Part shown: positions 1-41,041 of the stretch, in pieces
Layout: every line of letters starts with the position of its first letter
How positions within the stretch are numbered: the stretch's first letter is position 1
NCBI RefSeq assembly: GCF_001467625.1
Contig: NZ_LNYB01000085.1
Span: forward strand, 89,654 to 130,694
Source: Legionella feeleii
GTDB lineage: Bacteria; Pseudomonadota; Gammaproteobacteria; Legionellales; Legionellaceae
Length of the DNA stretch: 41,041 nt
Direction of reading: 5' to 3'
Position numbers and translations under genes: made by a program
Notes under the pieces: model-generated
What the model was told of the DNA's origin: nothing
Database searches by the model: none
The model's input: the letters and a program-made list of their open reading frames with translations, nothing else

Positions 1-32
1 TCATTTTCAGGAAAGTTGATTATAATTAAGGT

Positions 33-608
33 ATGAAACTGCCAAAAAAGATTAAAAATAGTGCTCGCCGAGTACGTGAACACCTAACGCCAGCGGAAAT
101 TGATGAACTTATCCATGCAGCAAAAAGCACTGGACGACATGGCCTGCGTGATGCCACCATGATTTTGATGGCATTTCGGCATGGCTTGCGAGTTTCTGAA
201 TTGGTCTCCCTACGCTGGTCGCACGTTGATTTAAAACAGGGCCCGCTTTATGTTGTTCGGTTAAAAAATGGCATAGCATCACAGCATCCATTATTTGGCC
301 CAGAGTTGCGGGCGCTCCGCCAATTACAGCGTGATTACCCAGATACAGATTATATTTTTATGAGTGAACGCCTATCCCCTATGACAACGGATACATTTCG
401 TAAAATTGTTGCGAGGGCTGGTGAGCTAGCCAAGATTGGCATGCCGATTCACCCACACATGCTTAGGCATTCCACCGGATTTAAACTGGCTAATGATGGA
501 CGAGATACTCGGAGCATTCGGCATTACTTGGGGCATAAAAACATTCAGCACACAGTGCGGTATACGGAAATAGCAGCAATACGATTTAAAGAGTTCTGGA
601 ATGACTAA
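33..608 (+). CDS. Short tyrosine recombinase (FimB/FimE/XerC-like)
   Basis: A 191-aa protein that is essentially only the catalytic domain of a tyrosine recombinase, the class that cuts and rejoins DNA at specific sites through a 3'-phosphotyrosine. All expected catalytic residues are visible: R53 in GLRVSEL, K78 in RLKNG, H142-M-L-R145, H168 in YLGHKN and the nucleophile Y177 in VRYTEI. There is no separate N-terminal SAM-like core-binding domain, as in FimB/FimE and other short recombinases. The stop codon abuts an open but start-less reading frame (605 onward), so the gene may sit at an old recombination junction. Whether it acts on this ICE, a local inversion or another element cannot be told from the window. 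Confidence 0.85.
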   Translation: MKLPKKIKNSARRVREHLTPAEIDELIHAAKSTGRHGLRDATMILMAFRHGLRVSELVSLRWSHVDLKQGPLYVVRLKNGIASQHPLFGPELRALRQLQRDYPDTDYIFMSERLSPMTTDTFRKIVARAGELAKIGMPIHPHMLRHSTGFKLANDGRDTRSIRHYLGHKNIQHTVRYTEIAAIRFKEFWND

Positions 609-1072
609 CTGTCCGGAAATTTCTGAGGTTTGCGGCTACCCCTCCTAGCCATGAATATTTTTCTGATAGAACAAAAAATCTAGCCATTCAATTAGAAGGT
701 GAAAATGCATTTTCCGATCGAATATTTCAAAAATATTTTGCTGATTTCTATGATGATAAAAACATTCGCGAGCATTATTTATTAGATAAATTCGGAAGTT
801 TGTATTTAATTGATCATTGTAATCAGGACTCATTTCTAATTATTCATACCGATAAAACCCTTAATACCTTTGTGGATGTACATGGCGATGTGAAATGGGC
901 TGAATCCATTATTTCAAAAATAAAAAGCAGAAAATTAATTCCTTTTTTTGGAAAGAATAGAGAGCCTTGGGAGGTTTCTCAAAGTGAATGGGAAAATTGT
1001 TTGCATCATGCCAACGTTTTACAAGGTGAAAAACAGAATTACTACATAGCTCATATAGAGAACAATAAGTGA
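605..1072 (+). pseudogene. 5'-truncated signalling gene, probably a response-regulator C-terminus
   Basis: An open frame of about 155 codons runs from just inside the recombinase stop to 1072. It has no ATG or GTG, and its first TTG is at 800. The coded peptide (…SHEYFSDRTKNLAIQLEGENAF… to …IAHIENNK by the frame) is protein-like throughout. Its TGA overlaps the GTG start of the next gene (GTGA), as expected for the first gene of a coupled operon. Because the next two genes are a periplasmic binding protein and a histidine kinase, I infer the 3' remainder of a partner response regulator whose receiver domain was lost when the recombinase region was joined. The response-regulator identity is inference; the missing start is seen directly. 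A shortened product from TTG 800 (90 aa) remains possible. Confidence 0.55.
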
Positions 1073-2520
1073 AAATAAAGATTTTCTTAATAGTTTTTCC
1101 TTTTTTTTTAGCTTCCCACCAACTATTCTCAAAGTCATCAAATAGAGAACTCAATGTCACCTTGCGCTCATCAGAGATAACTCTCGATCCTGGAGGTGTT
1201 CAAGATAGCCAAAGTATGTTGATTTCACATCAAATTAACTGTCAGCTAGTCACAACAGATAGTTCAAAACTCATATACGATGTCGCGGAATCTATTATGT
1301 ATATTAGCCCTTTAGCAATTATGATAAGGATTAAACCTACATCAAAATTCCACGATAACACTCCAATTACATCTGATGATGTGATAGCTAGTTTTGAATA
1401 TATAAAAAAATCCAAAACAGTCTTCAATAGCTTTTTCTCCCTAATTAAAGATATTCGTAAAATTAACGATAATAAAATAGTGTTTATTTTAAAAAAAGAA
1501 AATCCCCAATTCTTAAAAATTTTATCGTCATCTATTTATCCAATTTTCAAGAAAGACTTTATTGCAGAGGCCGCTAAAAATAAAATATTATGGAACTTTC
1601 CGATGGGGTGTGGCAAATATAAAATTTCTCAATTTGAAAAAAATATAATTAAAATAGTTCCTATCAAAGATAAAGGGTTGCCAATAAATTTTCATATTAT
1701 CAAAGAAAATCAAATTTCTTCAAATGACTTGGATAAATTTGACATAATCACTGTAAGTGTTGTGGGCGACACTTACAATATCGCAAAAAATTTCGATACA
1801 ATAGAAATTTTCCATCCAAAACAATTTTATATTGGTTTAAACGTAAATAGTAAAAGATGGAAAAATAAAAAGGAGAGATGTGCGTTTTTAACACAATTAG
1901 ATTTTAGTAAAATTATAAAATTGCATAGATCAGAAATAACTAAAGCAACTGATTTATTACCAAATGGAACATTAGGTTATAGTGATAATGGACAATATCT
2001 TAAAAAATTAAAAGAAAATGCCAAAAGATCTGTAGCAAGTGAAAGCAAGAACCCTTTGTGCATATCATATTTAACTGTATCTATTCAGGATGAATATAAG
2101 CAGGGTATTTTAGAGCCAGTAAAACAATATTTTCCAAATATATATGAAAAACCAATAAATAATGTAAATAAATTCGGTGGAAAATTTTTAGAGTACAATT
2201 GCGATGTGATTTTCTTCTCTTTGGTTAGCACCTATTTTGATGGGTATGAATTCTTAACTATATTTGAGAATAATGGCGCAAACTTCACTGGCATTAATGA
2301 TAGAAATCTATTTGAAAAATTAACAAAAAGTCAAGAAGCATATTCACCAAAAAAAATGGCTCTAATTTACAGAGAATTAATTAATGATATTGCAAATTAT
2401 TGCGTCATTAGACCAATCTTTACATACCCTTTTACAAAGGCTCTCATAAGAAAAAATTTAAAAGCACCAAGAATTGGTTTGTCACCCTTATATCAATATG
2501 ATTTTGGAAATATTAGTTGA
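1069..2520 (+). CDS. Periplasmic peptide/solute-binding protein (SBP family 5)
   Basis: A 483-aa protein with an N-terminal signal peptide (KIKIFLIVFPFFLASHQLFS) and the pattern of extracellular solute-binding family 5 (OppA/DppA-like): the 'FHDNTPITSDDVIASFEYIK' segment near residues 95-115 matches the family's 'F.DG.pltA.DV..S' signature. No ABC permease or ATPase lies next to it. It is coupled on both sides (GTGA with the gene before, TTGA with the kinase after), so it probably serves as a sensory ligand-binding partner for the kinase rather than an importer subunit. Codons and base composition are AT-rich compared with the T4SS genes. Start GTG 1069. Confidence 0.75.
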   Translation: MKIKIFLIVFPFFLASHQLFSKSSNRELNVTLRSSEITLDPGGVQDSQSMLISHQINCQLVTTDSSKLIYDVAESIMYISPLAIMIRIKPTSKFHDNTPITSDDVIASFEYIKKSKTVFNSFFSLIKDIRKINDNKIVFILKKENPQFLKILSSSIYPIFKKDFIAEAAKNKILWNFPMGCGKYKISQFEKNIIKIVPIKDKGLPINFHIIKENQISSNDLDKFDIITVSVVGDTYNIAKNFDTIEIFHPKQFYIGLNVNSKRWKNKKERCAFLTQLDFSKIIKLHRSEITKATDLLPNGTLGYSDNGQYLKKLKENAKRSVASESKNPLCISYLTVSIQDEYKQGILEPVKQYFPNIYEKPINNVNKFGGKFLEYNCDVIFFSLVSTYFDGYEFLTIFENNGANFTGINDRNLFEKLTKSQEAYSPKKMALIYRELINDIANYCVIRPIFTYPFTKALIRKNLKAPRIGLSPLYQYDFGNIS

Positions 2521-4292
2521 ATAACAACAAACGAAAACTAGCAAATATAATTGCAAGATTTTTTATTTTCTCACTGATTATTGTTTTTATATTTACATTA
2601 TTAATTGGACTATATTTTAATGGATTTTATGAAAAAGACAAACTCAATGAAAGTTCGCAAAAAATACATAATATACTTATGCAATTAATTGCTCCTTCAT
2701 TGAAGATATCCGATATATCGGAAGTAAAAAAGCTTTTATATATGTCTTCAAGTAAAAATGAACAATTCATCATTAGAAATCAAGATAAAACTATCATTAT
2801 GTCAGATTACGGGCAAAAGGATTTATATAATTACATAAGAAACTACAACCCCTTAAATTGCCCAAGTTCAAATCAATTGGAATCTATATGGCCTGTTAAG
2901 TACTTAATTACTTGTTCTCCATTGCTTGACCCGGAAAATCCATCTAGGAAATTAGGAGAGCTTTTTAGTTTAAAGAAAAAGACATCTTTTAGTTTATCAC
3001 CCTTGATTATTTATATAGTTGCTTTCCTAATTGTACTTTTCTTAATTTTATTTTCTTTGTTGAAAAAAATGCTTGTTAAACTATTTTTAAACCCAGTTAT
3101 TATCTTAAAACAATACCTTTCCAATTGCCCGCCTAACTCTGTAGAAAATATTTCCGAGAAAATAAACACTATTCCTTATGAGTTATATGAAATTAAATTA
3201 ACCTTTGATCGGGAGTATTTAAAGAGAGTTGAGGCAGAAAAATATAAAGCTATCGTTGATATTATAGCAGGGCTTTGTCATGATATTCGGTCACCATTGG
3301 CATGTTTAGAATTATGTATTTCGGAAGCTAAAACTCATTTACCTAATCCAATTATTGAAATTCAATATGAGGCAATTAAGAACATTAGAAACATTGCTAA
3401 TAATGTGTTAGAAAAGTATCGTGTGGATAATCAATCAAATTCAATTAATGAAATTTACATCAAATATTTCTTACTTTCATCAATTATTGAGACGGTTGTT
3501 TCACAAAAGAGATATGAATGGCGCCATTCCTCTGTGGATCTTGATTTGTCAATTAACGAAGACGCAAGCTCATTTTGGTTAGAATCAGATCCAAATGAAA
3601 TCAAAAGAGTATTATCAAATCTTATAAATAATGCTTATGAAGCATTAAAACAAGAGAGGGGACAAATTAAAATTTCCATGACCAAAATGAACAATATAAT
3701 TTCCGTTTGTATTTCTGATAACGGGAAAGGGATACACCCTCAGGATTTAGAGCGAATTCTAAAGGGCTACAGCACAAAACATCTAGGAAAAGGTTTAGGG
3801 GTGTCAACTTCTAAACAATTTATAGAACGGATGGGTGGAGGTATATCCATTTCCTCTACCATAAATGTAGGTACAAAGATGTACTTGGATTTTCCAATTA
3901 GTCAAAATCCCACTTGGTTTCCAGAATATTTGCTAATCTACAGTGATAGTGAAATTATTGTATTAGATGATGATACTTCGATTCACTCTTTCTGGAAAGA
4001 GAAATTAAAAAAATATGCGGTTAAGGTGAAAAGTTTTTTTTCTGAGCAAGAACTCCTTAATTGGCATCATAATAATAAAAGCGAAAATCAAATATTCATA
4101 ATGGATTATCAATTAGGAACCGAGCAAGCAAATGGGTTAGAGCTCCTAAAAATAATTAACCCAGAAAAAAAAGGGTATCTAATTACTAGCTTTGCCGAAG
4201 ATATTAATCTGCAAAACGAAATATCCAAGTTGAACTCATGGCTATTCCCCAAAAAACTACTTGGCTCAATTAAAATACATTTTAACGTTTAA
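2517..4292 (+). CDS. Hybrid sensor histidine kinase with C-terminal receiver domain
   Basis: A 591-aa inner-membrane kinase. TM1 is about residues 12-34, a periplasmic sensor loop follows to about 160, and TM2 is about 161-185. The H-box is 'CHDIRSPLACLEL' with phospho-accepting H255. The ATPase domain shows the N-box NNAYEAL (371 on), G1 DNGKG (401-405) and G2 GKGLGVS (424 on). A receiver domain follows at about 479-591 with the acidic cluster DDD 484-486, phospho-acceptor D530 (FIMDY) and conserved K579/K580. The start is TTG 2517, overlapping the previous stop, with no other plausible start nearby. The periplasmic partner is probably the binding protein encoded just upstream. The output regulator may be the broken gene at 605-1072, which could leave the pathway without a direct output. 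Confidence 0.85.
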   Translation: MNNNKRKLANIIARFFIFSLIIVFIFTLLIGLYFNGFYEKDKLNESSQKIHNILMQLIAPSLKISDISEVKKLLYMSSSKNEQFIIRNQDKTIIMSDYGQKDLYNYIRNYNPLNCPSSNQLESIWPVKYLITCSPLLDPENPSRKLGELFSLKKKTSFSLSPLIIYIVAFLIVLFLILFSLLKKMLVKLFLNPVIILKQYLSNCPPNSVENISEKINTIPYELYEIKLTFDREYLKRVEAEKYKAIVDIIAGLCHDIRSPLACLELCISEAKTHLPNPIIEIQYEAIKNIRNIANNVLEKYRVDNQSNSINEIYIKYFLLSSIIETVVSQKRYEWRHSSVDLDLSINEDASSFWLESDPNEIKRVLSNLINNAYEALKQERGQIKISMTKMNNIISVCISDNGKGIHPQDLERILKGYSTKHLGKGLGVSTSKQFIERMGGGISISSTINVGTKMYLDFPISQNPTWFPEYLLIYSDSEIIVLDDDTSIHSFWKEKLKKYAVKVKSFFSEQELLNWHHNNKSENQIFIMDYQLGTEQANGLELLKIINPEKKGYLITSFAEDINLQNEISKLNSWLFPKKLLGSIKIHFNV

Positions 4293-4917
4293 GCAAATAT
4301 CTTTTGTATTCCGCTAAGACTCCAATGATGTAATCGTTTTCATCAAATTTCTCAATGTGTTTTTCATAAATCATTGATTTTAAAAAATACACGGAATTTT
4401 CAACTAATAATTTTTTCAATATGGGGGTTCTTTGCATCTTGCTAGAAATAAGAACTATATTTCCATCTTGTGGAGTTAACTGGGGATCTATTAATAGTAA
4501 AGTTCCTCTACTGAAATCTTGATAGTTGTCTCCTTCAACTATTAAAGCAAAAGCATCTTTAGAGTAAGAGTTTTCAGATAAGACTGATAGTTGTGAAATA
4601 TTTTTAACTTTTGATGGGTTAATAGCCTCGTCCCAAGATATCAATGGTAGAGAAGACATAGCTGGCTCAGGAGTCAAGCAGCTTTCCCCAATCAACTGAC
4701 TAACAGTAATTGAAAAATGTTGAGCTATTGGAATTAATGTTAATAGCGTAGGATTTCCATTGGGTATGCCTTGACGAAGCCGATTTATAGTGGTTGTTGG
4801 AATCCCTGTGTAATGACTCAATTGAACACCATCAATTTCATACTGTTTCATCAATTGATTAAGAATTTTTCCTAACTTTTCTGATGGAGAGCTGTTAGTT
4901 CGATATTCACTATGCAT
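4282..4917 (-). CDS. lvrR: LvrR-like repressor: XRE helix-turn-helix plus S24/LexA-type domain
   Basis: About 211 aa from the ATG at 4917. A GTG at 4944 would lengthen it, but it lies upstream of the predicted transcription start. The N-terminus is a Cro/CI-type HTH (QLSHYTGIPTTTINRLRQG). The C-terminus has the fold and spacing of the LexA/CI/UmuD S24 peptidase domain (ALIVEGDNYQDFSRGTLLLIDPQL). The normal catalytic Ser of 'GDSM' is Asn here (EGDN), so RecA-stimulated self-cleavage is unlikely. The gene diverges from lvrA across a region with three palindromes, the layout of a CI-like ICE repressor. In Legionella ICEs the lvrR-lvrABC block is a known regulatory module; assignment here rests on position and domains. 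It overlaps the kinase gene tail-to-tail by 11 bp. Confidence 0.75.
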   Translation of the reverse strand: MHSEYRTNSSPSEKLGKILNQLMKQYEIDGVQLSHYTGIPTTTINRLRQGIPNGNPTLLTLIPIAQHFSITVSQLIGESCLTPEPAMSSLPLISWDEAINPSKVKNISQLSVLSENSYSKDAFALIVEGDNYQDFSRGTLLLIDPQLTPQDGNIVLISSKMQRTPILKKLLVENSVYFLKSMIYEKHIEKFDENDYIIGVLAEYKRYLLKR

Positions 4918-4947
4918 TTTGTATGTTTTGAATGGCCTCAACACGAC

Positions 4948-4976
4948 ATTCTATGTCAATCCCTCTTTTTAGACAA
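4948..4976 (-). promoter_or_regulatory. Predicted lvrR promoter
   Basis: On the minus strand TTGTCT (4976-4971) and TAGAAT (4953-4948) form a sigma70-like pair with a 17-bp spacer. The expected transcription start near 4941 leaves the ATG at 4917 as the first usable start of lvrR. Confidence 0.4.
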
Positions 4977-4979
4977 TTG

Positions 4980-5001
4980 GTGATAGATTTAGGTTTATCA
5001 C
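4980..5001. promoter_or_regulatory. Inverted repeat GTGATA-N10-TATCAC between lvrR and lvrA
   Basis: Perfect 6-bp arms (4980-4985 and 4996-5001) lie just upstream of the predicted lvrR -35. It differs in sequence from the AACC/GGTT operators, so it could bind another regulator. The function is unknown. Confidence 0.3.
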
Positions 5002-5006
5002 TCCAA

Positions 5007-5022
5007 AACCCATAAATGGGTT
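5007..5022. promoter_or_regulatory. Operator candidate O1 (AACCCAT-aa-ATGGGTT)
   Basis: Perfect 7-bp inverted arms overlap the -35 of the predicted lvrA promoter. It is the first of three palindromes sharing AACC…GGTT. Likely bound by the divergently encoded CI-like repressor LvrR (inference from placement). Confidence 0.5.
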
Positions 5023-5049
5023 GACTAAGACTTTTTAACGCAATAATAT
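5021..5049 (+). promoter_or_regulatory. Predicted lvrA promoter
   Basis: TTGACT (5021-5026) and TAATAT (5044-5049) are separated by 17 bp. O1 covers the -35 and O2 starts immediately after the -10, so a bound repressor would block it. It would drive the lvrA-lvrB-…-lvrC transcript with a leader of about 140 nt. Confidence 0.5.
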
Positions 5050-5063
5050 AACCATATACGGTT
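5050..5063. promoter_or_regulatory. Operator candidate O2 (AACCATATACGGTT)
   Basis: An imperfect palindrome sharing the AACC/GGTT ends of O1 and O3, lying over the expected transcription start region of the lvrA promoter. Confidence 0.45.
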
Positions 5064-5075
5064 TTTTAACATTTT

Positions 5076-5093
5076 AAAACCATTCTTGGTTTT
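5076..5093. promoter_or_regulatory. Operator candidate O3 (AAAACCA-ttct-TGGTTTT)
   Basis: A perfect 7-bp inverted repeat around a 4-bp centre, 28 bp centre-to-centre from O2. It is the third member of the AACCA…TGGTT family in the lvrR-lvrA intergenic region. Confidence 0.45.
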
Positions 5094-5197
5094 CGTTAGA
5101 GGACTATAGCTTCTAAATCTATCTTCTTATTTTTCTTTCAAGAAATGTTTGTTTTGCAATGGAAGAAATAAGCGAAGATTTTCGTTGGTGAACTAAA

Positions 5198-6136
5198 TTG
5201 CAACAAATAAGCATTTTTAATAAAGCACTACGCCAGCTAGACGATCACCTCTTTGAGCTGCCCCATTTATGCCGGGTTTTGATGCATAGTTTGTTTAAGC
5301 ACTGTGATTTTAAGACGGGGCGTATCACCAACATTACGATGGAGCAGATGCAGCGTGATCTCTATGTGGCTCCTGCTTCAGGCAGAAAGCGCCAGAAGGT
5401 GACTGCGGATACCATCCGTGGCGCCTTTCGCACGATTCAAAAATTTAAGCCAAAGGAATTTATCTTCTCGGTGGAGAAGCAACGCATTGTCATTGAGCTT
5501 CCTTTTATTCGAGATCTCTTTGCTGATTTTGACGCCCAGAATAAAGAAGCCACGGTCAAAGCAGGGGAGGGTGAGAGTGAGGAAACGCAGGCCAGCTCTT
5601 GCGAGAAGAGTGAAATACCCACTGTCTCAACAGCGGCTAAAATCGCCGATCTGACCTCAACAGCAGAACTCAATACCCCTGTAAAGAAGTTTAATATTAA
5701 TAATATAAATAATAACAATAAGGCGTTGCCTAAAAAGCAACCAATCACCGATTCATTCACACCAAGTAGCGAGACGATTGAGCAAGCCCTCTCTCTTGGC
5801 TACCACGATGCCCATAAGCCCGAAGTCATTGCTGATTTCATTGCCAAAAACAAAGCCTGGGGGTCTGCTTTTGCGGATTACCAGCCGGTTTATTTAAATT
5901 TTTTGATGCGCCGTGCAGAGCGCTTACAGCGTAATAATCAACAACCATCATCCTCAGGGAGAGATTTTCATGCAGACCGCCGTCAACCGTCCAAAGCCCG
6001 CCCACTCACTGCTTCAGAGCGTGTTATCAGAGCCTATGCCGATGAGTTTGACTACTGTGAGCGAACCGGCCAGTTCTTCGAAAAAGGCTACCTTGCCCAA
6101 AGCATTAATCGCTGTGTTATGGAAGCAACTCTCTGA
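5198..6136 (+). CDS. lvrA: LvrA, winged-helix/DnaT-like protein
   Basis: A 312-aa protein. Residues 1-105 read as a winged-helix replication-initiator-like region (LPHLCRVLMHSLFKHCDF… ending in RIVIELPFIRDLFADF). A low-complexity linker with an N-rich run (residues about 165-175) follows. About residues 185-250 resemble the DnaT/phage-primosome C-terminal helical domain (EQALSLGYHDAHKPEVIADFIAK then YLNFLMRRAERL). An in-frame stop at 5189 and the lack of other starts make TTG 5198 the start, with a modest GGTG upstream. In Legionella lvrA heads the lvrABC block of ICEs. The resemblance to helicase loaders suggests a link to element replication; this is my inference. Its last 167 nt overlap lvrB. 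Confidence 0.65.
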   Translation: MQQISIFNKALRQLDDHLFELPHLCRVLMHSLFKHCDFKTGRITNITMEQMQRDLYVAPASGRKRQKVTADTIRGAFRTIQKFKPKEFIFSVEKQRIVIELPFIRDLFADFDAQNKEATVKAGEGESEETQASSCEKSEIPTVSTAAKIADLTSTAELNTPVKKFNINNINNNNKALPKKQPITDSFTPSSETIEQALSLGYHDAHKPEVIADFIAKNKAWGSAFADYQPVYLNFLMRRAERLQRNNQQPSSSGRDFHADRRQPSKARPLTASERVIRAYADEFDYCERTGQFFEKGYLAQSINRCVMEATL

Positions 6137-6626
6137 CATTTATGAGTCGCGCTTTACCCGTGAGCATGGCGAGAGTGATGCCTCGGGTGTGTGGTATCAG
6201 GCGCTTAACGATTTAAGTCGTGACGACCTTCGTCATGGCCTTTATGCGCTCTATCGTGACATCCGTTTTGAAACCTGGCCACCGAACTGTACCCAGTTTC
6301 GCCACCTTTGTTTAAAGCGGACAGGGGAGGGGATACCGACAGTGCATGAAGCCTTTCGTGAAGTGCAGGCTCATTTATTGTCGCCAAAGCGTACCCGCTG
6401 GTCGCATCGGGTGGTCAAGCATGCGCTAGCCCGTACCGGTGTCGTCTTTATGGATAAGGCAGCTGTGCATCAGAGTTTTGCAGTCTTTAAATCGGTCTAT
6501 GAGGCACTTTGCCAGCAGCTGGCTGAGGGTGTTTTGTTGGCCGAGGTACCAGAGGAGGCTCTGTTGCCTGTTAGAACACGTTCAAAACCCATTCCCAACC
6601 TTCAATCCCTACTGAGGAGAGCTTGA
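5970..6626 (+). CDS. lvrB: LvrB, lambda-P-like replication protein family
   Basis: 218 aa from the ATG at 5970, which has AGGGAGA just upstream; the in-frame start at 5913 has no such site. The central part matches the layout of phage replication protein P: an 'LWKQLSDIYESRF' helix, 'W.QAL..LSRDDLRHGLYAL', then 'WPPNCTQFRHLCL' followed by a conserved-helix 'IPTVHEAFREV'. P-type proteins load the DnaB helicase at phage origins. Together with DnaT-like LvrA this looks like a two-part helicase-loading unit. The reading frame overlaps lvrA by 167 nt in another frame, unusually long for bacterial genes. Its stop overlaps the next ATG (ATGA). Confidence 0.65.
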   Translation: MQTAVNRPKPAHSLLQSVLSEPMPMSLTTVSEPASSSKKATLPKALIAVLWKQLSDIYESRFTREHGESDASGVWYQALNDLSRDDLRHGLYALYRDIRFETWPPNCTQFRHLCLKRTGEGIPTVHEAFREVQAHLLSPKRTRWSHRVVKHALARTGVVFMDKAAVHQSFAVFKSVYEALCQQLAEGVLLAEVPEEALLPVRTRSKPIPNLQSLLRRA

Positions 6627-6811
6627 TGAGCCAGTGCCTTTTTGATGCTGAAACACCGGAAGAATTACTGGAATTATTTCGCCTCTCAAGCCGCACCTTA
6701 TGGCGTGCCTGGGATAAAACCCAGCACCCTGATTTATGGCTTGCCTGGGGGAAGGTGGTGGAGGCCTGCCAGCTTTTGTATCGCTGCGAGATGAAGGCGC
6801 AAGTGCATTAA
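6626..6811 (+). CDS. Small hypothetical protein of the lvr operon
   Basis: 61 aa starting at the ATG that overlaps the lvrB TGA, with GAGGAGA at 6614-6620. The product is helical and Trp-rich (LWRAWDK, PDLWLAWGKVVEACQLLY) with no motif I recognise. Tight coupling to lvrB suggests it belongs to the same functional unit. Confidence 0.6.
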   Translation: MSQCLFDAETPEELLELFRLSSRTLWRAWDKTQHPDLWLAWGKVVEACQLLYRCEMKAQVH

Positions 6812-6832
6812 AGACTCATTGAGGAGACAGGG

Positions 6833-6958
6833 ATGGTCAAAGGAAAAAAAGAAGAAGCGGGGAAGGGGTTTATTGACCCGTTAATCGCGAAAGTGTTTTG
6901 CCTGCATGGTGTTTTTGCAGGATTGGGATTGATGGTTTTAGCGGTATTGCATCATTAA
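6833..6958 (+). CDS. Tiny single-pass membrane protein
   Basis: A 41-aa ORF with GAGGAGA upstream (6821-6827). It begins with a Lys-rich cytoplasmic stretch (VKGKKEEAGKG) and ends with one membrane helix (VFCLHGVFAGLGLMVLAVLHH). It lies between the lvrB-coupled ORF and lvrC in the same direction. The function is not known to me; the start signal and composition support it being real. Confidence 0.5.
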   Translation: MVKGKKEEAGKGFIDPLIAKVFCLHGVFAGLGLMVLAVLHH

Positions 6959-6976
6959 CGAAAAAGGAGGGGAGTC

Positions 6977-7180
6977 ATGCTGATAGTAACGCGTCAAGTT
7001 GGCGAAAGAATTCGTTTAGGAGCCAATCTTGAGATTGAGATACGGGCGATTGAGGGCAATGAAGTGGCGATTGCCATTCACGCGGATAAGCGCGAGCCTT
7101 TTCATGCCACGCCACCCCATAAACTGTACGGCACACAGGAAGGGCGCTTATTTCGTGCGGCCAATGTCGGCCACCTTTAA
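6977..7180 (+). CDS. lvrC: LvrC/CsrT, ICE-borne CsrA-family RNA-binding regulator
   Basis: A 67-aa CsrA paralogue preceded by a strong AAAAAGGAGGGG site. The N-terminus MLIVTRQVGERIRLG matches the CsrA beta-1/beta-2 region. The core IEGNEVAIAIHADK matches 'VKGNQVRIGVNAPK'. The usual RNA-contacting 'HREEI' is replaced by FHATPPHKLY, so the Arg equivalent to R44 is missing, and the tail is extended. CsrA proteins bind GGA in mRNA leaders. The Legionella ICE-linked subfamily (lvrC/csrT) is known to couple ICE behaviour to host physiology. Altered RNA-binding residues suggest different targets or partners. Confidence 0.85.
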   Translation: MLIVTRQVGERIRLGANLEIEIRAIEGNEVAIAIHADKREPFHATPPHKLYGTQEGRLFRAANVGHL

Positions 7181-7205
7181 TTATTTACACAGGGAGTTTA
7201 CTGCA

Positions 7206-7949
7206 ATGACCTTATTCACCCCAGCAACCCGCTTGACCTTATTAGGCTTGAGCACCGGCCTTTTAATGAGTTGTGCTGCCACCCAGACGGTACTCGAGCA
7301 CGGCAAATTAAGTAGCGATACCAAATTAAGCAAGACCATTTTTCTAGACCCTGTTGCACCCAATCAAAAGAGCGTTTTCATTGCGGTGAAGAACACCTCT
7401 CAGGAGCAGCTGGATTTCTCGAAACCCTTAGCCCGTGCTTTAAAAGCACAGGGCTATCAGGTGATGGCAAGCCCTGAGCGTGCACACTATCTTCTGCAGG
7501 CCAATATTCTTAAGGTTGGCAAAATGAGTCAGTCGGCAAGCCAGACGGCCTTAGGTGGTGGTTTTGGTTCAGCACTGGCAGGCGCTGGAACTGGTGCGGC
7601 TATCGGTGCCTTGACCGACAGCGGCCACAACGTCTTAGTCGGCGGTCTTGCCGGAGGTGTTGTGGGGCTGGCTGCCGATTCGCTGGTTAAAAATGTCAAT
7701 TACACCCTGATTACCGACGTACAGATTTCCGAGCGGGTGGGCAAAGGCGTTAAGGTGTCTGAGCAGTTTAATGCCTCTCTGGATAATGGGTCATCGTCAG
7801 GCACGGTTCAAACCTCCACCAGAGACAGTCAATTCATGCGTTACCGCACCCGTGTGGTCTCCACCGCGAACAAGGTGAATTTAAGTTTTAACGAAGCAAG
7901 ACCCGTCCTTGAGCAGGGGCTTGTGAAAACCCTAAGCGGTCTTTTCTAA
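7206..7949 (+). CDS. traT: TraT-like outer-membrane lipoprotein
   Basis: 247 aa from the ATG at 7206 (AGGGAG upstream). A lipoprotein signal peptide ends in the lipobox LMSC. The middle is Gly/Ala-rich (TALGGGFGSALAGAGTGAAIGALTD…VGGLAGGVVGLAADSLV), typical of TraT, the surface-exclusion and complement-resistance lipoprotein of conjugative elements. It would block uptake of a second copy of the element. It sits after lvrC and before a hairpin that separates it from the T4SS operon. Confidence 0.8.
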   Translation: MTLFTPATRLTLLGLSTGLLMSCAATQTVLEHGKLSSDTKLSKTIFLDPVAPNQKSVFIAVKNTSQEQLDFSKPLARALKAQGYQVMASPERAHYLLQANILKVGKMSQSASQTALGGGFGSALAGAGTGAAIGALTDSGHNVLVGGLAGGVVGLAADSLVKNVNYTLITDVQISERVGKGVKVSEQFNASLDNGSSSGTVQTSTRDSQFMRYRTRVVSTANKVNLSFNEARPVLEQGLVKTLSGLF

Positions 7950-7954
7950 GATAA

Positions 7955-7975
7955 AGGACGCCTTTTAAGCGTCCT
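7955..7975 (+). terminator. Hairpin after traT
   Basis: AGGACGC and GCGTCCT form a perfect 7-bp stem around CTTTTAA. There is no clear T-run after it, so it may be an attenuator or RNA-stability element rather than a strong intrinsic terminator. A second small hairpin CAGGC/GCCTG (8004-8008/8016-8020) precedes the next start. Confidence 0.45.
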
Positions 7976-8037
7976 CACAACTTAACAAATTTTATTGAAA
8001 CATCAGGCCATTAACGCCTGTCAGGGGAGCTTTGACC

Positions 8038-8499
8038 GTGAATTTCGCAAAACAACGACTACTGACGCCTGTTGCCTTGGCATCCATTCTTTTCACTGCC
8101 ACAGGTCTTGCGGGCAACGTCACTCAGATTAACCGCTATGCGACGGTTGATAACAAGCCGATGGCTTCGCAGATAAATCCGTTACTGACCGTGCAGCAAA
8201 TCCATTTTCCGCAGCAGGTTCATACGGTTGGTGAGGCGATGGAATTCTGGCTGCAGTACTCAGGCTTTGTTCTGGCCCAACCAGAACAGTTGCCGCAGGC
8301 TTTACGCGAGGTACTCAAACAGCCGCTGCCTCAGGTAGACCGTAACTTAGGACCGCTGACGGTGCAGGATGGGCTGGAAGTTCTGGCAGGGCAGCAGGTG
8401 TTCACCCTGGTGCAGGATCCTTTGCATCGCAAAGTCAGTTTTAAACTAAAGCCCCGCTATGCCGCGCTTTTAACCAGAACAAAAGGAGGCAGGGCATGA
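8038..8499 (+). CDS. PilL-like conjugative transfer protein (TIGR03748 type)
   Basis: About 153 aa. GTG 8038 is preferred because AGGGGAGC lies 9 nt upstream; TTG 8032 is too close to it. A signal peptide (LTPVALASILFTATGLAG) precedes 'RYATVDNKPMASQINPLL..QQIHFPQQVHTVGEAMEFWLQYSGFVL', the conserved PilL C-terminal-type region of GI-T4SS elements. These proteins resemble secretin/pilus-associated periplasmic factors. It is the first gene of the T4SS block and overlaps the next by ATGA. Confidence 0.7.
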   Translation: MNFAKQRLLTPVALASILFTATGLAGNVTQINRYATVDNKPMASQINPLLTVQQIHFPQQVHTVGEAMEFWLQYSGFVLAQPEQLPQALREVLKQPLPQVDRNLGPLTVQDGLEVLAGQQVFTLVQDPLHRKVSFKLKPRYAALLTRTKGGRA

Positions 8500-9146
8500 A
8501 AGCACTTGCTGCGCTAAAACACCGTATTCTGTTTCCGAAACGAAAAACCATGGCCTTTGTTCTACTTGGACTCACCATGTCCGCAGGCGCTTTCATGGGG
8601 CTTGTGGCCCGTGAGGCGGATGCTGCCGGCACTTATGAGGAGGCGAGCACAACCCTTGTCATGGCTCGGTTAAATGCCTTGCAGACTCAGATTACTTCGT
8701 TGCAGGAGTCCGTTGCAAAGCCCTTCTCTGAGGTTGACTTAGGTGCCATTGCCCGACAAATCAATGCGCTTGCCCTGCGTGTTGACGCCTTGAAACCGGC
8801 TGACTCCGAAGCGCTCACTCATCAGCTTTCCCAAAGTCTGACCAAGACGGAATCAACACTTGGCAGCCAGCTTAGTTCGATACAGGAGGCGGTCAGCCAG
8901 CTGCGGCCTGCAAAAACCCCTCGCTACCTAAAGCCTGCGAGCCTGCCCTTTAAGGTAGTGAGCGTGGACTCGATTCAGCAAACCCCTGTGGCCAGCGTGG
9001 CTTACGATTTTAAAACCATTCCACTGGAAAAAGGCGACCAGCTGGCCGGATGGCGGTTTTTAAGCATTGACTATGGCAGGCAGCGTGTGGAACTTGAAAA
9101 CAGCCGCAAAGAGCGGGTTCTGCTGACGCAGGCTGAGATTGGCTAA
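8496..9146 (+). CDS. Membrane-anchored coiled-coil periplasmic protein
   Basis: 216 aa. One N-terminal membrane helix (TMAFVLLGLTMSAGAFMGLVA) is followed by a predicted coiled coil rich in Leu/Gln heptads (about residues 50-130) and a small beta-rich C-terminal region (KVVSVDSIQQTPVASVAYDF … DYGRQRVELENSRKERVLL). The last part resembles the short periplasmic domains of pilus-assembly PilP/GspC-like proteins, which would fit beside a PilL homologue; that is a suggestion only. Coupled to the previous gene by ATGA. Confidence 0.6.
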   Translation: MKALAALKHRILFPKRKTMAFVLLGLTMSAGAFMGLVAREADAAGTYEEASTTLVMARLNALQTQITSLQESVAKPFSEVDLGAIARQINALALRVDALKPADSEALTHQLSQSLTKTESTLGSQLSSIQEAVSQLRPAKTPRYLKPASLPFKVVSVDSIQQTPVASVAYDFKTIPLEKGDQLAGWRFLSIDYGRQRVELENSRKERVLLTQAEIG

Positions 9147-9158
9147 GGGGAGACGCAC

Positions 9159-9371
9159 ATGATTTATCTCGTTCTTGCAGCAGCCCTGGTTGTTTCGACA
9201 CTGGGAATGCATCGAAATCAGGCGGAGCCTGTAAAAAAGACGGCTGTGGCCATGACGAAACCGGCTCTGCCTAAACCGTCACCTGCCAGAAAGCAGGTAC
9301 AGGCTCTCGATGCACGGCTGATGATGGATGGCATCGAGCTGATTAATTTAAGCGAGACAAACCATGCCTAA
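9159..9371 (+). CDS. Small membrane-anchored hypothetical protein
   Basis: 70 aa with AAGGGGA upstream. An N-terminal membrane helix (MIYLVLAAALVVSTLG) precedes a Pro/Lys-rich linker and a short Asp/Met/Ile-rich tail. Its stop overlaps the start of the next gene by 8 nt. The position fits a minor envelope component of the T4SS; no family recognised. Confidence 0.6.
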   Translation: MIYLVLAAALVVSTLGMHRNQAEPVKKTAVAMTKPALPKPSPARKQVQALDARLMMDGIELINLSETNHA

Positions 9372-10203
9372 CCGATTGCCAGCCCTCATGCTTTGCCTGC
9401 TCTGCAGCCCCTGTTTTGCGCAGTTAACCATTCCAGGTCTTACCGGCGGGGAGATTCAGGCACTGGCACTTCGTGATAAGACGCTCGCAAAAACAGGACT
9501 TGGGGTGAATGAGGATGAACTTGCGGCAGCAGAGAACAGCCGCAGCCTGGCACTGACGGAGGCCGAGCGCCATGAGGCATTGGTCTGGGGGCTTGGCGAG
9601 GAGGAGGAAAAGCGTTACCTGGCACTGATGCAAAGCCGCAGTGGTCTCTACTATAAGGGGCTTAACTTAAGTCCTGTTGATATTTTGGGTATCAATGCGC
9701 GCGATGAGGCCGAGCGTGCGCATTTTGCCGATTTAGCCGCCCGGCAGGAAGCACAGAAGGTCGCTAAGAACATCGCCTGGAATAACGCCTTTTACAAAGC
9801 CTACAATCAATTGTTTGCCCATGTGCCGGTAGTTGGTGACTTTGACCCATCGCCTTATTCGCCAACAGCCTACAAGCCGATACGCCTTCACGAAGGCGAT
9901 ACCTTGTTTCTGTTCATCAAACCAGAGGATGCCATAAAAACAGTCCTTTTGACCCTGATAGACGCAATGAATGCCAGCGCCAATACACGACTGCATCTCA
10001 TGCTGATGAGCATGGATGACAGTGCGATTCAGGCGTGGGCAAACCAGCATCAAATTCCGCGCGAGCTGGTAAGCGATGGACGTCTTACCCTCAATCACGG
10101 TGAATTAAGTTTTGGCGCGCTGAGCACCCCTAATAAAACCACGCCCTTGTTGCTGTTGGCACGAAACGGCGCCTCAAGCGTTGTTGATTTGGGGGTATTT
10201 TAA
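9364..10203 (+). CDS. Integrating conjugative element protein, PFL_4693 type (TIGR03759)
   Basis: 279 aa with signal peptide (LPALMLCLLCSPCFA). The conserved family part is 'LTEAERHEALVWGLGEEEEKRYLALMQSRSGLYYKGLNLSPVDILGINARDEAERAHFADLAA', near residues 60-130. The C-terminal third reads as a thioredoxin-fold-like periplasmic domain (LHLMLMSMDDSAIQAW… LLLARNG) without a CxxC. In related ICEs it begins the PFL_4693-4697 block; here the usual lytic transglycosylase after it is absent. Confidence 0.8.
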   Translation: MPNRLPALMLCLLCSPCFAQLTIPGLTGGEIQALALRDKTLAKTGLGVNEDELAAAENSRSLALTEAERHEALVWGLGEEEEKRYLALMQSRSGLYYKGLNLSPVDILGINARDEAERAHFADLAARQEAQKVAKNIAWNNAFYKAYNQLFAHVPVVGDFDPSPYSPTAYKPIRLHEGDTLFLFIKPEDAIKTVLLTLIDAMNASANTRLHLMLMSMDDSAIQAWANQHQIPRELVSDGRLTLNHGELSFGALSTPNKTTPLLLLARNGASSVVDLGVF

Positions 10204-10204
10204 T

Positions 10205-10681
10205 ATGCGGACCCTGTTTTTTTTCATTACCTGGCTTTTCATTGCGACCTGTTATGCGCTGAAAGTGATTGCGCTTGAGTCACCTGTTATTGATGCCGCG
10301 CCATACTTAGGGGCAGGACCGATTCAATCGACAAGGGACGGGATAAAACCGAGACCGCAGGCGTTTCCCTTGCCTGTAGTAAGCCGTATAAAGCCTGGCG
10401 TCGTTGGCAGGCATGCCATTAACAACAGCCGATTAAGCCATGTTCTTTTTGTCGTGGGGGATGACCTTGGCTCACGCGCCTGGTTAAAGGCACATGCAGC
10501 GCTTCTGCAAAAGAAAAAGGCGCTGGGTTTCGTTACCAATGTGGCCACCTCAGAAGCGCTGCATGAATTGACGCAATTAGCTGGCCTTCCCTTGCAGCCC
10601 GTTGATGTCGATGAGCTGGCCGCGTTGCTGGCTGTGCATCATTACCCCTTTGCCTATGATTCGGGGGTTGTATGGCAGTAG
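10205..10681 (+). CDS. Integrating conjugative element protein, PFL_4695 type (TIGR03765)
   Basis: 158 aa exported protein (signal peptide MRTLFFFITWLFIATCYA). The conserved pattern is 'SRIKPGVVGRH…FVVGDDLGSRAWLKAHAALLQKKKALGFVTNVA'. Family members are periplasmic and of uncertain function, always in GI-T4SS clusters. In Pseudomonas-type elements the next gene is traD; here it is the PFL_4697 gene, with traD moved about 13 kb downstream. Confidence 0.8.
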   Translation: MRTLFFFITWLFIATCYALKVIALESPVIDAAPYLGAGPIQSTRDGIKPRPQAFPLPVVSRIKPGVVGRHAINNSRLSHVLFVVGDDLGSRAWLKAHAALLQKKKALGFVTNVATSEALHELTQLAGLPLQPVDVDELAALLAVHHYPFAYDSGVVWQ

Positions 10682-11418
10682 CCAGCAGACAAAGACCGAT
10701 TAAAAAATCGTCCTGGGTTAAACGCATGCTGGTGAGCTGGGTTTGTGTGGCCTTTCTTGGGTGGCTGGGTTTAATGGGCTGGGCAATAGTGTCTTTGGCT
10801 CGTGCGGGGTTTGAGCCAACCGTTGATGCCATTGAAGCCCTTTCCCTAAAGCAGGCGATGGCTGTCAGTGCATTTGGCGATGCCTCATTGACAGCCTGGC
10901 TGAATCAACGAATTACTTTAAGAATCAGGGCTCAATCGGCGCGCGTCCTTGCCAGGGCAGAAGAGGCTTCCGGCAGACTTGCCCAACGTGCTCAGGCGCA
11001 AATGGATGCACGGCTCTGGTCGGAGACGGCTTCCATGTCGCCAGCGCTCACCCAAACCGTCAATGCCTTTTGCTTAAAGGCACACCAGATTTGGGTTTTA
11101 GCAACGCTTACCGGCCATTTACTGATGACCAAAAGTGCGGCACTGGTTGCCGCCATTCCCCTGTTTTTACTGGCCACTGGTGCAGGACTTGTGGATGGAT
11201 TAAATCAACGGGCCATTCGCACCGCCTCCCTTGGGCGTGAATCAACCTATGTTTTTCATAAATCGATTCCTTTGGCGCGACGCGCCTTGTTTTGGCTCCT
11301 CTGCCTGTGGCTTGCCATCCCTCACGCCTTATCGCCAACGGTCGTGTTTGTGAGTTTAAGCGTGTTGCTCGCCTGCCTTGTCAGCGTGGCCGCCAGTCGA
11401 TTTAAAAAATATTTATAG
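10672..11418 (+). CDS. Integrating conjugative element membrane protein, PFL_4697 type (TIGR03747)
   Basis: 248 aa starting within the end of the previous gene (ATGGCAGTAG). TM1 is about residues 18-43 (MLVSWVCVAFLGWLGLMGWAIVSLA). More helices lie around 140-170 and two near the C-terminus (ARRALFWLLCLWLAIPHA, TVVFVSLSVLLACLVSVAA). The 'RESTYVFHK' segment before the last helices is a family hallmark. Inner-membrane T4SS component. Confidence 0.8.
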   Translation: MAVASRQRPIKKSSWVKRMLVSWVCVAFLGWLGLMGWAIVSLARAGFEPTVDAIEALSLKQAMAVSAFGDASLTAWLNQRITLRIRAQSARVLARAEEASGRLAQRAQAQMDARLWSETASMSPALTQTVNAFCLKAHQIWVLATLTGHLLMTKSAALVAAIPLFLLATGAGLVDGLNQRAIRTASLGRESTYVFHKSIPLARRALFWLLCLWLAIPHALSPTVVFVSLSVLLACLVSVAASRFKKYL

Positions 11419-11426
11419 GAGATGCG

Positions 11427-11753
11427 ATGAAAAAAACCGTGTTTGGATGGGGATTAATGCTCGTTAGTGCGGTGAGTTTCAGCAATGAGGCAGCACTTAA
11501 TGAAACCCTGGTACGGGTGATTAATCAAATCAACGCCACGCTGCCCTTATTGGCCGAGGCGGAAGATGAAATTTCACCCAATGCACGCGTTCAATTGCAT
11601 ATCAGTGCGTTTGAAGGCAGCGATAAAAAGACCCATCCAGGGGTTCGCGATGATTTAGTGGCCATTCGCAACGCCTTGATTGACTACATCAACAAGCCTG
11701 CGATTGAACCGAAAACGGTCAAGCCTCTGGCCTTTGATTTTGTGGGGAAATAG
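11427..11753 (+). CDS. RAQPRD-family ICE protein (TIGR01690)
   Basis: 108 aa with signal peptide ending near SFSNEA. The pattern 'N.TLPLLAEAEDEISPNARVQLHISAFEGSDKKTHPGVRDDLVAIRNALIDYIN' and the final 'KPLAFDFVGK' fit the small periplasmic RAQPRD family of GI-T4SS elements. Good SD (AGGAG). First of a run of small genes encoding pilus/inner-membrane parts. Confidence 0.7.
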   Translation: MKKTVFGWGLMLVSAVSFSNEAALNETLVRVINQINATLPLLAEAEDEISPNARVQLHISAFEGSDKKTHPGVRDDLVAIRNALIDYINKPAIEPKTVKPLAFDFVGK

Positions 11754-11755
11754 CC

Positions 11756-12013
11756 ATGAAAGAACAACTTGCCGGTGATTTTGCCAAAGCATTTAACGAA
11801 GCAGGGGGGCAACAGGCCCTGACCTACAGCGGCCTCATTCGCTTCGTGGCGTTGATGTGTGTGATTTTAGCCATTCTCTGGTCGATTGTGCATTTTATGA
11901 GTAACGAGGCGAAGGCATCGGAGGTCTTCCTGGTGGCTTTAGGCTCAAGAACCGTGCGCCTGCTCATCGGGCTCACCGTATTTATCGGTTTATTAACAAC
12001 AAAAGGAAGTTAG
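11756..12013 (+). CDS. Small membrane protein, PFL_4701 type (TIGR03758), pilin/VirB2-3-like
   Basis: 85 aa with two membrane helices (LIRFVALMCVILAILWSIVHFM and LIGLTVFIGLLTT) and the family-typical N-terminus 'F..AGG……SGLIRF'. It lies 2 nt after the preceding stop. Small two-helix proteins at this position are taken to be pilin-like or VirB3-like. Confidence 0.75.
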   Translation: MKEQLAGDFAKAFNEAGGQQALTYSGLIRFVALMCVILAILWSIVHFMSNEAKASEVFLVALGSRTVRLLIGLTVFIGLLTTKGS

Positions 12014-12015
12014 AC

Positions 12016-12399
12016 ATGACGCAAACAATCAATCGCTGGGCAGCAAGGGCAAGCCTTGCTCTTGTCAATTTAAGCTACGCACCACTGCTCCTGGCTGATG
12101 ACGGCTGGTTTCCGAAAGTGGCCGCAGCCGATGACATGTCTCAGGGTAGCAAGAGTGCCATGACCGTCTTATCCAGCGTGGTGAAACAGGGTCTGATGAT
12201 TTTACTGTTCATCGTTTCGGTGGTGATGTTCACCAAATTTATAGCCACGGTATCCCATGGCATTGAGGAGGCTAAAAAACATGAAGGCGGCTCGCTGGCA
12301 GTCTTTGCCAATTTTGCAGTGATGGGCATTGTCTATCTGACCATCAGCATTGCAACGGGCTATCTGGGATACACCGTCATCAATAAATTCCAGCTCTAA
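12016..12399 (+). CDS. ICE membrane protein, PFL_4702 type (TIGR03745), pilin candidate
   Basis: 127 aa: signal peptide (ALVNLSYAPLLLADDG), then two membrane helices (GLMILLFIVSVVMFTKFIATV and FAVMGIVYLTISIATGYLGYTVI). 'FIATVSHGIEEAKKHEGGSLAVF' is the family core. The arrangement is like VirB2/TraA pilins. Confidence 0.75.
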   Translation: MTQTINRWAARASLALVNLSYAPLLLADDGWFPKVAAADDMSQGSKSAMTVLSSVVKQGLMILLFIVSVVMFTKFIATVSHGIEEAKKHEGGSLAVFANFAVMGIVYLTISIATGYLGYTVINKFQL

Positions 12400-12408
12400 G
12401 GAGGCAAC

Positions 12409-12771
12409 ATGACTACCCCGTCAAGCCGTCATTTATCCCACGATTTCCCTGCCTACAAGGGGCTTACTTTACGTGAGCTGATGAGTCTTGTGTTACTCAC
12501 TACAGGGGCTGCCACAGCCCTGTTCACCCTCATCGGGTTTTTCTTAAGCTTTCCCGGTGCATCGGGATGCCTGGGCCTCGTACTCGGTTTTATTATCGGG
12601 GTAAGCCTCATGCCCAAACCGATTTCCCGCTTAAAGGCCGGGAAACCACCGGGGTATTTAATGAAAAAAGCAAGACTGAAACTTGCGCAATGGGGTCTGA
12701 TGCAATCCCCTTATCTGACCCATGTCGGTCTCTGGCATACCTCCAAACGAGTAGGAGTGCGTCGTGTTTAA
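12409..12771 (+). CDS. Conjugative transfer region membrane protein (TIGR03750)
   Basis: 120 aa with AAGGAGG upstream. N-terminal 'PAYKGLTLRELMSL' is followed by two membrane helices (VLLTTGAATALFTLIGFFLSF and GCLGLVLGFIIGVSL) and a basic tail (KPISRLKAGKPPGYLMKKARLKLAQWG). This is the layout of VirB3-like/TraL-like inner-membrane factors. Overlaps the next gene by 8 nt. Confidence 0.8.
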   Translation: MTTPSSRHLSHDFPAYKGLTLRELMSLVLLTTGAATALFTLIGFFLSFPGASGCLGLVLGFIIGVSLMPKPISRLKAGKPPGYLMKKARLKLAQWGLMQSPYLTHVGLWHTSKRVGVRRV

Positions 12772-13423
12772 TTACTGGAACAGGATTGATGCGCTCAATC
12801 AGGTTAATCGTGTGCTGGTCGTCTTTATTGTTCTTCTGGCACTGCTTGCTGCAGGACTCATCGCGGCCTTAAGCATGGCGCCTAAGAAGATGGAATTCTG
12901 GCTGGCACCCGGCATGGGTGCGAATGGCGGCTTAATGAAAGCAGGGGAGGTGCCTGATGAATACGTGCATGGCTTTGTTACCTCCTTAGTCCCGTCCCTG
13001 AATACCTGGTCTCAAATGGGAAAAGAGGAGTTTGCAGCGAACATTCAAAGCTTTCATTACTATTTCACCCCTCGCCATCAGGCGCTTATGACCGAGACCT
13101 TAACCGCCTACCAGCAGGCCCAGCTTTTTAATCGGGCGCAGGTAGCGAGCCTGTATCGTTTTTTAGAGCCCGCCGATGTGAAGCGATTAAGCAGCACCAG
13201 CTGGGAAGTGCATGTGGTCTTACGCATTACCCAGCGCCTAAACGACAAAAGCCCCCTGGTGATTGCAGATAAAATAGTGGATTACCACCTGCGGGTCGTC
13301 AAGGTGACCCTGTCCCGATTGCTCAATCCCTTTCAGCTGGCGCTTGATGGCTACACGAAGCCTGAGCGTCTGGTCAAAGACCTGTTAAGCCTGGAAAAGG
13401 CAGGAGACGACGATGCACGTTAA
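12764..13423 (+). CDS. VirB8/TraE-like protein, PFL_4703 type (TIGR03746)
   Basis: 219 aa bitopic inner-membrane protein: cytoplasmic N-terminus, one TM (VLVVFIVLLALLAAGLIAALSM), then a periplasmic domain containing 'FWLAPGMGANGGLMKAGEVPDEYVHGFVTSLV…NTW'. It probably forms the VirB8-like part linking the inner-membrane complex to the outer core. Overlaps both neighbours. Confidence 0.8.
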   Translation: MFNYWNRIDALNQVNRVLVVFIVLLALLAAGLIAALSMAPKKMEFWLAPGMGANGGLMKAGEVPDEYVHGFVTSLVPSLNTWSQMGKEEFAANIQSFHYYFTPRHQALMTETLTAYQQAQLFNRAQVASLYRFLEPADVKRLSSTSWEVHVVLRITQRLNDKSPLVIADKIVDYHLRVVKVTLSRLLNPFQLALDGYTKPERLVKDLLSLEKAGDDDAR

Positions 13424-14216
13424 ACGATGGCTTCTCACTATGATGCTTTTTGTCGGCACAGCGACTGCCAACGCGCTGCCCACACAGCATGTGCTCTGGG
13501 ATAAAACACCCATCCACATTACGCTGCCATTGAATCAGGAGCGCCTGATTCGCTTTCCATTGGCCATTCGCATTGTGGATTCTGAACTCGACAAGGACGT
13601 GGGGCTTATGAAAATTCAGGAAGCACTTTACCTGCACGCCAAAAAACCCTTTGGCAATAAACGACTGGTGGTGCAGTTAATGCCTGAGGGCGAGCCCATT
13701 GTGCTGAGCCTTTCAGCAGACAAAGAGGCGACGGATGCAGCCCCCATTGATGTCTTAATGGCACCCGATGAGGACGATTCGCCAAGAGAAGGGCAGGAGG
13801 ATGAGGTACAGCACAGCAGCACAGCAGCGAATGCAAATCCCGTGTCATTAACCCGGTTTGCCATTCAGTCGCTGTATGCGCCAGCGCGTCTGCTGGTAAC
13901 CCCTCCCGGGGTGGTGCGCACAGCGATGCGCACCCATAAAACCATCACCCTGGTTTATGGCGCCGCTATTTTGGCAAGGCCCTTAATTTCCTGGCGGGGT
14001 GGGGATTTGTATGTGACCGCCATTGAATTAAAAAACGAGCTTAAAAAACAAGTCGTCATCTCGCCACGTCATTTAACAGGCAACTGGCAAACCGCGGCGT
14101 TTTTCCCAACCAATACGCTTGAGGCACGGGGAGGGGCTGATACGACCACGGTGTTTGTAGTCTCTGACCGACCCTTTGGCGAGGCATTATCACAGCTGCA
14201 GGAATTTGTCCGATGA
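13413..14216 (+). CDS. VirB9/TraK-like protein, PFL_4704 type (TIGR03749)
   Basis: 267 aa with signal peptide (WLLTMMLFVGTATANA). The N-terminal beta domain is 'HVLWDKTPIHITLPLNQERLIRFPLAIRI'. An acidic linker (about residues 110-130) and a C-terminal beta domain follow (ITLVYGAAILARPLISWRGGDLYVTAIELKN). This is the two-domain outer-core VirB9/TraK layout. Overlaps the VirB10-like gene by ATGA. Confidence 0.8.
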   Translation: MHVKRWLLTMMLFVGTATANALPTQHVLWDKTPIHITLPLNQERLIRFPLAIRIVDSELDKDVGLMKIQEALYLHAKKPFGNKRLVVQLMPEGEPIVLSLSADKEATDAAPIDVLMAPDEDDSPREGQEDEVQHSSTAANANPVSLTRFAIQSLYAPARLLVTPPGVVRTAMRTHKTITLVYGAAILARPLISWRGGDLYVTAIELKNELKKQVVISPRHLTGNWQTAAFFPTNTLEARGGADTTTVFVVSDRPFGEALSQLQEFVR

Positions 14217-15607
14217 AAAAGAACCTAAGCCTTAAGGTATTAACAGGGGTTGTGGTCGGTGTGGTGGCGCTGGTCTTAATCAATTCCGGAAAAAGCAGGG
14301 AGCCTGCTGCCGAGCGCTTAAGCAATCCCAACAACATCAATGAAGCCATCGCCAGTCAGTTTAATGACAACATTCGTGATGTCTCGGCCCGCCTGGTAGA
14401 GACCGAAGAAAAAATGCGCGCCATCGAAGCGCAGAATAAAACATTAAGCGAGCAGAATAGAGCCCTTAGCGCCTCGAAGGAAGACGGTGGGGTAATCGTT
14501 CGCCAGGAACTTTCGCCAGAGGCCGCTCAAACCATCGACGAGCTGAAAAAGGAGCTGATGCAATTAAAAGAATCACGCGCGTCTGCCAACAGGGATGCAG
14601 GCTACCCCGTAGGAGAGCTTGCTCAAAATGAAACGCGTCCTGCAGTAGTCGGCGTCACTGATATTGATGCACAACTGATGAAAAATCCCTTAAGTGAACA
14701 GGAAGTGCGTTACTGGACTAAATTCAATGAACGTCGAAAACGCGCTCAAAAAAAACGGACTCGTACCGTTAAAAATACCATGCCCAGTCAGAAAGCTGAC
14801 AGGCACAGCATACCTTATTACACCATTCCCGCAGGAAGTGACCTGGGCAATACAACCCTGTTATCGGCACTCATCGGTGAAGTTCCCATTGACGGCAAGT
14901 TGATGCAGCCTTTATTTCCCTTTAGCGCCATGATTAGTCGCGGGGATTTAATGGCATCGAATGGCATCGCACTTCCTCCTGATATTTCAGGGATGAAAGT
15001 CAGTGGCTACGCCATTGGGGTTGGCTCCTTTTTAGATAATATTTCCTGCGTCAGGGCGTATGTCACCTCCGTTTTATTCACCTTTCAAGACGGTCATTTT
15101 GTCGTGGTCGGCCAAGAGCGGATGACCAGTTCGGTTGATTTAGTCAATAACGACAGCTTAGGCTATCTAACGACTGCCTACGGGAATCCGTGTATTCATG
15201 GCAACTACTACACCAACGCCCCGGCCGTTCTTACTGCCATGCTGGCAGCGGGGGGCATGGAAGGCGCAGGAAATGCCCTGTCACAATGGCAAATGACCTA
15301 TTTTGCAGGCCCCAACGGGGCCAGTGCCGCCCCGACTGGCTCCTTTGCCCCTTATGCCGCAGGCGGCGCGCTGGCGCAGGGCTCTGCCAAAGCCGCTGAC
15401 TGGCTTGAAAAGCGGATTCAAGGCAGTTTCGACATGGTGTTTGTCCCTGCCAGCCTGCCGTATCGGATGGGGAATCAGACCCGTTACCGCCCTAACCGGA
15501 TGTCACTTCATTTCACTCAAACCATTCAACTCGATAAAGAACCCAAAGGGAGGGTATTGGATTATGGTCACTTACAACACTATACGCATGATTTTAGTCT
15601 CAGGTAG
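14213..15607 (+). CDS. VirB10/TraB-like protein, PFL_4705 type (TIGR03752)
   Basis: 464 aa: one N-terminal TM (LKVLTGVVVGVVALVLINS), a long coiled coil (about 45-130), then the VirB10-like periplasmic domain (YTIPAGSDLGNTTLLSALIGEVPIDGKL … GVGSFLDNISCVRAYVTSVLFTFQDG … ERMTSSVDLVNNDSLGYLTTAYGNPCIHGNYY). It spans from inner to outer membrane and probably forms the outer channel. Confidence 0.85.
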   Translation: MKKNLSLKVLTGVVVGVVALVLINSGKSREPAAERLSNPNNINEAIASQFNDNIRDVSARLVETEEKMRAIEAQNKTLSEQNRALSASKEDGGVIVRQELSPEAAQTIDELKKELMQLKESRASANRDAGYPVGELAQNETRPAVVGVTDIDAQLMKNPLSEQEVRYWTKFNERRKRAQKKRTRTVKNTMPSQKADRHSIPYYTIPAGSDLGNTTLLSALIGEVPIDGKLMQPLFPFSAMISRGDLMASNGIALPPDISGMKVSGYAIGVGSFLDNISCVRAYVTSVLFTFQDGHFVVVGQERMTSSVDLVNNDSLGYLTTAYGNPCIHGNYYTNAPAVLTAMLAAGGMEGAGNALSQWQMTYFAGPNGASAAPTGSFAPYAAGGALAQGSAKAADWLEKRIQGSFDMVFVPASLPYRMGNQTRYRPNRMSLHFTQTIQLDKEPKGRVLDYGHLQHYTHDFSLR

Positions 15608-15965
15608 CCTGTTGCTGTTAAGCGCCTGTTCAAGGTCGGTCGCCTCAGGAATCATTCCTGAGGAAGGGCTTACTGTCAGCCAGATTTACAACCAGAGTGT
15701 AGAGGCATCCGCGCCTGCCTGGACTGCGCCCCGTTTTAAACGCAACGCCCGAGGGCAGATGGCAGTCAACTATCAGGGTGAAACACGAACTGCCGTGAAT
15801 GAAACCAGCGCCCTGTTCAAGGCGCTCGATAATCCAGCGGTTCCGATTTACATCTACCCGCATGTGGCGCTCATTGGTGATGAACAGCTGATAAAACCAG
15901 GGTACACCACTGAATTTTTTCTCTATAAGCAAAACCAGTTCGCGCTCGCCAGTGAACGCTACTGA
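15564..15965 (+). CDS. T4SS lipoprotein (TIGR03751), VirB7/TraV-like
   Basis: 133 aa from the ATG at 15564 (GGGAGGG upstream; a second possible ATG is 15588). Lipobox LLSAC follows a short signal peptide (MILVSGSLLLLSAC). The rest is 'LTVSQIYNQSV…APAWT…', and the C-terminus 'PVPIYIYPHVALIGDEQLIKPGYTTEFFLYKQNQFAL' is typical of the family apart from small differences. Outer-membrane lipoprotein stabilising the VirB9-like core. Overlaps the preceding gene by 44 nt. Confidence 0.8.
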   Translation: MVTYNTIRMILVSGSLLLLSACSRSVASGIIPEEGLTVSQIYNQSVEASAPAWTAPRFKRNARGQMAVNYQGETRTAVNETSALFKALDNPAVPIYIYPHVALIGDEQLIKPGYTTEFFLYKQNQFALASERY

Positions 15966-15979
15966 TTAAGGAGAAGGGG

Positions 15980-18775
15980 ATGAACCGTGTAAACAAGGCC
16001 ATCAACTGGCTGTTAGGCGAGGGCAGCGAAAGCCCTCTGAAAACAAAAACCATCGAGCAGGGCTATGCCAAAGAGGGTCCTTCCCTGGCAGAGCGTCTGG
16101 GCTTTGTTGATTTTTGTGATGAAAAAAACCTGTTCTTACTCAATGACGGGGTGAGTGTCGGCAGCGGCTTTGAATTAGGCGACATTCCCGCTGAGGCCAC
16201 CTCCCCTGAGCACCTGCAGGCGGTCTTTGCTAAAATCCGCGACACGTTTGCCAATGTGGTGCCCTTACACAAAGACGACCCCTGGGTTATGCAGATGTAT
16301 GTCTGCGACGAGTTCACGTTAGAGCCGGTGCTAAGGCACATTCAAAACGCCATTGAGCCTGCGCTTTTAAAATCCGGATTTACCGAAGACTACCTCCATC
16401 GACTTCAGGATTTATTTCAAAAAATGGTACGCCCCGAAGGATTGTTTTTAGATCCCAAAACAGGGGCGGCCTTTCGTGGTCGACGAAGGCGAATTCGCGT
16501 GCTGTTTTATCGCCGCTATCAGCAGATTAAAACAACGCGGGAGGCGGCAGTAACGGAACATGAGGACGTATGCGCGCAGATTGCTGCCAAACTCATCTCG
16601 CCGGGACTGACGTTAAAACGCCTGACCGGCAAAGCCTTTTACAGCTGGTGGGTCAACTGGTTTAACCCAAGACCGGCACTGACTGGCGGCGACAGCGAAG
16701 CCCTGTTAAAACGCTTCCCCTATCCCCAAAAGAATAAGCCTGCCAGTTTTTGCTTTCCTCAAAACATCTTCTTTAGCCCTGTGGCAAGCGATGAGAAGGG
16801 GTTTATTTTTGATGGTATTAAGCATCGCGTACTCTATGTGGACGGCTTAAAAGAAGCCCCCGAAATTGGTCTGATTTCCCGTGAAAAACCGCAGGCCAAT
16901 CCCAGGCATCGCTATGCGCTTCTCGACCGTTTGCCTGAGGGCTCTATTTATACGCTCTCGGTGGTCTTTGAGAGCGACGAATCACTTGATGCGCACCTGA
17001 TGCGCATCGAAAAGGGGGTTATCGGCACAAGCCTTAAGCCCACCGAGGTGCGTCAGGACATTAAGTCTGCCCGTGATGAGCTGGCCTGTGGCAACCGTCT
17101 CTTTTGGGTGAATCAGGCGGTGTATTACCGGGGCGAGGATGACAGCAGGCTCTTGCAGATTGAAAAAGAACTGCACTCGCTGTTCATTGATGCCAGAATG
17201 CCGCTTATTCCTTCCCAGTTTGATTTACATCCATTAAACAGCTACCTCAACAGCCTGCCCTTTAGTTTTGTTCCCTCTTTTGCACGCAGACATCTCTGTT
17301 ACGACCGCTTAGTGTTTGCATCAGAGCTTGCCGCCCTGCTCCCCGTGTATGGGCGCAATCAGGGGGCCAGACACCTTCCCTGCCTTACCTTCTTTAATCG
17401 CTTAGGGGAGCCTGTTCTATTTGATATTCTGCACCATGACTTCATCAGTCAAAACTCGCATATGGCTCTTTTTGCGAACTCCGGGGCTGGAAAGTCGGTG
17501 GCAACCGGCTGGATGATTAATTCCCTGATGGCCACTAAAAATGCGCGCATTGTTTTGTTTGAGATGGGCAACTCCTTTGACCGCATGCTCATTCACGCCA
17601 AAGCGATGGGGAAGGCCACCAAACAATTATTACTCAGCAACCAAAAGAGCAAGGCAATTCCCCTAAACCCCTTTTGTGAAGCCTACAAGGCGATACCTGA
17701 AATCAGTGAGAATTTAACGGAACAGCAGGCCGAAAAACTGGCGCAGAAGATGCTCGATTTACAAAGCAGCCTCGATGTCAAAGCGCAAAGCGTTGAGCTT
17801 GATTGTGATGAGGAATCACGCAGCTATTTAGGTGAGCTTTTGTTAGCCCTGCGCACCATGATAACGGAAGCGAACGAGAAGGAAGAAGCGCTCTTTTCCT
17901 TAAGTGATGAAACCCTGCTGATTGAAATTTTAAATGATGCCATCCTGACGTCCTTTAAAAATGACGTGCCGCAGATGCTGACTGAGCACGTATTGGACGC
18001 CTTTGCCAGGCGACTGGCACGTGAGGAGAACCCGCGCAAGAAAGACCGTATTCTGGAGATGCACGACCGGCTGAACAGTTATGTGATTAACAGCAGTAAA
18101 TCGCGCTTTTTTAACGTCCCCACGGAACCACTGGGAGACTTTGACATTTTTCATATCGATATTTCAGCCATTAAAGACGATAAAGGCAAACTGGCTTTGG
18201 TCATGGTCTCCCTGCTGCCGCGCATCCTCGCGATGGCCGAAGCCACACAAAACGACAACAGGCCGACCTTTTTATTCATTGATGAAGCCCACTTACAGTT
18301 TCAGATTGAGGTCATTGTGTCCGCTTGTCTTCTGGCCGCAAAAGTGGCCAGGAAATTAGGGTTATGGCTCGTGCCTGTTACCCAGAACGTTGCGGACATG
18401 AGTTCAGAAAAAGCCACGAAGATTCTCTCACTGATTGAAACCTGGATTTTGCTGGGTCTTGATGAAAAAGAGCTTGCCAATATAAAAAAATTCAAACAGT
18501 TAACCCCGGAACAGGAAGCCCTGATTCGGGACATTGACTCGCAAAAAGGCGTCTATTCGGAAGCGGTTTTATTAGGCTCACGCTATCAGGGTTTGTTTCG
18601 CGTGATTCCACCGCGTTACCTGTTAGCGCTACTCCTGAATGAAAAATCAGAAAAAGCAACCCGACATCGTCTGGAGGAAGAACATGGCGTACTTAAAGCG
18701 GCAGAACTTGTGGCTAAAAGCCTTGAAAACAAAGACAGCAGCAGTCTTGAAGCGGATTTTTTTTATGACGATTAG
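15980..18775 (+). CDS. traC: VirB4/TraC-type conjugative transfer ATPase (TIGR03744, PFL_4706)
   Basis: 931 aa, the usual size. Walker A is NSGAGKS at about residues 500-506 (K505) and Walker B FLFIDEAH with D768/E769. The N-terminal half is the VirB4 N-domain; an insert-like charged stretch lies between the motifs (about 585-680). It powers pilus assembly and substrate transfer at the inner membrane. The usual DsbC-like gene after it is missing; the next gene starts inside its 3' end. Confidence 0.92.
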   Translation: MNRVNKAINWLLGEGSESPLKTKTIEQGYAKEGPSLAERLGFVDFCDEKNLFLLNDGVSVGSGFELGDIPAEATSPEHLQAVFAKIRDTFANVVPLHKDDPWVMQMYVCDEFTLEPVLRHIQNAIEPALLKSGFTEDYLHRLQDLFQKMVRPEGLFLDPKTGAAFRGRRRRIRVLFYRRYQQIKTTREAAVTEHEDVCAQIAAKLISPGLTLKRLTGKAFYSWWVNWFNPRPALTGGDSEALLKRFPYPQKNKPASFCFPQNIFFSPVASDEKGFIFDGIKHRVLYVDGLKEAPEIGLISREKPQANPRHRYALLDRLPEGSIYTLSVVFESDESLDAHLMRIEKGVIGTSLKPTEVRQDIKSARDELACGNRLFWVNQAVYYRGEDDSRLLQIEKELHSLFIDARMPLIPSQFDLHPLNSYLNSLPFSFVPSFARRHLCYDRLVFASELAALLPVYGRNQGARHLPCLTFFNRLGEPVLFDILHHDFISQNSHMALFANSGAGKSVATGWMINSLMATKNARIVLFEMGNSFDRMLIHAKAMGKATKQLLLSNQKSKAIPLNPFCEAYKAIPEISENLTEQQAEKLAQKMLDLQSSLDVKAQSVELDCDEESRSYLGELLLALRTMITEANEKEEALFSLSDETLLIEILNDAILTSFKNDVPQMLTEHVLDAFARRLAREENPRKKDRILEMHDRLNSYVINSSKSRFFNVPTEPLGDFDIFHIDISAIKDDKGKLALVMVSLLPRILAMAEATQNDNRPTFLFIDEAHLQFQIEVIVSACLLAAKVARKLGLWLVPVTQNVADMSSEKATKILSLIETWILLGLDEKELANIKKFKQLTPEQEALIRDIDSQKGVYSEAVLLGSRYQGLFRVIPPRYLLALLLNEKSEKATRHRLEEEHGVLKAAELVAKSLENKDSSSLEADFFYDD

Positions 18776-19124
18776 CCTGCTGAGCACGGACACCAGTGCT
18801 GCGCGCATCGAGGTCTTTACGACCAGCGCACACCCTGTGGCGCTTAATGGGGTAAAGGCTCAAGTCTGTGTGCTTGATGCACTCACCGACTTGACTGCGG
18901 CGTTAAACCGTCCTGGTGCGGCGATTGCCAAAGTGGGGCAGGTCGATTCGGTTCACAATGCGCGTCTGACTGCCTTTTATCGCTGCCAGGCGCAGGCAGG
19001 ACTGTATGGTCTGGCCTCGCTTCCCGCCATCGTTATTGACCGTACCTATGTAGCCTACGGTCTGCGGTCTGTGGATAAAGCCCTGATTGCAGGCCGACGT
19101 TATAGCGAGGTTCATCATGATTAA
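18684..19124 (+). CDS. ICE protein PFL_4709 type (TIGR03757), TraW-like
   Basis: 146 aa from ATG 18684, which has TGGAGGAAG upstream. An ATG at 18765 would give a 119-aa form with a weaker site. After a hydrophobic leader the mature part is 'ARIEVFTTSAHPVALNGVKAQVCVLDALTDL…', and the conserved 'YRCQAQAGLYGLASLPAIVIDRTYVAYGLRSVDKAL' matches the family. With the first start it overlaps traC by 92 nt. Periplasmic, in the TraW/TraU/TraH-like group involved in pilus processing and mating-pair stabilisation. Confidence 0.8.
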   Translation: MAYLKRQNLWLKALKTKTAAVLKRIFFMTISLLSTDTSAARIEVFTTSAHPVALNGVKAQVCVLDALTDLTAALNRPGAAIAKVGQVDSVHNARLTAFYRCQAQAGLYGLASLPAIVIDRTYVAYGLRSVDKALIAGRRYSEVHHD

Positions 19125-20118
19125 GTGGCTCCTCTACTCTGGCCTGCTTTTTTGCTCCATGACTGCGCTCGGCGTTGAAAGCACCCGACCGACAACGCCT
19201 GCCAGCACCCCTCAGATTGCCGCCAGAGTCTTCAAAAAAGGCATGGAAAACAGCCATTTTCGCATCATCGGCAGCTGCCTGTGGCTCGAAGGTCATTTTC
19301 CACCGAAAGTAACCCCAGGCCCCGCAGTCTCGCAGTTTATTCCTGATTTAATCGTGACCGTGTCCAATCACCCCGGTGAAAATCCCTGGGCTGAGGCGAA
19401 TGGGCTTTATGAAAACAAAGCGGCATTAGCCGCCTGGCAGTCCGCGTTTAAAGCAGCCTTAAACCTGCCTCTTGGCTTTGGCGATGGCAGTGGGCAGCTG
19501 GCCTCACAGCGCCTTAATGAAGACCGAACCCGCGTGGTCAGTGTCATCGGCTCGCCCTCTGCGGTCTATCCACTCAAAGGGGTAACCCATCGCCCGGAAA
19601 CCACGTTCATGAAACTGTATTACTCAAGCCTTGCGGATGCGGTGAATGAGAGGACGGAACTTGGCGAGCTCGCTTATATGGCAACGCATCCGCAGTTGTT
19701 AATCAATCATGAGATTGGCAGTGCGTCTTACTTTTGGGGTCATGAACTGCCTCGGTTAATGCGCATAACGCAACCCTCACGCTTTAGAGCCTCCGTCGTG
19801 GCGGCCATGCATGCGGCTGATATCGTAACCAACGAAGGCATGCACTTAAAAGTACCCACGACCAATGCCTGCGGCCCTCACTGCGTGGTCGCCAATGTGG
19901 TGTTTGACCCTAAGCAGAAGCAGGTTATCTGGCAGGAAGTCTACCCGAAAAACCGCAACATCATTCCAGGCGACAGCGCGGATGAGGGCATCGATGATGA
20001 GGCAAAAGGCAATGGCAATTATATCTTTGTGGTGTGGCGCAAATACAAGGGCTGTGTCACGCAGCCAGGTAAGCTCTTATGGGGAATGCCGCCTGTGGGC
20101 AGCCCTCAAAAACGATAG
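19117..20118 (+). CDS. ICE protein PFL_4710 type (TIGR03756), TraU-like
   Basis: 333 aa from ATG 19117, overlapping the preceding stop, with GCGAGG upstream. A signal peptide is followed by conserved 'GSCLWLEGHFPPKVTPGPAVSQFIPDLIVTVSNHPGENPW', 'NHEIGSASYFWGHELPRLMRI' and C-terminal 'NACGPHCVVANVVFDPKQKQVIWQEVYP…'. Multiple cysteines suit a periplasmic, disulphide-bonded TraU-like protein. Confidence 0.85.
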   Translation: MIKWLLYSGLLFCSMTALGVESTRPTTPASTPQIAARVFKKGMENSHFRIIGSCLWLEGHFPPKVTPGPAVSQFIPDLIVTVSNHPGENPWAEANGLYENKAALAAWQSAFKAALNLPLGFGDGSGQLASQRLNEDRTRVVSVIGSPSAVYPLKGVTHRPETTFMKLYYSSLADAVNERTELGELAYMATHPQLLINHEIGSASYFWGHELPRLMRITQPSRFRASVVAAMHAADIVTNEGMHLKVPTTNACGPHCVVANVVFDPKQKQVIWQEVYPKNRNIIPGDSADEGIDDEAKGNGNYIFVVWRKYKGCVTQPGKLLWGMPPVGSPQKR

Positions 20119-20127
20119 GAAGAAACA

Positions 20128-21522
20128 ATGAAATTACGTGCAGCGGCGTTTGGTGTTTTATTCAGCAGCGGGGTTTTGGCAGGGTCGCTCTTTCCAGAGC
20201 AGTCCGACTATTACTATCAATTAGGGAGTTCCTCGGATGTGTTCGTTCCACCGCTCAATCGCGACCAGACCGTGACCATTGAAGGGTTTATTCATGGAGG
20301 CGGGTTAAGCTGTAATTTATTCAATCCGGTCGTCTCTATTACCAACACCTTTCAGGATTTAAAAAACTCCGTCAATGGCATCCCCGCCGGGGTCATCGAT
20401 AATTTAAAAGGCTCGGTTGCAGGGTTCCCCATGTACAAGCTGCAACAGGCCATGCCGGGTCTTTATAATATTTTACAAAATGCCTCTGCCGGGGCGCAAA
20501 ATGAATTTGCCTTAAGAGTCGCTGATTGCCAGGAAACAAAGCGAGCACTTGAGGAGGGCAATTCTCCGATTAGCGGCATGCTGTCCATCTCCGATTCTCA
20601 GGGGTGGCTGGATGCGGCAAGGCGCGCTAAAAATGGCGAGGCTGTTGATATTTCAAAAGCGGCCAAAGACATTGCCAATAAGGGGGAAGAATACGGACTG
20701 CCTTGGCTGCATCGAGGCAAAGGCAATGCAGGCGGGAGTAAACAGGTTCCGATTAAAGTCATTAATGATGTCGTGATTGCAGGGTATAACGTGCTGCTGA
20801 GCTCATCACGCGCCCTTGATGATACCACCGCGGTTACCGATGAGACGCTTAAAAAAAATCGGTTCGTACAACGCTGGCCTGCCCCGGAGGATGCAGCCAA
20901 CTGGGCGGTTCTCGTGTTAGGCGATATTCAGGTGAGCCATAAAAAAGAGAAGGGCGCACACGATGCCCGTGCAGGCATTGGTCTATCCCCGCTACTTAAG
21001 AGTTGTCCTAAGCGTGCCAGCAGTTCCACCTGCGTGGCCAGTGTCAGTAAAACCCTGTGGAAACTGGTTGACAACGCGTTGCCGTTAACCGAGGAGAACC
21101 TGCGTAAAATCAGCGCGTCGAATGTGATGATTACCGATGAAATCATTACCGCCATTCAGCGTATGCCACGCGAGCAGCAAATCATCACAGTCGCCAAATT
21201 AGGCGAAGAGATTGCCATTCAAAACCTCTTGGAAGAAGCGATTATGTTACGCCATCTCTTACAGGCAGGCATGCAAATACAGGAAGTGCAAAATTTAAAA
21301 CCAGCGCATGACATGGTCAATTCAGCGCTTACTAAACTCGATAAGGAAATCCACTCCTTGGCCTTTGAAAGTGACGTTCGTAAAAAAATGATGACCCAGA
21401 CCTTAAATCTGATTATGGCCATACGCCGCCATGAGTTAGCGAAGGCCGTTCCTGGCAGCACGCATGAATCCAATCTGATTAAAAGCGGTGCGGTTTATCA
21501 AAACAGCGGCAAGAAGGAGTAG
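20128..21522 (+). CDS. ICE protein PFL_4711 type (TIGR03755), TraH-like
   Basis: 464 aa, signal peptide ending near GVLAGS. The family-typical opening is 'YYQLGSSSDVFVPPLNRDQTVTIEGFIHGGGLSCNLFNPVVSITNTFQDLKNSVNGIPAGVIDNLKGSVAGFPMYKLQQAMPGLYNILQNA'. The C-terminal half is helical (about 330-430). TraH-like proteins act with TraU/TraW in pilus extension and mating-pair formation. Confidence 0.85.
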   Translation: MKLRAAAFGVLFSSGVLAGSLFPEQSDYYYQLGSSSDVFVPPLNRDQTVTIEGFIHGGGLSCNLFNPVVSITNTFQDLKNSVNGIPAGVIDNLKGSVAGFPMYKLQQAMPGLYNILQNASAGAQNEFALRVADCQETKRALEEGNSPISGMLSISDSQGWLDAARRAKNGEAVDISKAAKDIANKGEEYGLPWLHRGKGNAGGSKQVPIKVINDVVIAGYNVLLSSSRALDDTTAVTDETLKKNRFVQRWPAPEDAANWAVLVLGDIQVSHKKEKGAHDARAGIGLSPLLKSCPKRASSSTCVASVSKTLWKLVDNALPLTEENLRKISASNVMITDEIITAIQRMPREQQIITVAKLGEEIAIQNLLEEAIMLRHLLQAGMQIQEVQNLKPAHDMVNSALTKLDKEIHSLAFESDVRKKMMTQTLNLIMAIRRHELAKAVPGSTHESNLIKSGAVYQNSGKKE

Positions 21523-21526
21523 CGCC

Positions 21527-23101
21527 ATGATTGTGTTCAGTCCCTTAGCGTTGTATACCACGTACCTCGGCTGGCAACAATACGATGTGCTGTTTGATGC
21601 CCTGTGGCAGACGGGGTTCTTATATCTTGGGTTTTTGATGGTGGGGTATCGCTATCTAAAAAACGTGCTGGCACCGGAAGGCTCGACCCATCATGCCGCA
21701 GAGCATGCACTCAACAGTTTTTTGTATGAACTGACCCTGACCTTCTTCATCTGCGCGATATTTGTCTACCCCTGCGTTCCTTTAGAACAAAAAGGCCTGT
21801 CATTTAAGCCGATGTGTACGATGAAAAAAGGCGCTGAGGTCAGTGAATCGCATATTAACAACACAGGAACGACTTATGATGAAGCCTTTGCCAACATACT
21901 GAGCAATCAGGTCAGAATGCCTATTGGCTTTGCACTTATACAAAACCTGTTTTCCAGTTTTAGCTATGGGCTTATGAAAGTTGCAGGATGTACTGACAGC
22001 CTCCAGTCAATCCAGGGCGATTTGATTTCAACCTACATTCCAGGGGCGCTGCGTCAGCAGGCCCTGCAGTTTCATCGCCAGTGCTTTTTAGAGGCACGTG
22101 GCAGTTATTTAAACGAGCCTCGCAGTGAGGCGGAACAGGAACAGATTAAAAAAATATTGAAGCGTCATGGTGGTGAGGACGATCTGAACTGGATGGGTTC
22201 TAAAACCTTCCGTACCTTTTATTACGGCAAATTAAGAGCAAGGGAACCAGTGCCCGGGTTCTCCTACAGTCAATACCCTAATTCCAATTTTGAGTCGGCA
22301 GCAAAAGAGGATGCATCGATTAAAAGCCACAAACCTGCCAATGGCTATCCAACCTGCAATCAATGGTGGGACAAAATTCAGGCTGACCTGGTGAAGGCAT
22401 CCGAACGGGCAGGGTATTTCGACAAACACATTGGCAGACTTGATGTCAGTAAACGGGTTCTTGATTACAAGGAAAAGCATCAGTCTGCCTGGAATTCTGA
22501 TTTAACCCCACAGGACTACATCGCCAAAGTCTTAATCCAGGACAACCGTGATTTGCAGGAACAAAGTGCTGAATCGCTGATGAATACCACCAACAGCAGC
22601 ATCGGAACCTCGCTTTCCCGCGGTCTTGTGAATATAGGGCAATCCGTTAAATCGTATACCTCGACGCCTTTAAAAAGAGAGGCCACCCTGCAGACCCTGC
22701 CGGTCATGCATGCATTCTTCACGTTTTTCCTGATTGTCTTTACCCCGCTTGTTCTTGCTTTAAGCGGTTACAGCCCGCGTGCTTTAGGCGCACTCTGCGG
22801 CTTGTATGTCATGGCGATTTTTGTGCAATGCATCTGGCATTACGTGGGCATTTTAGAGCGCAGCGTCATTGACCCCATGGGCGACAGTGATTTGGTCGCT
22901 GCCATGCGCAACATGGCCGTGCTTTTTTACTACGTCGCCCCTTTATTGCTTTTTAAATTATCCAGTCATTTTGGCGGGGATGCAGGGGCTGGGCTGGCGG
23001 GTCTAATTTCGTCTTCACAGAGTGCCGCAGAAACATCTGCTGATTCAGGAGAAAAGACTGCCAAAATAGGGCTTAAGGTTGCATCGCGGGGGATGTTATG
23101 A
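21527..23101 (+). CDS. traG: TraG-like inner-membrane protein
   Basis: 524 aa from ATG 21527 with AAGGAGTAG upstream. Membrane helices lie near the N-terminus (GWQQYDVLFDALWQTGFLYLGFLMVGY, LTLTFFICAIFVYPCVPL) and the C-terminus (about 415-490), around a large periplasmic part with conserved Cys (CTMKKG, CTDSLQ). It matches the TraG N-terminal family used in mating-pair stabilisation. GI-T4SS versions of this length lack the long C-terminal domain of F TraG. Confidence 0.85.
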   Translation: MIVFSPLALYTTYLGWQQYDVLFDALWQTGFLYLGFLMVGYRYLKNVLAPEGSTHHAAEHALNSFLYELTLTFFICAIFVYPCVPLEQKGLSFKPMCTMKKGAEVSESHINNTGTTYDEAFANILSNQVRMPIGFALIQNLFSSFSYGLMKVAGCTDSLQSIQGDLISTYIPGALRQQALQFHRQCFLEARGSYLNEPRSEAEQEQIKKILKRHGGEDDLNWMGSKTFRTFYYGKLRAREPVPGFSYSQYPNSNFESAAKEDASIKSHKPANGYPTCNQWWDKIQADLVKASERAGYFDKHIGRLDVSKRVLDYKEKHQSAWNSDLTPQDYIAKVLIQDNRDLQEQSAESLMNTTNSSIGTSLSRGLVNIGQSVKSYTSTPLKREATLQTLPVMHAFFTFFLIVFTPLVLALSGYSPRALGALCGLYVMAIFVQCIWHYVGILERSVIDPMGDSDLVAAMRNMAVLFYYVAPLLLFKLSSHFGGDAGAGLAGLISSSQSAAETSADSGEKTAKIGLKVASRGML

Positions 23102-23115
23102 GCGGGTTACTTCAA

Positions 23116-23325
23116 CTAATCATATCTTCTCGTAGCCTCCCGATAATCTTTAAGACTTATCTCTCCTTTATGGAAAAGCTCACGGGCATCCAATTCATTA
23201 TACCGTGGCGTTTTTTTGTCGAGGCCGGATATGGTTATCGCCGCATCAGCGACCAGCAAAGCTATCTTAAACAAACCCCAGGCCAGTTTCAGCACGCCTT
23301 TTGCGATGTTCAATGCAGTACTCAT
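23116..23325 (-). CDS. Small antisense-oriented membrane/SHOCT-like protein
   Basis: A 69-aa ORF on the opposite strand to the tra operon with a good start site (GGAG, 10 nt before ATG). The N-terminal half is an amphipathic/membrane helix (NIAKGVLKLAWGLFKIALLVADAAITISG). The C-terminal 'YNELDARELFHKGEISLKDYREATRRY' resembles the SHOCT helix hairpin ('L..L..L.e.G.It.eEye..K'). Many GI-T4SS clusters carry a small reverse-strand gene next to traG. I prefer it over the overlapping plus-strand ORF because of its start site and protein-like composition. Confidence 0.5.
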   Translation of the reverse strand: MSTALNIAKGVLKLAWGLFKIALLVADAAITISGLDKKTPRYNELDARELFHKGEISLKDYREATRRYD

Positions 23326-23339
23326 CAGGAGTCATCTCC

Positions 23340-23672
23340 ATGTTAAAAAAGTTCCTTAGACCTTCGATTATAGTAGTAATCCAATTGATTTTGCCAGTGA
23401 TTTTCATTGCCTGCATCACGCCATTTTTATTAAGAAATACGGACTCCCTGAATCAGTTTCGCCAGCTCGTTCAGCACTTCAAGTGGCCTTTACTCCTGAT
23501 TCATGTCCTTTTTTATGCAGCTCTCTATGGTGCATGGCCATTTTTAATCAACCTGCTGCGTCAAAAACACGCCTGTTCCCCTGATGAGGGGCAGCTGCGA
23601 TGTGCGCTGAATGTGCGGCTTTATTTAATTGGCGCCTTTGTCATTTTCGAAGTGTTAAATTTATTAAGGTAA
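23340..23672 (+). CDS. Three-helix membrane protein between traG and traD
   Basis: 110 aa from ATG 23340 (AGGAG at 23327-23331). Predicted helices: SIIVVIQLILPVIFIACITPFLL, PLLLIHVLFYAALYGAWPFLINLL and YLIGAFVIFEVLNLL. No motif recognised. It ends 4 nt before the traD ATG, so it may be a small inner-membrane partner of the coupling protein. Confidence 0.65.
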   Translation: MLKKFLRPSIIVVIQLILPVIFIACITPFLLRNTDSLNQFRQLVQHFKWPLLLIHVLFYAALYGAWPFLINLLRQKHACSPDEGQLRCALNVRLYLIGAFVIFEVLNLLR

Positions 23673-23676
23673 GACC

Positions 23677-26124
23677 ATGGCTAACCGATACCCTGTTGAA
23701 AATTTATTAAGAGAGCCCACGGAGATTTACTCTGCGCTGACCATTGGAGCACTCGCTCTTTTAGCGTACTGCCTGCCTCATGTGCTGTTATTAACCCAAA
23801 CCATGGGACTTTATGCGGCGGCAGGCTTAGGCGGGCTGGGTGGTTATCGTGCACTGCAGGCTTATCGCGTCATTCGCTATCAAAAACGGTTGATGGCAAT
23901 GCCTTATTATGCCATGTCGACCACTCAGGTTCCCCTGTCAAAACGCTGGCTTTTTGTAGGGCGCGGCTTTCGCTGGCTTCCCCGTCATACCCAGCGCCTT
24001 CATCAAATCAAACAGGTTGAAAATGAGCGTTTTTTACAACGAAACGCAATGCACCGCGCCGTCAGTGCTTTTTGTCAAAACCATGAAGCCACACGACTGG
24101 CTTCATGGCTTGGAAGTCCTTCCTGGTTAAACCCCTTTCGTCCCCTGCCTGACGTTGGCGGTAAACCCTATCTGCATGGGCTTGGTGACTGCGATAAGCC
24201 TGTTTATATCCCACAATCCATTCGTGTGGGACATACCTTTGTCGTAGGCACGACCCGAGTCGGAAAAACACGCCTGGCCAGCATTTTAATCAATCAGGAT
24301 ATCCGAAATGGAGATGCGGTGATTGTGGTTGATCCGAAAGGGGATCTGGAACTGGTCAGGGATATGTATTCCGCCTGCAAAGCCGCTCATCGCCTGGACG
24401 ATTTTCGTATTGTTCATTTAGGATTTCCAGAACTGTCTGCCTGCTACAACCCCTTAAAGAATTTTGACCAGGTGAGTGAGGTGGCCACACGCATCACGGA
24501 TGCGATTGCCGCTGAAGGGGAGGGCAAACAGTTTGCCGCCTTCGCCTGGAAATACATCAATATTGTAGCGATTTGTCTTGAGGAAATGCGCCAGCCCATT
24601 ACCTACAAAACCATCGCTTTTTATATCAGTCGTCTTGATCAATTACTCATGGCCTATGCTGACACCATTATGCCGTGTCGTGAGCCTGGGTATTTGAATG
24701 AGGTTGCATCAATCATTGCCGATAATGATGCGCGCGTCGATAAATACGGCAATCCTTATCCGCCAATGGACAGGGCAAAAGCGGTTGCACAATACTTTAA
24801 ACAATACATCTCCCACACCATTGCCCAGGGCAATGTGGAGTCGTTGCACGATCAGGTGATTATTGATTTATACGATGCAGCACGCATGGATAAAACCTAT
24901 TACGACAAAATTACTGCCAGTGTTGGACCGGTCTTATCCGAAATTAATAAAAGCAATGCCTCGGGTATTTTTTCGTTTCATCAGGCGAGGTCTGAAATTG
25001 AGTTGATGGCCTCTATTAAGCACAAAAAAGTCATCTATATCGGGCTTGACAGCTTAACCAACCCCAATATCGCCCAGGCGGTGGGTAAGGCTTTTTTGTC
25101 TGATTTAGTCTCTACTGCGGGGAAAATCTACAAAGAAAGCCATGCCAGTTACCGCTTGAATCTTCATTGTGACGAGCTGTCGGAAATCATCCAGGATTCC
25201 TTTGTAAAAATATTAAATAAGGCGGGTGGGGCTGGTTTCCAGGTCACCGCTTACGCCCAGACCAAGCAGGATTTAGAAGTGGCTTTAGGCTCTAAAGCCA
25301 TGGCCGAGGTTACGGAAGGAAACTTAAATACACTGATTATTCTGCGCCCAAAAAATGATGAGACGGCGAATCTGCTCATTAAGCTGCTGCCCACTGTCGA
25401 TGTGGTCTCGCATACCCAGGTCTCTATGGTGAGTGATACCCCACATGGTGAAGAAGGCGTTTTTTTCAATACGACCAATGAAGACCGCGTGCAAAAAAAC
25501 GCCATTGGCATGCTGGAGGTCAGCGACATTACCTCGTTGCCTAAAGGCCAGGCGTTTGTTCTGGTGAATGGCGGGGAATTGTATAAGGTTCGAATTCCTC
25601 TACCTCTCAATGATGGCCTTGCACCTGATGATATTAAAGAGGTTTTATGCGACATCAACAAACTCGAACAGCCCTTAACGCCTGCTGAAAGTCCAGACCT
25701 TACGCTTTGTCATCCGCTGCCAGAGGTTGACAAACCGGTTCAAGCGCCGTCAGAACCACGTCAGGAAGAGCCTAAACACACGCAGGCATCTCCAGAGATA
25801 GTGCCTGATTTCATTAAGTGGCTTGAACACCGCATGCATTCCGGTAACAAACAATTTTCATTGGACGCTCAGGAACTGGTTCTGCGACAAACACAGGCGC
25901 AAGACGACCATATCGTTTTTTTACTGCCTGAAGTGTTTGCTAAATACCAAAGTCGCTCCGGCGTTGAGACAGCGGTTTTAGAGTCTGCATTAACCGAATC
26001 CTTTGGTGAGTCAACCCGTTATTTTATCACCAAAGCAGGGCTGCAACAGGAGGTAGTGCCTTGTCGCTTAAGCCAACCCATCCGTACGGACTATTCTACT
26101 GACATTAAACAAGGAAACCCATAA
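23677..26124 (+). CDS. traD: Type IV coupling protein TraD (TOL/PFGI-1 type, TIGR03754)
   Basis: 815 aa. Two N-terminal membrane helices (about 20-60) precede a VirD4/TraD ATPase. Walker A is GTTRVGKT (191-198), an early acidic strand is VIVVDPKGD (D219), and Walker B is LHCDELSE (D499/E500). A Pro-rich linker and a C-terminal winged-helix-like domain follow after residue 670. It recruits the relaxosome to the T4SS. In the reference gene order it lies between PFL_4695 and PFL_4697; here it is downstream of traG. Overlaps the next gene by 1 nt. Confidence 0.92.
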   Translation: MANRYPVENLLREPTEIYSALTIGALALLAYCLPHVLLLTQTMGLYAAAGLGGLGGYRALQAYRVIRYQKRLMAMPYYAMSTTQVPLSKRWLFVGRGFRWLPRHTQRLHQIKQVENERFLQRNAMHRAVSAFCQNHEATRLASWLGSPSWLNPFRPLPDVGGKPYLHGLGDCDKPVYIPQSIRVGHTFVVGTTRVGKTRLASILINQDIRNGDAVIVVDPKGDLELVRDMYSACKAAHRLDDFRIVHLGFPELSACYNPLKNFDQVSEVATRITDAIAAEGEGKQFAAFAWKYINIVAICLEEMRQPITYKTIAFYISRLDQLLMAYADTIMPCREPGYLNEVASIIADNDARVDKYGNPYPPMDRAKAVAQYFKQYISHTIAQGNVESLHDQVIIDLYDAARMDKTYYDKITASVGPVLSEINKSNASGIFSFHQARSEIELMASIKHKKVIYIGLDSLTNPNIAQAVGKAFLSDLVSTAGKIYKESHASYRLNLHCDELSEIIQDSFVKILNKAGGAGFQVTAYAQTKQDLEVALGSKAMAEVTEGNLNTLIILRPKNDETANLLIKLLPTVDVVSHTQVSMVSDTPHGEEGVFFNTTNEDRVQKNAIGMLEVSDITSLPKGQAFVLVNGGELYKVRIPLPLNDGLAPDDIKEVLCDINKLEQPLTPAESPDLTLCHPLPEVDKPVQAPSEPRQEEPKHTQASPEIVPDFIKWLEHRMHSGNKQFSLDAQELVLRQTQAQDDHIVFLLPEVFAKYQSRSGVETAVLESALTESFGESTRYFITKAGLQQEVVPCRLSQPIRTDYSTDIKQGNP

Positions 26125-26849
26125 TGACCACTACAATCAAACTGACGTTACGTAATCATGAGGTGAATCGTCTCTTTACCCGTGAGCTAAAAAACGGCGT
26201 GAATTTTTATGAAAAACTCATGGGCAAGGTTGCACGGTTAACCAAGTGCTGCCAGGAGCAGCGTGTTTATGCCGTCCTAAGCCTTCATCAAATGAATGAA
26301 TCCATTCATGCCATCATCCAAAAATTTTATGATGACATTGATAAGTTTGAAGGAATACTGGAGAAGAAAAAACATTTGGCCGGGAAAACAATCACCTGCC
26401 AGCCCGTGCACTTTCCGGAAGTACGCTTTGACAGCGCACTGGCCGCAAGCCTGGTGGAGCTTTTTGAAGTCTACGATCGCCTCATCTCGCTTCTTAAAAC
26501 CTTAAGAACAGCGGGATGCTTTAACAATGATGATGATTACTTCAACAATTTAAGGCGCTATTTTAAAGCGGTGAATCGTCTTTTAAGCGCCCTTTTATTA
26601 AGCGCTGTGAAAGAGCTGCCCTCGATGACATTCGAGGAGATGATTAATCAGGATGAGTCTTGTCCACACCCTGCCACACAGCATGGCGCGATGGATTACG
26701 CCCTCCTTGTTAAGGCACTGACCTCCAATGTCGCACCAAGGCTTGAAGAAAAACGACGGCAGCCGCTGCTGTCTTTTTTAAACAGGCGACTACAGGCGGA
26801 TAGCAAGCCTGCGAGCAATCAACCGTCAGAGGAACGGGGTAGCGCATGA
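26124..26849 (+). CDS. DUF1845/PFL_4669-like ICE protein (tentative)
   Basis: 241 aa, soluble and helical. The pattern 'KLTLRNHEVNRLFTRE', 'VYAVLSLHQMNESIH', then 'VHFPEVRFDSALAASLVELFEVYDRLISLLKTLRTAGCFNNDDDYFNNLRRYFKAVNRLLSALL' recalls the PFL_4669 (TIGR03761)/DUF1845 family, which sits next to topB in PFGI-1-type elements. The position fits (overlaps topB by ATGA). Function unknown; some relatives are called AcaB-like regulators. Confidence 0.5.
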   Translation: MTTTIKLTLRNHEVNRLFTRELKNGVNFYEKLMGKVARLTKCCQEQRVYAVLSLHQMNESIHAIIQKFYDDIDKFEGILEKKKHLAGKTITCQPVHFPEVRFDSALAASLVELFEVYDRLISLLKTLRTAGCFNNDDDYFNNLRRYFKAVNRLLSALLLSAVKELPSMTFEEMINQDESCPHPATQHGAMDYALLVKALTSNVAPRLEEKRRQPLLSFLNRRLQADSKPASNQPSEERGSA

Positions 26850-28723
26850 AATTGTTTATTTGCGAAAAGCCTTCTCAGGCGAAAGACATTGCGGCAGTTC
26901 TTGGGGCTAAGACCAGAACCCAATCCTGTTTTGAAGGATCAGGTATCGCTGTCACCTGGTGCATTGGCCATTTACTGGAACTCATGCCGCCCGACTACTA
27001 TTGCGAACACTTAAAACCCTGGCGGATGGCGGTTTTACCGGTTGTGCCTAAACAGTGGGTTTTAAAGCCGCAGGAAAAAACAAAAAAACAACTCAAAGCC
27101 ATTGAGCAGCTGTTAAAAAAAGCAACCTCGGTGGTGATTGCTACGGATGCTGACCGCGAAGGCGATGTCATTGGCCGTGAGGTATTGGATTACTTTCATT
27201 ATAGAGGGCCTGTTGAGCGGTTATGGCTGTCGGCTCTCGACGAGTCGTCCATTCAAAAAGCCCTGAGCGCCATTCGTCCTGGCAGCTCTACCGAATCGCT
27301 CTATCAGGCAGGACTTGGCAGGGCGCGTGCCGATTGGTTGATTGGCATGAATTTAACCATGGCAGCAAGCTGCCTGTTCGGTGCTCCTGGTCAGGGTGTG
27401 TTGTCTGTGGGAAGGGTACAAACGCCAACCCTTAAGCTGGTTGTAGAGAGGGATTTGAGTATTGAGGACTTTAAGCCCTGCGATTATTTTGTGCTGAAAG
27501 TGCAGTGGCTCTCAATGACGAATGACTTATTCTGGACGACCTGGGAGATGCCTGAGGCGGTGACCGATCCCGAAGGGCGATGCATTAATCAATCATTGAT
27601 TGATAGTGTCGCTCAGTGCATCAAAGGCCAGACGGGGGTTGTTAAAGAGTACAGGGAAGTACAAAAAAAAGAAGCGCCTCCTTTATGTCTGTCGTTATCC
27701 GCCCTGCAAAAACAGGCCTCAGTGAAATGGGGTTTCAGTGCCAGAGAAACCCTTGATGCCGCTCAGTCTTTATATGAAAAGCACAAAGCAACCACCTACC
27801 CCAGAACCGATTGCGGCTATCTTCCTGTCAGCCAGTTTGCAGAGGCAGCAACGGTGTTAAAAGCGCTTGTGAAGGTCGATAAGGACATCGACTCCTTAAT
27901 CGCCCTGTGCTCCCCGCAACATCGGTCAAGAGTATGGAATGATAAAAAAATGACAGCCCACCACGGCATTATTCCAACAGCCAATGCGCAGGTAGCACTG
28001 CAGGCCATGACCATGCAGGAACGCCAACTCTACGAACTCATACGAGCCTGTTATCTGGCACAGTTTCTTGGTGATTATGAGTTTTTACATCGTGAGGCGG
28101 TGATTGCGGCTGAAGGGCATCTCTTTAAAGGTTCAAGCAGGACCCCCTTAGTTTCCGGCTGGAAAAAAGCGATTAGCGAGAGTGAGAATAATGACGCATC
28201 AGACGAGCCTCCCAATCAAGACCATGGCCCCATTCCCCAATTAAGCGAAGGGCATGCTGTAACAGTAACAACGACGCAAAAAGACAGTAGAAAAACCAAA
28301 CCGGCTCCCCGTTTCACAGAAGGAACGCTGATAAGCGCCATGAAATCGATTGCCAGCCATGTGGAAAACCCACAGCTTAAAAAGATTTTGAAAGAAACAG
28401 CAGGCATCGGCACCGAAGCCACACGAGCCAATATTTTAGAAACGTTAATTAACAGAGAATACATCAAACGTCAGGGCAGGCAACTTATCTCGACACAAAA
28501 AGGGCGCTCTCTTATCGAGAAATTACCGGCCAGCATTACCAATCCGGCTACCACGGCACTCTGGGAGCAGGTACTGGATGACATTGCCCAGGGCACCAGG
28601 GCGATTGATGATTTTCTCGATGACCAGTCCGACCTGCTTGCAGGCATACTCGAACAATTGGCGGCACAGGGGAAAAAGCCCATACAGCCTGGTAATGAAC
28701 AACCCATTGATCTAAGGAATTAA
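26846..28723 (+). CDS. topB: DNA topoisomerase III
   Basis: 625 aa type IA topoisomerase. The TOPRIM domain has E7 (CEKPSQA) and the acidic triad DADRE (D101, D103, E105). The active-site tyrosine is Y318 in TTYPRTD, and the 'GIGTEATRANILETL' signature is present near the C-terminus. It unlinks single-stranded DNA intermediates during replication or transfer. There is no C-terminal Zn-finger; a separate zinc-finger protein is encoded 0.65 kb downstream. Overlaps the preceding gene by ATGA. Confidence 0.93.
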   Translation: MKLFICEKPSQAKDIAAVLGAKTRTQSCFEGSGIAVTWCIGHLLELMPPDYYCEHLKPWRMAVLPVVPKQWVLKPQEKTKKQLKAIEQLLKKATSVVIATDADREGDVIGREVLDYFHYRGPVERLWLSALDESSIQKALSAIRPGSSTESLYQAGLGRARADWLIGMNLTMAASCLFGAPGQGVLSVGRVQTPTLKLVVERDLSIEDFKPCDYFVLKVQWLSMTNDLFWTTWEMPEAVTDPEGRCINQSLIDSVAQCIKGQTGVVKEYREVQKKEAPPLCLSLSALQKQASVKWGFSARETLDAAQSLYEKHKATTYPRTDCGYLPVSQFAEAATVLKALVKVDKDIDSLIALCSPQHRSRVWNDKKMTAHHGIIPTANAQVALQAMTMQERQLYELIRACYLAQFLGDYEFLHREAVIAAEGHLFKGSSRTPLVSGWKKAISESENNDASDEPPNQDHGPIPQLSEGHAVTVTTTQKDSRKTKPAPRFTEGTLISAMKSIASHVENPQLKKILKETAGIGTEATRANILETLINREYIKRQGRQLISTQKGRSLIEKLPASITNPATTALWEQVLDDIAQGTRAIDDFLDDQSDLLAGILEQLAAQGKKPIQPGNEQPIDLRN

Positions 28724-28728
28724 ACCGA

Positions 28729-29337
28729 ATGAAACGAACATTGCTTTGTTTACTGGCCAGCTGCCTGGCAGGTACCACGTTTTCAGCAGCCCATCCATTG
28801 TATGCGGAGGCAGGTTTTGGCATGGCCTCCTGGTCTGCTGGCGCGGCCAAAGAAAGCCAGTCCCCAACCGGCCGCCTCTCGATTGGGCTTGCCGTCTCAG
28901 ACAGCCCCCTGGCCGTGGGAATTGAAGCAGGCATTCAAAGTGGTGCCACCCTGCGTCTTGCCATCCCTAAAGAAAGTATTGAGGCGCTGGGTGGTGTGCT
29001 CATTGAGGGGCAGCTCCGTCCTTTGCTGGATGCGCTGGTCAGTCTCAAAGCCCCCTTAGGCGATACCCCCTTTTTTGCCATGGTCAAAGGAGGTGTGGCC
29101 TATCGGCAGATGAACACAGACCATGATTCGGTGAATAACCTCAATGCCGTTTCACTCGAAGGGCAGGCCGGATTGGGATATCGCTTCACCCAACAGGTGA
29201 GCGCCTCACTGGCCTATCAGCAGATTGCCGGCAAAAAGACAACGGTAAGGGTTAATGAGCTGACTGAAACAGGTCGGTTAGAAAACATCCCCGCCCAGCA
29301 GGCTCTGCTGCTCTCATTCTCGCTGAGGTTTTCTTAA
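28729..29337 (+). CDS. Outer-membrane beta-barrel-like protein
   Basis: 202 aa, signal peptide (MKRTLLCLLASCLAGTTFSAA), then alternating beta strands with aromatic/Gly ends (LYAEAGFGMASWS, GRLSIGLAV, LAVGIEAGIQSG, FFAMVKGGVAYRQM, SLEGQAGLGYRFT, VSASLAYQQIAG). It ends in LLLSFSLRFS with terminal Ser rather than the usual Phe. This is the pattern of a small OmpA/OmpX-like barrel. It could be an adhesin or a mating-surface factor; unproven. Confidence 0.65.
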   Translation: MKRTLLCLLASCLAGTTFSAAHPLYAEAGFGMASWSAGAAKESQSPTGRLSIGLAVSDSPLAVGIEAGIQSGATLRLAIPKESIEALGGVLIEGQLRPLLDALVSLKAPLGDTPFFAMVKGGVAYRQMNTDHDSVNNLNAVSLEGQAGLGYRFTQQVSASLAYQQIAGKKTTVRVNELTETGRLENIPAQQALLLSFSLRFS

Positions 29338-29371
29338 GAGACATTACCATTTTAATAAGGAGTCTAATCAA

Positions 29372-29593
29372 ATGACAGAAGTATTCAGCAACTTTAGTTG
29401 TCCACACTGTGAAGGGACCATGTTAAAAAAGCAACGCAATCAGGCTGTTTGGTGGGTTTGTTCTGAATATCCGCGTTGCCCTATGACCGCTTTTGAGTAT
29501 CGCGGAAAGCCTAAGTTTTGTCACGAGCCTCCTAACGTAGAACCCCCCACAGAAATGCCACTTTATCTCGAGGCTGAGTGTCTTTCAGGGTAA
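29372..29593 (+). CDS. Stand-alone topoisomerase-type zinc-finger protein
   Basis: 73 aa with AAGGAGT upstream. The 'CPHCEGTMLKKQ…WWVCSEYPRCP' block has the CxxC…C…C layout of the topoisomerase I/III C4 DNA-binding zinc finger. Because the nearby TopB lacks this domain, the small protein may act as its detached ssDNA-binding module (inference). It is the last gene of the GC-richer tra block. Confidence 0.65.
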   Translation: MTEVFSNFSCPHCEGTMLKKQRNQAVWWVCSEYPRCPMTAFEYRGKPKFCHEPPNVEPPTEMPLYLEAECLSG

Positions 29594-29651
29594 CAGACCG
29601 CAACAGCCTATTCGCTCTGCCGTTTGATGGCAGTGGACTGATGACTTTTGT

Positions 29652-29687
29652 GCCATGCCTCTGGGTGAAATAACCTCGTTGCATGGC
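29652..29687. repeat. Hairpin GCCATGC/GCATGGC
   Basis: Perfect 7-bp arms (29652-29658, 29681-29687) lie in the 181-bp gap between the zinc-finger gene and the antisense CsrA-like gene. It could be a bidirectional terminator without a T-run. Nothing else in this gap is recognised. Confidence 0.35.
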
Positions 29688-29774
29688 GCGCAGGCTCATC
29701 AATGGTGCTAAATTAATGGATTTTTAATCACTGCATCGTGAACAGCACCTCGGCTGCCGTGGTTCCGAGCTGCT

Positions 29775-29957
29775 TCATTTCTCTGCTCGCTTTTTCTTCT
29801 CATAAATTTCTTTTCGATTAACGTCGATATGTTTTGGAGCGGTAATGCCTAAAACAACACAATCAAATTTATCCTTATCTAACGCCCTCAGGGTAATGAG
29901 GTCTTCTTTTACCTTAATTTTCAATATGACCCCAAAGTTAATTGTTAGAACATCCAT
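29775..29957 (-). CDS. Second CsrA-family protein, divergent
   Basis: 60 aa on the minus strand with GGGAG 6 nt before the ATG. The C-terminal half is clearly CsrA: 'LGITAPKHIDVNRKEIYEKKKRAEK' aligns with '[20 protein letters not shown]', and the RNA-contacting Arg (R44 in CsrA) is kept in NRKEI. The N-terminus MDVLTINFGVILKIK replaces 'MLILTRRVGE', losing the conserved Arg and Gly. It would bind GGA motifs in mRNA leaders as a dimer. It lies 22 kb from lvrC and in the opposite direction to the tra genes. Confidence 0.75.
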   Translation of the reverse strand: MDVLTINFGVILKIKVKEDLITLRALDKDKFDCVVLGITAPKHIDVNRKEIYEKKKRAEK

Positions 29958-30068
29958 ATCACGCTCCCATGAACACCGTACCTTATTTTACTGCATATTC
30001 TTATCGATCGTGAACAATCATTATTAAATGATCGTCGCCCTTGGGGAGCAATAGAACAGCCAAGTCAC

Positions 30069-30275
30069 TTAAGCCAACTCTATTGAATTCTGTAAGCGAT
30101 AAATTGTGGCCTTATGGACGTTAAACGTTTTAGCAATTTCACTAACTGATTTATCTTCCTCAAGTAGACGCCTGGCTAACAGTTTTTGTTCTTCCGCTTC
30201 ATTTTTTTAGGTCGTCCAAATTGAACCCCTCGTTGTTTTGCAACTATCACCTTTGTATCAAACATCAACTTTTAT
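30069..30275 (-). pseudogene. Serine recombinase (resolvase/invertase) C-terminal remnant, frameshifted
   Basis: Reading the minus strand, one frame gives 'VIVAKQRGVQFGRPKK' and the next, after a run of A's, gives 'EAEEQKLLARRLLEEDKSVSEIAKTFNVHKATIYRLQNSIELA' and a stop. Together they form the end of the catalytic part plus the HTH_7 domain of a Tn3-resolvase/Hin-type recombinase. The upstream catalytic region is gone and the A-run carries a frameshift, so this is a decayed remnant. Confidence 0.7.
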
Positions 30276-30300
30276 TGTACTGAAAAATCATTGGATTCTT

Positions 30301-30344
30301 TGTCGGATAAGTGGCGATCAGTAATGATCGCTACTTATCCGACA
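30301..30344. repeat. 44-bp near-perfect inverted repeat
   Basis: Arms of 20 bp (30301-30320 and 30325-30344) match with a single mismatch around a 4-bp loop GTAA. It lies directly beside the recombinase remnant. It may be a recombination or resolution site, abutted transposon ends, or a transcription stop; no T-run follows. Confidence 0.7.
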
Positions 30345-30453
30345 TAAGATGACACCTTTTGTTAAACGTCAATTATGATTTCCGCAGCAAACGGCTATAA
30401 TTTAACCCAATTGTCTTAAATCAAAAAATCCCAGCAAATTACTAAATATTGTA

Positions 30454-30459
30454 TATAAT
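30454..30459 (+). promoter_or_regulatory. TATAAT -10 candidate with AT-rich operator-like repeats
   Basis: A consensus -10 lies 46 bp before the RHH gene's ATG. No good -35 is present. Repeated TATAT/ATATAC motifs between 30452 and 30497 could be sites for autoregulation by the RHH protein (inference). Confidence 0.3.
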
Positions 30460-30504
30460 TAAGATATACATTAATATATGACTCTTATATACGAGGGGAA
30501 TAAA

Positions 30505-30723
30505 ATGACTAATGTATTGATTCGCATGAAAGACGAGACTCTTAACCAGACTGATAGGTTACAGAAGAAGTTTGGAGCACCGAGTCGTTCAGATGTAATA
30601 CGTAGAGCTATCGGATTGAGTGATGCTCTAACTGGCGCGATTCAGAAGGGCGATAAACTTATTATCGAAGGGCATGGACAGAGACGAGAAATTATTATAC
30701 CTGGACTTACTAATGAAGAATAA
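30505..30723 (+). CDS. Ribbon-helix-helix DNA-binding protein
   Basis: 72 aa from ATG 30505 (GAGGGG upstream). 'NVLIRMKDETLNQTDRLQKKFGAPSRSDVIRRAIGLSDALTGAIQKGDKLIIEG' is a classic RHH (Arc/MetJ/CopG-like) beta-strand-helix-helix. It is AT-rich and overlaps the next membrane-protein gene by 11 nt, as in paired regulator/effector genes. Confidence 0.65.
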   Translation: MTNVLIRMKDETLNQTDRLQKKFGAPSRSDVIRRAIGLSDALTGAIQKGDKLIIEGHGQRREIIIPGLTNEE

Positions 30724-31000
30724 AGAAGAAATATTAGCAGAAGCCGATGATAATATAGATATACAAGATAGTGGTGAGTTATCAGAAGAGCCTTTTATTA
30801 GGTCTGGTGAAGTTACTCCAATTCACATCCTTTCCTTTGCAAAGGAGATCCTCTTAGGATTGGGTGTTATATTCATGGTGGCGTGTATTTTAGAGTTTAT
30901 CTCTCCCAACAATGCTGTCTTCGAAGCATGTAAGGTTACACTGCCATCATTAGCAACTCTTGTAATCGGATATTATTTTGGAACAACAAAAGGGGGGTAA
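30713..31000 (+). CDS. Small two-helix membrane protein
   Basis: 95 aa from ATG 30713. An acidic N-terminus (ILAEADDNIDIQDSGELSEEP) precedes two membrane helices (AKEILLGLGVIFMVACILEFI and VTLPSLATLVIGYYFG). It overlaps and follows the RHH gene. Such small acidic two-TM proteins occur in mobile-element cargo; function unknown. It might be the effector partner of the RHH protein. Confidence 0.55.
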   Translation: MKNKEEILAEADDNIDIQDSGELSEEPFIRSGEVTPIHILSFAKEILLGLGVIFMVACILEFISPNNAVFEACKVTLPSLATLVIGYYFGTTKGG

Positions 31001-31539
31001 ATGGAGAATCAAAACAGTAAGACGAGTAACTTATGAATATTATTCATGATGGAGCTTTTTACTAGATAGTAACGCTCAAAAATATTGGGATTCCAAAGTT
31101 TTTAAATTCTCATGGCAGCTTCGTGGAAGCAAAAAACTGCGTTGAACAACAGGCAGTTAGGAACATCCTGGAAGAATATATATACTCCTCTAGAATTTTA
31201 TACTCAATTTCTTATCCTCACTTTTATCATAATTTCTACCTCAGCCCTTTATTGTTCAGATGACTCGCATTTCTGCTTATCATTCTTGCAAGCTACTTTG
31301 TTTGAGCTAGATAACGTCTCTGATCCACCCCAAACAAGAATAGTAGAGAAAGGGGGGATTAATGGGCATGTGAATTTCGGAGAATCCGAACTTTAAAAAG
31401 GATTAATTGTTGTTGCTCGCACTTATAACTCACCATTCTCGCATTTATCGGTATTTTCTTGCTCAAACCTTTTAAGTGTCTTGCAGGATGATTTTGTGGC
31501 CAGGTCAGGCCAGAAAATTATCCGCAACAAGACCAATAT

Positions 31540-31603
31540 CCCCTTTAAGGGGAGGCAAAGCCTGGGGTAATTAGTCTGTTATTCCGGAAGAAATAACAGA
31601 CTA
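31540..31603. repeat. Hairpin cluster, first part
   Basis: Three small stems: CCCC(TTTAA)GGGG from 31540, AGGC-AAA-GCCT (31553-31563), and a 12-bp perfect repeat TAGTCTGTTATT/AATAACAGACTA (31572-31583/31592-31603) with an 8-nt loop. No coding frame is convincing here. Confidence 0.55.
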
Positions 31604-31606
31604 CTC

Positions 31607-31633
31607 TTGCAGCATCGCTTTCATTTGCTGCAA
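31607..31633. repeat. Hairpin TTGCAGCA/TGCTGCAA
   Basis: Perfect 8-bp stem (31607-31614/31626-31633), 11-nt loop, part of the dense hairpin field at 31.54-31.77 kb. Confidence 0.5.
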
Positions 31634-31640
31634 CGTTTTA

Positions 31641-31666
31641 GCCTCGGGAACGAGGCGCTTTTCCCG
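31641..31666 (+). promoter_or_regulatory. Pseudoknot-type fold PK1
   Basis: Stem 1 is GCCTCG/CGAGGC (31641-31646/31651-31656). Its four-base loop GGAA (31647-31650) can pair with TTCC (31661-31664), extendable as CGGGAA/TTCCCG. The interleaved order matches the other pseudoknot-type leaders of this region. Confidence 0.45.
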
Positions 31667-31669
31667 GGC

Positions 31670-31715
31670 CATTCGCTGCGTCACTGGCTTTTTACTGCCA
31701 GTGACGCAGCGAATG
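31670..31715. repeat. Perfect 19-bp inverted repeat with 8-nt loop
   Basis: Left arm 31670-31688 starts CATTCGCTGCG; right arm 31697-31715; loop TTTTTACT. All 19 pairs match. Strong enough to extrude as a cruciform or fold as ssDNA/RNA. It could be a terminator (T-rich loop but no tail), a protein-binding palindrome or a transfer-related site. Confidence 0.75.
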
Positions 31716-31728
31716 GCTGCATCAAACA

Positions 31729-31763
31729 ACAGACTTTACAAGGGATATCCTTGTAAAGTCTGT
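31729..31763. repeat. Perfect 15-bp inverted repeat with 5-nt centre
   Basis: Arms ACAGACTTTACAAGG (31729-31743) and CCTTGTAAAGTCTGT (31749-31763) flank GATAT. It shares AGTCTGT with the 12-bp repeat at 31572-31603. It lies 14 bp after the 19-bp palindrome. Confidence 0.75.
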
Positions 31764-31846
31764 CACAATTTAAAAACGATTACTAAAATGTACATAAAGT
31801 GCACTCAAATAAATGCAAAAAAACCATCAAAAATCACTCCTTTTCA

Positions 31847-31875
31847 TTGTGAGGCATGCATGCCTTTGCTACACT
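31847..31875 (+). promoter_or_regulatory. Predicted promoter directly before hammerhead 1
   Basis: TTGTGA (31847-31852) and TACACT (31870-31875), each 4/6 to consensus, have a 17-bp spacer. Transcription would begin near 31882, two bases before stem I of the ribozyme. Confidence 0.4.
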
Positions 31876-31883
31876 CATTTCCA

Positions 31884-31937
31884 CACAACTGATGATTCCG
31901 TGCAATCCGGATGAAACCAGGAACACCTGGTCTTGTG
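31884..31937 (+). ncRNA. Hammerhead ribozyme 1
   Basis: All parts of a hammerhead with open stem I are in order. Stem I: CACAA (31884-31888) with TTGTG (31933-31937). Core: CTGATGA (31889-31895). Stem II: TCCG/CGGA (31897-31900/31908-31911), 7-nt loop. Core: GAAA (31913-31916). Stem III: CCAGG/CCTGG (31917-31921/31926-31930). Then T31931 pairs with A31916, and C31932 is the cleavage-site base. Predicted cleavage is between 31932 and 31933. The base pair next to CUGAUGA/GAAA in stem II is U·U rather than the usual G-C, a possible weakness. Confidence 0.8.
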
Positions 31938-31941
31938 AATT

Positions 31942-31987
31942 GCTGCCCTAATTCCCAAATCACCGCAGCTGAACGTTTAGTCGGGAA
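31942..31987 (+). ncRNA. Conserved pseudoknot after hammerhead 1
   Basis: GCTGC/GCAGC (31942-31946/31965-31969) is interleaved with TTCCC/GGGAA (31952-31956/31983-31987), an H-type pseudoknot. The same fold follows hammerhead 2, where the first stem is GCTAC/GTAGC, a compensatory G-to-A/C-to-T change. The single-stranded parts CCCTAATTCCC and CGTTTAGTC are identical in both copies. It would form the 5' end region of the cleaved RNA. Confidence 0.65.
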
Positions 31988-32014
31988 CCATAACTAACCT
32001 GTTTACTCAGGACC

Positions 32015-32044
32015 AAAAAATTAACCGCAGATTTTTTACGGTTA
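32015..32044 (+). promoter_or_regulatory. Pseudoknot-type fold PK2
   Basis: AAAAAAT/ATTTTTT (32015-32021/32031-32037) is interleaved with TAACCG/CGGTTA (32022-32027/32039-32044). A further hairpin CAACAGG-ACT-CCTGTTG follows at 32053-32069. The two stems may be alternative rather than simultaneous, as the connecting loop is only 1 nt. Confidence 0.4.
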
Positions 32045-32065
32045 GTCACTAACAACAGGACTCCT

Positions 32066-32075
32066 GTTGACCTTT
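32066..32075 (+). repeat. GTTGACCTTT direct repeat, three copies (32066, 32176, 32549)
   Basis: The copies at 32176 and 32549 share TTGACCTTTNAACCAG; the first matches over its first 10 bases. They lie in the leader before, and just after, the 78-aa ORF. Role unknown. The 32076-32304 stretch otherwise shows only short stems (for example CTTGC/GCAAG) and no gene. Confidence 0.35.
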
Positions 32076-32304
32076 CATAATCAACACCTTGCCTTGCAAG
32101 TCGTTGAACCCATTGAACTATCGATGATGACTTTTTTATCTATTGATTTTTCGAATAAAACTTTGACTGTTAAGCGTTGACCTTTGAACCAGTGAGACTT
32201 TGGTGTTGTAAATCAATACCTTGGTTTTTTGATGGTTTTACCTGTGAAATGCTGCCTTTAATGACTGCATTTTTTTTATTTTAACACCTTAAACTGGAGA
32301 ACTT

Positions 32305-32541
32305 GTGAACAATTCCGTCCGTGATATCAGCCACCAGGAAACGCTATCTGTTATTGATGAGCTTAAAGACAAAAAAGACTATTTATTAACTCAGGAGAAT
32401 TTTGAACGATTAATGCAAGTACAAAAATCCGTAGAACAAGCAACTGAAATGCGACCGACCTTTAAAAAACTGATCAATAGCTTAGTGACTGAAGACGCTT
32501 TGACTGATTTAACAGAGCGGTTGATTAAACAAATGGCGTAA
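32305..32541 (+). CDS. 78-aa helical protein, first gene of the recombinase unit
   Basis: GTG start at 32305 with CTGGAGA upstream. The product is fully helical (ISHQETLSVIDELKDKKDYLLTQENFERLMQVQKS … LINSLVTEDALTDLTERLIKQMA) with no recognised motif. It lies in the same direction as the two recombinase homologues and downstream of hammerhead 1, so it may be an accessory or directionality factor (inference). Confidence 0.55.
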   Translation: MNNSVRDISHQETLSVIDELKDKKDYLLTQENFERLMQVQKSVEQATEMRPTFKKLINSLVTEDALTDLTERLIKQMA

Positions 32542-32553
32542 TCGAAACATTGA

Positions 32554-32715
32554 CCTTTAAACCAGAAACCCAATAAGGAGAATAAGACTTTAGAACAAAC
32601 TGCGGTATCGATTAAAGAAGTAACTACGGGTTTACCCCCGAATCGAGCCTTGTGGCCCTTGCCAAGCATCATGTATATGAGCTGCTCGAATAACACTAAA
32701 CACAATCCTGGGTAA
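32554..32715 (+). pseudogene. Start-less short reading frame
   Basis: An open frame follows TGA 32551 and runs to TAA 32713. It reads 'ENKTLEQTAVSIKEVTTGLPPNRALWPLPSI…' after an AAGGAG-like site (32575-32580), with TTA where a TTG start might be expected. The translation looks protein-like, but there is no normal start codon at the right distance. Possibly a decayed small gene, or start loss. Confidence 0.3.
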
Positions 32716-32745
32716 ACGTAGTGACATTATCAGGAACTTAAGCCA

Positions 32746-33555
32746 ATGAGCAGAAAACAAAAACTAACCAAAACCATGGTTCAATATCTGAAACAGGACA
32801 ATCAGGGATCATTAAACACAAGGCAGGTTCGCCTTTTTGCGATGAATCGAATCATTAACGATTTATTTGTAGCGCGGACAGCGCCCATAACCTGGTATGC
32901 ACTCACAACAGAGCATATTAAAAAGTTAGTAAATTACTGGCACGATAAAGGATTAAAAGCGGCAACCATTATGAATTATCTGGTTTGTCTGCGCTATTTT
33001 TTAAATAAAATTAACCACACGATAGAGGGTATAGATAATCAATCCTTGCGTCTTGTAAAATTACGAAACAATAAAAGACCAGAAATTCATAGCGACACTG
33101 TTTTAAGCGCAATCAACGAGCCCATTGCTTATCTGTTATTCGCGTTACAAGCCAAATTTGGTCTCACACTCCTTGAATCCATGTTTCTTGTACCAGCCAT
33201 CCACATTCATGAAAACGAACTCTGGATTACCAGAGAAATCAGTACCAATCGTAAAGATCGCCTAATCCCCATTATCAGCGAAGAGCAACAAACAATCATT
33301 AGCAGATTAGTCACCCTGACAGATTACAAAAAGAGCCTGCATCAACAGTTTGGTGAACATCATTTACGCCTTGCGTATAAATTTGCATTAAGTACCTTAA
33401 AACTACCGACTCAGGTGAACTATCGATATTTATACGCTAAATCACGTTTTGATAATTTATGTATAAACCACAGCAGACAAGAAGCAAAAAAAATAGTGAT
33501 TAAGGAAACAAATATTAATAAAACCAGTCCTCTTTGGAGCACAATCCATGAGTAA
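32746..33555 (+). CDS. Catalytically degenerate tyrosine-recombinase homologue
   Basis: 269 aa. The N-terminal core-binding region (GSLNTRQVRLFAMNRIINDLF … LTTEHIKKLVNYWHDKGLKAATIMNYLVCLRYFLNKI) is clearly homologous to residues 22-90 of the next protein. The catalytic region is altered: the first Arg motif FGFRREES is FGLTLLES; HGLRH is gone; the terminal Tyr is missing; only an NHSR remnant survives. It probably binds DNA and the active partner without cutting. It overlaps the next gene by 8 nt. Confidence 0.7.
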   Translation: MSRKQKLTKTMVQYLKQDNQGSLNTRQVRLFAMNRIINDLFVARTAPITWYALTTEHIKKLVNYWHDKGLKAATIMNYLVCLRYFLNKINHTIEGIDNQSLRLVKLRNNKRPEIHSDTVLSAINEPIAYLLFALQAKFGLTLLESMFLVPAIHIHENELWITREISTNRKDRLIPIISEEQQTIISRLVTLTDYKKSLHQQFGEHHLRLAYKFALSTLKLPTQVNYRYLYAKSRFDNLCINHSRQEAKKIVIKETNINKTSPLWSTIHE

Positions 33556-34447
33556 AACAAAATTAAGAAGTGCTACGTATTCCATTCATAATCTGGTGAA
33601 ACAGATGAAGATCTCCTCCTTCAATACTCGCGCCGATACGCGTGTCATGCTGGTTCGTTGCATTAAGGACCTACATAGTATCGGCTTTAAAGTAGGGCAT
33701 ATCAAAGGAATTAAAGAGCGGCATGTCCATGCCTTAATAGCGCATTGGAAAAGCCAGGGGAAAAATCCAGCCACCATTAAAAATTACATGGCCAAACTGC
33801 GTAAAATGGCAATACAACTCGGCACTCCAGAACTGATTAAATCAGAAAACAGGGCTTATCAAATTGAAAGTCGCACTCACATCCCCTCAGTCAATAAAGC
33901 CATTACTGATATTGATTTTTCACAGTGCAAAGACGCTCACATACGCTTATCGCTTGAAGGGCAGGCATTATTTGGATTTAGACGTGAAGAATCCCTTAAA
34001 TTTACCTTAAGTGAGGCTTATGAAAGAAACCATCTTAATATCAAACCCAGCTGGACCAAGGGTGGGATAGGCCGGATTATTAAAATAAGAACTGATGAGC
34101 AGCGCCAATGGCTTCATCGAGTCAGCCAGCTGGTTCGTCCTGGACAATCGTTGATACCACCAGAGAAGTCCTATAAAGAACAGGTTGGCCACTATAAAAC
34201 GATTACAGAACAGTTAGGTCTCTCGAATTTACATGGCCTTCGTCATGCCTATGCACAGCGTCGTTATCACGAACTGACCTGCTGGTTTGATGACAACAAA
34301 AAAGGGCTTTTGCCACCAATTGCCGGAGGAAAACCGTTTAAAGAATTGTCACCCAAAGAACGGGACTGGGACATGCGTGCCAGACAGATTATATCGAGAG
34401 AATTAGGCCACTCCCGCCTGTCCATAACTAAAATTTACATAGGGTGA
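33548..34447 (+). CDS. Tyrosine recombinase of the integrase_1 type, intact
   Basis: 299 aa. A SAM-like N-terminal domain (about 20-95) is followed by a catalytic domain with R145 (FGFRREES), K171 (WTKGG), H229-GL-R232 (LHGLRH), H288 (RELGHSR) and Y297 (TKIYIG), two residues from the end. This matches the Phage_integr_N/Integrase_1 family found on gammaproteobacterial islands. It is translated with the degenerate homologue, and hammerhead 2 lies 67 nt after its stop. It could move the flanked unit or help the ICE. Confidence 0.85.
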   Translation: MSKTKLRSATYSIHNLVKQMKISSFNTRADTRVMLVRCIKDLHSIGFKVGHIKGIKERHVHALIAHWKSQGKNPATIKNYMAKLRKMAIQLGTPELIKSENRAYQIESRTHIPSVNKAITDIDFSQCKDAHIRLSLEGQALFGFRREESLKFTLSEAYERNHLNIKPSWTKGGIGRIIKIRTDEQRQWLHRVSQLVRPGQSLIPPEKSYKEQVGHYKTITEQLGLSNLHGLRHAYAQRRYHELTCWFDDNKKGLLPPIAGGKPFKELSPKERDWDMRARQIISRELGHSRLSITKIYIG

Positions 34448-34495
34448 TCTGGCTGTTTTTGCTTGAATTTTATGGTTTATTGCCGCAATTCTTAG

Positions 34496-34501
34496 TATAA
34501 T
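34496..34501 (+). promoter_or_regulatory. TATAAT -10 candidate before hammerhead 2
   Basis: A consensus -10 would start RNA near 34508, 7 nt before stem I of hammerhead 2, mirroring the arrangement at copy 1. No convincing -35 is visible. Confidence 0.3.
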
Positions 34502-34514
34502 AATCTTCAAATAA

Positions 34515-34568
34515 AACGACTGATGAATCCGTGAAACTCGGAAGAAACCAACAAACGCTGGTCTCGTT
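34515..34568 (+). ncRNA. Hammerhead ribozyme 2
   Basis: Same order as copy 1. Stem I: AACGA/TCGTT (34515-34519/34564-34568), differing from copy 1 on both sides so pairing is kept. Core: CTGATGA (34520-34526). Stem II: TCCG/CGGA (34528-34531/34539-34542). Core: GAAA (34544-34547). Stem III: CCA/TGG (34548-34550/34559-34561) with 8-nt loop. T34562 pairs with A34547; C34563 is the cleavage base (cut between 34563 and 34564). The stem II closing position is A·A. Stem III is short, so activity needs testing. Confidence 0.78.
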
Positions 34569-34573
34569 AAATT

Positions 34574-34620
34574 GCTACCCTAATTCCCCAGTCATCGTAG
34601 CTGAGCGTTTAGTCGGGAAT
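34574..34620 (+). ncRNA. Conserved pseudoknot after hammerhead 2
   Basis: GCTAC/GTAGC (34574-34578/34597-34601) interleaves with ATTCCC/GGGAAT (34583-34588/34615-34620). It is the second copy of the fold at 31942-31987, with covariation in the first stem and identical core single strands. Confidence 0.65.
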
Positions 34621-34754
34621 CTGCTATACCTTAATTCAATAGACAACTATTGAACCATTTAAAAATAGAGGCTTATCCCTTTATTTTCATTTCATTAAAG
34701 CAATTAATCTTGTTTTGAACCCGTTTGAATTCATTGTCTGATACCTGTCAGGCA

Positions 34755-34823
34755 AACCCATTTTGAGAATGCATTCTTTAACAATCTGGGTTATTCAACC
34801 ATGTTTAAAAAAAGGTGAATAAC
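34755..34823 (+). promoter_or_regulatory. Mutually exclusive hairpins in the 34.7-34.8 kb leader
   Basis: AACCCA/TGGGTT (34755-34760/34787-34792) competes with GTTATTCA/TGAATAAC (34790-34797/34816-34823), as they share GTT. Part of the 580-bp non-coding interval between the recombinase and the 69-aa ORF, which holds hammerhead 2 and these leader folds and no gene. Confidence 0.35.
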
Positions 34824-34831
34824 ATAAGCTT

Positions 34832-34888
34832 ACGCTGGGGAAAAACTCAGCGTTTGCTGATTATTTCTCCGGTTTTTTACAGGAGAAA
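34832..34888 (+). promoter_or_regulatory. Pseudoknot-type fold PK3 with competing hairpin
   Basis: ACGCTG/CAGCGT (34832-34837/34848-34853) interleaves with GGGAAA/TTTCTC (34838-34843/34864-34869, one G·U). The second strand can instead pair downstream as TTTCTCC/GGAGAAA (34864-34870/34882-34888). This is a switch-like layout. Confidence 0.45.
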
Positions 34889-34961
34889 GGGTCGTGCGTA
34901 TTCAGACAGATACCTTAAAATTAATTCACTTCAATCACTAAGCCTGTTTTAAGGTTTATAA

Positions 34962-35010
34962 CCCATAGGGGAAATCACACTTCCTCCATGGGGCAAGGGT
35001 AATTTCCCCT
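34962..35010 (+). promoter_or_regulatory. Pseudoknot-type fold PK4 just before the 69-aa ORF
   Basis: CCCAT/ATGGG (34962-34966/34988-34992) interleaves with GGGGAAAT/ATTTCCCC (34968-34975/35002-35009). Loop lengths (1, 12 and 9 nt) are sterically reasonable for an H-type pseudoknot. The RBS of the next ORF follows within 10 nt. Confidence 0.55.
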
Positions 35011-35028
35011 TATTTAAGGAGAAAACCC

Positions 35029-35238
35029 ATGCAACATCCGTCTTTTGCCGAATATACCAGTCAATGCACTCGAACTGATTTAGCCTTTTTTGATTTATTG
35101 CGCTCTATTGCCGAACTGTATGCCAATCAGCATGCGTTATCGGAAGAAGAGCTGGCACAACTTCAAATTGGCACTCGAACATTGAATGGAATCATCGCAA
35201 GGAATACTGCAACGAACCGTTCCATGCAGTTGGCCTAA
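35029..35238 (+). CDS. Small hypothetical protein before ssb
   Basis: 69 aa with AAGGAG upstream. Soluble, helical (LAFFDLLRSIAELYANQHALSEEELAQLQIGTRTLNGIIARN). No family recognised. Each of the genes from here to the methylase, except the coupled 56-aa ORF, has its own structured leader, suggesting separate control. Confidence 0.6.
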   Translation: MQHPSFAEYTSQCTRTDLAFFDLLRSIAELYANQHALSEEELAQLQIGTRTLNGIIARNTATNRSMQLA

Positions 35239-35278
35239 GTAACCGAATTAAACCGGTTGCTGTTTTACCCATTTTAAT

Positions 35279-35332
35279 CCGCACAATCGGATAGCTACTG
35301 CCTTGTGCGGGAGTTCTCCGATTGTGCGTTTT
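35279..35332 (+). promoter_or_regulatory. Pseudoknot/terminator switch PK5 before ssb
   Basis: CCGCACAA/TTGTGCGG (35279-35286/35303-35310) interleaves with TCGGA/TCCGA (35287-35291/35317-35321). The same first strand can instead form a perfect 12-bp hairpin CGCACAATCGGA/TCCGATTGTGCG (35280-35291/35317-35328) ending in TTTT, an intrinsic-terminator shape. The two folds exclude each other, so ssb expression could be gated by which one forms. Confidence 0.55.
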
Positions 35333-35359
35333 ATTAATACCACTTAAAGGAGAACAAAA

Positions 35360-35785
35360 ATGGCAGTATTAAACAAAGTCCAATTGATAGGCCATGTCGG
35401 GCATTCACCTAAAACGACTCAAACAAGGGAAAATCATCCTGTTGCCTCCGTGTCACTGGCCACGAATGAATCCTATCGCAGGAATGATGAGTGGGAGACG
35501 GTGACCGAATGGCATAGCCTGGTGTTTTTTGGGAAATTAGCGAATTTTGCTGTGGAGCGCCTGCAAAAAGGCAGCCAGATTTATATTGAAGGCAAACTGC
35601 GTTCAAATAGCTGGACTGATGCTGAGGGTGTGAAGCGGCAATCATTCAATATTGTGGTGCAATCCATTCAGTTGCTTGATAGCGCCAGACTAAAAGAACT
35701 ACCAGAACAGACTGACAAACCAACAGCAGAGGAGTATTTAACGCAAATGCACTCGCTTCTGGAATGTGATGACGTTCCCTTTTAA
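35360..35785 (+). CDS. ssb: Single-stranded DNA-binding protein
   Basis: 141 aa OB-fold protein: 'LNKVQLIGHVGHSPKTTQT…PVASVSLATNESYRRN…TEWHSLVFFGKLANFAVERLQKGSQIYIEGKLRSNSWTDAEGVKR'. The acidic tail ends DDVPF, the partner-docking tip. It is shorter than chromosomal SSB and has a reduced linker. ICE/plasmid SSBs coat incoming single strands and are often expressed early in the recipient. Preceded by PK5, followed by PK6. Confidence 0.93.
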   Translation: MAVLNKVQLIGHVGHSPKTTQTRENHPVASVSLATNESYRRNDEWETVTEWHSLVFFGKLANFAVERLQKGSQIYIEGKLRSNSWTDAEGVKRQSFNIVVQSIQLLDSARLKELPEQTDKPTAEEYLTQMHSLLECDDVPF

Positions 35786-35799
35786 TCTGTTTTATTAAT

Positions 35800-35832
35800 C
35801 CCGAAGGGCGTTTCTCCTTCGGGAACAACGCC
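35800..35832 (+). promoter_or_regulatory. Pseudoknot-type fold PK6
   Basis: CCCGAAGG/CCTTCGGG (35800-35807/35816-35823) interleaves with GCGTT/AACGC (35808-35812/35827-35831), extendable to GGCGTT/AACGCC. The connecting loop of 3 nt is tight for an 8-bp stem, so the stems might alternate. It lies between ssb and the next ORF. Confidence 0.5.
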
Positions 35833-35858
35833 TTATTAACGTAAGGAAACTACTTAAA

Positions 35859-36167
35859 ATGAATCTATTTGAACTGACAGCAGTCTCTAATTTCTTGAGC
35901 TGCTTCCCCGATGATATGACCTACCCAGTCCTTATCAGTCGGTTAACGAATGGAGAAATAGAGGCTGATGATGCAATCGTCTTTTGGCAGCCTTTTGAAG
36001 GCTACTGCAGTGGATTTATCGCCGAATGCATAGAAACCCTGCGTCAGCAGTTAGTGGAGCGGTTTATAGTAAATCCCCAGGCTGTTCAAAGCATGTGCAT
36101 TGAAGGGCGTGTTCTCTGTACGAGGTGTCTCTGTTATCCAAGGAGAGAGAAGAGTGACTCTTATTGA
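35859..36167 (+). CDS. Hypothetical protein, 102 aa
   Basis: The AAGGAAAC site precedes ATG 35859. Acidic soluble protein (NLFELTAVSNFLSCFPDDMTYPVLISRLTNGEIEADDAIVFWQPFEGY…) with a Cys-containing basic tail (CTRCLCYPRREKSDSY). The style of the N-terminal part suggests a small ICE early gene; no family recognised. Overlaps the next ORF by 14 nt. Confidence 0.55.
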   Translation: MNLFELTAVSNFLSCFPDDMTYPVLISRLTNGEIEADDAIVFWQPFEGYCSGFIAECIETLRQQLVERFIVNPQAVQSMCIEGRVLCTRCLCYPRREKSDSY

Positions 36168-36324
36168 AAAGATAATTGAGGCCATCCTCAGTGACGATGC
36201 TTCAACAGCCAAACAGTCAGAAATCTTAATTAGAATCTATGAGAACAGTTCTAATCAGGCCCTTATCGATGACTGTTTCATCTGTCTTTGTGGCTATGGC
36301 TTAAAGACACTGATGAGTCAATAA
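36154..36324 (+). CDS. Small hypothetical protein, 56 aa
   Basis: GTG start at 36154 with AAGGAGAG 7 nt upstream. Helical peptide (TLIEKIIEAILSDDASTAKQSEILIRIYENSSNQALIDDCFICLCGYGLKTLM). It overlaps the preceding ORF, implying translational coupling. No function assigned. Confidence 0.5.
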   Translation: MTLIEKIIEAILSDDASTAKQSEILIRIYENSSNQALIDDCFICLCGYGLKTLMSQ

Positions 36325-36335
36325 TTTGTTTATAA

Positions 36336-36370
36336 CCCGTGCGGGACAGCAGTCCCGCATGGGACTGTTG
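36336..36370 (+). promoter_or_regulatory. Alternating-stem leader PK7 before the DNA methylase
   Basis: A 10-bp stem CCCGTGCGGG/CCCGCATGGG (36336-36345/36354-36363, one G·U) has loop ACAGCAGT, of which CAGCAGT (36347-36353) can pair with ACTGTTG (36364-36370, one G·U). With no spacer the two full stems cannot coexist, so this is more likely a conformational switch than a stable pseudoknot. Confidence 0.45.
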
Positions 36371-36392
36371 CTCGCTCTTTCAGGAGCAGAAA

Positions 36393-37553
36393 ATGTCAGA
36401 TAATGTGTTCAATGTTCAACGCGTTGCCCACAACTTAGAAGTACTCGCAGAACTTAAATCAGCAAGCCCCAACCCAGATGTCTTAAAGCGATATACCGGC
36501 TGGGGAGGTCTTCGTAATGCGGTTTACACCTCGAATGTCTATCGGGTGCTAAAGCAGCATTGCTCAGAGAGTGAAATTGCCAGCATTAAAAAAACCATCA
36601 GCAATGCTTACTACACCCCTTCTGCTTTGATTGAGTGTGTCTTTGATGGATTGCTACGCCTTAGCAGGCCCTTCCAGACCATCCTTGAGCCGAGCGTGGG
36701 TCATGGCCTTTTTTTTGAGCACATGCCGGATGAGTGGAGAAGAGGGGCGCTTTATGCAGTCGAAATGGATGAAGTCAGCTGTCAGTTGTTTCAACAGCTC
36801 TACCCCGATGTATCCCTGCATCAGGGCGGATTTGAAACCTGTCAGCCCCCGATTGCCTTTGATTTAATCCTTGGCAACCCCCCTTATGGACAAGCGGTTG
36901 TGGCAGATGCCAGCCATCCTGATATCTCAAGGTTGCGAATCCACCACTTTTTCGTAGCCAAATGCATGCGGCTACTGGCACCGGGAGGAATTCTTGCCAT
37001 GGTCTTGCCACGCTATTTTCTGGATAACCGGCAAGACCATGCCCGAGGGATTATTCATCAGGAAGGAGGCTCTTTACTTGCGGCCTATCGTTTGCCTGAT
37101 AATCTCTTTGCCGATGCAAAAGTCACCGTGGATTTGGTTTTTTTAGTCAAGGAGAAAGGGGAAGAGGATTGGCTTTATGTTGACAAAATAAAGATTGATA
37201 ACAGGGTAAGTCACATCAACCGCTATTTTTCAATCAATCCTTCCCATATTATCGGGGAGCTTGCGATGGTGGAAGCCTATGGACGATATGAGCTGGCCTG
37301 CCGACAACCATCCAAGGGAGACCCCTTTGCCCTGTTAAAACAACTGTTGACTTATTTCCCTCCGAAAAAACTGCCGACCCTTGACGAATGCAAAATCAAA
37401 CTGAACAAACGATTGGAGTTAGTGGACAAGGACATTCAGTCTTTATCGCTCATGAAAAATCGGCTGCTTCAGGCGCAACGTGATTTACAGCGCATGGAAC
37501 GACAGTTCTTACAGCGATGTGTTGATACCGTTAACGTTCAATCATTGTCCTGA
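36393..37553 (+). CDS. N6-adenine DNA methylase (DarB/anti-restriction-type)
   Basis: 386 aa from ATG 36393 (CAGGAG upstream). The opening 'LKRYTGWGGLRNAVY' and 'SNAYYTPSALIECVFDGLLRL' are typical of mobile-element N6 methylases. SAM motif I is ILEPSVGHGLF and the catalytic motif IV is NPPY (162-165). The C-terminal part is helical without a clear specificity domain. It could modify ICE DNA to resist host restriction after transfer. The position beside ssb and structured leaders fits an early, entry-phase gene. Confidence 0.8.
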   Translation: MSDNVFNVQRVAHNLEVLAELKSASPNPDVLKRYTGWGGLRNAVYTSNVYRVLKQHCSESEIASIKKTISNAYYTPSALIECVFDGLLRLSRPFQTILEPSVGHGLFFEHMPDEWRRGALYAVEMDEVSCQLFQQLYPDVSLHQGGFETCQPPIAFDLILGNPPYGQAVVADASHPDISRLRIHHFFVAKCMRLLAPGGILAMVLPRYFLDNRQDHARGIIHQEGGSLLAAYRLPDNLFADAKVTVDLVFLVKEKGEEDWLYVDKIKIDNRVSHINRYFSINPSHIIGELAMVEAYGRYELACRQPSKGDPFALLKQLLTYFPPKKLPTLDECKIKLNKRLELVDKDIQSLSLMKNRLLQAQRDLQRMERQFLQRCVDTVNVQSLS

Positions 37554-37556
37554 CTG

Positions 37557-37595
37557 CTCCTGGCAAGACTTCCGTAAGGAGGCTTGCCTTTTTTT
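37557..37595 (+). terminator. Terminator/pseudoknot PK8 after the methylase
   Basis: GGCAAG/CTTGCC (37562-37567/37583-37588) is followed by seven T's, an intrinsic terminator. The interleaved pair CTCCT/AGGAG (37557-37561/37577-37581) gives the same pseudoknot order as the other leaders, with a terminator as the alternative, as in PK5. Confidence 0.6.
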
Positions 37596-37604
37596 AAGTC
37601 CACG

Positions 37605-37625
37605 GCAGGGAAACGTTTCTCCTGC
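37605..37625. repeat. Hairpin GCAGG…CCTGC
   Basis: GCAGG/CCTGC (37605-37609/37621-37625) enclose the self-complementary GAAACGTTTC (37610-37619), giving a strong stem in the leader of the next gene. Confidence 0.5.
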
Positions 37626-37702
37626 ATGGGCTACTCGACCTTTTTAAATGAACAATCTGAAAACCCCGATTTTTTAATTAACACCAATGTAAGGAATTAA
37701 GG

Positions 37703-38476
37703 ATGAATAAAACACCCATGACGGCACTAATCATGGCGCTGATGCTGGGATTGGCGACAGCCCACAGTAACCAGGCATCCACCGAGTATGTACAGAAAGC
37801 CATTGAGGGCTTACGCGCTGATTTTTCTTCACGCCTAACAAGCCTTGCCGCAGCAAACAATCAACTTGCCAATGAGGTTCGCCTTCTGAAACAGGCGCAG
37901 CAGGCAGCCGATACGGCTCGCAAGGCAGACATAGCAAGCCTGATGCCAAGGCGTTTTTCGCTCGGTGAGCTTTATCAGGGCGGTGTCGTGTTTTATGTCG
38001 ATGAGTCTGGCCAGCATGGTCTGGTGGTTTCGCGAACCGATTTAGGGGAGCAGTCCTTTGAATGGCGCAACGGCGAAAGTGGTGAACGTATCACCAATGC
38101 CAAAGGGGTAAGCCTTTACAGCGGGGAAACCAATACCAGCCTGATTATCGCCGCCCAGACCATCGATAACCAGGAAGGGCAGTTTGCTGCCTTGACCGCT
38201 GCTCGGTATCAGGTTCTTGCCGATGGGATAACCCCCTGCGAGGCGCTCAGCCAGGCCCCCTGTTATGGCCACTGGCACCTGCCTTCCCTGCATGAACTCC
38301 TGACGCTCTATAGTGCCTTCCAGTCAGCAGGCATTGGGGAATTGACGCAGGCCCCTTACTGGTCCTCTACGGAAAATGCTACCACCGACGCCTGGCTTGT
38401 GGATTTTTCCAGTGGCCAGCCCCTGGTGGCTGAAAAATCAATCGCAGCACGCCTTCGTGCCGTACACGCCTTTTAA
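37703..38476 (+). CDS. Exported Lcl C-terminal-domain (DUF1566) protein, copy 1
   Basis: 257 aa: signal peptide (TALIMALMLGLATAHS), a coiled-coil stretch (about 35-75), then a DUF1566/Lcl_C-type domain (GGVVFYVDESGQHGLVVSRTDLG…ITNAKGVSLYSGETNTSLIIAAQ…CYGHWHLPSLHELLTLY…YWSSTENATTDAWLVDFSSG…RLRAVHAF). In L. pneumophila Lcl a similar C-terminal domain binds host glycans and supports clumping. Here no collagen repeats are present. Tandem with a paralogue 9 bp downstream. Likely surface or periplasmic cargo. Confidence 0.75.
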   Translation: MNKTPMTALIMALMLGLATAHSNQASTEYVQKAIEGLRADFSSRLTSLAAANNQLANEVRLLKQAQQAADTARKADIASLMPRRFSLGELYQGGVVFYVDESGQHGLVVSRTDLGEQSFEWRNGESGERITNAKGVSLYSGETNTSLIIAAQTIDNQEGQFAALTAARYQVLADGITPCEALSQAPCYGHWHLPSLHELLTLYSAFQSAGIGELTQAPYWSSTENATTDAWLVDFSSGQPLVAEKSIAARLRAVHAF

Positions 38477-38485
38477 GGAGAGAGA

Positions 38486-39262
38486 ATGAAACTGAACCAC
38501 ATCATCGGATGCCTGCTGCTGATTAACTCAGCGGGAGTCCTTGCCAACGACAGTGACATTTACAGGCGCCTGGATTCGCTCTTTATCCGCGCGAGCAGCA
38601 GTGAAAATAAAATCACGGCGCTTGAGAGCAATCTCGCCACCCTTAAAGCGCAGGTTGCCCAGATTCCACCACCGACCCGTTTAGAGGCGGGCGAGGGCGT
38701 AAGCCTTGAAGGCAACCGCATTACCGTGCATTTTCCAAGACATCAGGTCGGCGAGCACTACCATGGCGGCCTTGTTTTTCAAGTCGATGAATCAGGCCAG
38801 CATGGTTTAATTGCCGCCTTAAAGGATGCCTCTGACGAAGGGCTTGCCTGGCGTAATGGTGTCGCGGGGAATAAAACCACCAATGCGCGGGCAGATGGTA
38901 TTGATGCCGGAGAAACCAACACCCGCTTAATTGTCGCCGCGCAAACCATTGATAATCAGAAAGGGCAGTTTGCCGCTTTGGCTGCCATGACGTTTAAGGT
39001 GGCCTCGGATGGGTTAACTCCCTGTGCGGATGATGGCACCCCTTGCTATGGGAGCTGGTATCTGCCCTCAGCCCATGAACTGAAGCTCATGCATCAAGCC
39101 CTTTATCAGTCGGGACTCGCTTCCTTTGAGGCGGGCAGCTACTGGAGCTCCACTGAAAGCTCGGTAACAACCGCTTTTCTCCTTGATTTTTCAACAGGAA
39201 AACTGGTGAAAAGCCTGAAATCAACCCCAAGCGGCCGGGTTCGCCCCATCAGCCGTTTTTAA
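38486..39262 (+). CDS. Exported Lcl C-terminal-domain (DUF1566) protein, copy 2
   Basis: 258 aa paralogue of the preceding protein with the same layout: signal peptide (IIGCLLLINSAGVLAN), short coiled coil (ENKITALESNLATLKAQVAQ), a small beta segment (LEAGEGVSLEGNRITVHF, like the neck of phage/collagen-like fibres), then the DUF1566 domain (GGLVFQVDESGQHGLIAAL … YWSSTESSVTTAFLLDFSTGK…GRVRPISRF). AAGGAGAG precedes the ATG. The pair probably arose by tandem duplication and may form mixed trimers. Confidence 0.75.
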   Translation: MKLNHIIGCLLLINSAGVLANDSDIYRRLDSLFIRASSSENKITALESNLATLKAQVAQIPPPTRLEAGEGVSLEGNRITVHFPRHQVGEHYHGGLVFQVDESGQHGLIAALKDASDEGLAWRNGVAGNKTTNARADGIDAGETNTRLIVAAQTIDNQKGQFAALAAMTFKVASDGLTPCADDGTPCYGSWYLPSAHELKLMHQALYQSGLASFEAGSYWSSTESSVTTAFLLDFSTGKLVKSLKSTPSGRVRPISRF

Positions 39263-39263
39263 C

Positions 39264-39321
39264 CAGGAGTTCATCCTGTTTAAACCAACGCCGATTAATG
39301 AGCAGGCCGAACTCGGCTTTT
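39264..39321 (+). terminator. Terminator-like fold PK9 after the Lcl-domain pair
   Basis: GCCG-AACT-CGGC (39306-39317) followed by TTTT is terminator-like. Upstream, CAGGA/TCCTG (39264-39268/39274-39278) has loop GTTCA whose GTTC can pair with GAAC (39309-39312) inside that hairpin, again an interleaved arrangement. Confidence 0.45.
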
Positions 39322-39365
39322 CCTACCAGTTTTAATCATTTTTTTAACCAACGAGGATTTAACCG

Positions 39366-40766
39366 ATGAAACAATTAACCCCCTTCCAACAGGCTCGCCT
39401 TCAAGAAATCATTCTGCACCATGTGCAGGGTGAGGCGCTTGAGGTAAGTACTTTTCGCTTAAAGGCTGAAGCAAAGGCGCTTGCAGCTAGCGCCATCGCC
39501 CTTTATGAAGGCATACCCCTTGAGCCGGACGATGCCTTTTTAAACGCTATCTTTTTGAGCTTAAATCTAAGTGCGAGTGCGAAAGCCCATTTATTACAGC
39601 GCTGCGATAACTTGCATGACCTGTTATTGACGCTTCATCGTGAAGGGCAGGCTTTCTTAAAACCACTACTGACACTTATCCGCCACACCAAAGCCCCGCA
39701 AAGTAACCTTACCAGTGCACTGGCAGTCGCAGGTCTTGCCGGTGTTGGCGCCATCAGCTACCAGCAGGGATTTTTAAACACGCTCCCTGCGCTACTTAAA
39801 ACGGCCGCGGCAAAAAGTTCAGCCTTCTTTCGCAATACCGCAGCACTGGTTAAAAACCTGCCCCTGCTGGGGATGGGGATGGCCAGTGCGCAATGGGCTT
39901 ACCGGGTACGAAAAACGCTGCTATCAGACAGCAAAAGTACCTTGAGCAAGCTCACCTCCCTGTTGATGACAACCCTTTCTTCAAGCCTGCTGCTCGCAGG
40001 ATTAAGCCTGCTCTACTTAGCCCCTGGCCAAATCAATCCGCTGATTGCCGGCCTGCTGGCTGCCAGCAGCGGGGTAAGGGCTTTGAAAGCACTGGTTAAC
40101 TGGCTCTGGGTGAAATCAACGCCTGCCAAATCCTCCTTATCACTGGATAACTGGCAGACTCGCGCCCAAACGATTCGGGAAGCACATCAGAGTCGGCAGG
40201 CAGGCTTAACCTTCCTGGTTAAACTAGGCTCCACGTTGTTAACCACAGCCCTTCTCGCCACAGCCTTTCTCTTTCCTCCGACAGCGATTCTCTCAGTGGC
40301 CTGCTTAAGCTTAATGGCCTTCACTGGTCTTTTAGAGCAAGGCGTGCTGACAGCGATTAAAAAGAACGGCGCTGATACGCTCCAGGTGCAGTTACGCGCC
40401 ATTGACTTAGCCCCCGATGCCAGCCTTTGCCCCTCCACCCATCCCACGGCATTAAACTTAAACCGCCTTAAAGAAGAGCTCACCCAGCAGGGGGCAAGAC
40501 TTAGCGCCATGGAAGCCTCTTTACGCCAGCGTGAAGAAGCCATTGACGAAACCCTGCTCGCCCTTGAAAAAGGACGCAGCAGTCCCGCGCAGGCTTTAAT
40601 ACAGTTAGGGGGTCGAAAAGACAAAGCACCCCTTCAGGCTGCCAATGAGGAGATAGATAACGACGAACAACAGCCCCAAATCATTCCGATACCACGGGTA
40701 GAGCACAGAGTAGACGAACACCCTCTGCAAGAAGAGGAAGGACGCCGGTTTGGGCAGCAGCAATAA
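39366..40766 (+). CDS. Large membrane protein with coiled-coil tail, unknown function
   Basis: 466 aa, no signal peptide. Helical N-terminal domain (1-115), hydrophobic segments near 118-145, 195-220, 222-245 and 285-325, a coiled coil (LNRLKEELTQQGARLSAMEASLRQREEAIDETLLALEKG, about 370-410), and an acidic Gln/Glu-rich tail (EEIDNDEQQPQ … EEEGRRFGQQQ). The membrane-hairpin plus coiled-coil layout resembles many Legionella secreted effectors, but nothing in the sequence proves secretion. It might equally be an ICE inner-membrane factor. Own leader and a strong hairpin after the stop. Confidence 0.6.
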   Translation: MKQLTPFQQARLQEIILHHVQGEALEVSTFRLKAEAKALAASAIALYEGIPLEPDDAFLNAIFLSLNLSASAKAHLLQRCDNLHDLLLTLHREGQAFLKPLLTLIRHTKAPQSNLTSALAVAGLAGVGAISYQQGFLNTLPALLKTAAAKSSAFFRNTAALVKNLPLLGMGMASAQWAYRVRKTLLSDSKSTLSKLTSLLMTTLSSSLLLAGLSLLYLAPGQINPLIAGLLAASSGVRALKALVNWLWVKSTPAKSSLSLDNWQTRAQTIREAHQSRQAGLTFLVKLGSTLLTTALLATAFLFPPTAILSVACLSLMAFTGLLEQGVLTAIKKNGADTLQVQLRAIDLAPDASLCPSTHPTALNLNRLKEELTQQGARLSAMEASLRQREEAIDETLLALEKGRSSPAQALIQLGGRKDKAPLQAANEEIDNDEQQPQIIPIPRVEHRVDEHPLQEEEGRRFGQQQ

Positions 40767-40786
40767 AAAAATCAATCATTCAGAAG

Positions 40787-40808
40787 CGCCCCGTTTGGAA
40801 ACGGGGCG
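40787..40808 (+). terminator. Strong GC-rich hairpin CGCCCCGTTT/AAACGGGGCG
   Basis: A perfect 10-bp stem with a nominal 2-nt loop (a few pairs will open) 20 bp after the preceding stop, marking the end of the transcript. No T-run on the + strand. The remaining 40809-41001 is AT-rich with no gene recognised. Confidence 0.5.
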
Positions 40809-41001
40809 ACGCGGATTTGCGGCCAAAGGAATCAACGTATTTCAATGTTTATTACTAATCGTGGGCAGTCAAAAATTTAAGTGCACAGCTTATTTTCTTG
40901 AACAAAATGCTTGGCGAGAGCTTTTAGGGGTTTAGGTAAGCAAATTACCATTTTATGCTGTGGCGTATTATGCGAATAATTACAATGAAAAACAAATAAG
41001 G

Positions 41002-41041
41002 ATGAGTGAAACTACTGATTGGATTATTTTAGTGTATTCGT
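41002..41041 (+). CDS. Start of a gene cut by the window end
   Basis: ATG 41002 with AATAAGG upstream begins MSETTDWIILVYS and runs off the end. The 'W-I-I-L-V-Y-S' opening is like ChrB/PaaX-type regulators (for example chromate-resistance ChrB), but 13 residues are too few to decide. Confidence 0.35.
   Translation, partial: MSETTDWIILVYS

What the first reader, a model, noticed from the sequence alone, without database searches (positions are those of the whole stretch)
31884..34620. Two direct hammerhead-pseudoknot cassettes flank a three-gene recombinase unit
Seen: two related ~105-nt cassettes in direct orientation enclose a 78-aa gene, a catalytically dead recombinase homologue and an intact tyrosine recombinase. 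Predicted cut sites are 2,631 nt apart. Established: eukaryotic retrozymes also carry hammerheads in direct terminal repeats, releasing unit-length RNA. Inference: a transcript across the unit could be cut at both ends to a defined RNA, or the cassettes may be the ends or targets of a mobile unit moved by its own recombinase. I know of no described bacterial element of this form, but cannot check.
Basis: partly seen in the sequence, partly recalled or inferred. Interest (0 to 1): 0.93.

Follow-up and report, generated by a model that had tools for sequence, protein, structure and literature searches.

The report
Self-cutting RNA leaders of ICE operons
In mobile DNA of Legionella relatives, two neighbouring operons each seem to begin with a promoter followed at once by a self-cutting RNA and a knotted RNA fold, which gives a testable idea of what such ribozymes do in bacteria; the pair does not look like the two ends of a new jumping element.

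Summary
In detail: two direct hammerhead-plus-pseudoknot cassettes, predicted cuts 2,631 nt apart, enclose a 78-aa gene, an inactive-looking recombinase homologue (TR1) and an intact one (TR2), inside an integrative conjugative element of the Legionella group. The "unit" reading is weak. In relatives the composite is a promoter-proximal leader: in 66 of 67 cassettes, and 36 of 36 further ones, the best sigma70-like promoter lies so that transcription would begin about where the hammerhead begins. Of the 67, 31 lead TR1(/TR2), 30 an ssb/ArdA-type operon, 6 neither. First cassette to TR2 is nearly constant; TR2 to second cassette runs 54-7,765 nt. The two are mostly separate lineages (mixed in the window's own group), and each occurs without the other. 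Covariation supports hammerhead and pseudoknot; Rfam's RAGATH-32 begins with the pseudoknot's 3' half. Likely mechanism (inferred, cleavage untested): the ribozyme trims about 50 nt, leaving mRNA with a 5'-OH and a terminal pseudoknot. Hammerheads flanking genes, near integrases and before Legionella ardA were reported in 2011; the composite, its place at the predicted start and the paired leaders seem new.

The parts
31847..31875 (+). Predicted promoter of cassette A: TTGTGA (31847-31852), 17-nt spacer, TACACT (31870-31875), preceded by TG
   Evidence: Best-scoring -35/-10 pair of the 70 nt upstream, at the place shared by 66 of 67 cassettes; 8 of 12 consensus letters, so the strict scan does not list it
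31884..31937 (+). Cassette A, type I hammerhead; predicted cut after 31932
   Evidence: R1 match 31880-31988, 97 bits; covariation over 73 cassettes; U.U at 10.1-11.1
31942..31987 (+). Cassette A, H-type pseudoknot: GCUGC/GCAGC and UUCCC/GGGAA
   Evidence: 3' half resembles the start of RAGATH-32 (17.5 bits, below the 41.8 cut-off)
32305..32541 (+). 78-aa ORF of unknown function
   Evidence: relatives in the same place in L036, L037, L038, L044 and L069; no curated Pfam cut-off reached
32626..32717 (+). RAGATH-13 RNA just before TR1
   Evidence: RF02688, 85.7 bits, cut-off 80; also in 9 of 10 related loci scanned
32746..33555 (+). TR1, tyrosine-recombinase homologue that lost catalytic residues
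33548..34447 (+). TR2, tyrosine recombinase with catalytic residues kept; the gene ends two codons after the tyrosine
   Evidence: Pfam PF12834 and PF12835 over cut-off; residues
34473..34501 (+). Predicted promoter of cassette B: poor -35 (TGGTTT), 17-nt spacer, TATAAT (34496-34501)
   Evidence: not listed by the strict scan
34515..34568 (+). Cassette B, type I hammerhead; predicted cut after 34563
   Evidence: R1 match 34511-34620, 89.3 bits; A.A at 10.1-11.1, so it may be slow or inactive
34574..34619 (+). Cassette B, H-type pseudoknot: GCUAC/GUAGC and UUCCC/GGGAA
   Evidence: RAGATH-32 16.3 bits, below cut-off
35360..35785 (+). ssb, in the operon behind cassette B
   Evidence: Pfam SSB 103.9 bits; relatives of the operon behind B in many loci
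15980..28723 (+). Conjugation genes of the surrounding ICE (TraC-type ATPase, TIGR03755 protein, TraD, topoisomerase III)
   Evidence: TIGR03744 612 bits, TIGR03755 396, TIGR03754 849, topB 644, all over cut-off; ends of the ICE not mapped

Best explanation
Each cassette is the 5' leader of the operon behind it: a sigma70-type promoter, a type I hammerhead that begins within a few nt of the predicted transcription start, an H-type pseudoknot, more leader (with RAGATH-13 in the recombinase operon), then the genes. Cassette A leads the TR1/TR2 operon; cassette B leads the neighbouring ssb operon (ssb and often ArdA) of the ICE. Proposed mechanism: the nascent RNA folds and cuts itself about 50-56 nt from its start, so the mRNA loses its 5' triphosphate and begins with a 5' hydroxyl and the conserved pseudoknot. 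That end probably sets mRNA stability or is read by a shared factor. Shown by sequence comparison: structures, promoter position, gene linkage. Inferred: cleavage, start sites, effect on the mRNA.
For: Covariation in all three hammerhead stems and both pseudoknot helices over 73 cassettes; the second pseudoknot helix was not in the model used to align them. Full hammerhead core in 68 of 73. Promoter in the fixed place in 66 of 67 cassettes, shuffles mean 14.9 and at most 23 of 67; 36 of 36 further cassettes; still 35 of 36 when upstream stretches 60% or more identical are reduced to one. 31 of 67 lead TR1(/TR2), 30 lead c3/c11/c32/ssb/ArdA genes, 6 neither, counted within 1.8 kb on the same strand; further cassettes 28, 6 and 2 of 36. 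A-to-TR2 spacing 1,083-1,130 nt in 24 loci and 1,516-1,585 nt in three with the 78-aa gene; TR2-to-B spacing 54-7,765 nt. L057 has lost the hammerhead and joined its promoter to an intact pseudoknot before open TR1 and TR2. Two distant genomes repeat the pattern: L124 before TR1/TR2-like genes (TR2 there in two pieces), L123 before an ArdA-like gene.
Against: No cleavage and no start site was measured. The window's promoters are weak by consensus and the strict scan misses them. Three false cassette matches inside a coding gene also had a best 'promoter' in the same interval (they are relatives of one another). Sequences are related, so counts are not independent. No Rfam hammerhead family reaches its cut-off. 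Window copies carry mispairs at 10.1-11.1, a ground for rejection in Perreault et al. (passage). A and B mix in the tree of the window's own lineage, so they are not fully separate. L051:5033 has a broken core yet stands before TR1/TR2.
Confidence: 0.7

Rival explanations
1. The two hammerheads cut one long transcript into a defined 2,631-nt RNA, linear or circular, in the manner of retrozymes or of the tandem hammerheads of Perreault et al.
For: Direct orientation and both cores intact; no terminator-like site found between TR2 and cassette B in the window; retrozyme repeats also hold a promoter and a hammerhead (PMC12029980, passages); tandem hammerheads of other bacteria were active on long transcripts (PMC3088659, passages).
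Against: TR2-to-B distance 54-7,765 nt, with cargo on either strand; each cassette has its own promoter-like sequence; in L048 and L052 a strong hairpin lies between TR2 or cargo and B (-28.2 and -18.9 kcal/mol); 5 of 28 loci have A but no B within reach, 3 of the 6 without B because the contig ends within 3 kb.
Confidence: 0.1
2. The cassettes are the ends or recombination sites of a mobile unit moved by TR2.
For: Recombinase between two direct, related sequences; A and B of one locus group together in L069 and L056, so they exchange sequence now and then; up to five cassettes lie within about 19 kb in G786.
Against: Lengths not conserved; A leads TR1 without TR2 nearby in 18 of 28 further cassettes and in L074, L075 and L077; B without a unit in front in L177; upstream boxes of A and B never swapped: ACAAAAT type 19 of 31 A and 0 of 30 B, TTCATTT type 0 of 31 A and 13 of 30 B; inserts sit at the TR2 stop codon. 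No circle or excision product could be searched for.
Confidence: 0.05
3. The pseudoknot and promoter are what matters and the hammerhead is dispensable or relic.
For: L057 keeps promoter and pseudoknot without the hammerhead; 5 of 73 lack the full core; mispairs in the window copies.
Against: 68 of 73 full cores with compensatory changes in all three stems point to selection for the hammerhead. The first cassette set was found with a pattern that requires a core, which favours intact ones; R1 searches do not require it.
Confidence: 0.12

Closest known systems
Bacterial hammerheads of Perreault et al. 2011 (PMC3088659; passages read)
   Same: Hammerheads in mobile DNA, near integrases, some flanking single genes or short gene blocks; one directly before ardA in three Legionella strains, very probably this paper's view of cassette B
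   Different: No pseudoknot behind the hammerhead, no promoter at its foot and no paired leaders appear in the passages I saw; their pseudoknot joins stems I and II inside the ribozyme
RAGATH-32 (RF02922) and RAGATH-13 (RF02688), Rfam 15
   Same: RAGATH-32 over cut-off in 7 of 10 related loci and 14 of 56 genomes, its 19 over-cut-off places all overlapping R1 matches; RAGATH-13 over cut-off in the window and 9 of 10 loci
   Different: RAGATH-32 as modelled starts at the 3' half of the pseudoknot and has no pairs there; the hammerhead and the 5' half are not part of it
Retrozymes
   Same: Two direct copies of promoter plus hammerhead around a body (PMC12029980, passages)
   Different: Not near-identical repeats, body length not fixed, protein genes and a conjugative element instead of a retroelement; no circular RNA known
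ICEs with TIGR03744/03754/03755 conjugation genes
   Same: Conjugation genes, topoisomerase III and ssb
   Different: Ribozyme leaders of this form are not known to me for them (recall; searches)

Membership tests
Hammerhead ribozyme, type I | Conserved core CUGANGA, GAA, A15.1-U16.1, H17 | tested here: met
   Both window copies and 68 of 73 cassettes
Hammerhead ribozyme, type I | Three helices kept by compensatory change, stem I open | tested here: met
   Helices 1-3: 91.8, 95.5 and 98.2% of cells paired, with double changes in each
Hammerhead ribozyme, type I | Standard pair at 10.1-11.1 | tested here: not met
   Window copies U.U and A.A; standard in 62 of 73 by the counts (GC 43, GU 12, AU 7)
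Hammerhead ribozyme, type I | Score over an Rfam hammerhead cut-off | tested here: not met
   Best 13.5 bits for window B, none listed for window A; 16.2 and 13.2 bits for L062
Hammerhead ribozyme, type I | Self-cleavage | not testable with these tools
   Needs a bench test
RAGATH-32 | Score over the family cut-off | tested here: not met
   Window A 17.5 and B 16.3 bits, cut-off 41.8; met in 7 of 10 related loci
RAGATH-13 | Score over the family cut-off | tested here: met
   85.7 bits, cut-off 80
Retrozyme | Near-identical direct terminal repeats with hammerheads | tested here: not met
   88% over 50 nt only; A and B mostly in different clades
Retrozyme | Primer-binding site, polypurine tract, circular RNA | not tested
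   Not searched; circular RNA needs RNA data
Mobile unit moved by its own recombinase | Conserved ends with occupied and empty sites at the cassettes | tested here: not met
   Unit length varies, inserts sit at the TR2 stop codon, no A/B hybrid boxes
ICE with TIGR03744/03754/03755 genes | Signature conjugation proteins over cut-off | tested here: met
   612, 849 and 396 bits
ICE with TIGR03744/03754/03755 genes | Integrase at one end and attachment sites | not tested
   Ends not mapped

The most novel reading that the evidence does not exclude
A new kind of 5'-end switch: a promoter fires straight into a hammerhead whose job is to replace the triphosphate end by a 5'-OH followed by a conserved pseudoknot. 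A shared factor or ligand then reads that end and controls together the recombinase operon and the ssb/ArdA operon of an ICE. The pseudoknot may also stand in for a stem I loop, which a ribozyme starting at +1 cannot have, and dock on the conserved loop II.
Probability: 0.35. Interest if true: 0.78.

Novelty: new variant of a known kind. Interest (0 to 1): 0.6.

Why it matters
What bacterial hammerheads do has been open since they were found near integrases and phage genes. Here many diverged examples share one anatomy (promoter, ribozyme at the predicted +1, pseudoknot, operon), so one concrete function, remaking the 5' end of the mRNA, can be tested by mapping 5' ends. It also reads an orphan Rfam family (RAGATH-32) as part of a larger element and ties two ICE operons to one leader design.

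Tried and rejected
Unit-length RNA and mobile-unit readings were tested by spacing, lineage, upstream boxes and gene linkage and put second. Recombinase-captured cargo as the reason for the second cassette: cargo between TR2 and B varies (phosphotransferase, acetyltransferase and Schlafen-helicase families, and a three-recombinase element). In one ICE group it starts at the TR2 stop codon, so it does not make B an end. Relatives of TR2 on plasmids of other genera (122 records): 5 of these records outside Legionella were fetched and gave no R1 match, 2 Legionella records gave two each. Viral contigs with one long exact pattern: nothing, a weak test. Plasmid DNA search with cassette A: one Legionella record. 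Single-sequence folding was uninformative. TATAAT averages without a -35 were too blunt.

Papers: searches listed no description of this arrangement; the library lacks most subscription journals, and the papers that named the RAGATH motifs are recalled, not read. Passages only were seen of PMC3088659, PMC3414803, PMC8138268, PMC10085705, PMC8191799 and PMC12029980; other papers only as listings.

Rows dropped: one search used a loosened pattern and gave 39 matches new to the set; 3 lie inside a coding gene, begin TTGA and are false; the strict pattern leaves 36. Ten repeats of the first set were skipped. Some of the 40 regions have the contig lengths of records already seen, so the further set is not wholly independent of the first, and its regions were chosen among the best R1 scores. 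The 28 loci are matches of 240 residues or more at 50% identity or more; fragments and the 40% match in G049 were left out. The structure counted on A2 was drawn by me from the sequences. One search counts L111_370 as ssb-type although an unrelated 165-aa ORF comes first.
Full report
WHAT IS THERE. The two cassettes, their direct orientation and the 2,631-nt distance between predicted cuts are as reported. Each holds a type I hammerhead followed by a conserved stretch that folds as an H-type pseudoknot. Between them are a 78-aa gene, TR1 (a tyrosine-recombinase homologue that lost catalytic residues) and TR2 (intact). RAGATH-13 lies just before TR1. The window is part of an integrative conjugative element: TIGR03744, TIGR03754 and TIGR03755 proteins lie upstream, ssb downstream of the second cassette. 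It belongs to the Legionella group: TR2 relatives of 92-93% identity are in L. waltersii, L. bononiensis, L. moravica and a Legionella metagenome-assembled genome.

IS THE RNA REAL. One sequence alone does not show it: minimum-energy folds miss the hammerhead and the best Rfam hammerhead scores are 13-16 bits against cut-offs of 48-56. Relatives do. A model, R1, was built from 35 cassettes with the hammerhead and the first pseudoknot helix only. Over the 73 cassettes it found in 48 sources, 95.1% of pair cells are standard pairs, against 82.1% in shuffles and 31-45% when partners are slid; 230 cells are changed on both sides against 58.5 in shuffles. The second pseudoknot helix was not in the model, yet each of its 5 pairs shows a double change, few for four of them (1, 1, 1, 7 and 2 cells). 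The full hammerhead core is kept in 68 of 73. The window copies are not the best: U.U and A.A stand at 10.1-11.1, so cassette B in particular may be slow or inactive.

WHERE IT OCCURS. R1 finds cassettes in 20 of 56 relatives, 82 of 140 genomes of the family, 6 of 369 of a class sample, three of these outside the family, and 1 of 398 of a phylum sample, the window's own. These searches use strict filters that lose weak matches. Two distant genomes repeat the anatomy: in L124 the cassette precedes TR1/TR2-like genes (TR2 in two pieces), in L123 an ArdA-like gene; both have a promoter-like sequence in the usual place by eye.

WHAT IT LEADS. Of 67 distinct cassettes in the first set, 31 stand upstream of TR1(/TR2), 30 upstream of c3, c11, c32, ssb or ArdA genes, and 6 of neither, within 1.8 kb on the same strand (ArdA by Pfam). 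In the window lineage B leads ssb without ArdA close by. One of the six 'neither' is a third cassette of the window's own genome, which keeps RAGATH-13, has no TR1 match, and is followed by a group II intron match. In 36 further cassettes the numbers are 28, 6 and 2, and 18 of the 28 list no TR2 within 1.8 kb. Of 28 loci with a long TR2 match, 27 have cassette A upstream, 24 at 1,083-1,130 nt and three, of the type with the 78-aa gene, at 1,516-1,585 nt; 22 have B downstream at 54-7,765 nt; of the 6 without B, 3 run out of contig within 3 kb; 22 of the 71 cassettes are not beside a long TR2 match. So A is fixed to the TR operon and B is not.

THE PROMOTER. Scoring all -35/-10 combinations in the 70 nt upstream, the best has its -10 starting 18-26 nt before the hammerhead core in 66 of 67 cassettes; dinucleotide shuffles give 14.9 on average and 23 at most in 100 runs. 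All 36 further cassettes agree, and with upstream stretches 60% or more identical reduced to one, 35 of 36 representatives do. With the usual 7 nt from -10 to start (recalled), transcription would begin within a few nt of stem I. The window's two promoters are weak by consensus and a strict scan does not list them; the argument rests on position across the family. A and B carry different boxes further upstream: ACAAAAT type 19 of 31 A and 0 of 30 B; TTCATTT type 0 of 31 A and 13 of 30 B.

HOW IT PROBABLY WORKS. RNA polymerase starts at the foot of stem I; once the hammerhead is made it can cut (window: after 31932 and 34563), removing roughly 50-56 nt. Hammerhead chemistry (established, recalled) leaves a 5'-OH on the downstream product, which here begins with a few nt and then the pseudoknot. 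L057 has lost the hammerhead and brought the promoter next to an intact pseudoknot while TR1 and TR2 stay open, as expected if the ribozyme serves to put the pseudoknot at the mRNA end; it is one case. Whether that end protects the mRNA, is bound by a factor, or helps the ribozyme fold is inference. ssb and ArdA are typical of genes needed soon after conjugative entry (recalled), so control of establishment is a fair guess.

A bounded mobile or unit-RNA element predicts like ends, a conserved length and joint presence. The tree (106 columns for 67 rows, many forks open) has one supported clade of 25 A and 5 unassigned cassettes (97/87) and several B clades; A needs 9 changes and B 7, against 22 in shuffles. 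In the window's own lineage A and B mix, and L069's two copies are sisters (100/100), so the copies sometimes homogenise. TR1 without TR2 is common behind A, and L177 has B before c11/ssb/ArdA with TR1 on the other strand. Empty and occupied sites exist beside TR2, but at its stop codon: L052-L054 are empty, L048 carries about 0.8 kb, L050 about 3.5 kb with three recombinase genes and inverted repeats. That element fits the published description of RIT elements, around 3,500 bp with a 28-9 bp inverted repeat (PMC3414803, passages). It explains cargo, not cassettes. A read-through RNA cut twice remains possible in the window, where no terminator-like site was found after TR2.

KNOWN AND NEW. 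Perreault et al. 2011 reported bacterial hammerheads near integrases, tandem hammerheads flanking genes with cleavage shown for other species, and a hammerhead directly before ardA in three Legionella strains (PMC3088659, passages); cassette B is very probably of that kind. RAGATH-32 and RAGATH-13 are Rfam families that lie in the same leader. What I did not find in print is the composite of promoter, hammerhead and pseudoknot, the reading of RAGATH-32 as its 3' part, and its use as paired leaders of the recombinase and ssb/ArdA operons. I file it as a new variant of a known kind. Confidence is high for the anatomy, moderate for cleavage at the mRNA start, low for the effect downstream.

Noticed in passing
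L050 (about 2.95-6.61 kb, - strand) and L055 (about 8.35-11.9 kb), both genome G008: A three-recombinase (RIT-like) element with inverted repeats (1 and 2 mismatches in 32) sits at the catalytic-tyrosine/stop codons of two different TR2 alleles; L052-L054 show the empty site. This would give RIT elements a precise target.
   Followed up: partly
L048 8640-9430: A 0.8-kb insert at the same TR2 position, with ends that resemble the RIT-like inverted repeats and one 139-aa ORF.
   Followed up: partly
Between TR2 and cassette B in L061, L062, L065, L070 and L126: Variable cargo of phosphotransferase (APH) and acetyltransferase (GNAT) families, like the genes often met in resistance modules; function unknown.
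   Followed up: no
window 31668-31717 and 31729-31763: Two perfect hairpins (21 and 15 bp arms) stand in a row shortly upstream of cassette A.
   Followed up: no
window 32172-32192 and 32545-32565: A 21-nt direct repeat (86%) on either side of the 78-aa gene.
   Followed up: no
L106 8717-9468 (G000:C80): A third cassette in the window's own genome keeps hammerhead, pseudoknot and RAGATH-13 but has no TR1 match, and a group II intron match follows.
   Followed up: partly
L111 361-1469: Two cassettes 1 kb apart with a single 165-aa ORF between them, after a TR2 C-terminal piece and before c3/ssb.
   Followed up: no
G786:C1 2623207-2642441 (L173, L174): Five cassettes on one strand within about 19 kb, with two TR1/TR2 pairs: probably stacked elements.
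   Followed up: partly
L074, L075, L077, L177: TR1 alone, without TR2, beside a gene pair on the other strand whose larger member is a DUF927 protein in L077; the inactive-looking recombinase is kept without its active partner.
   Followed up: no
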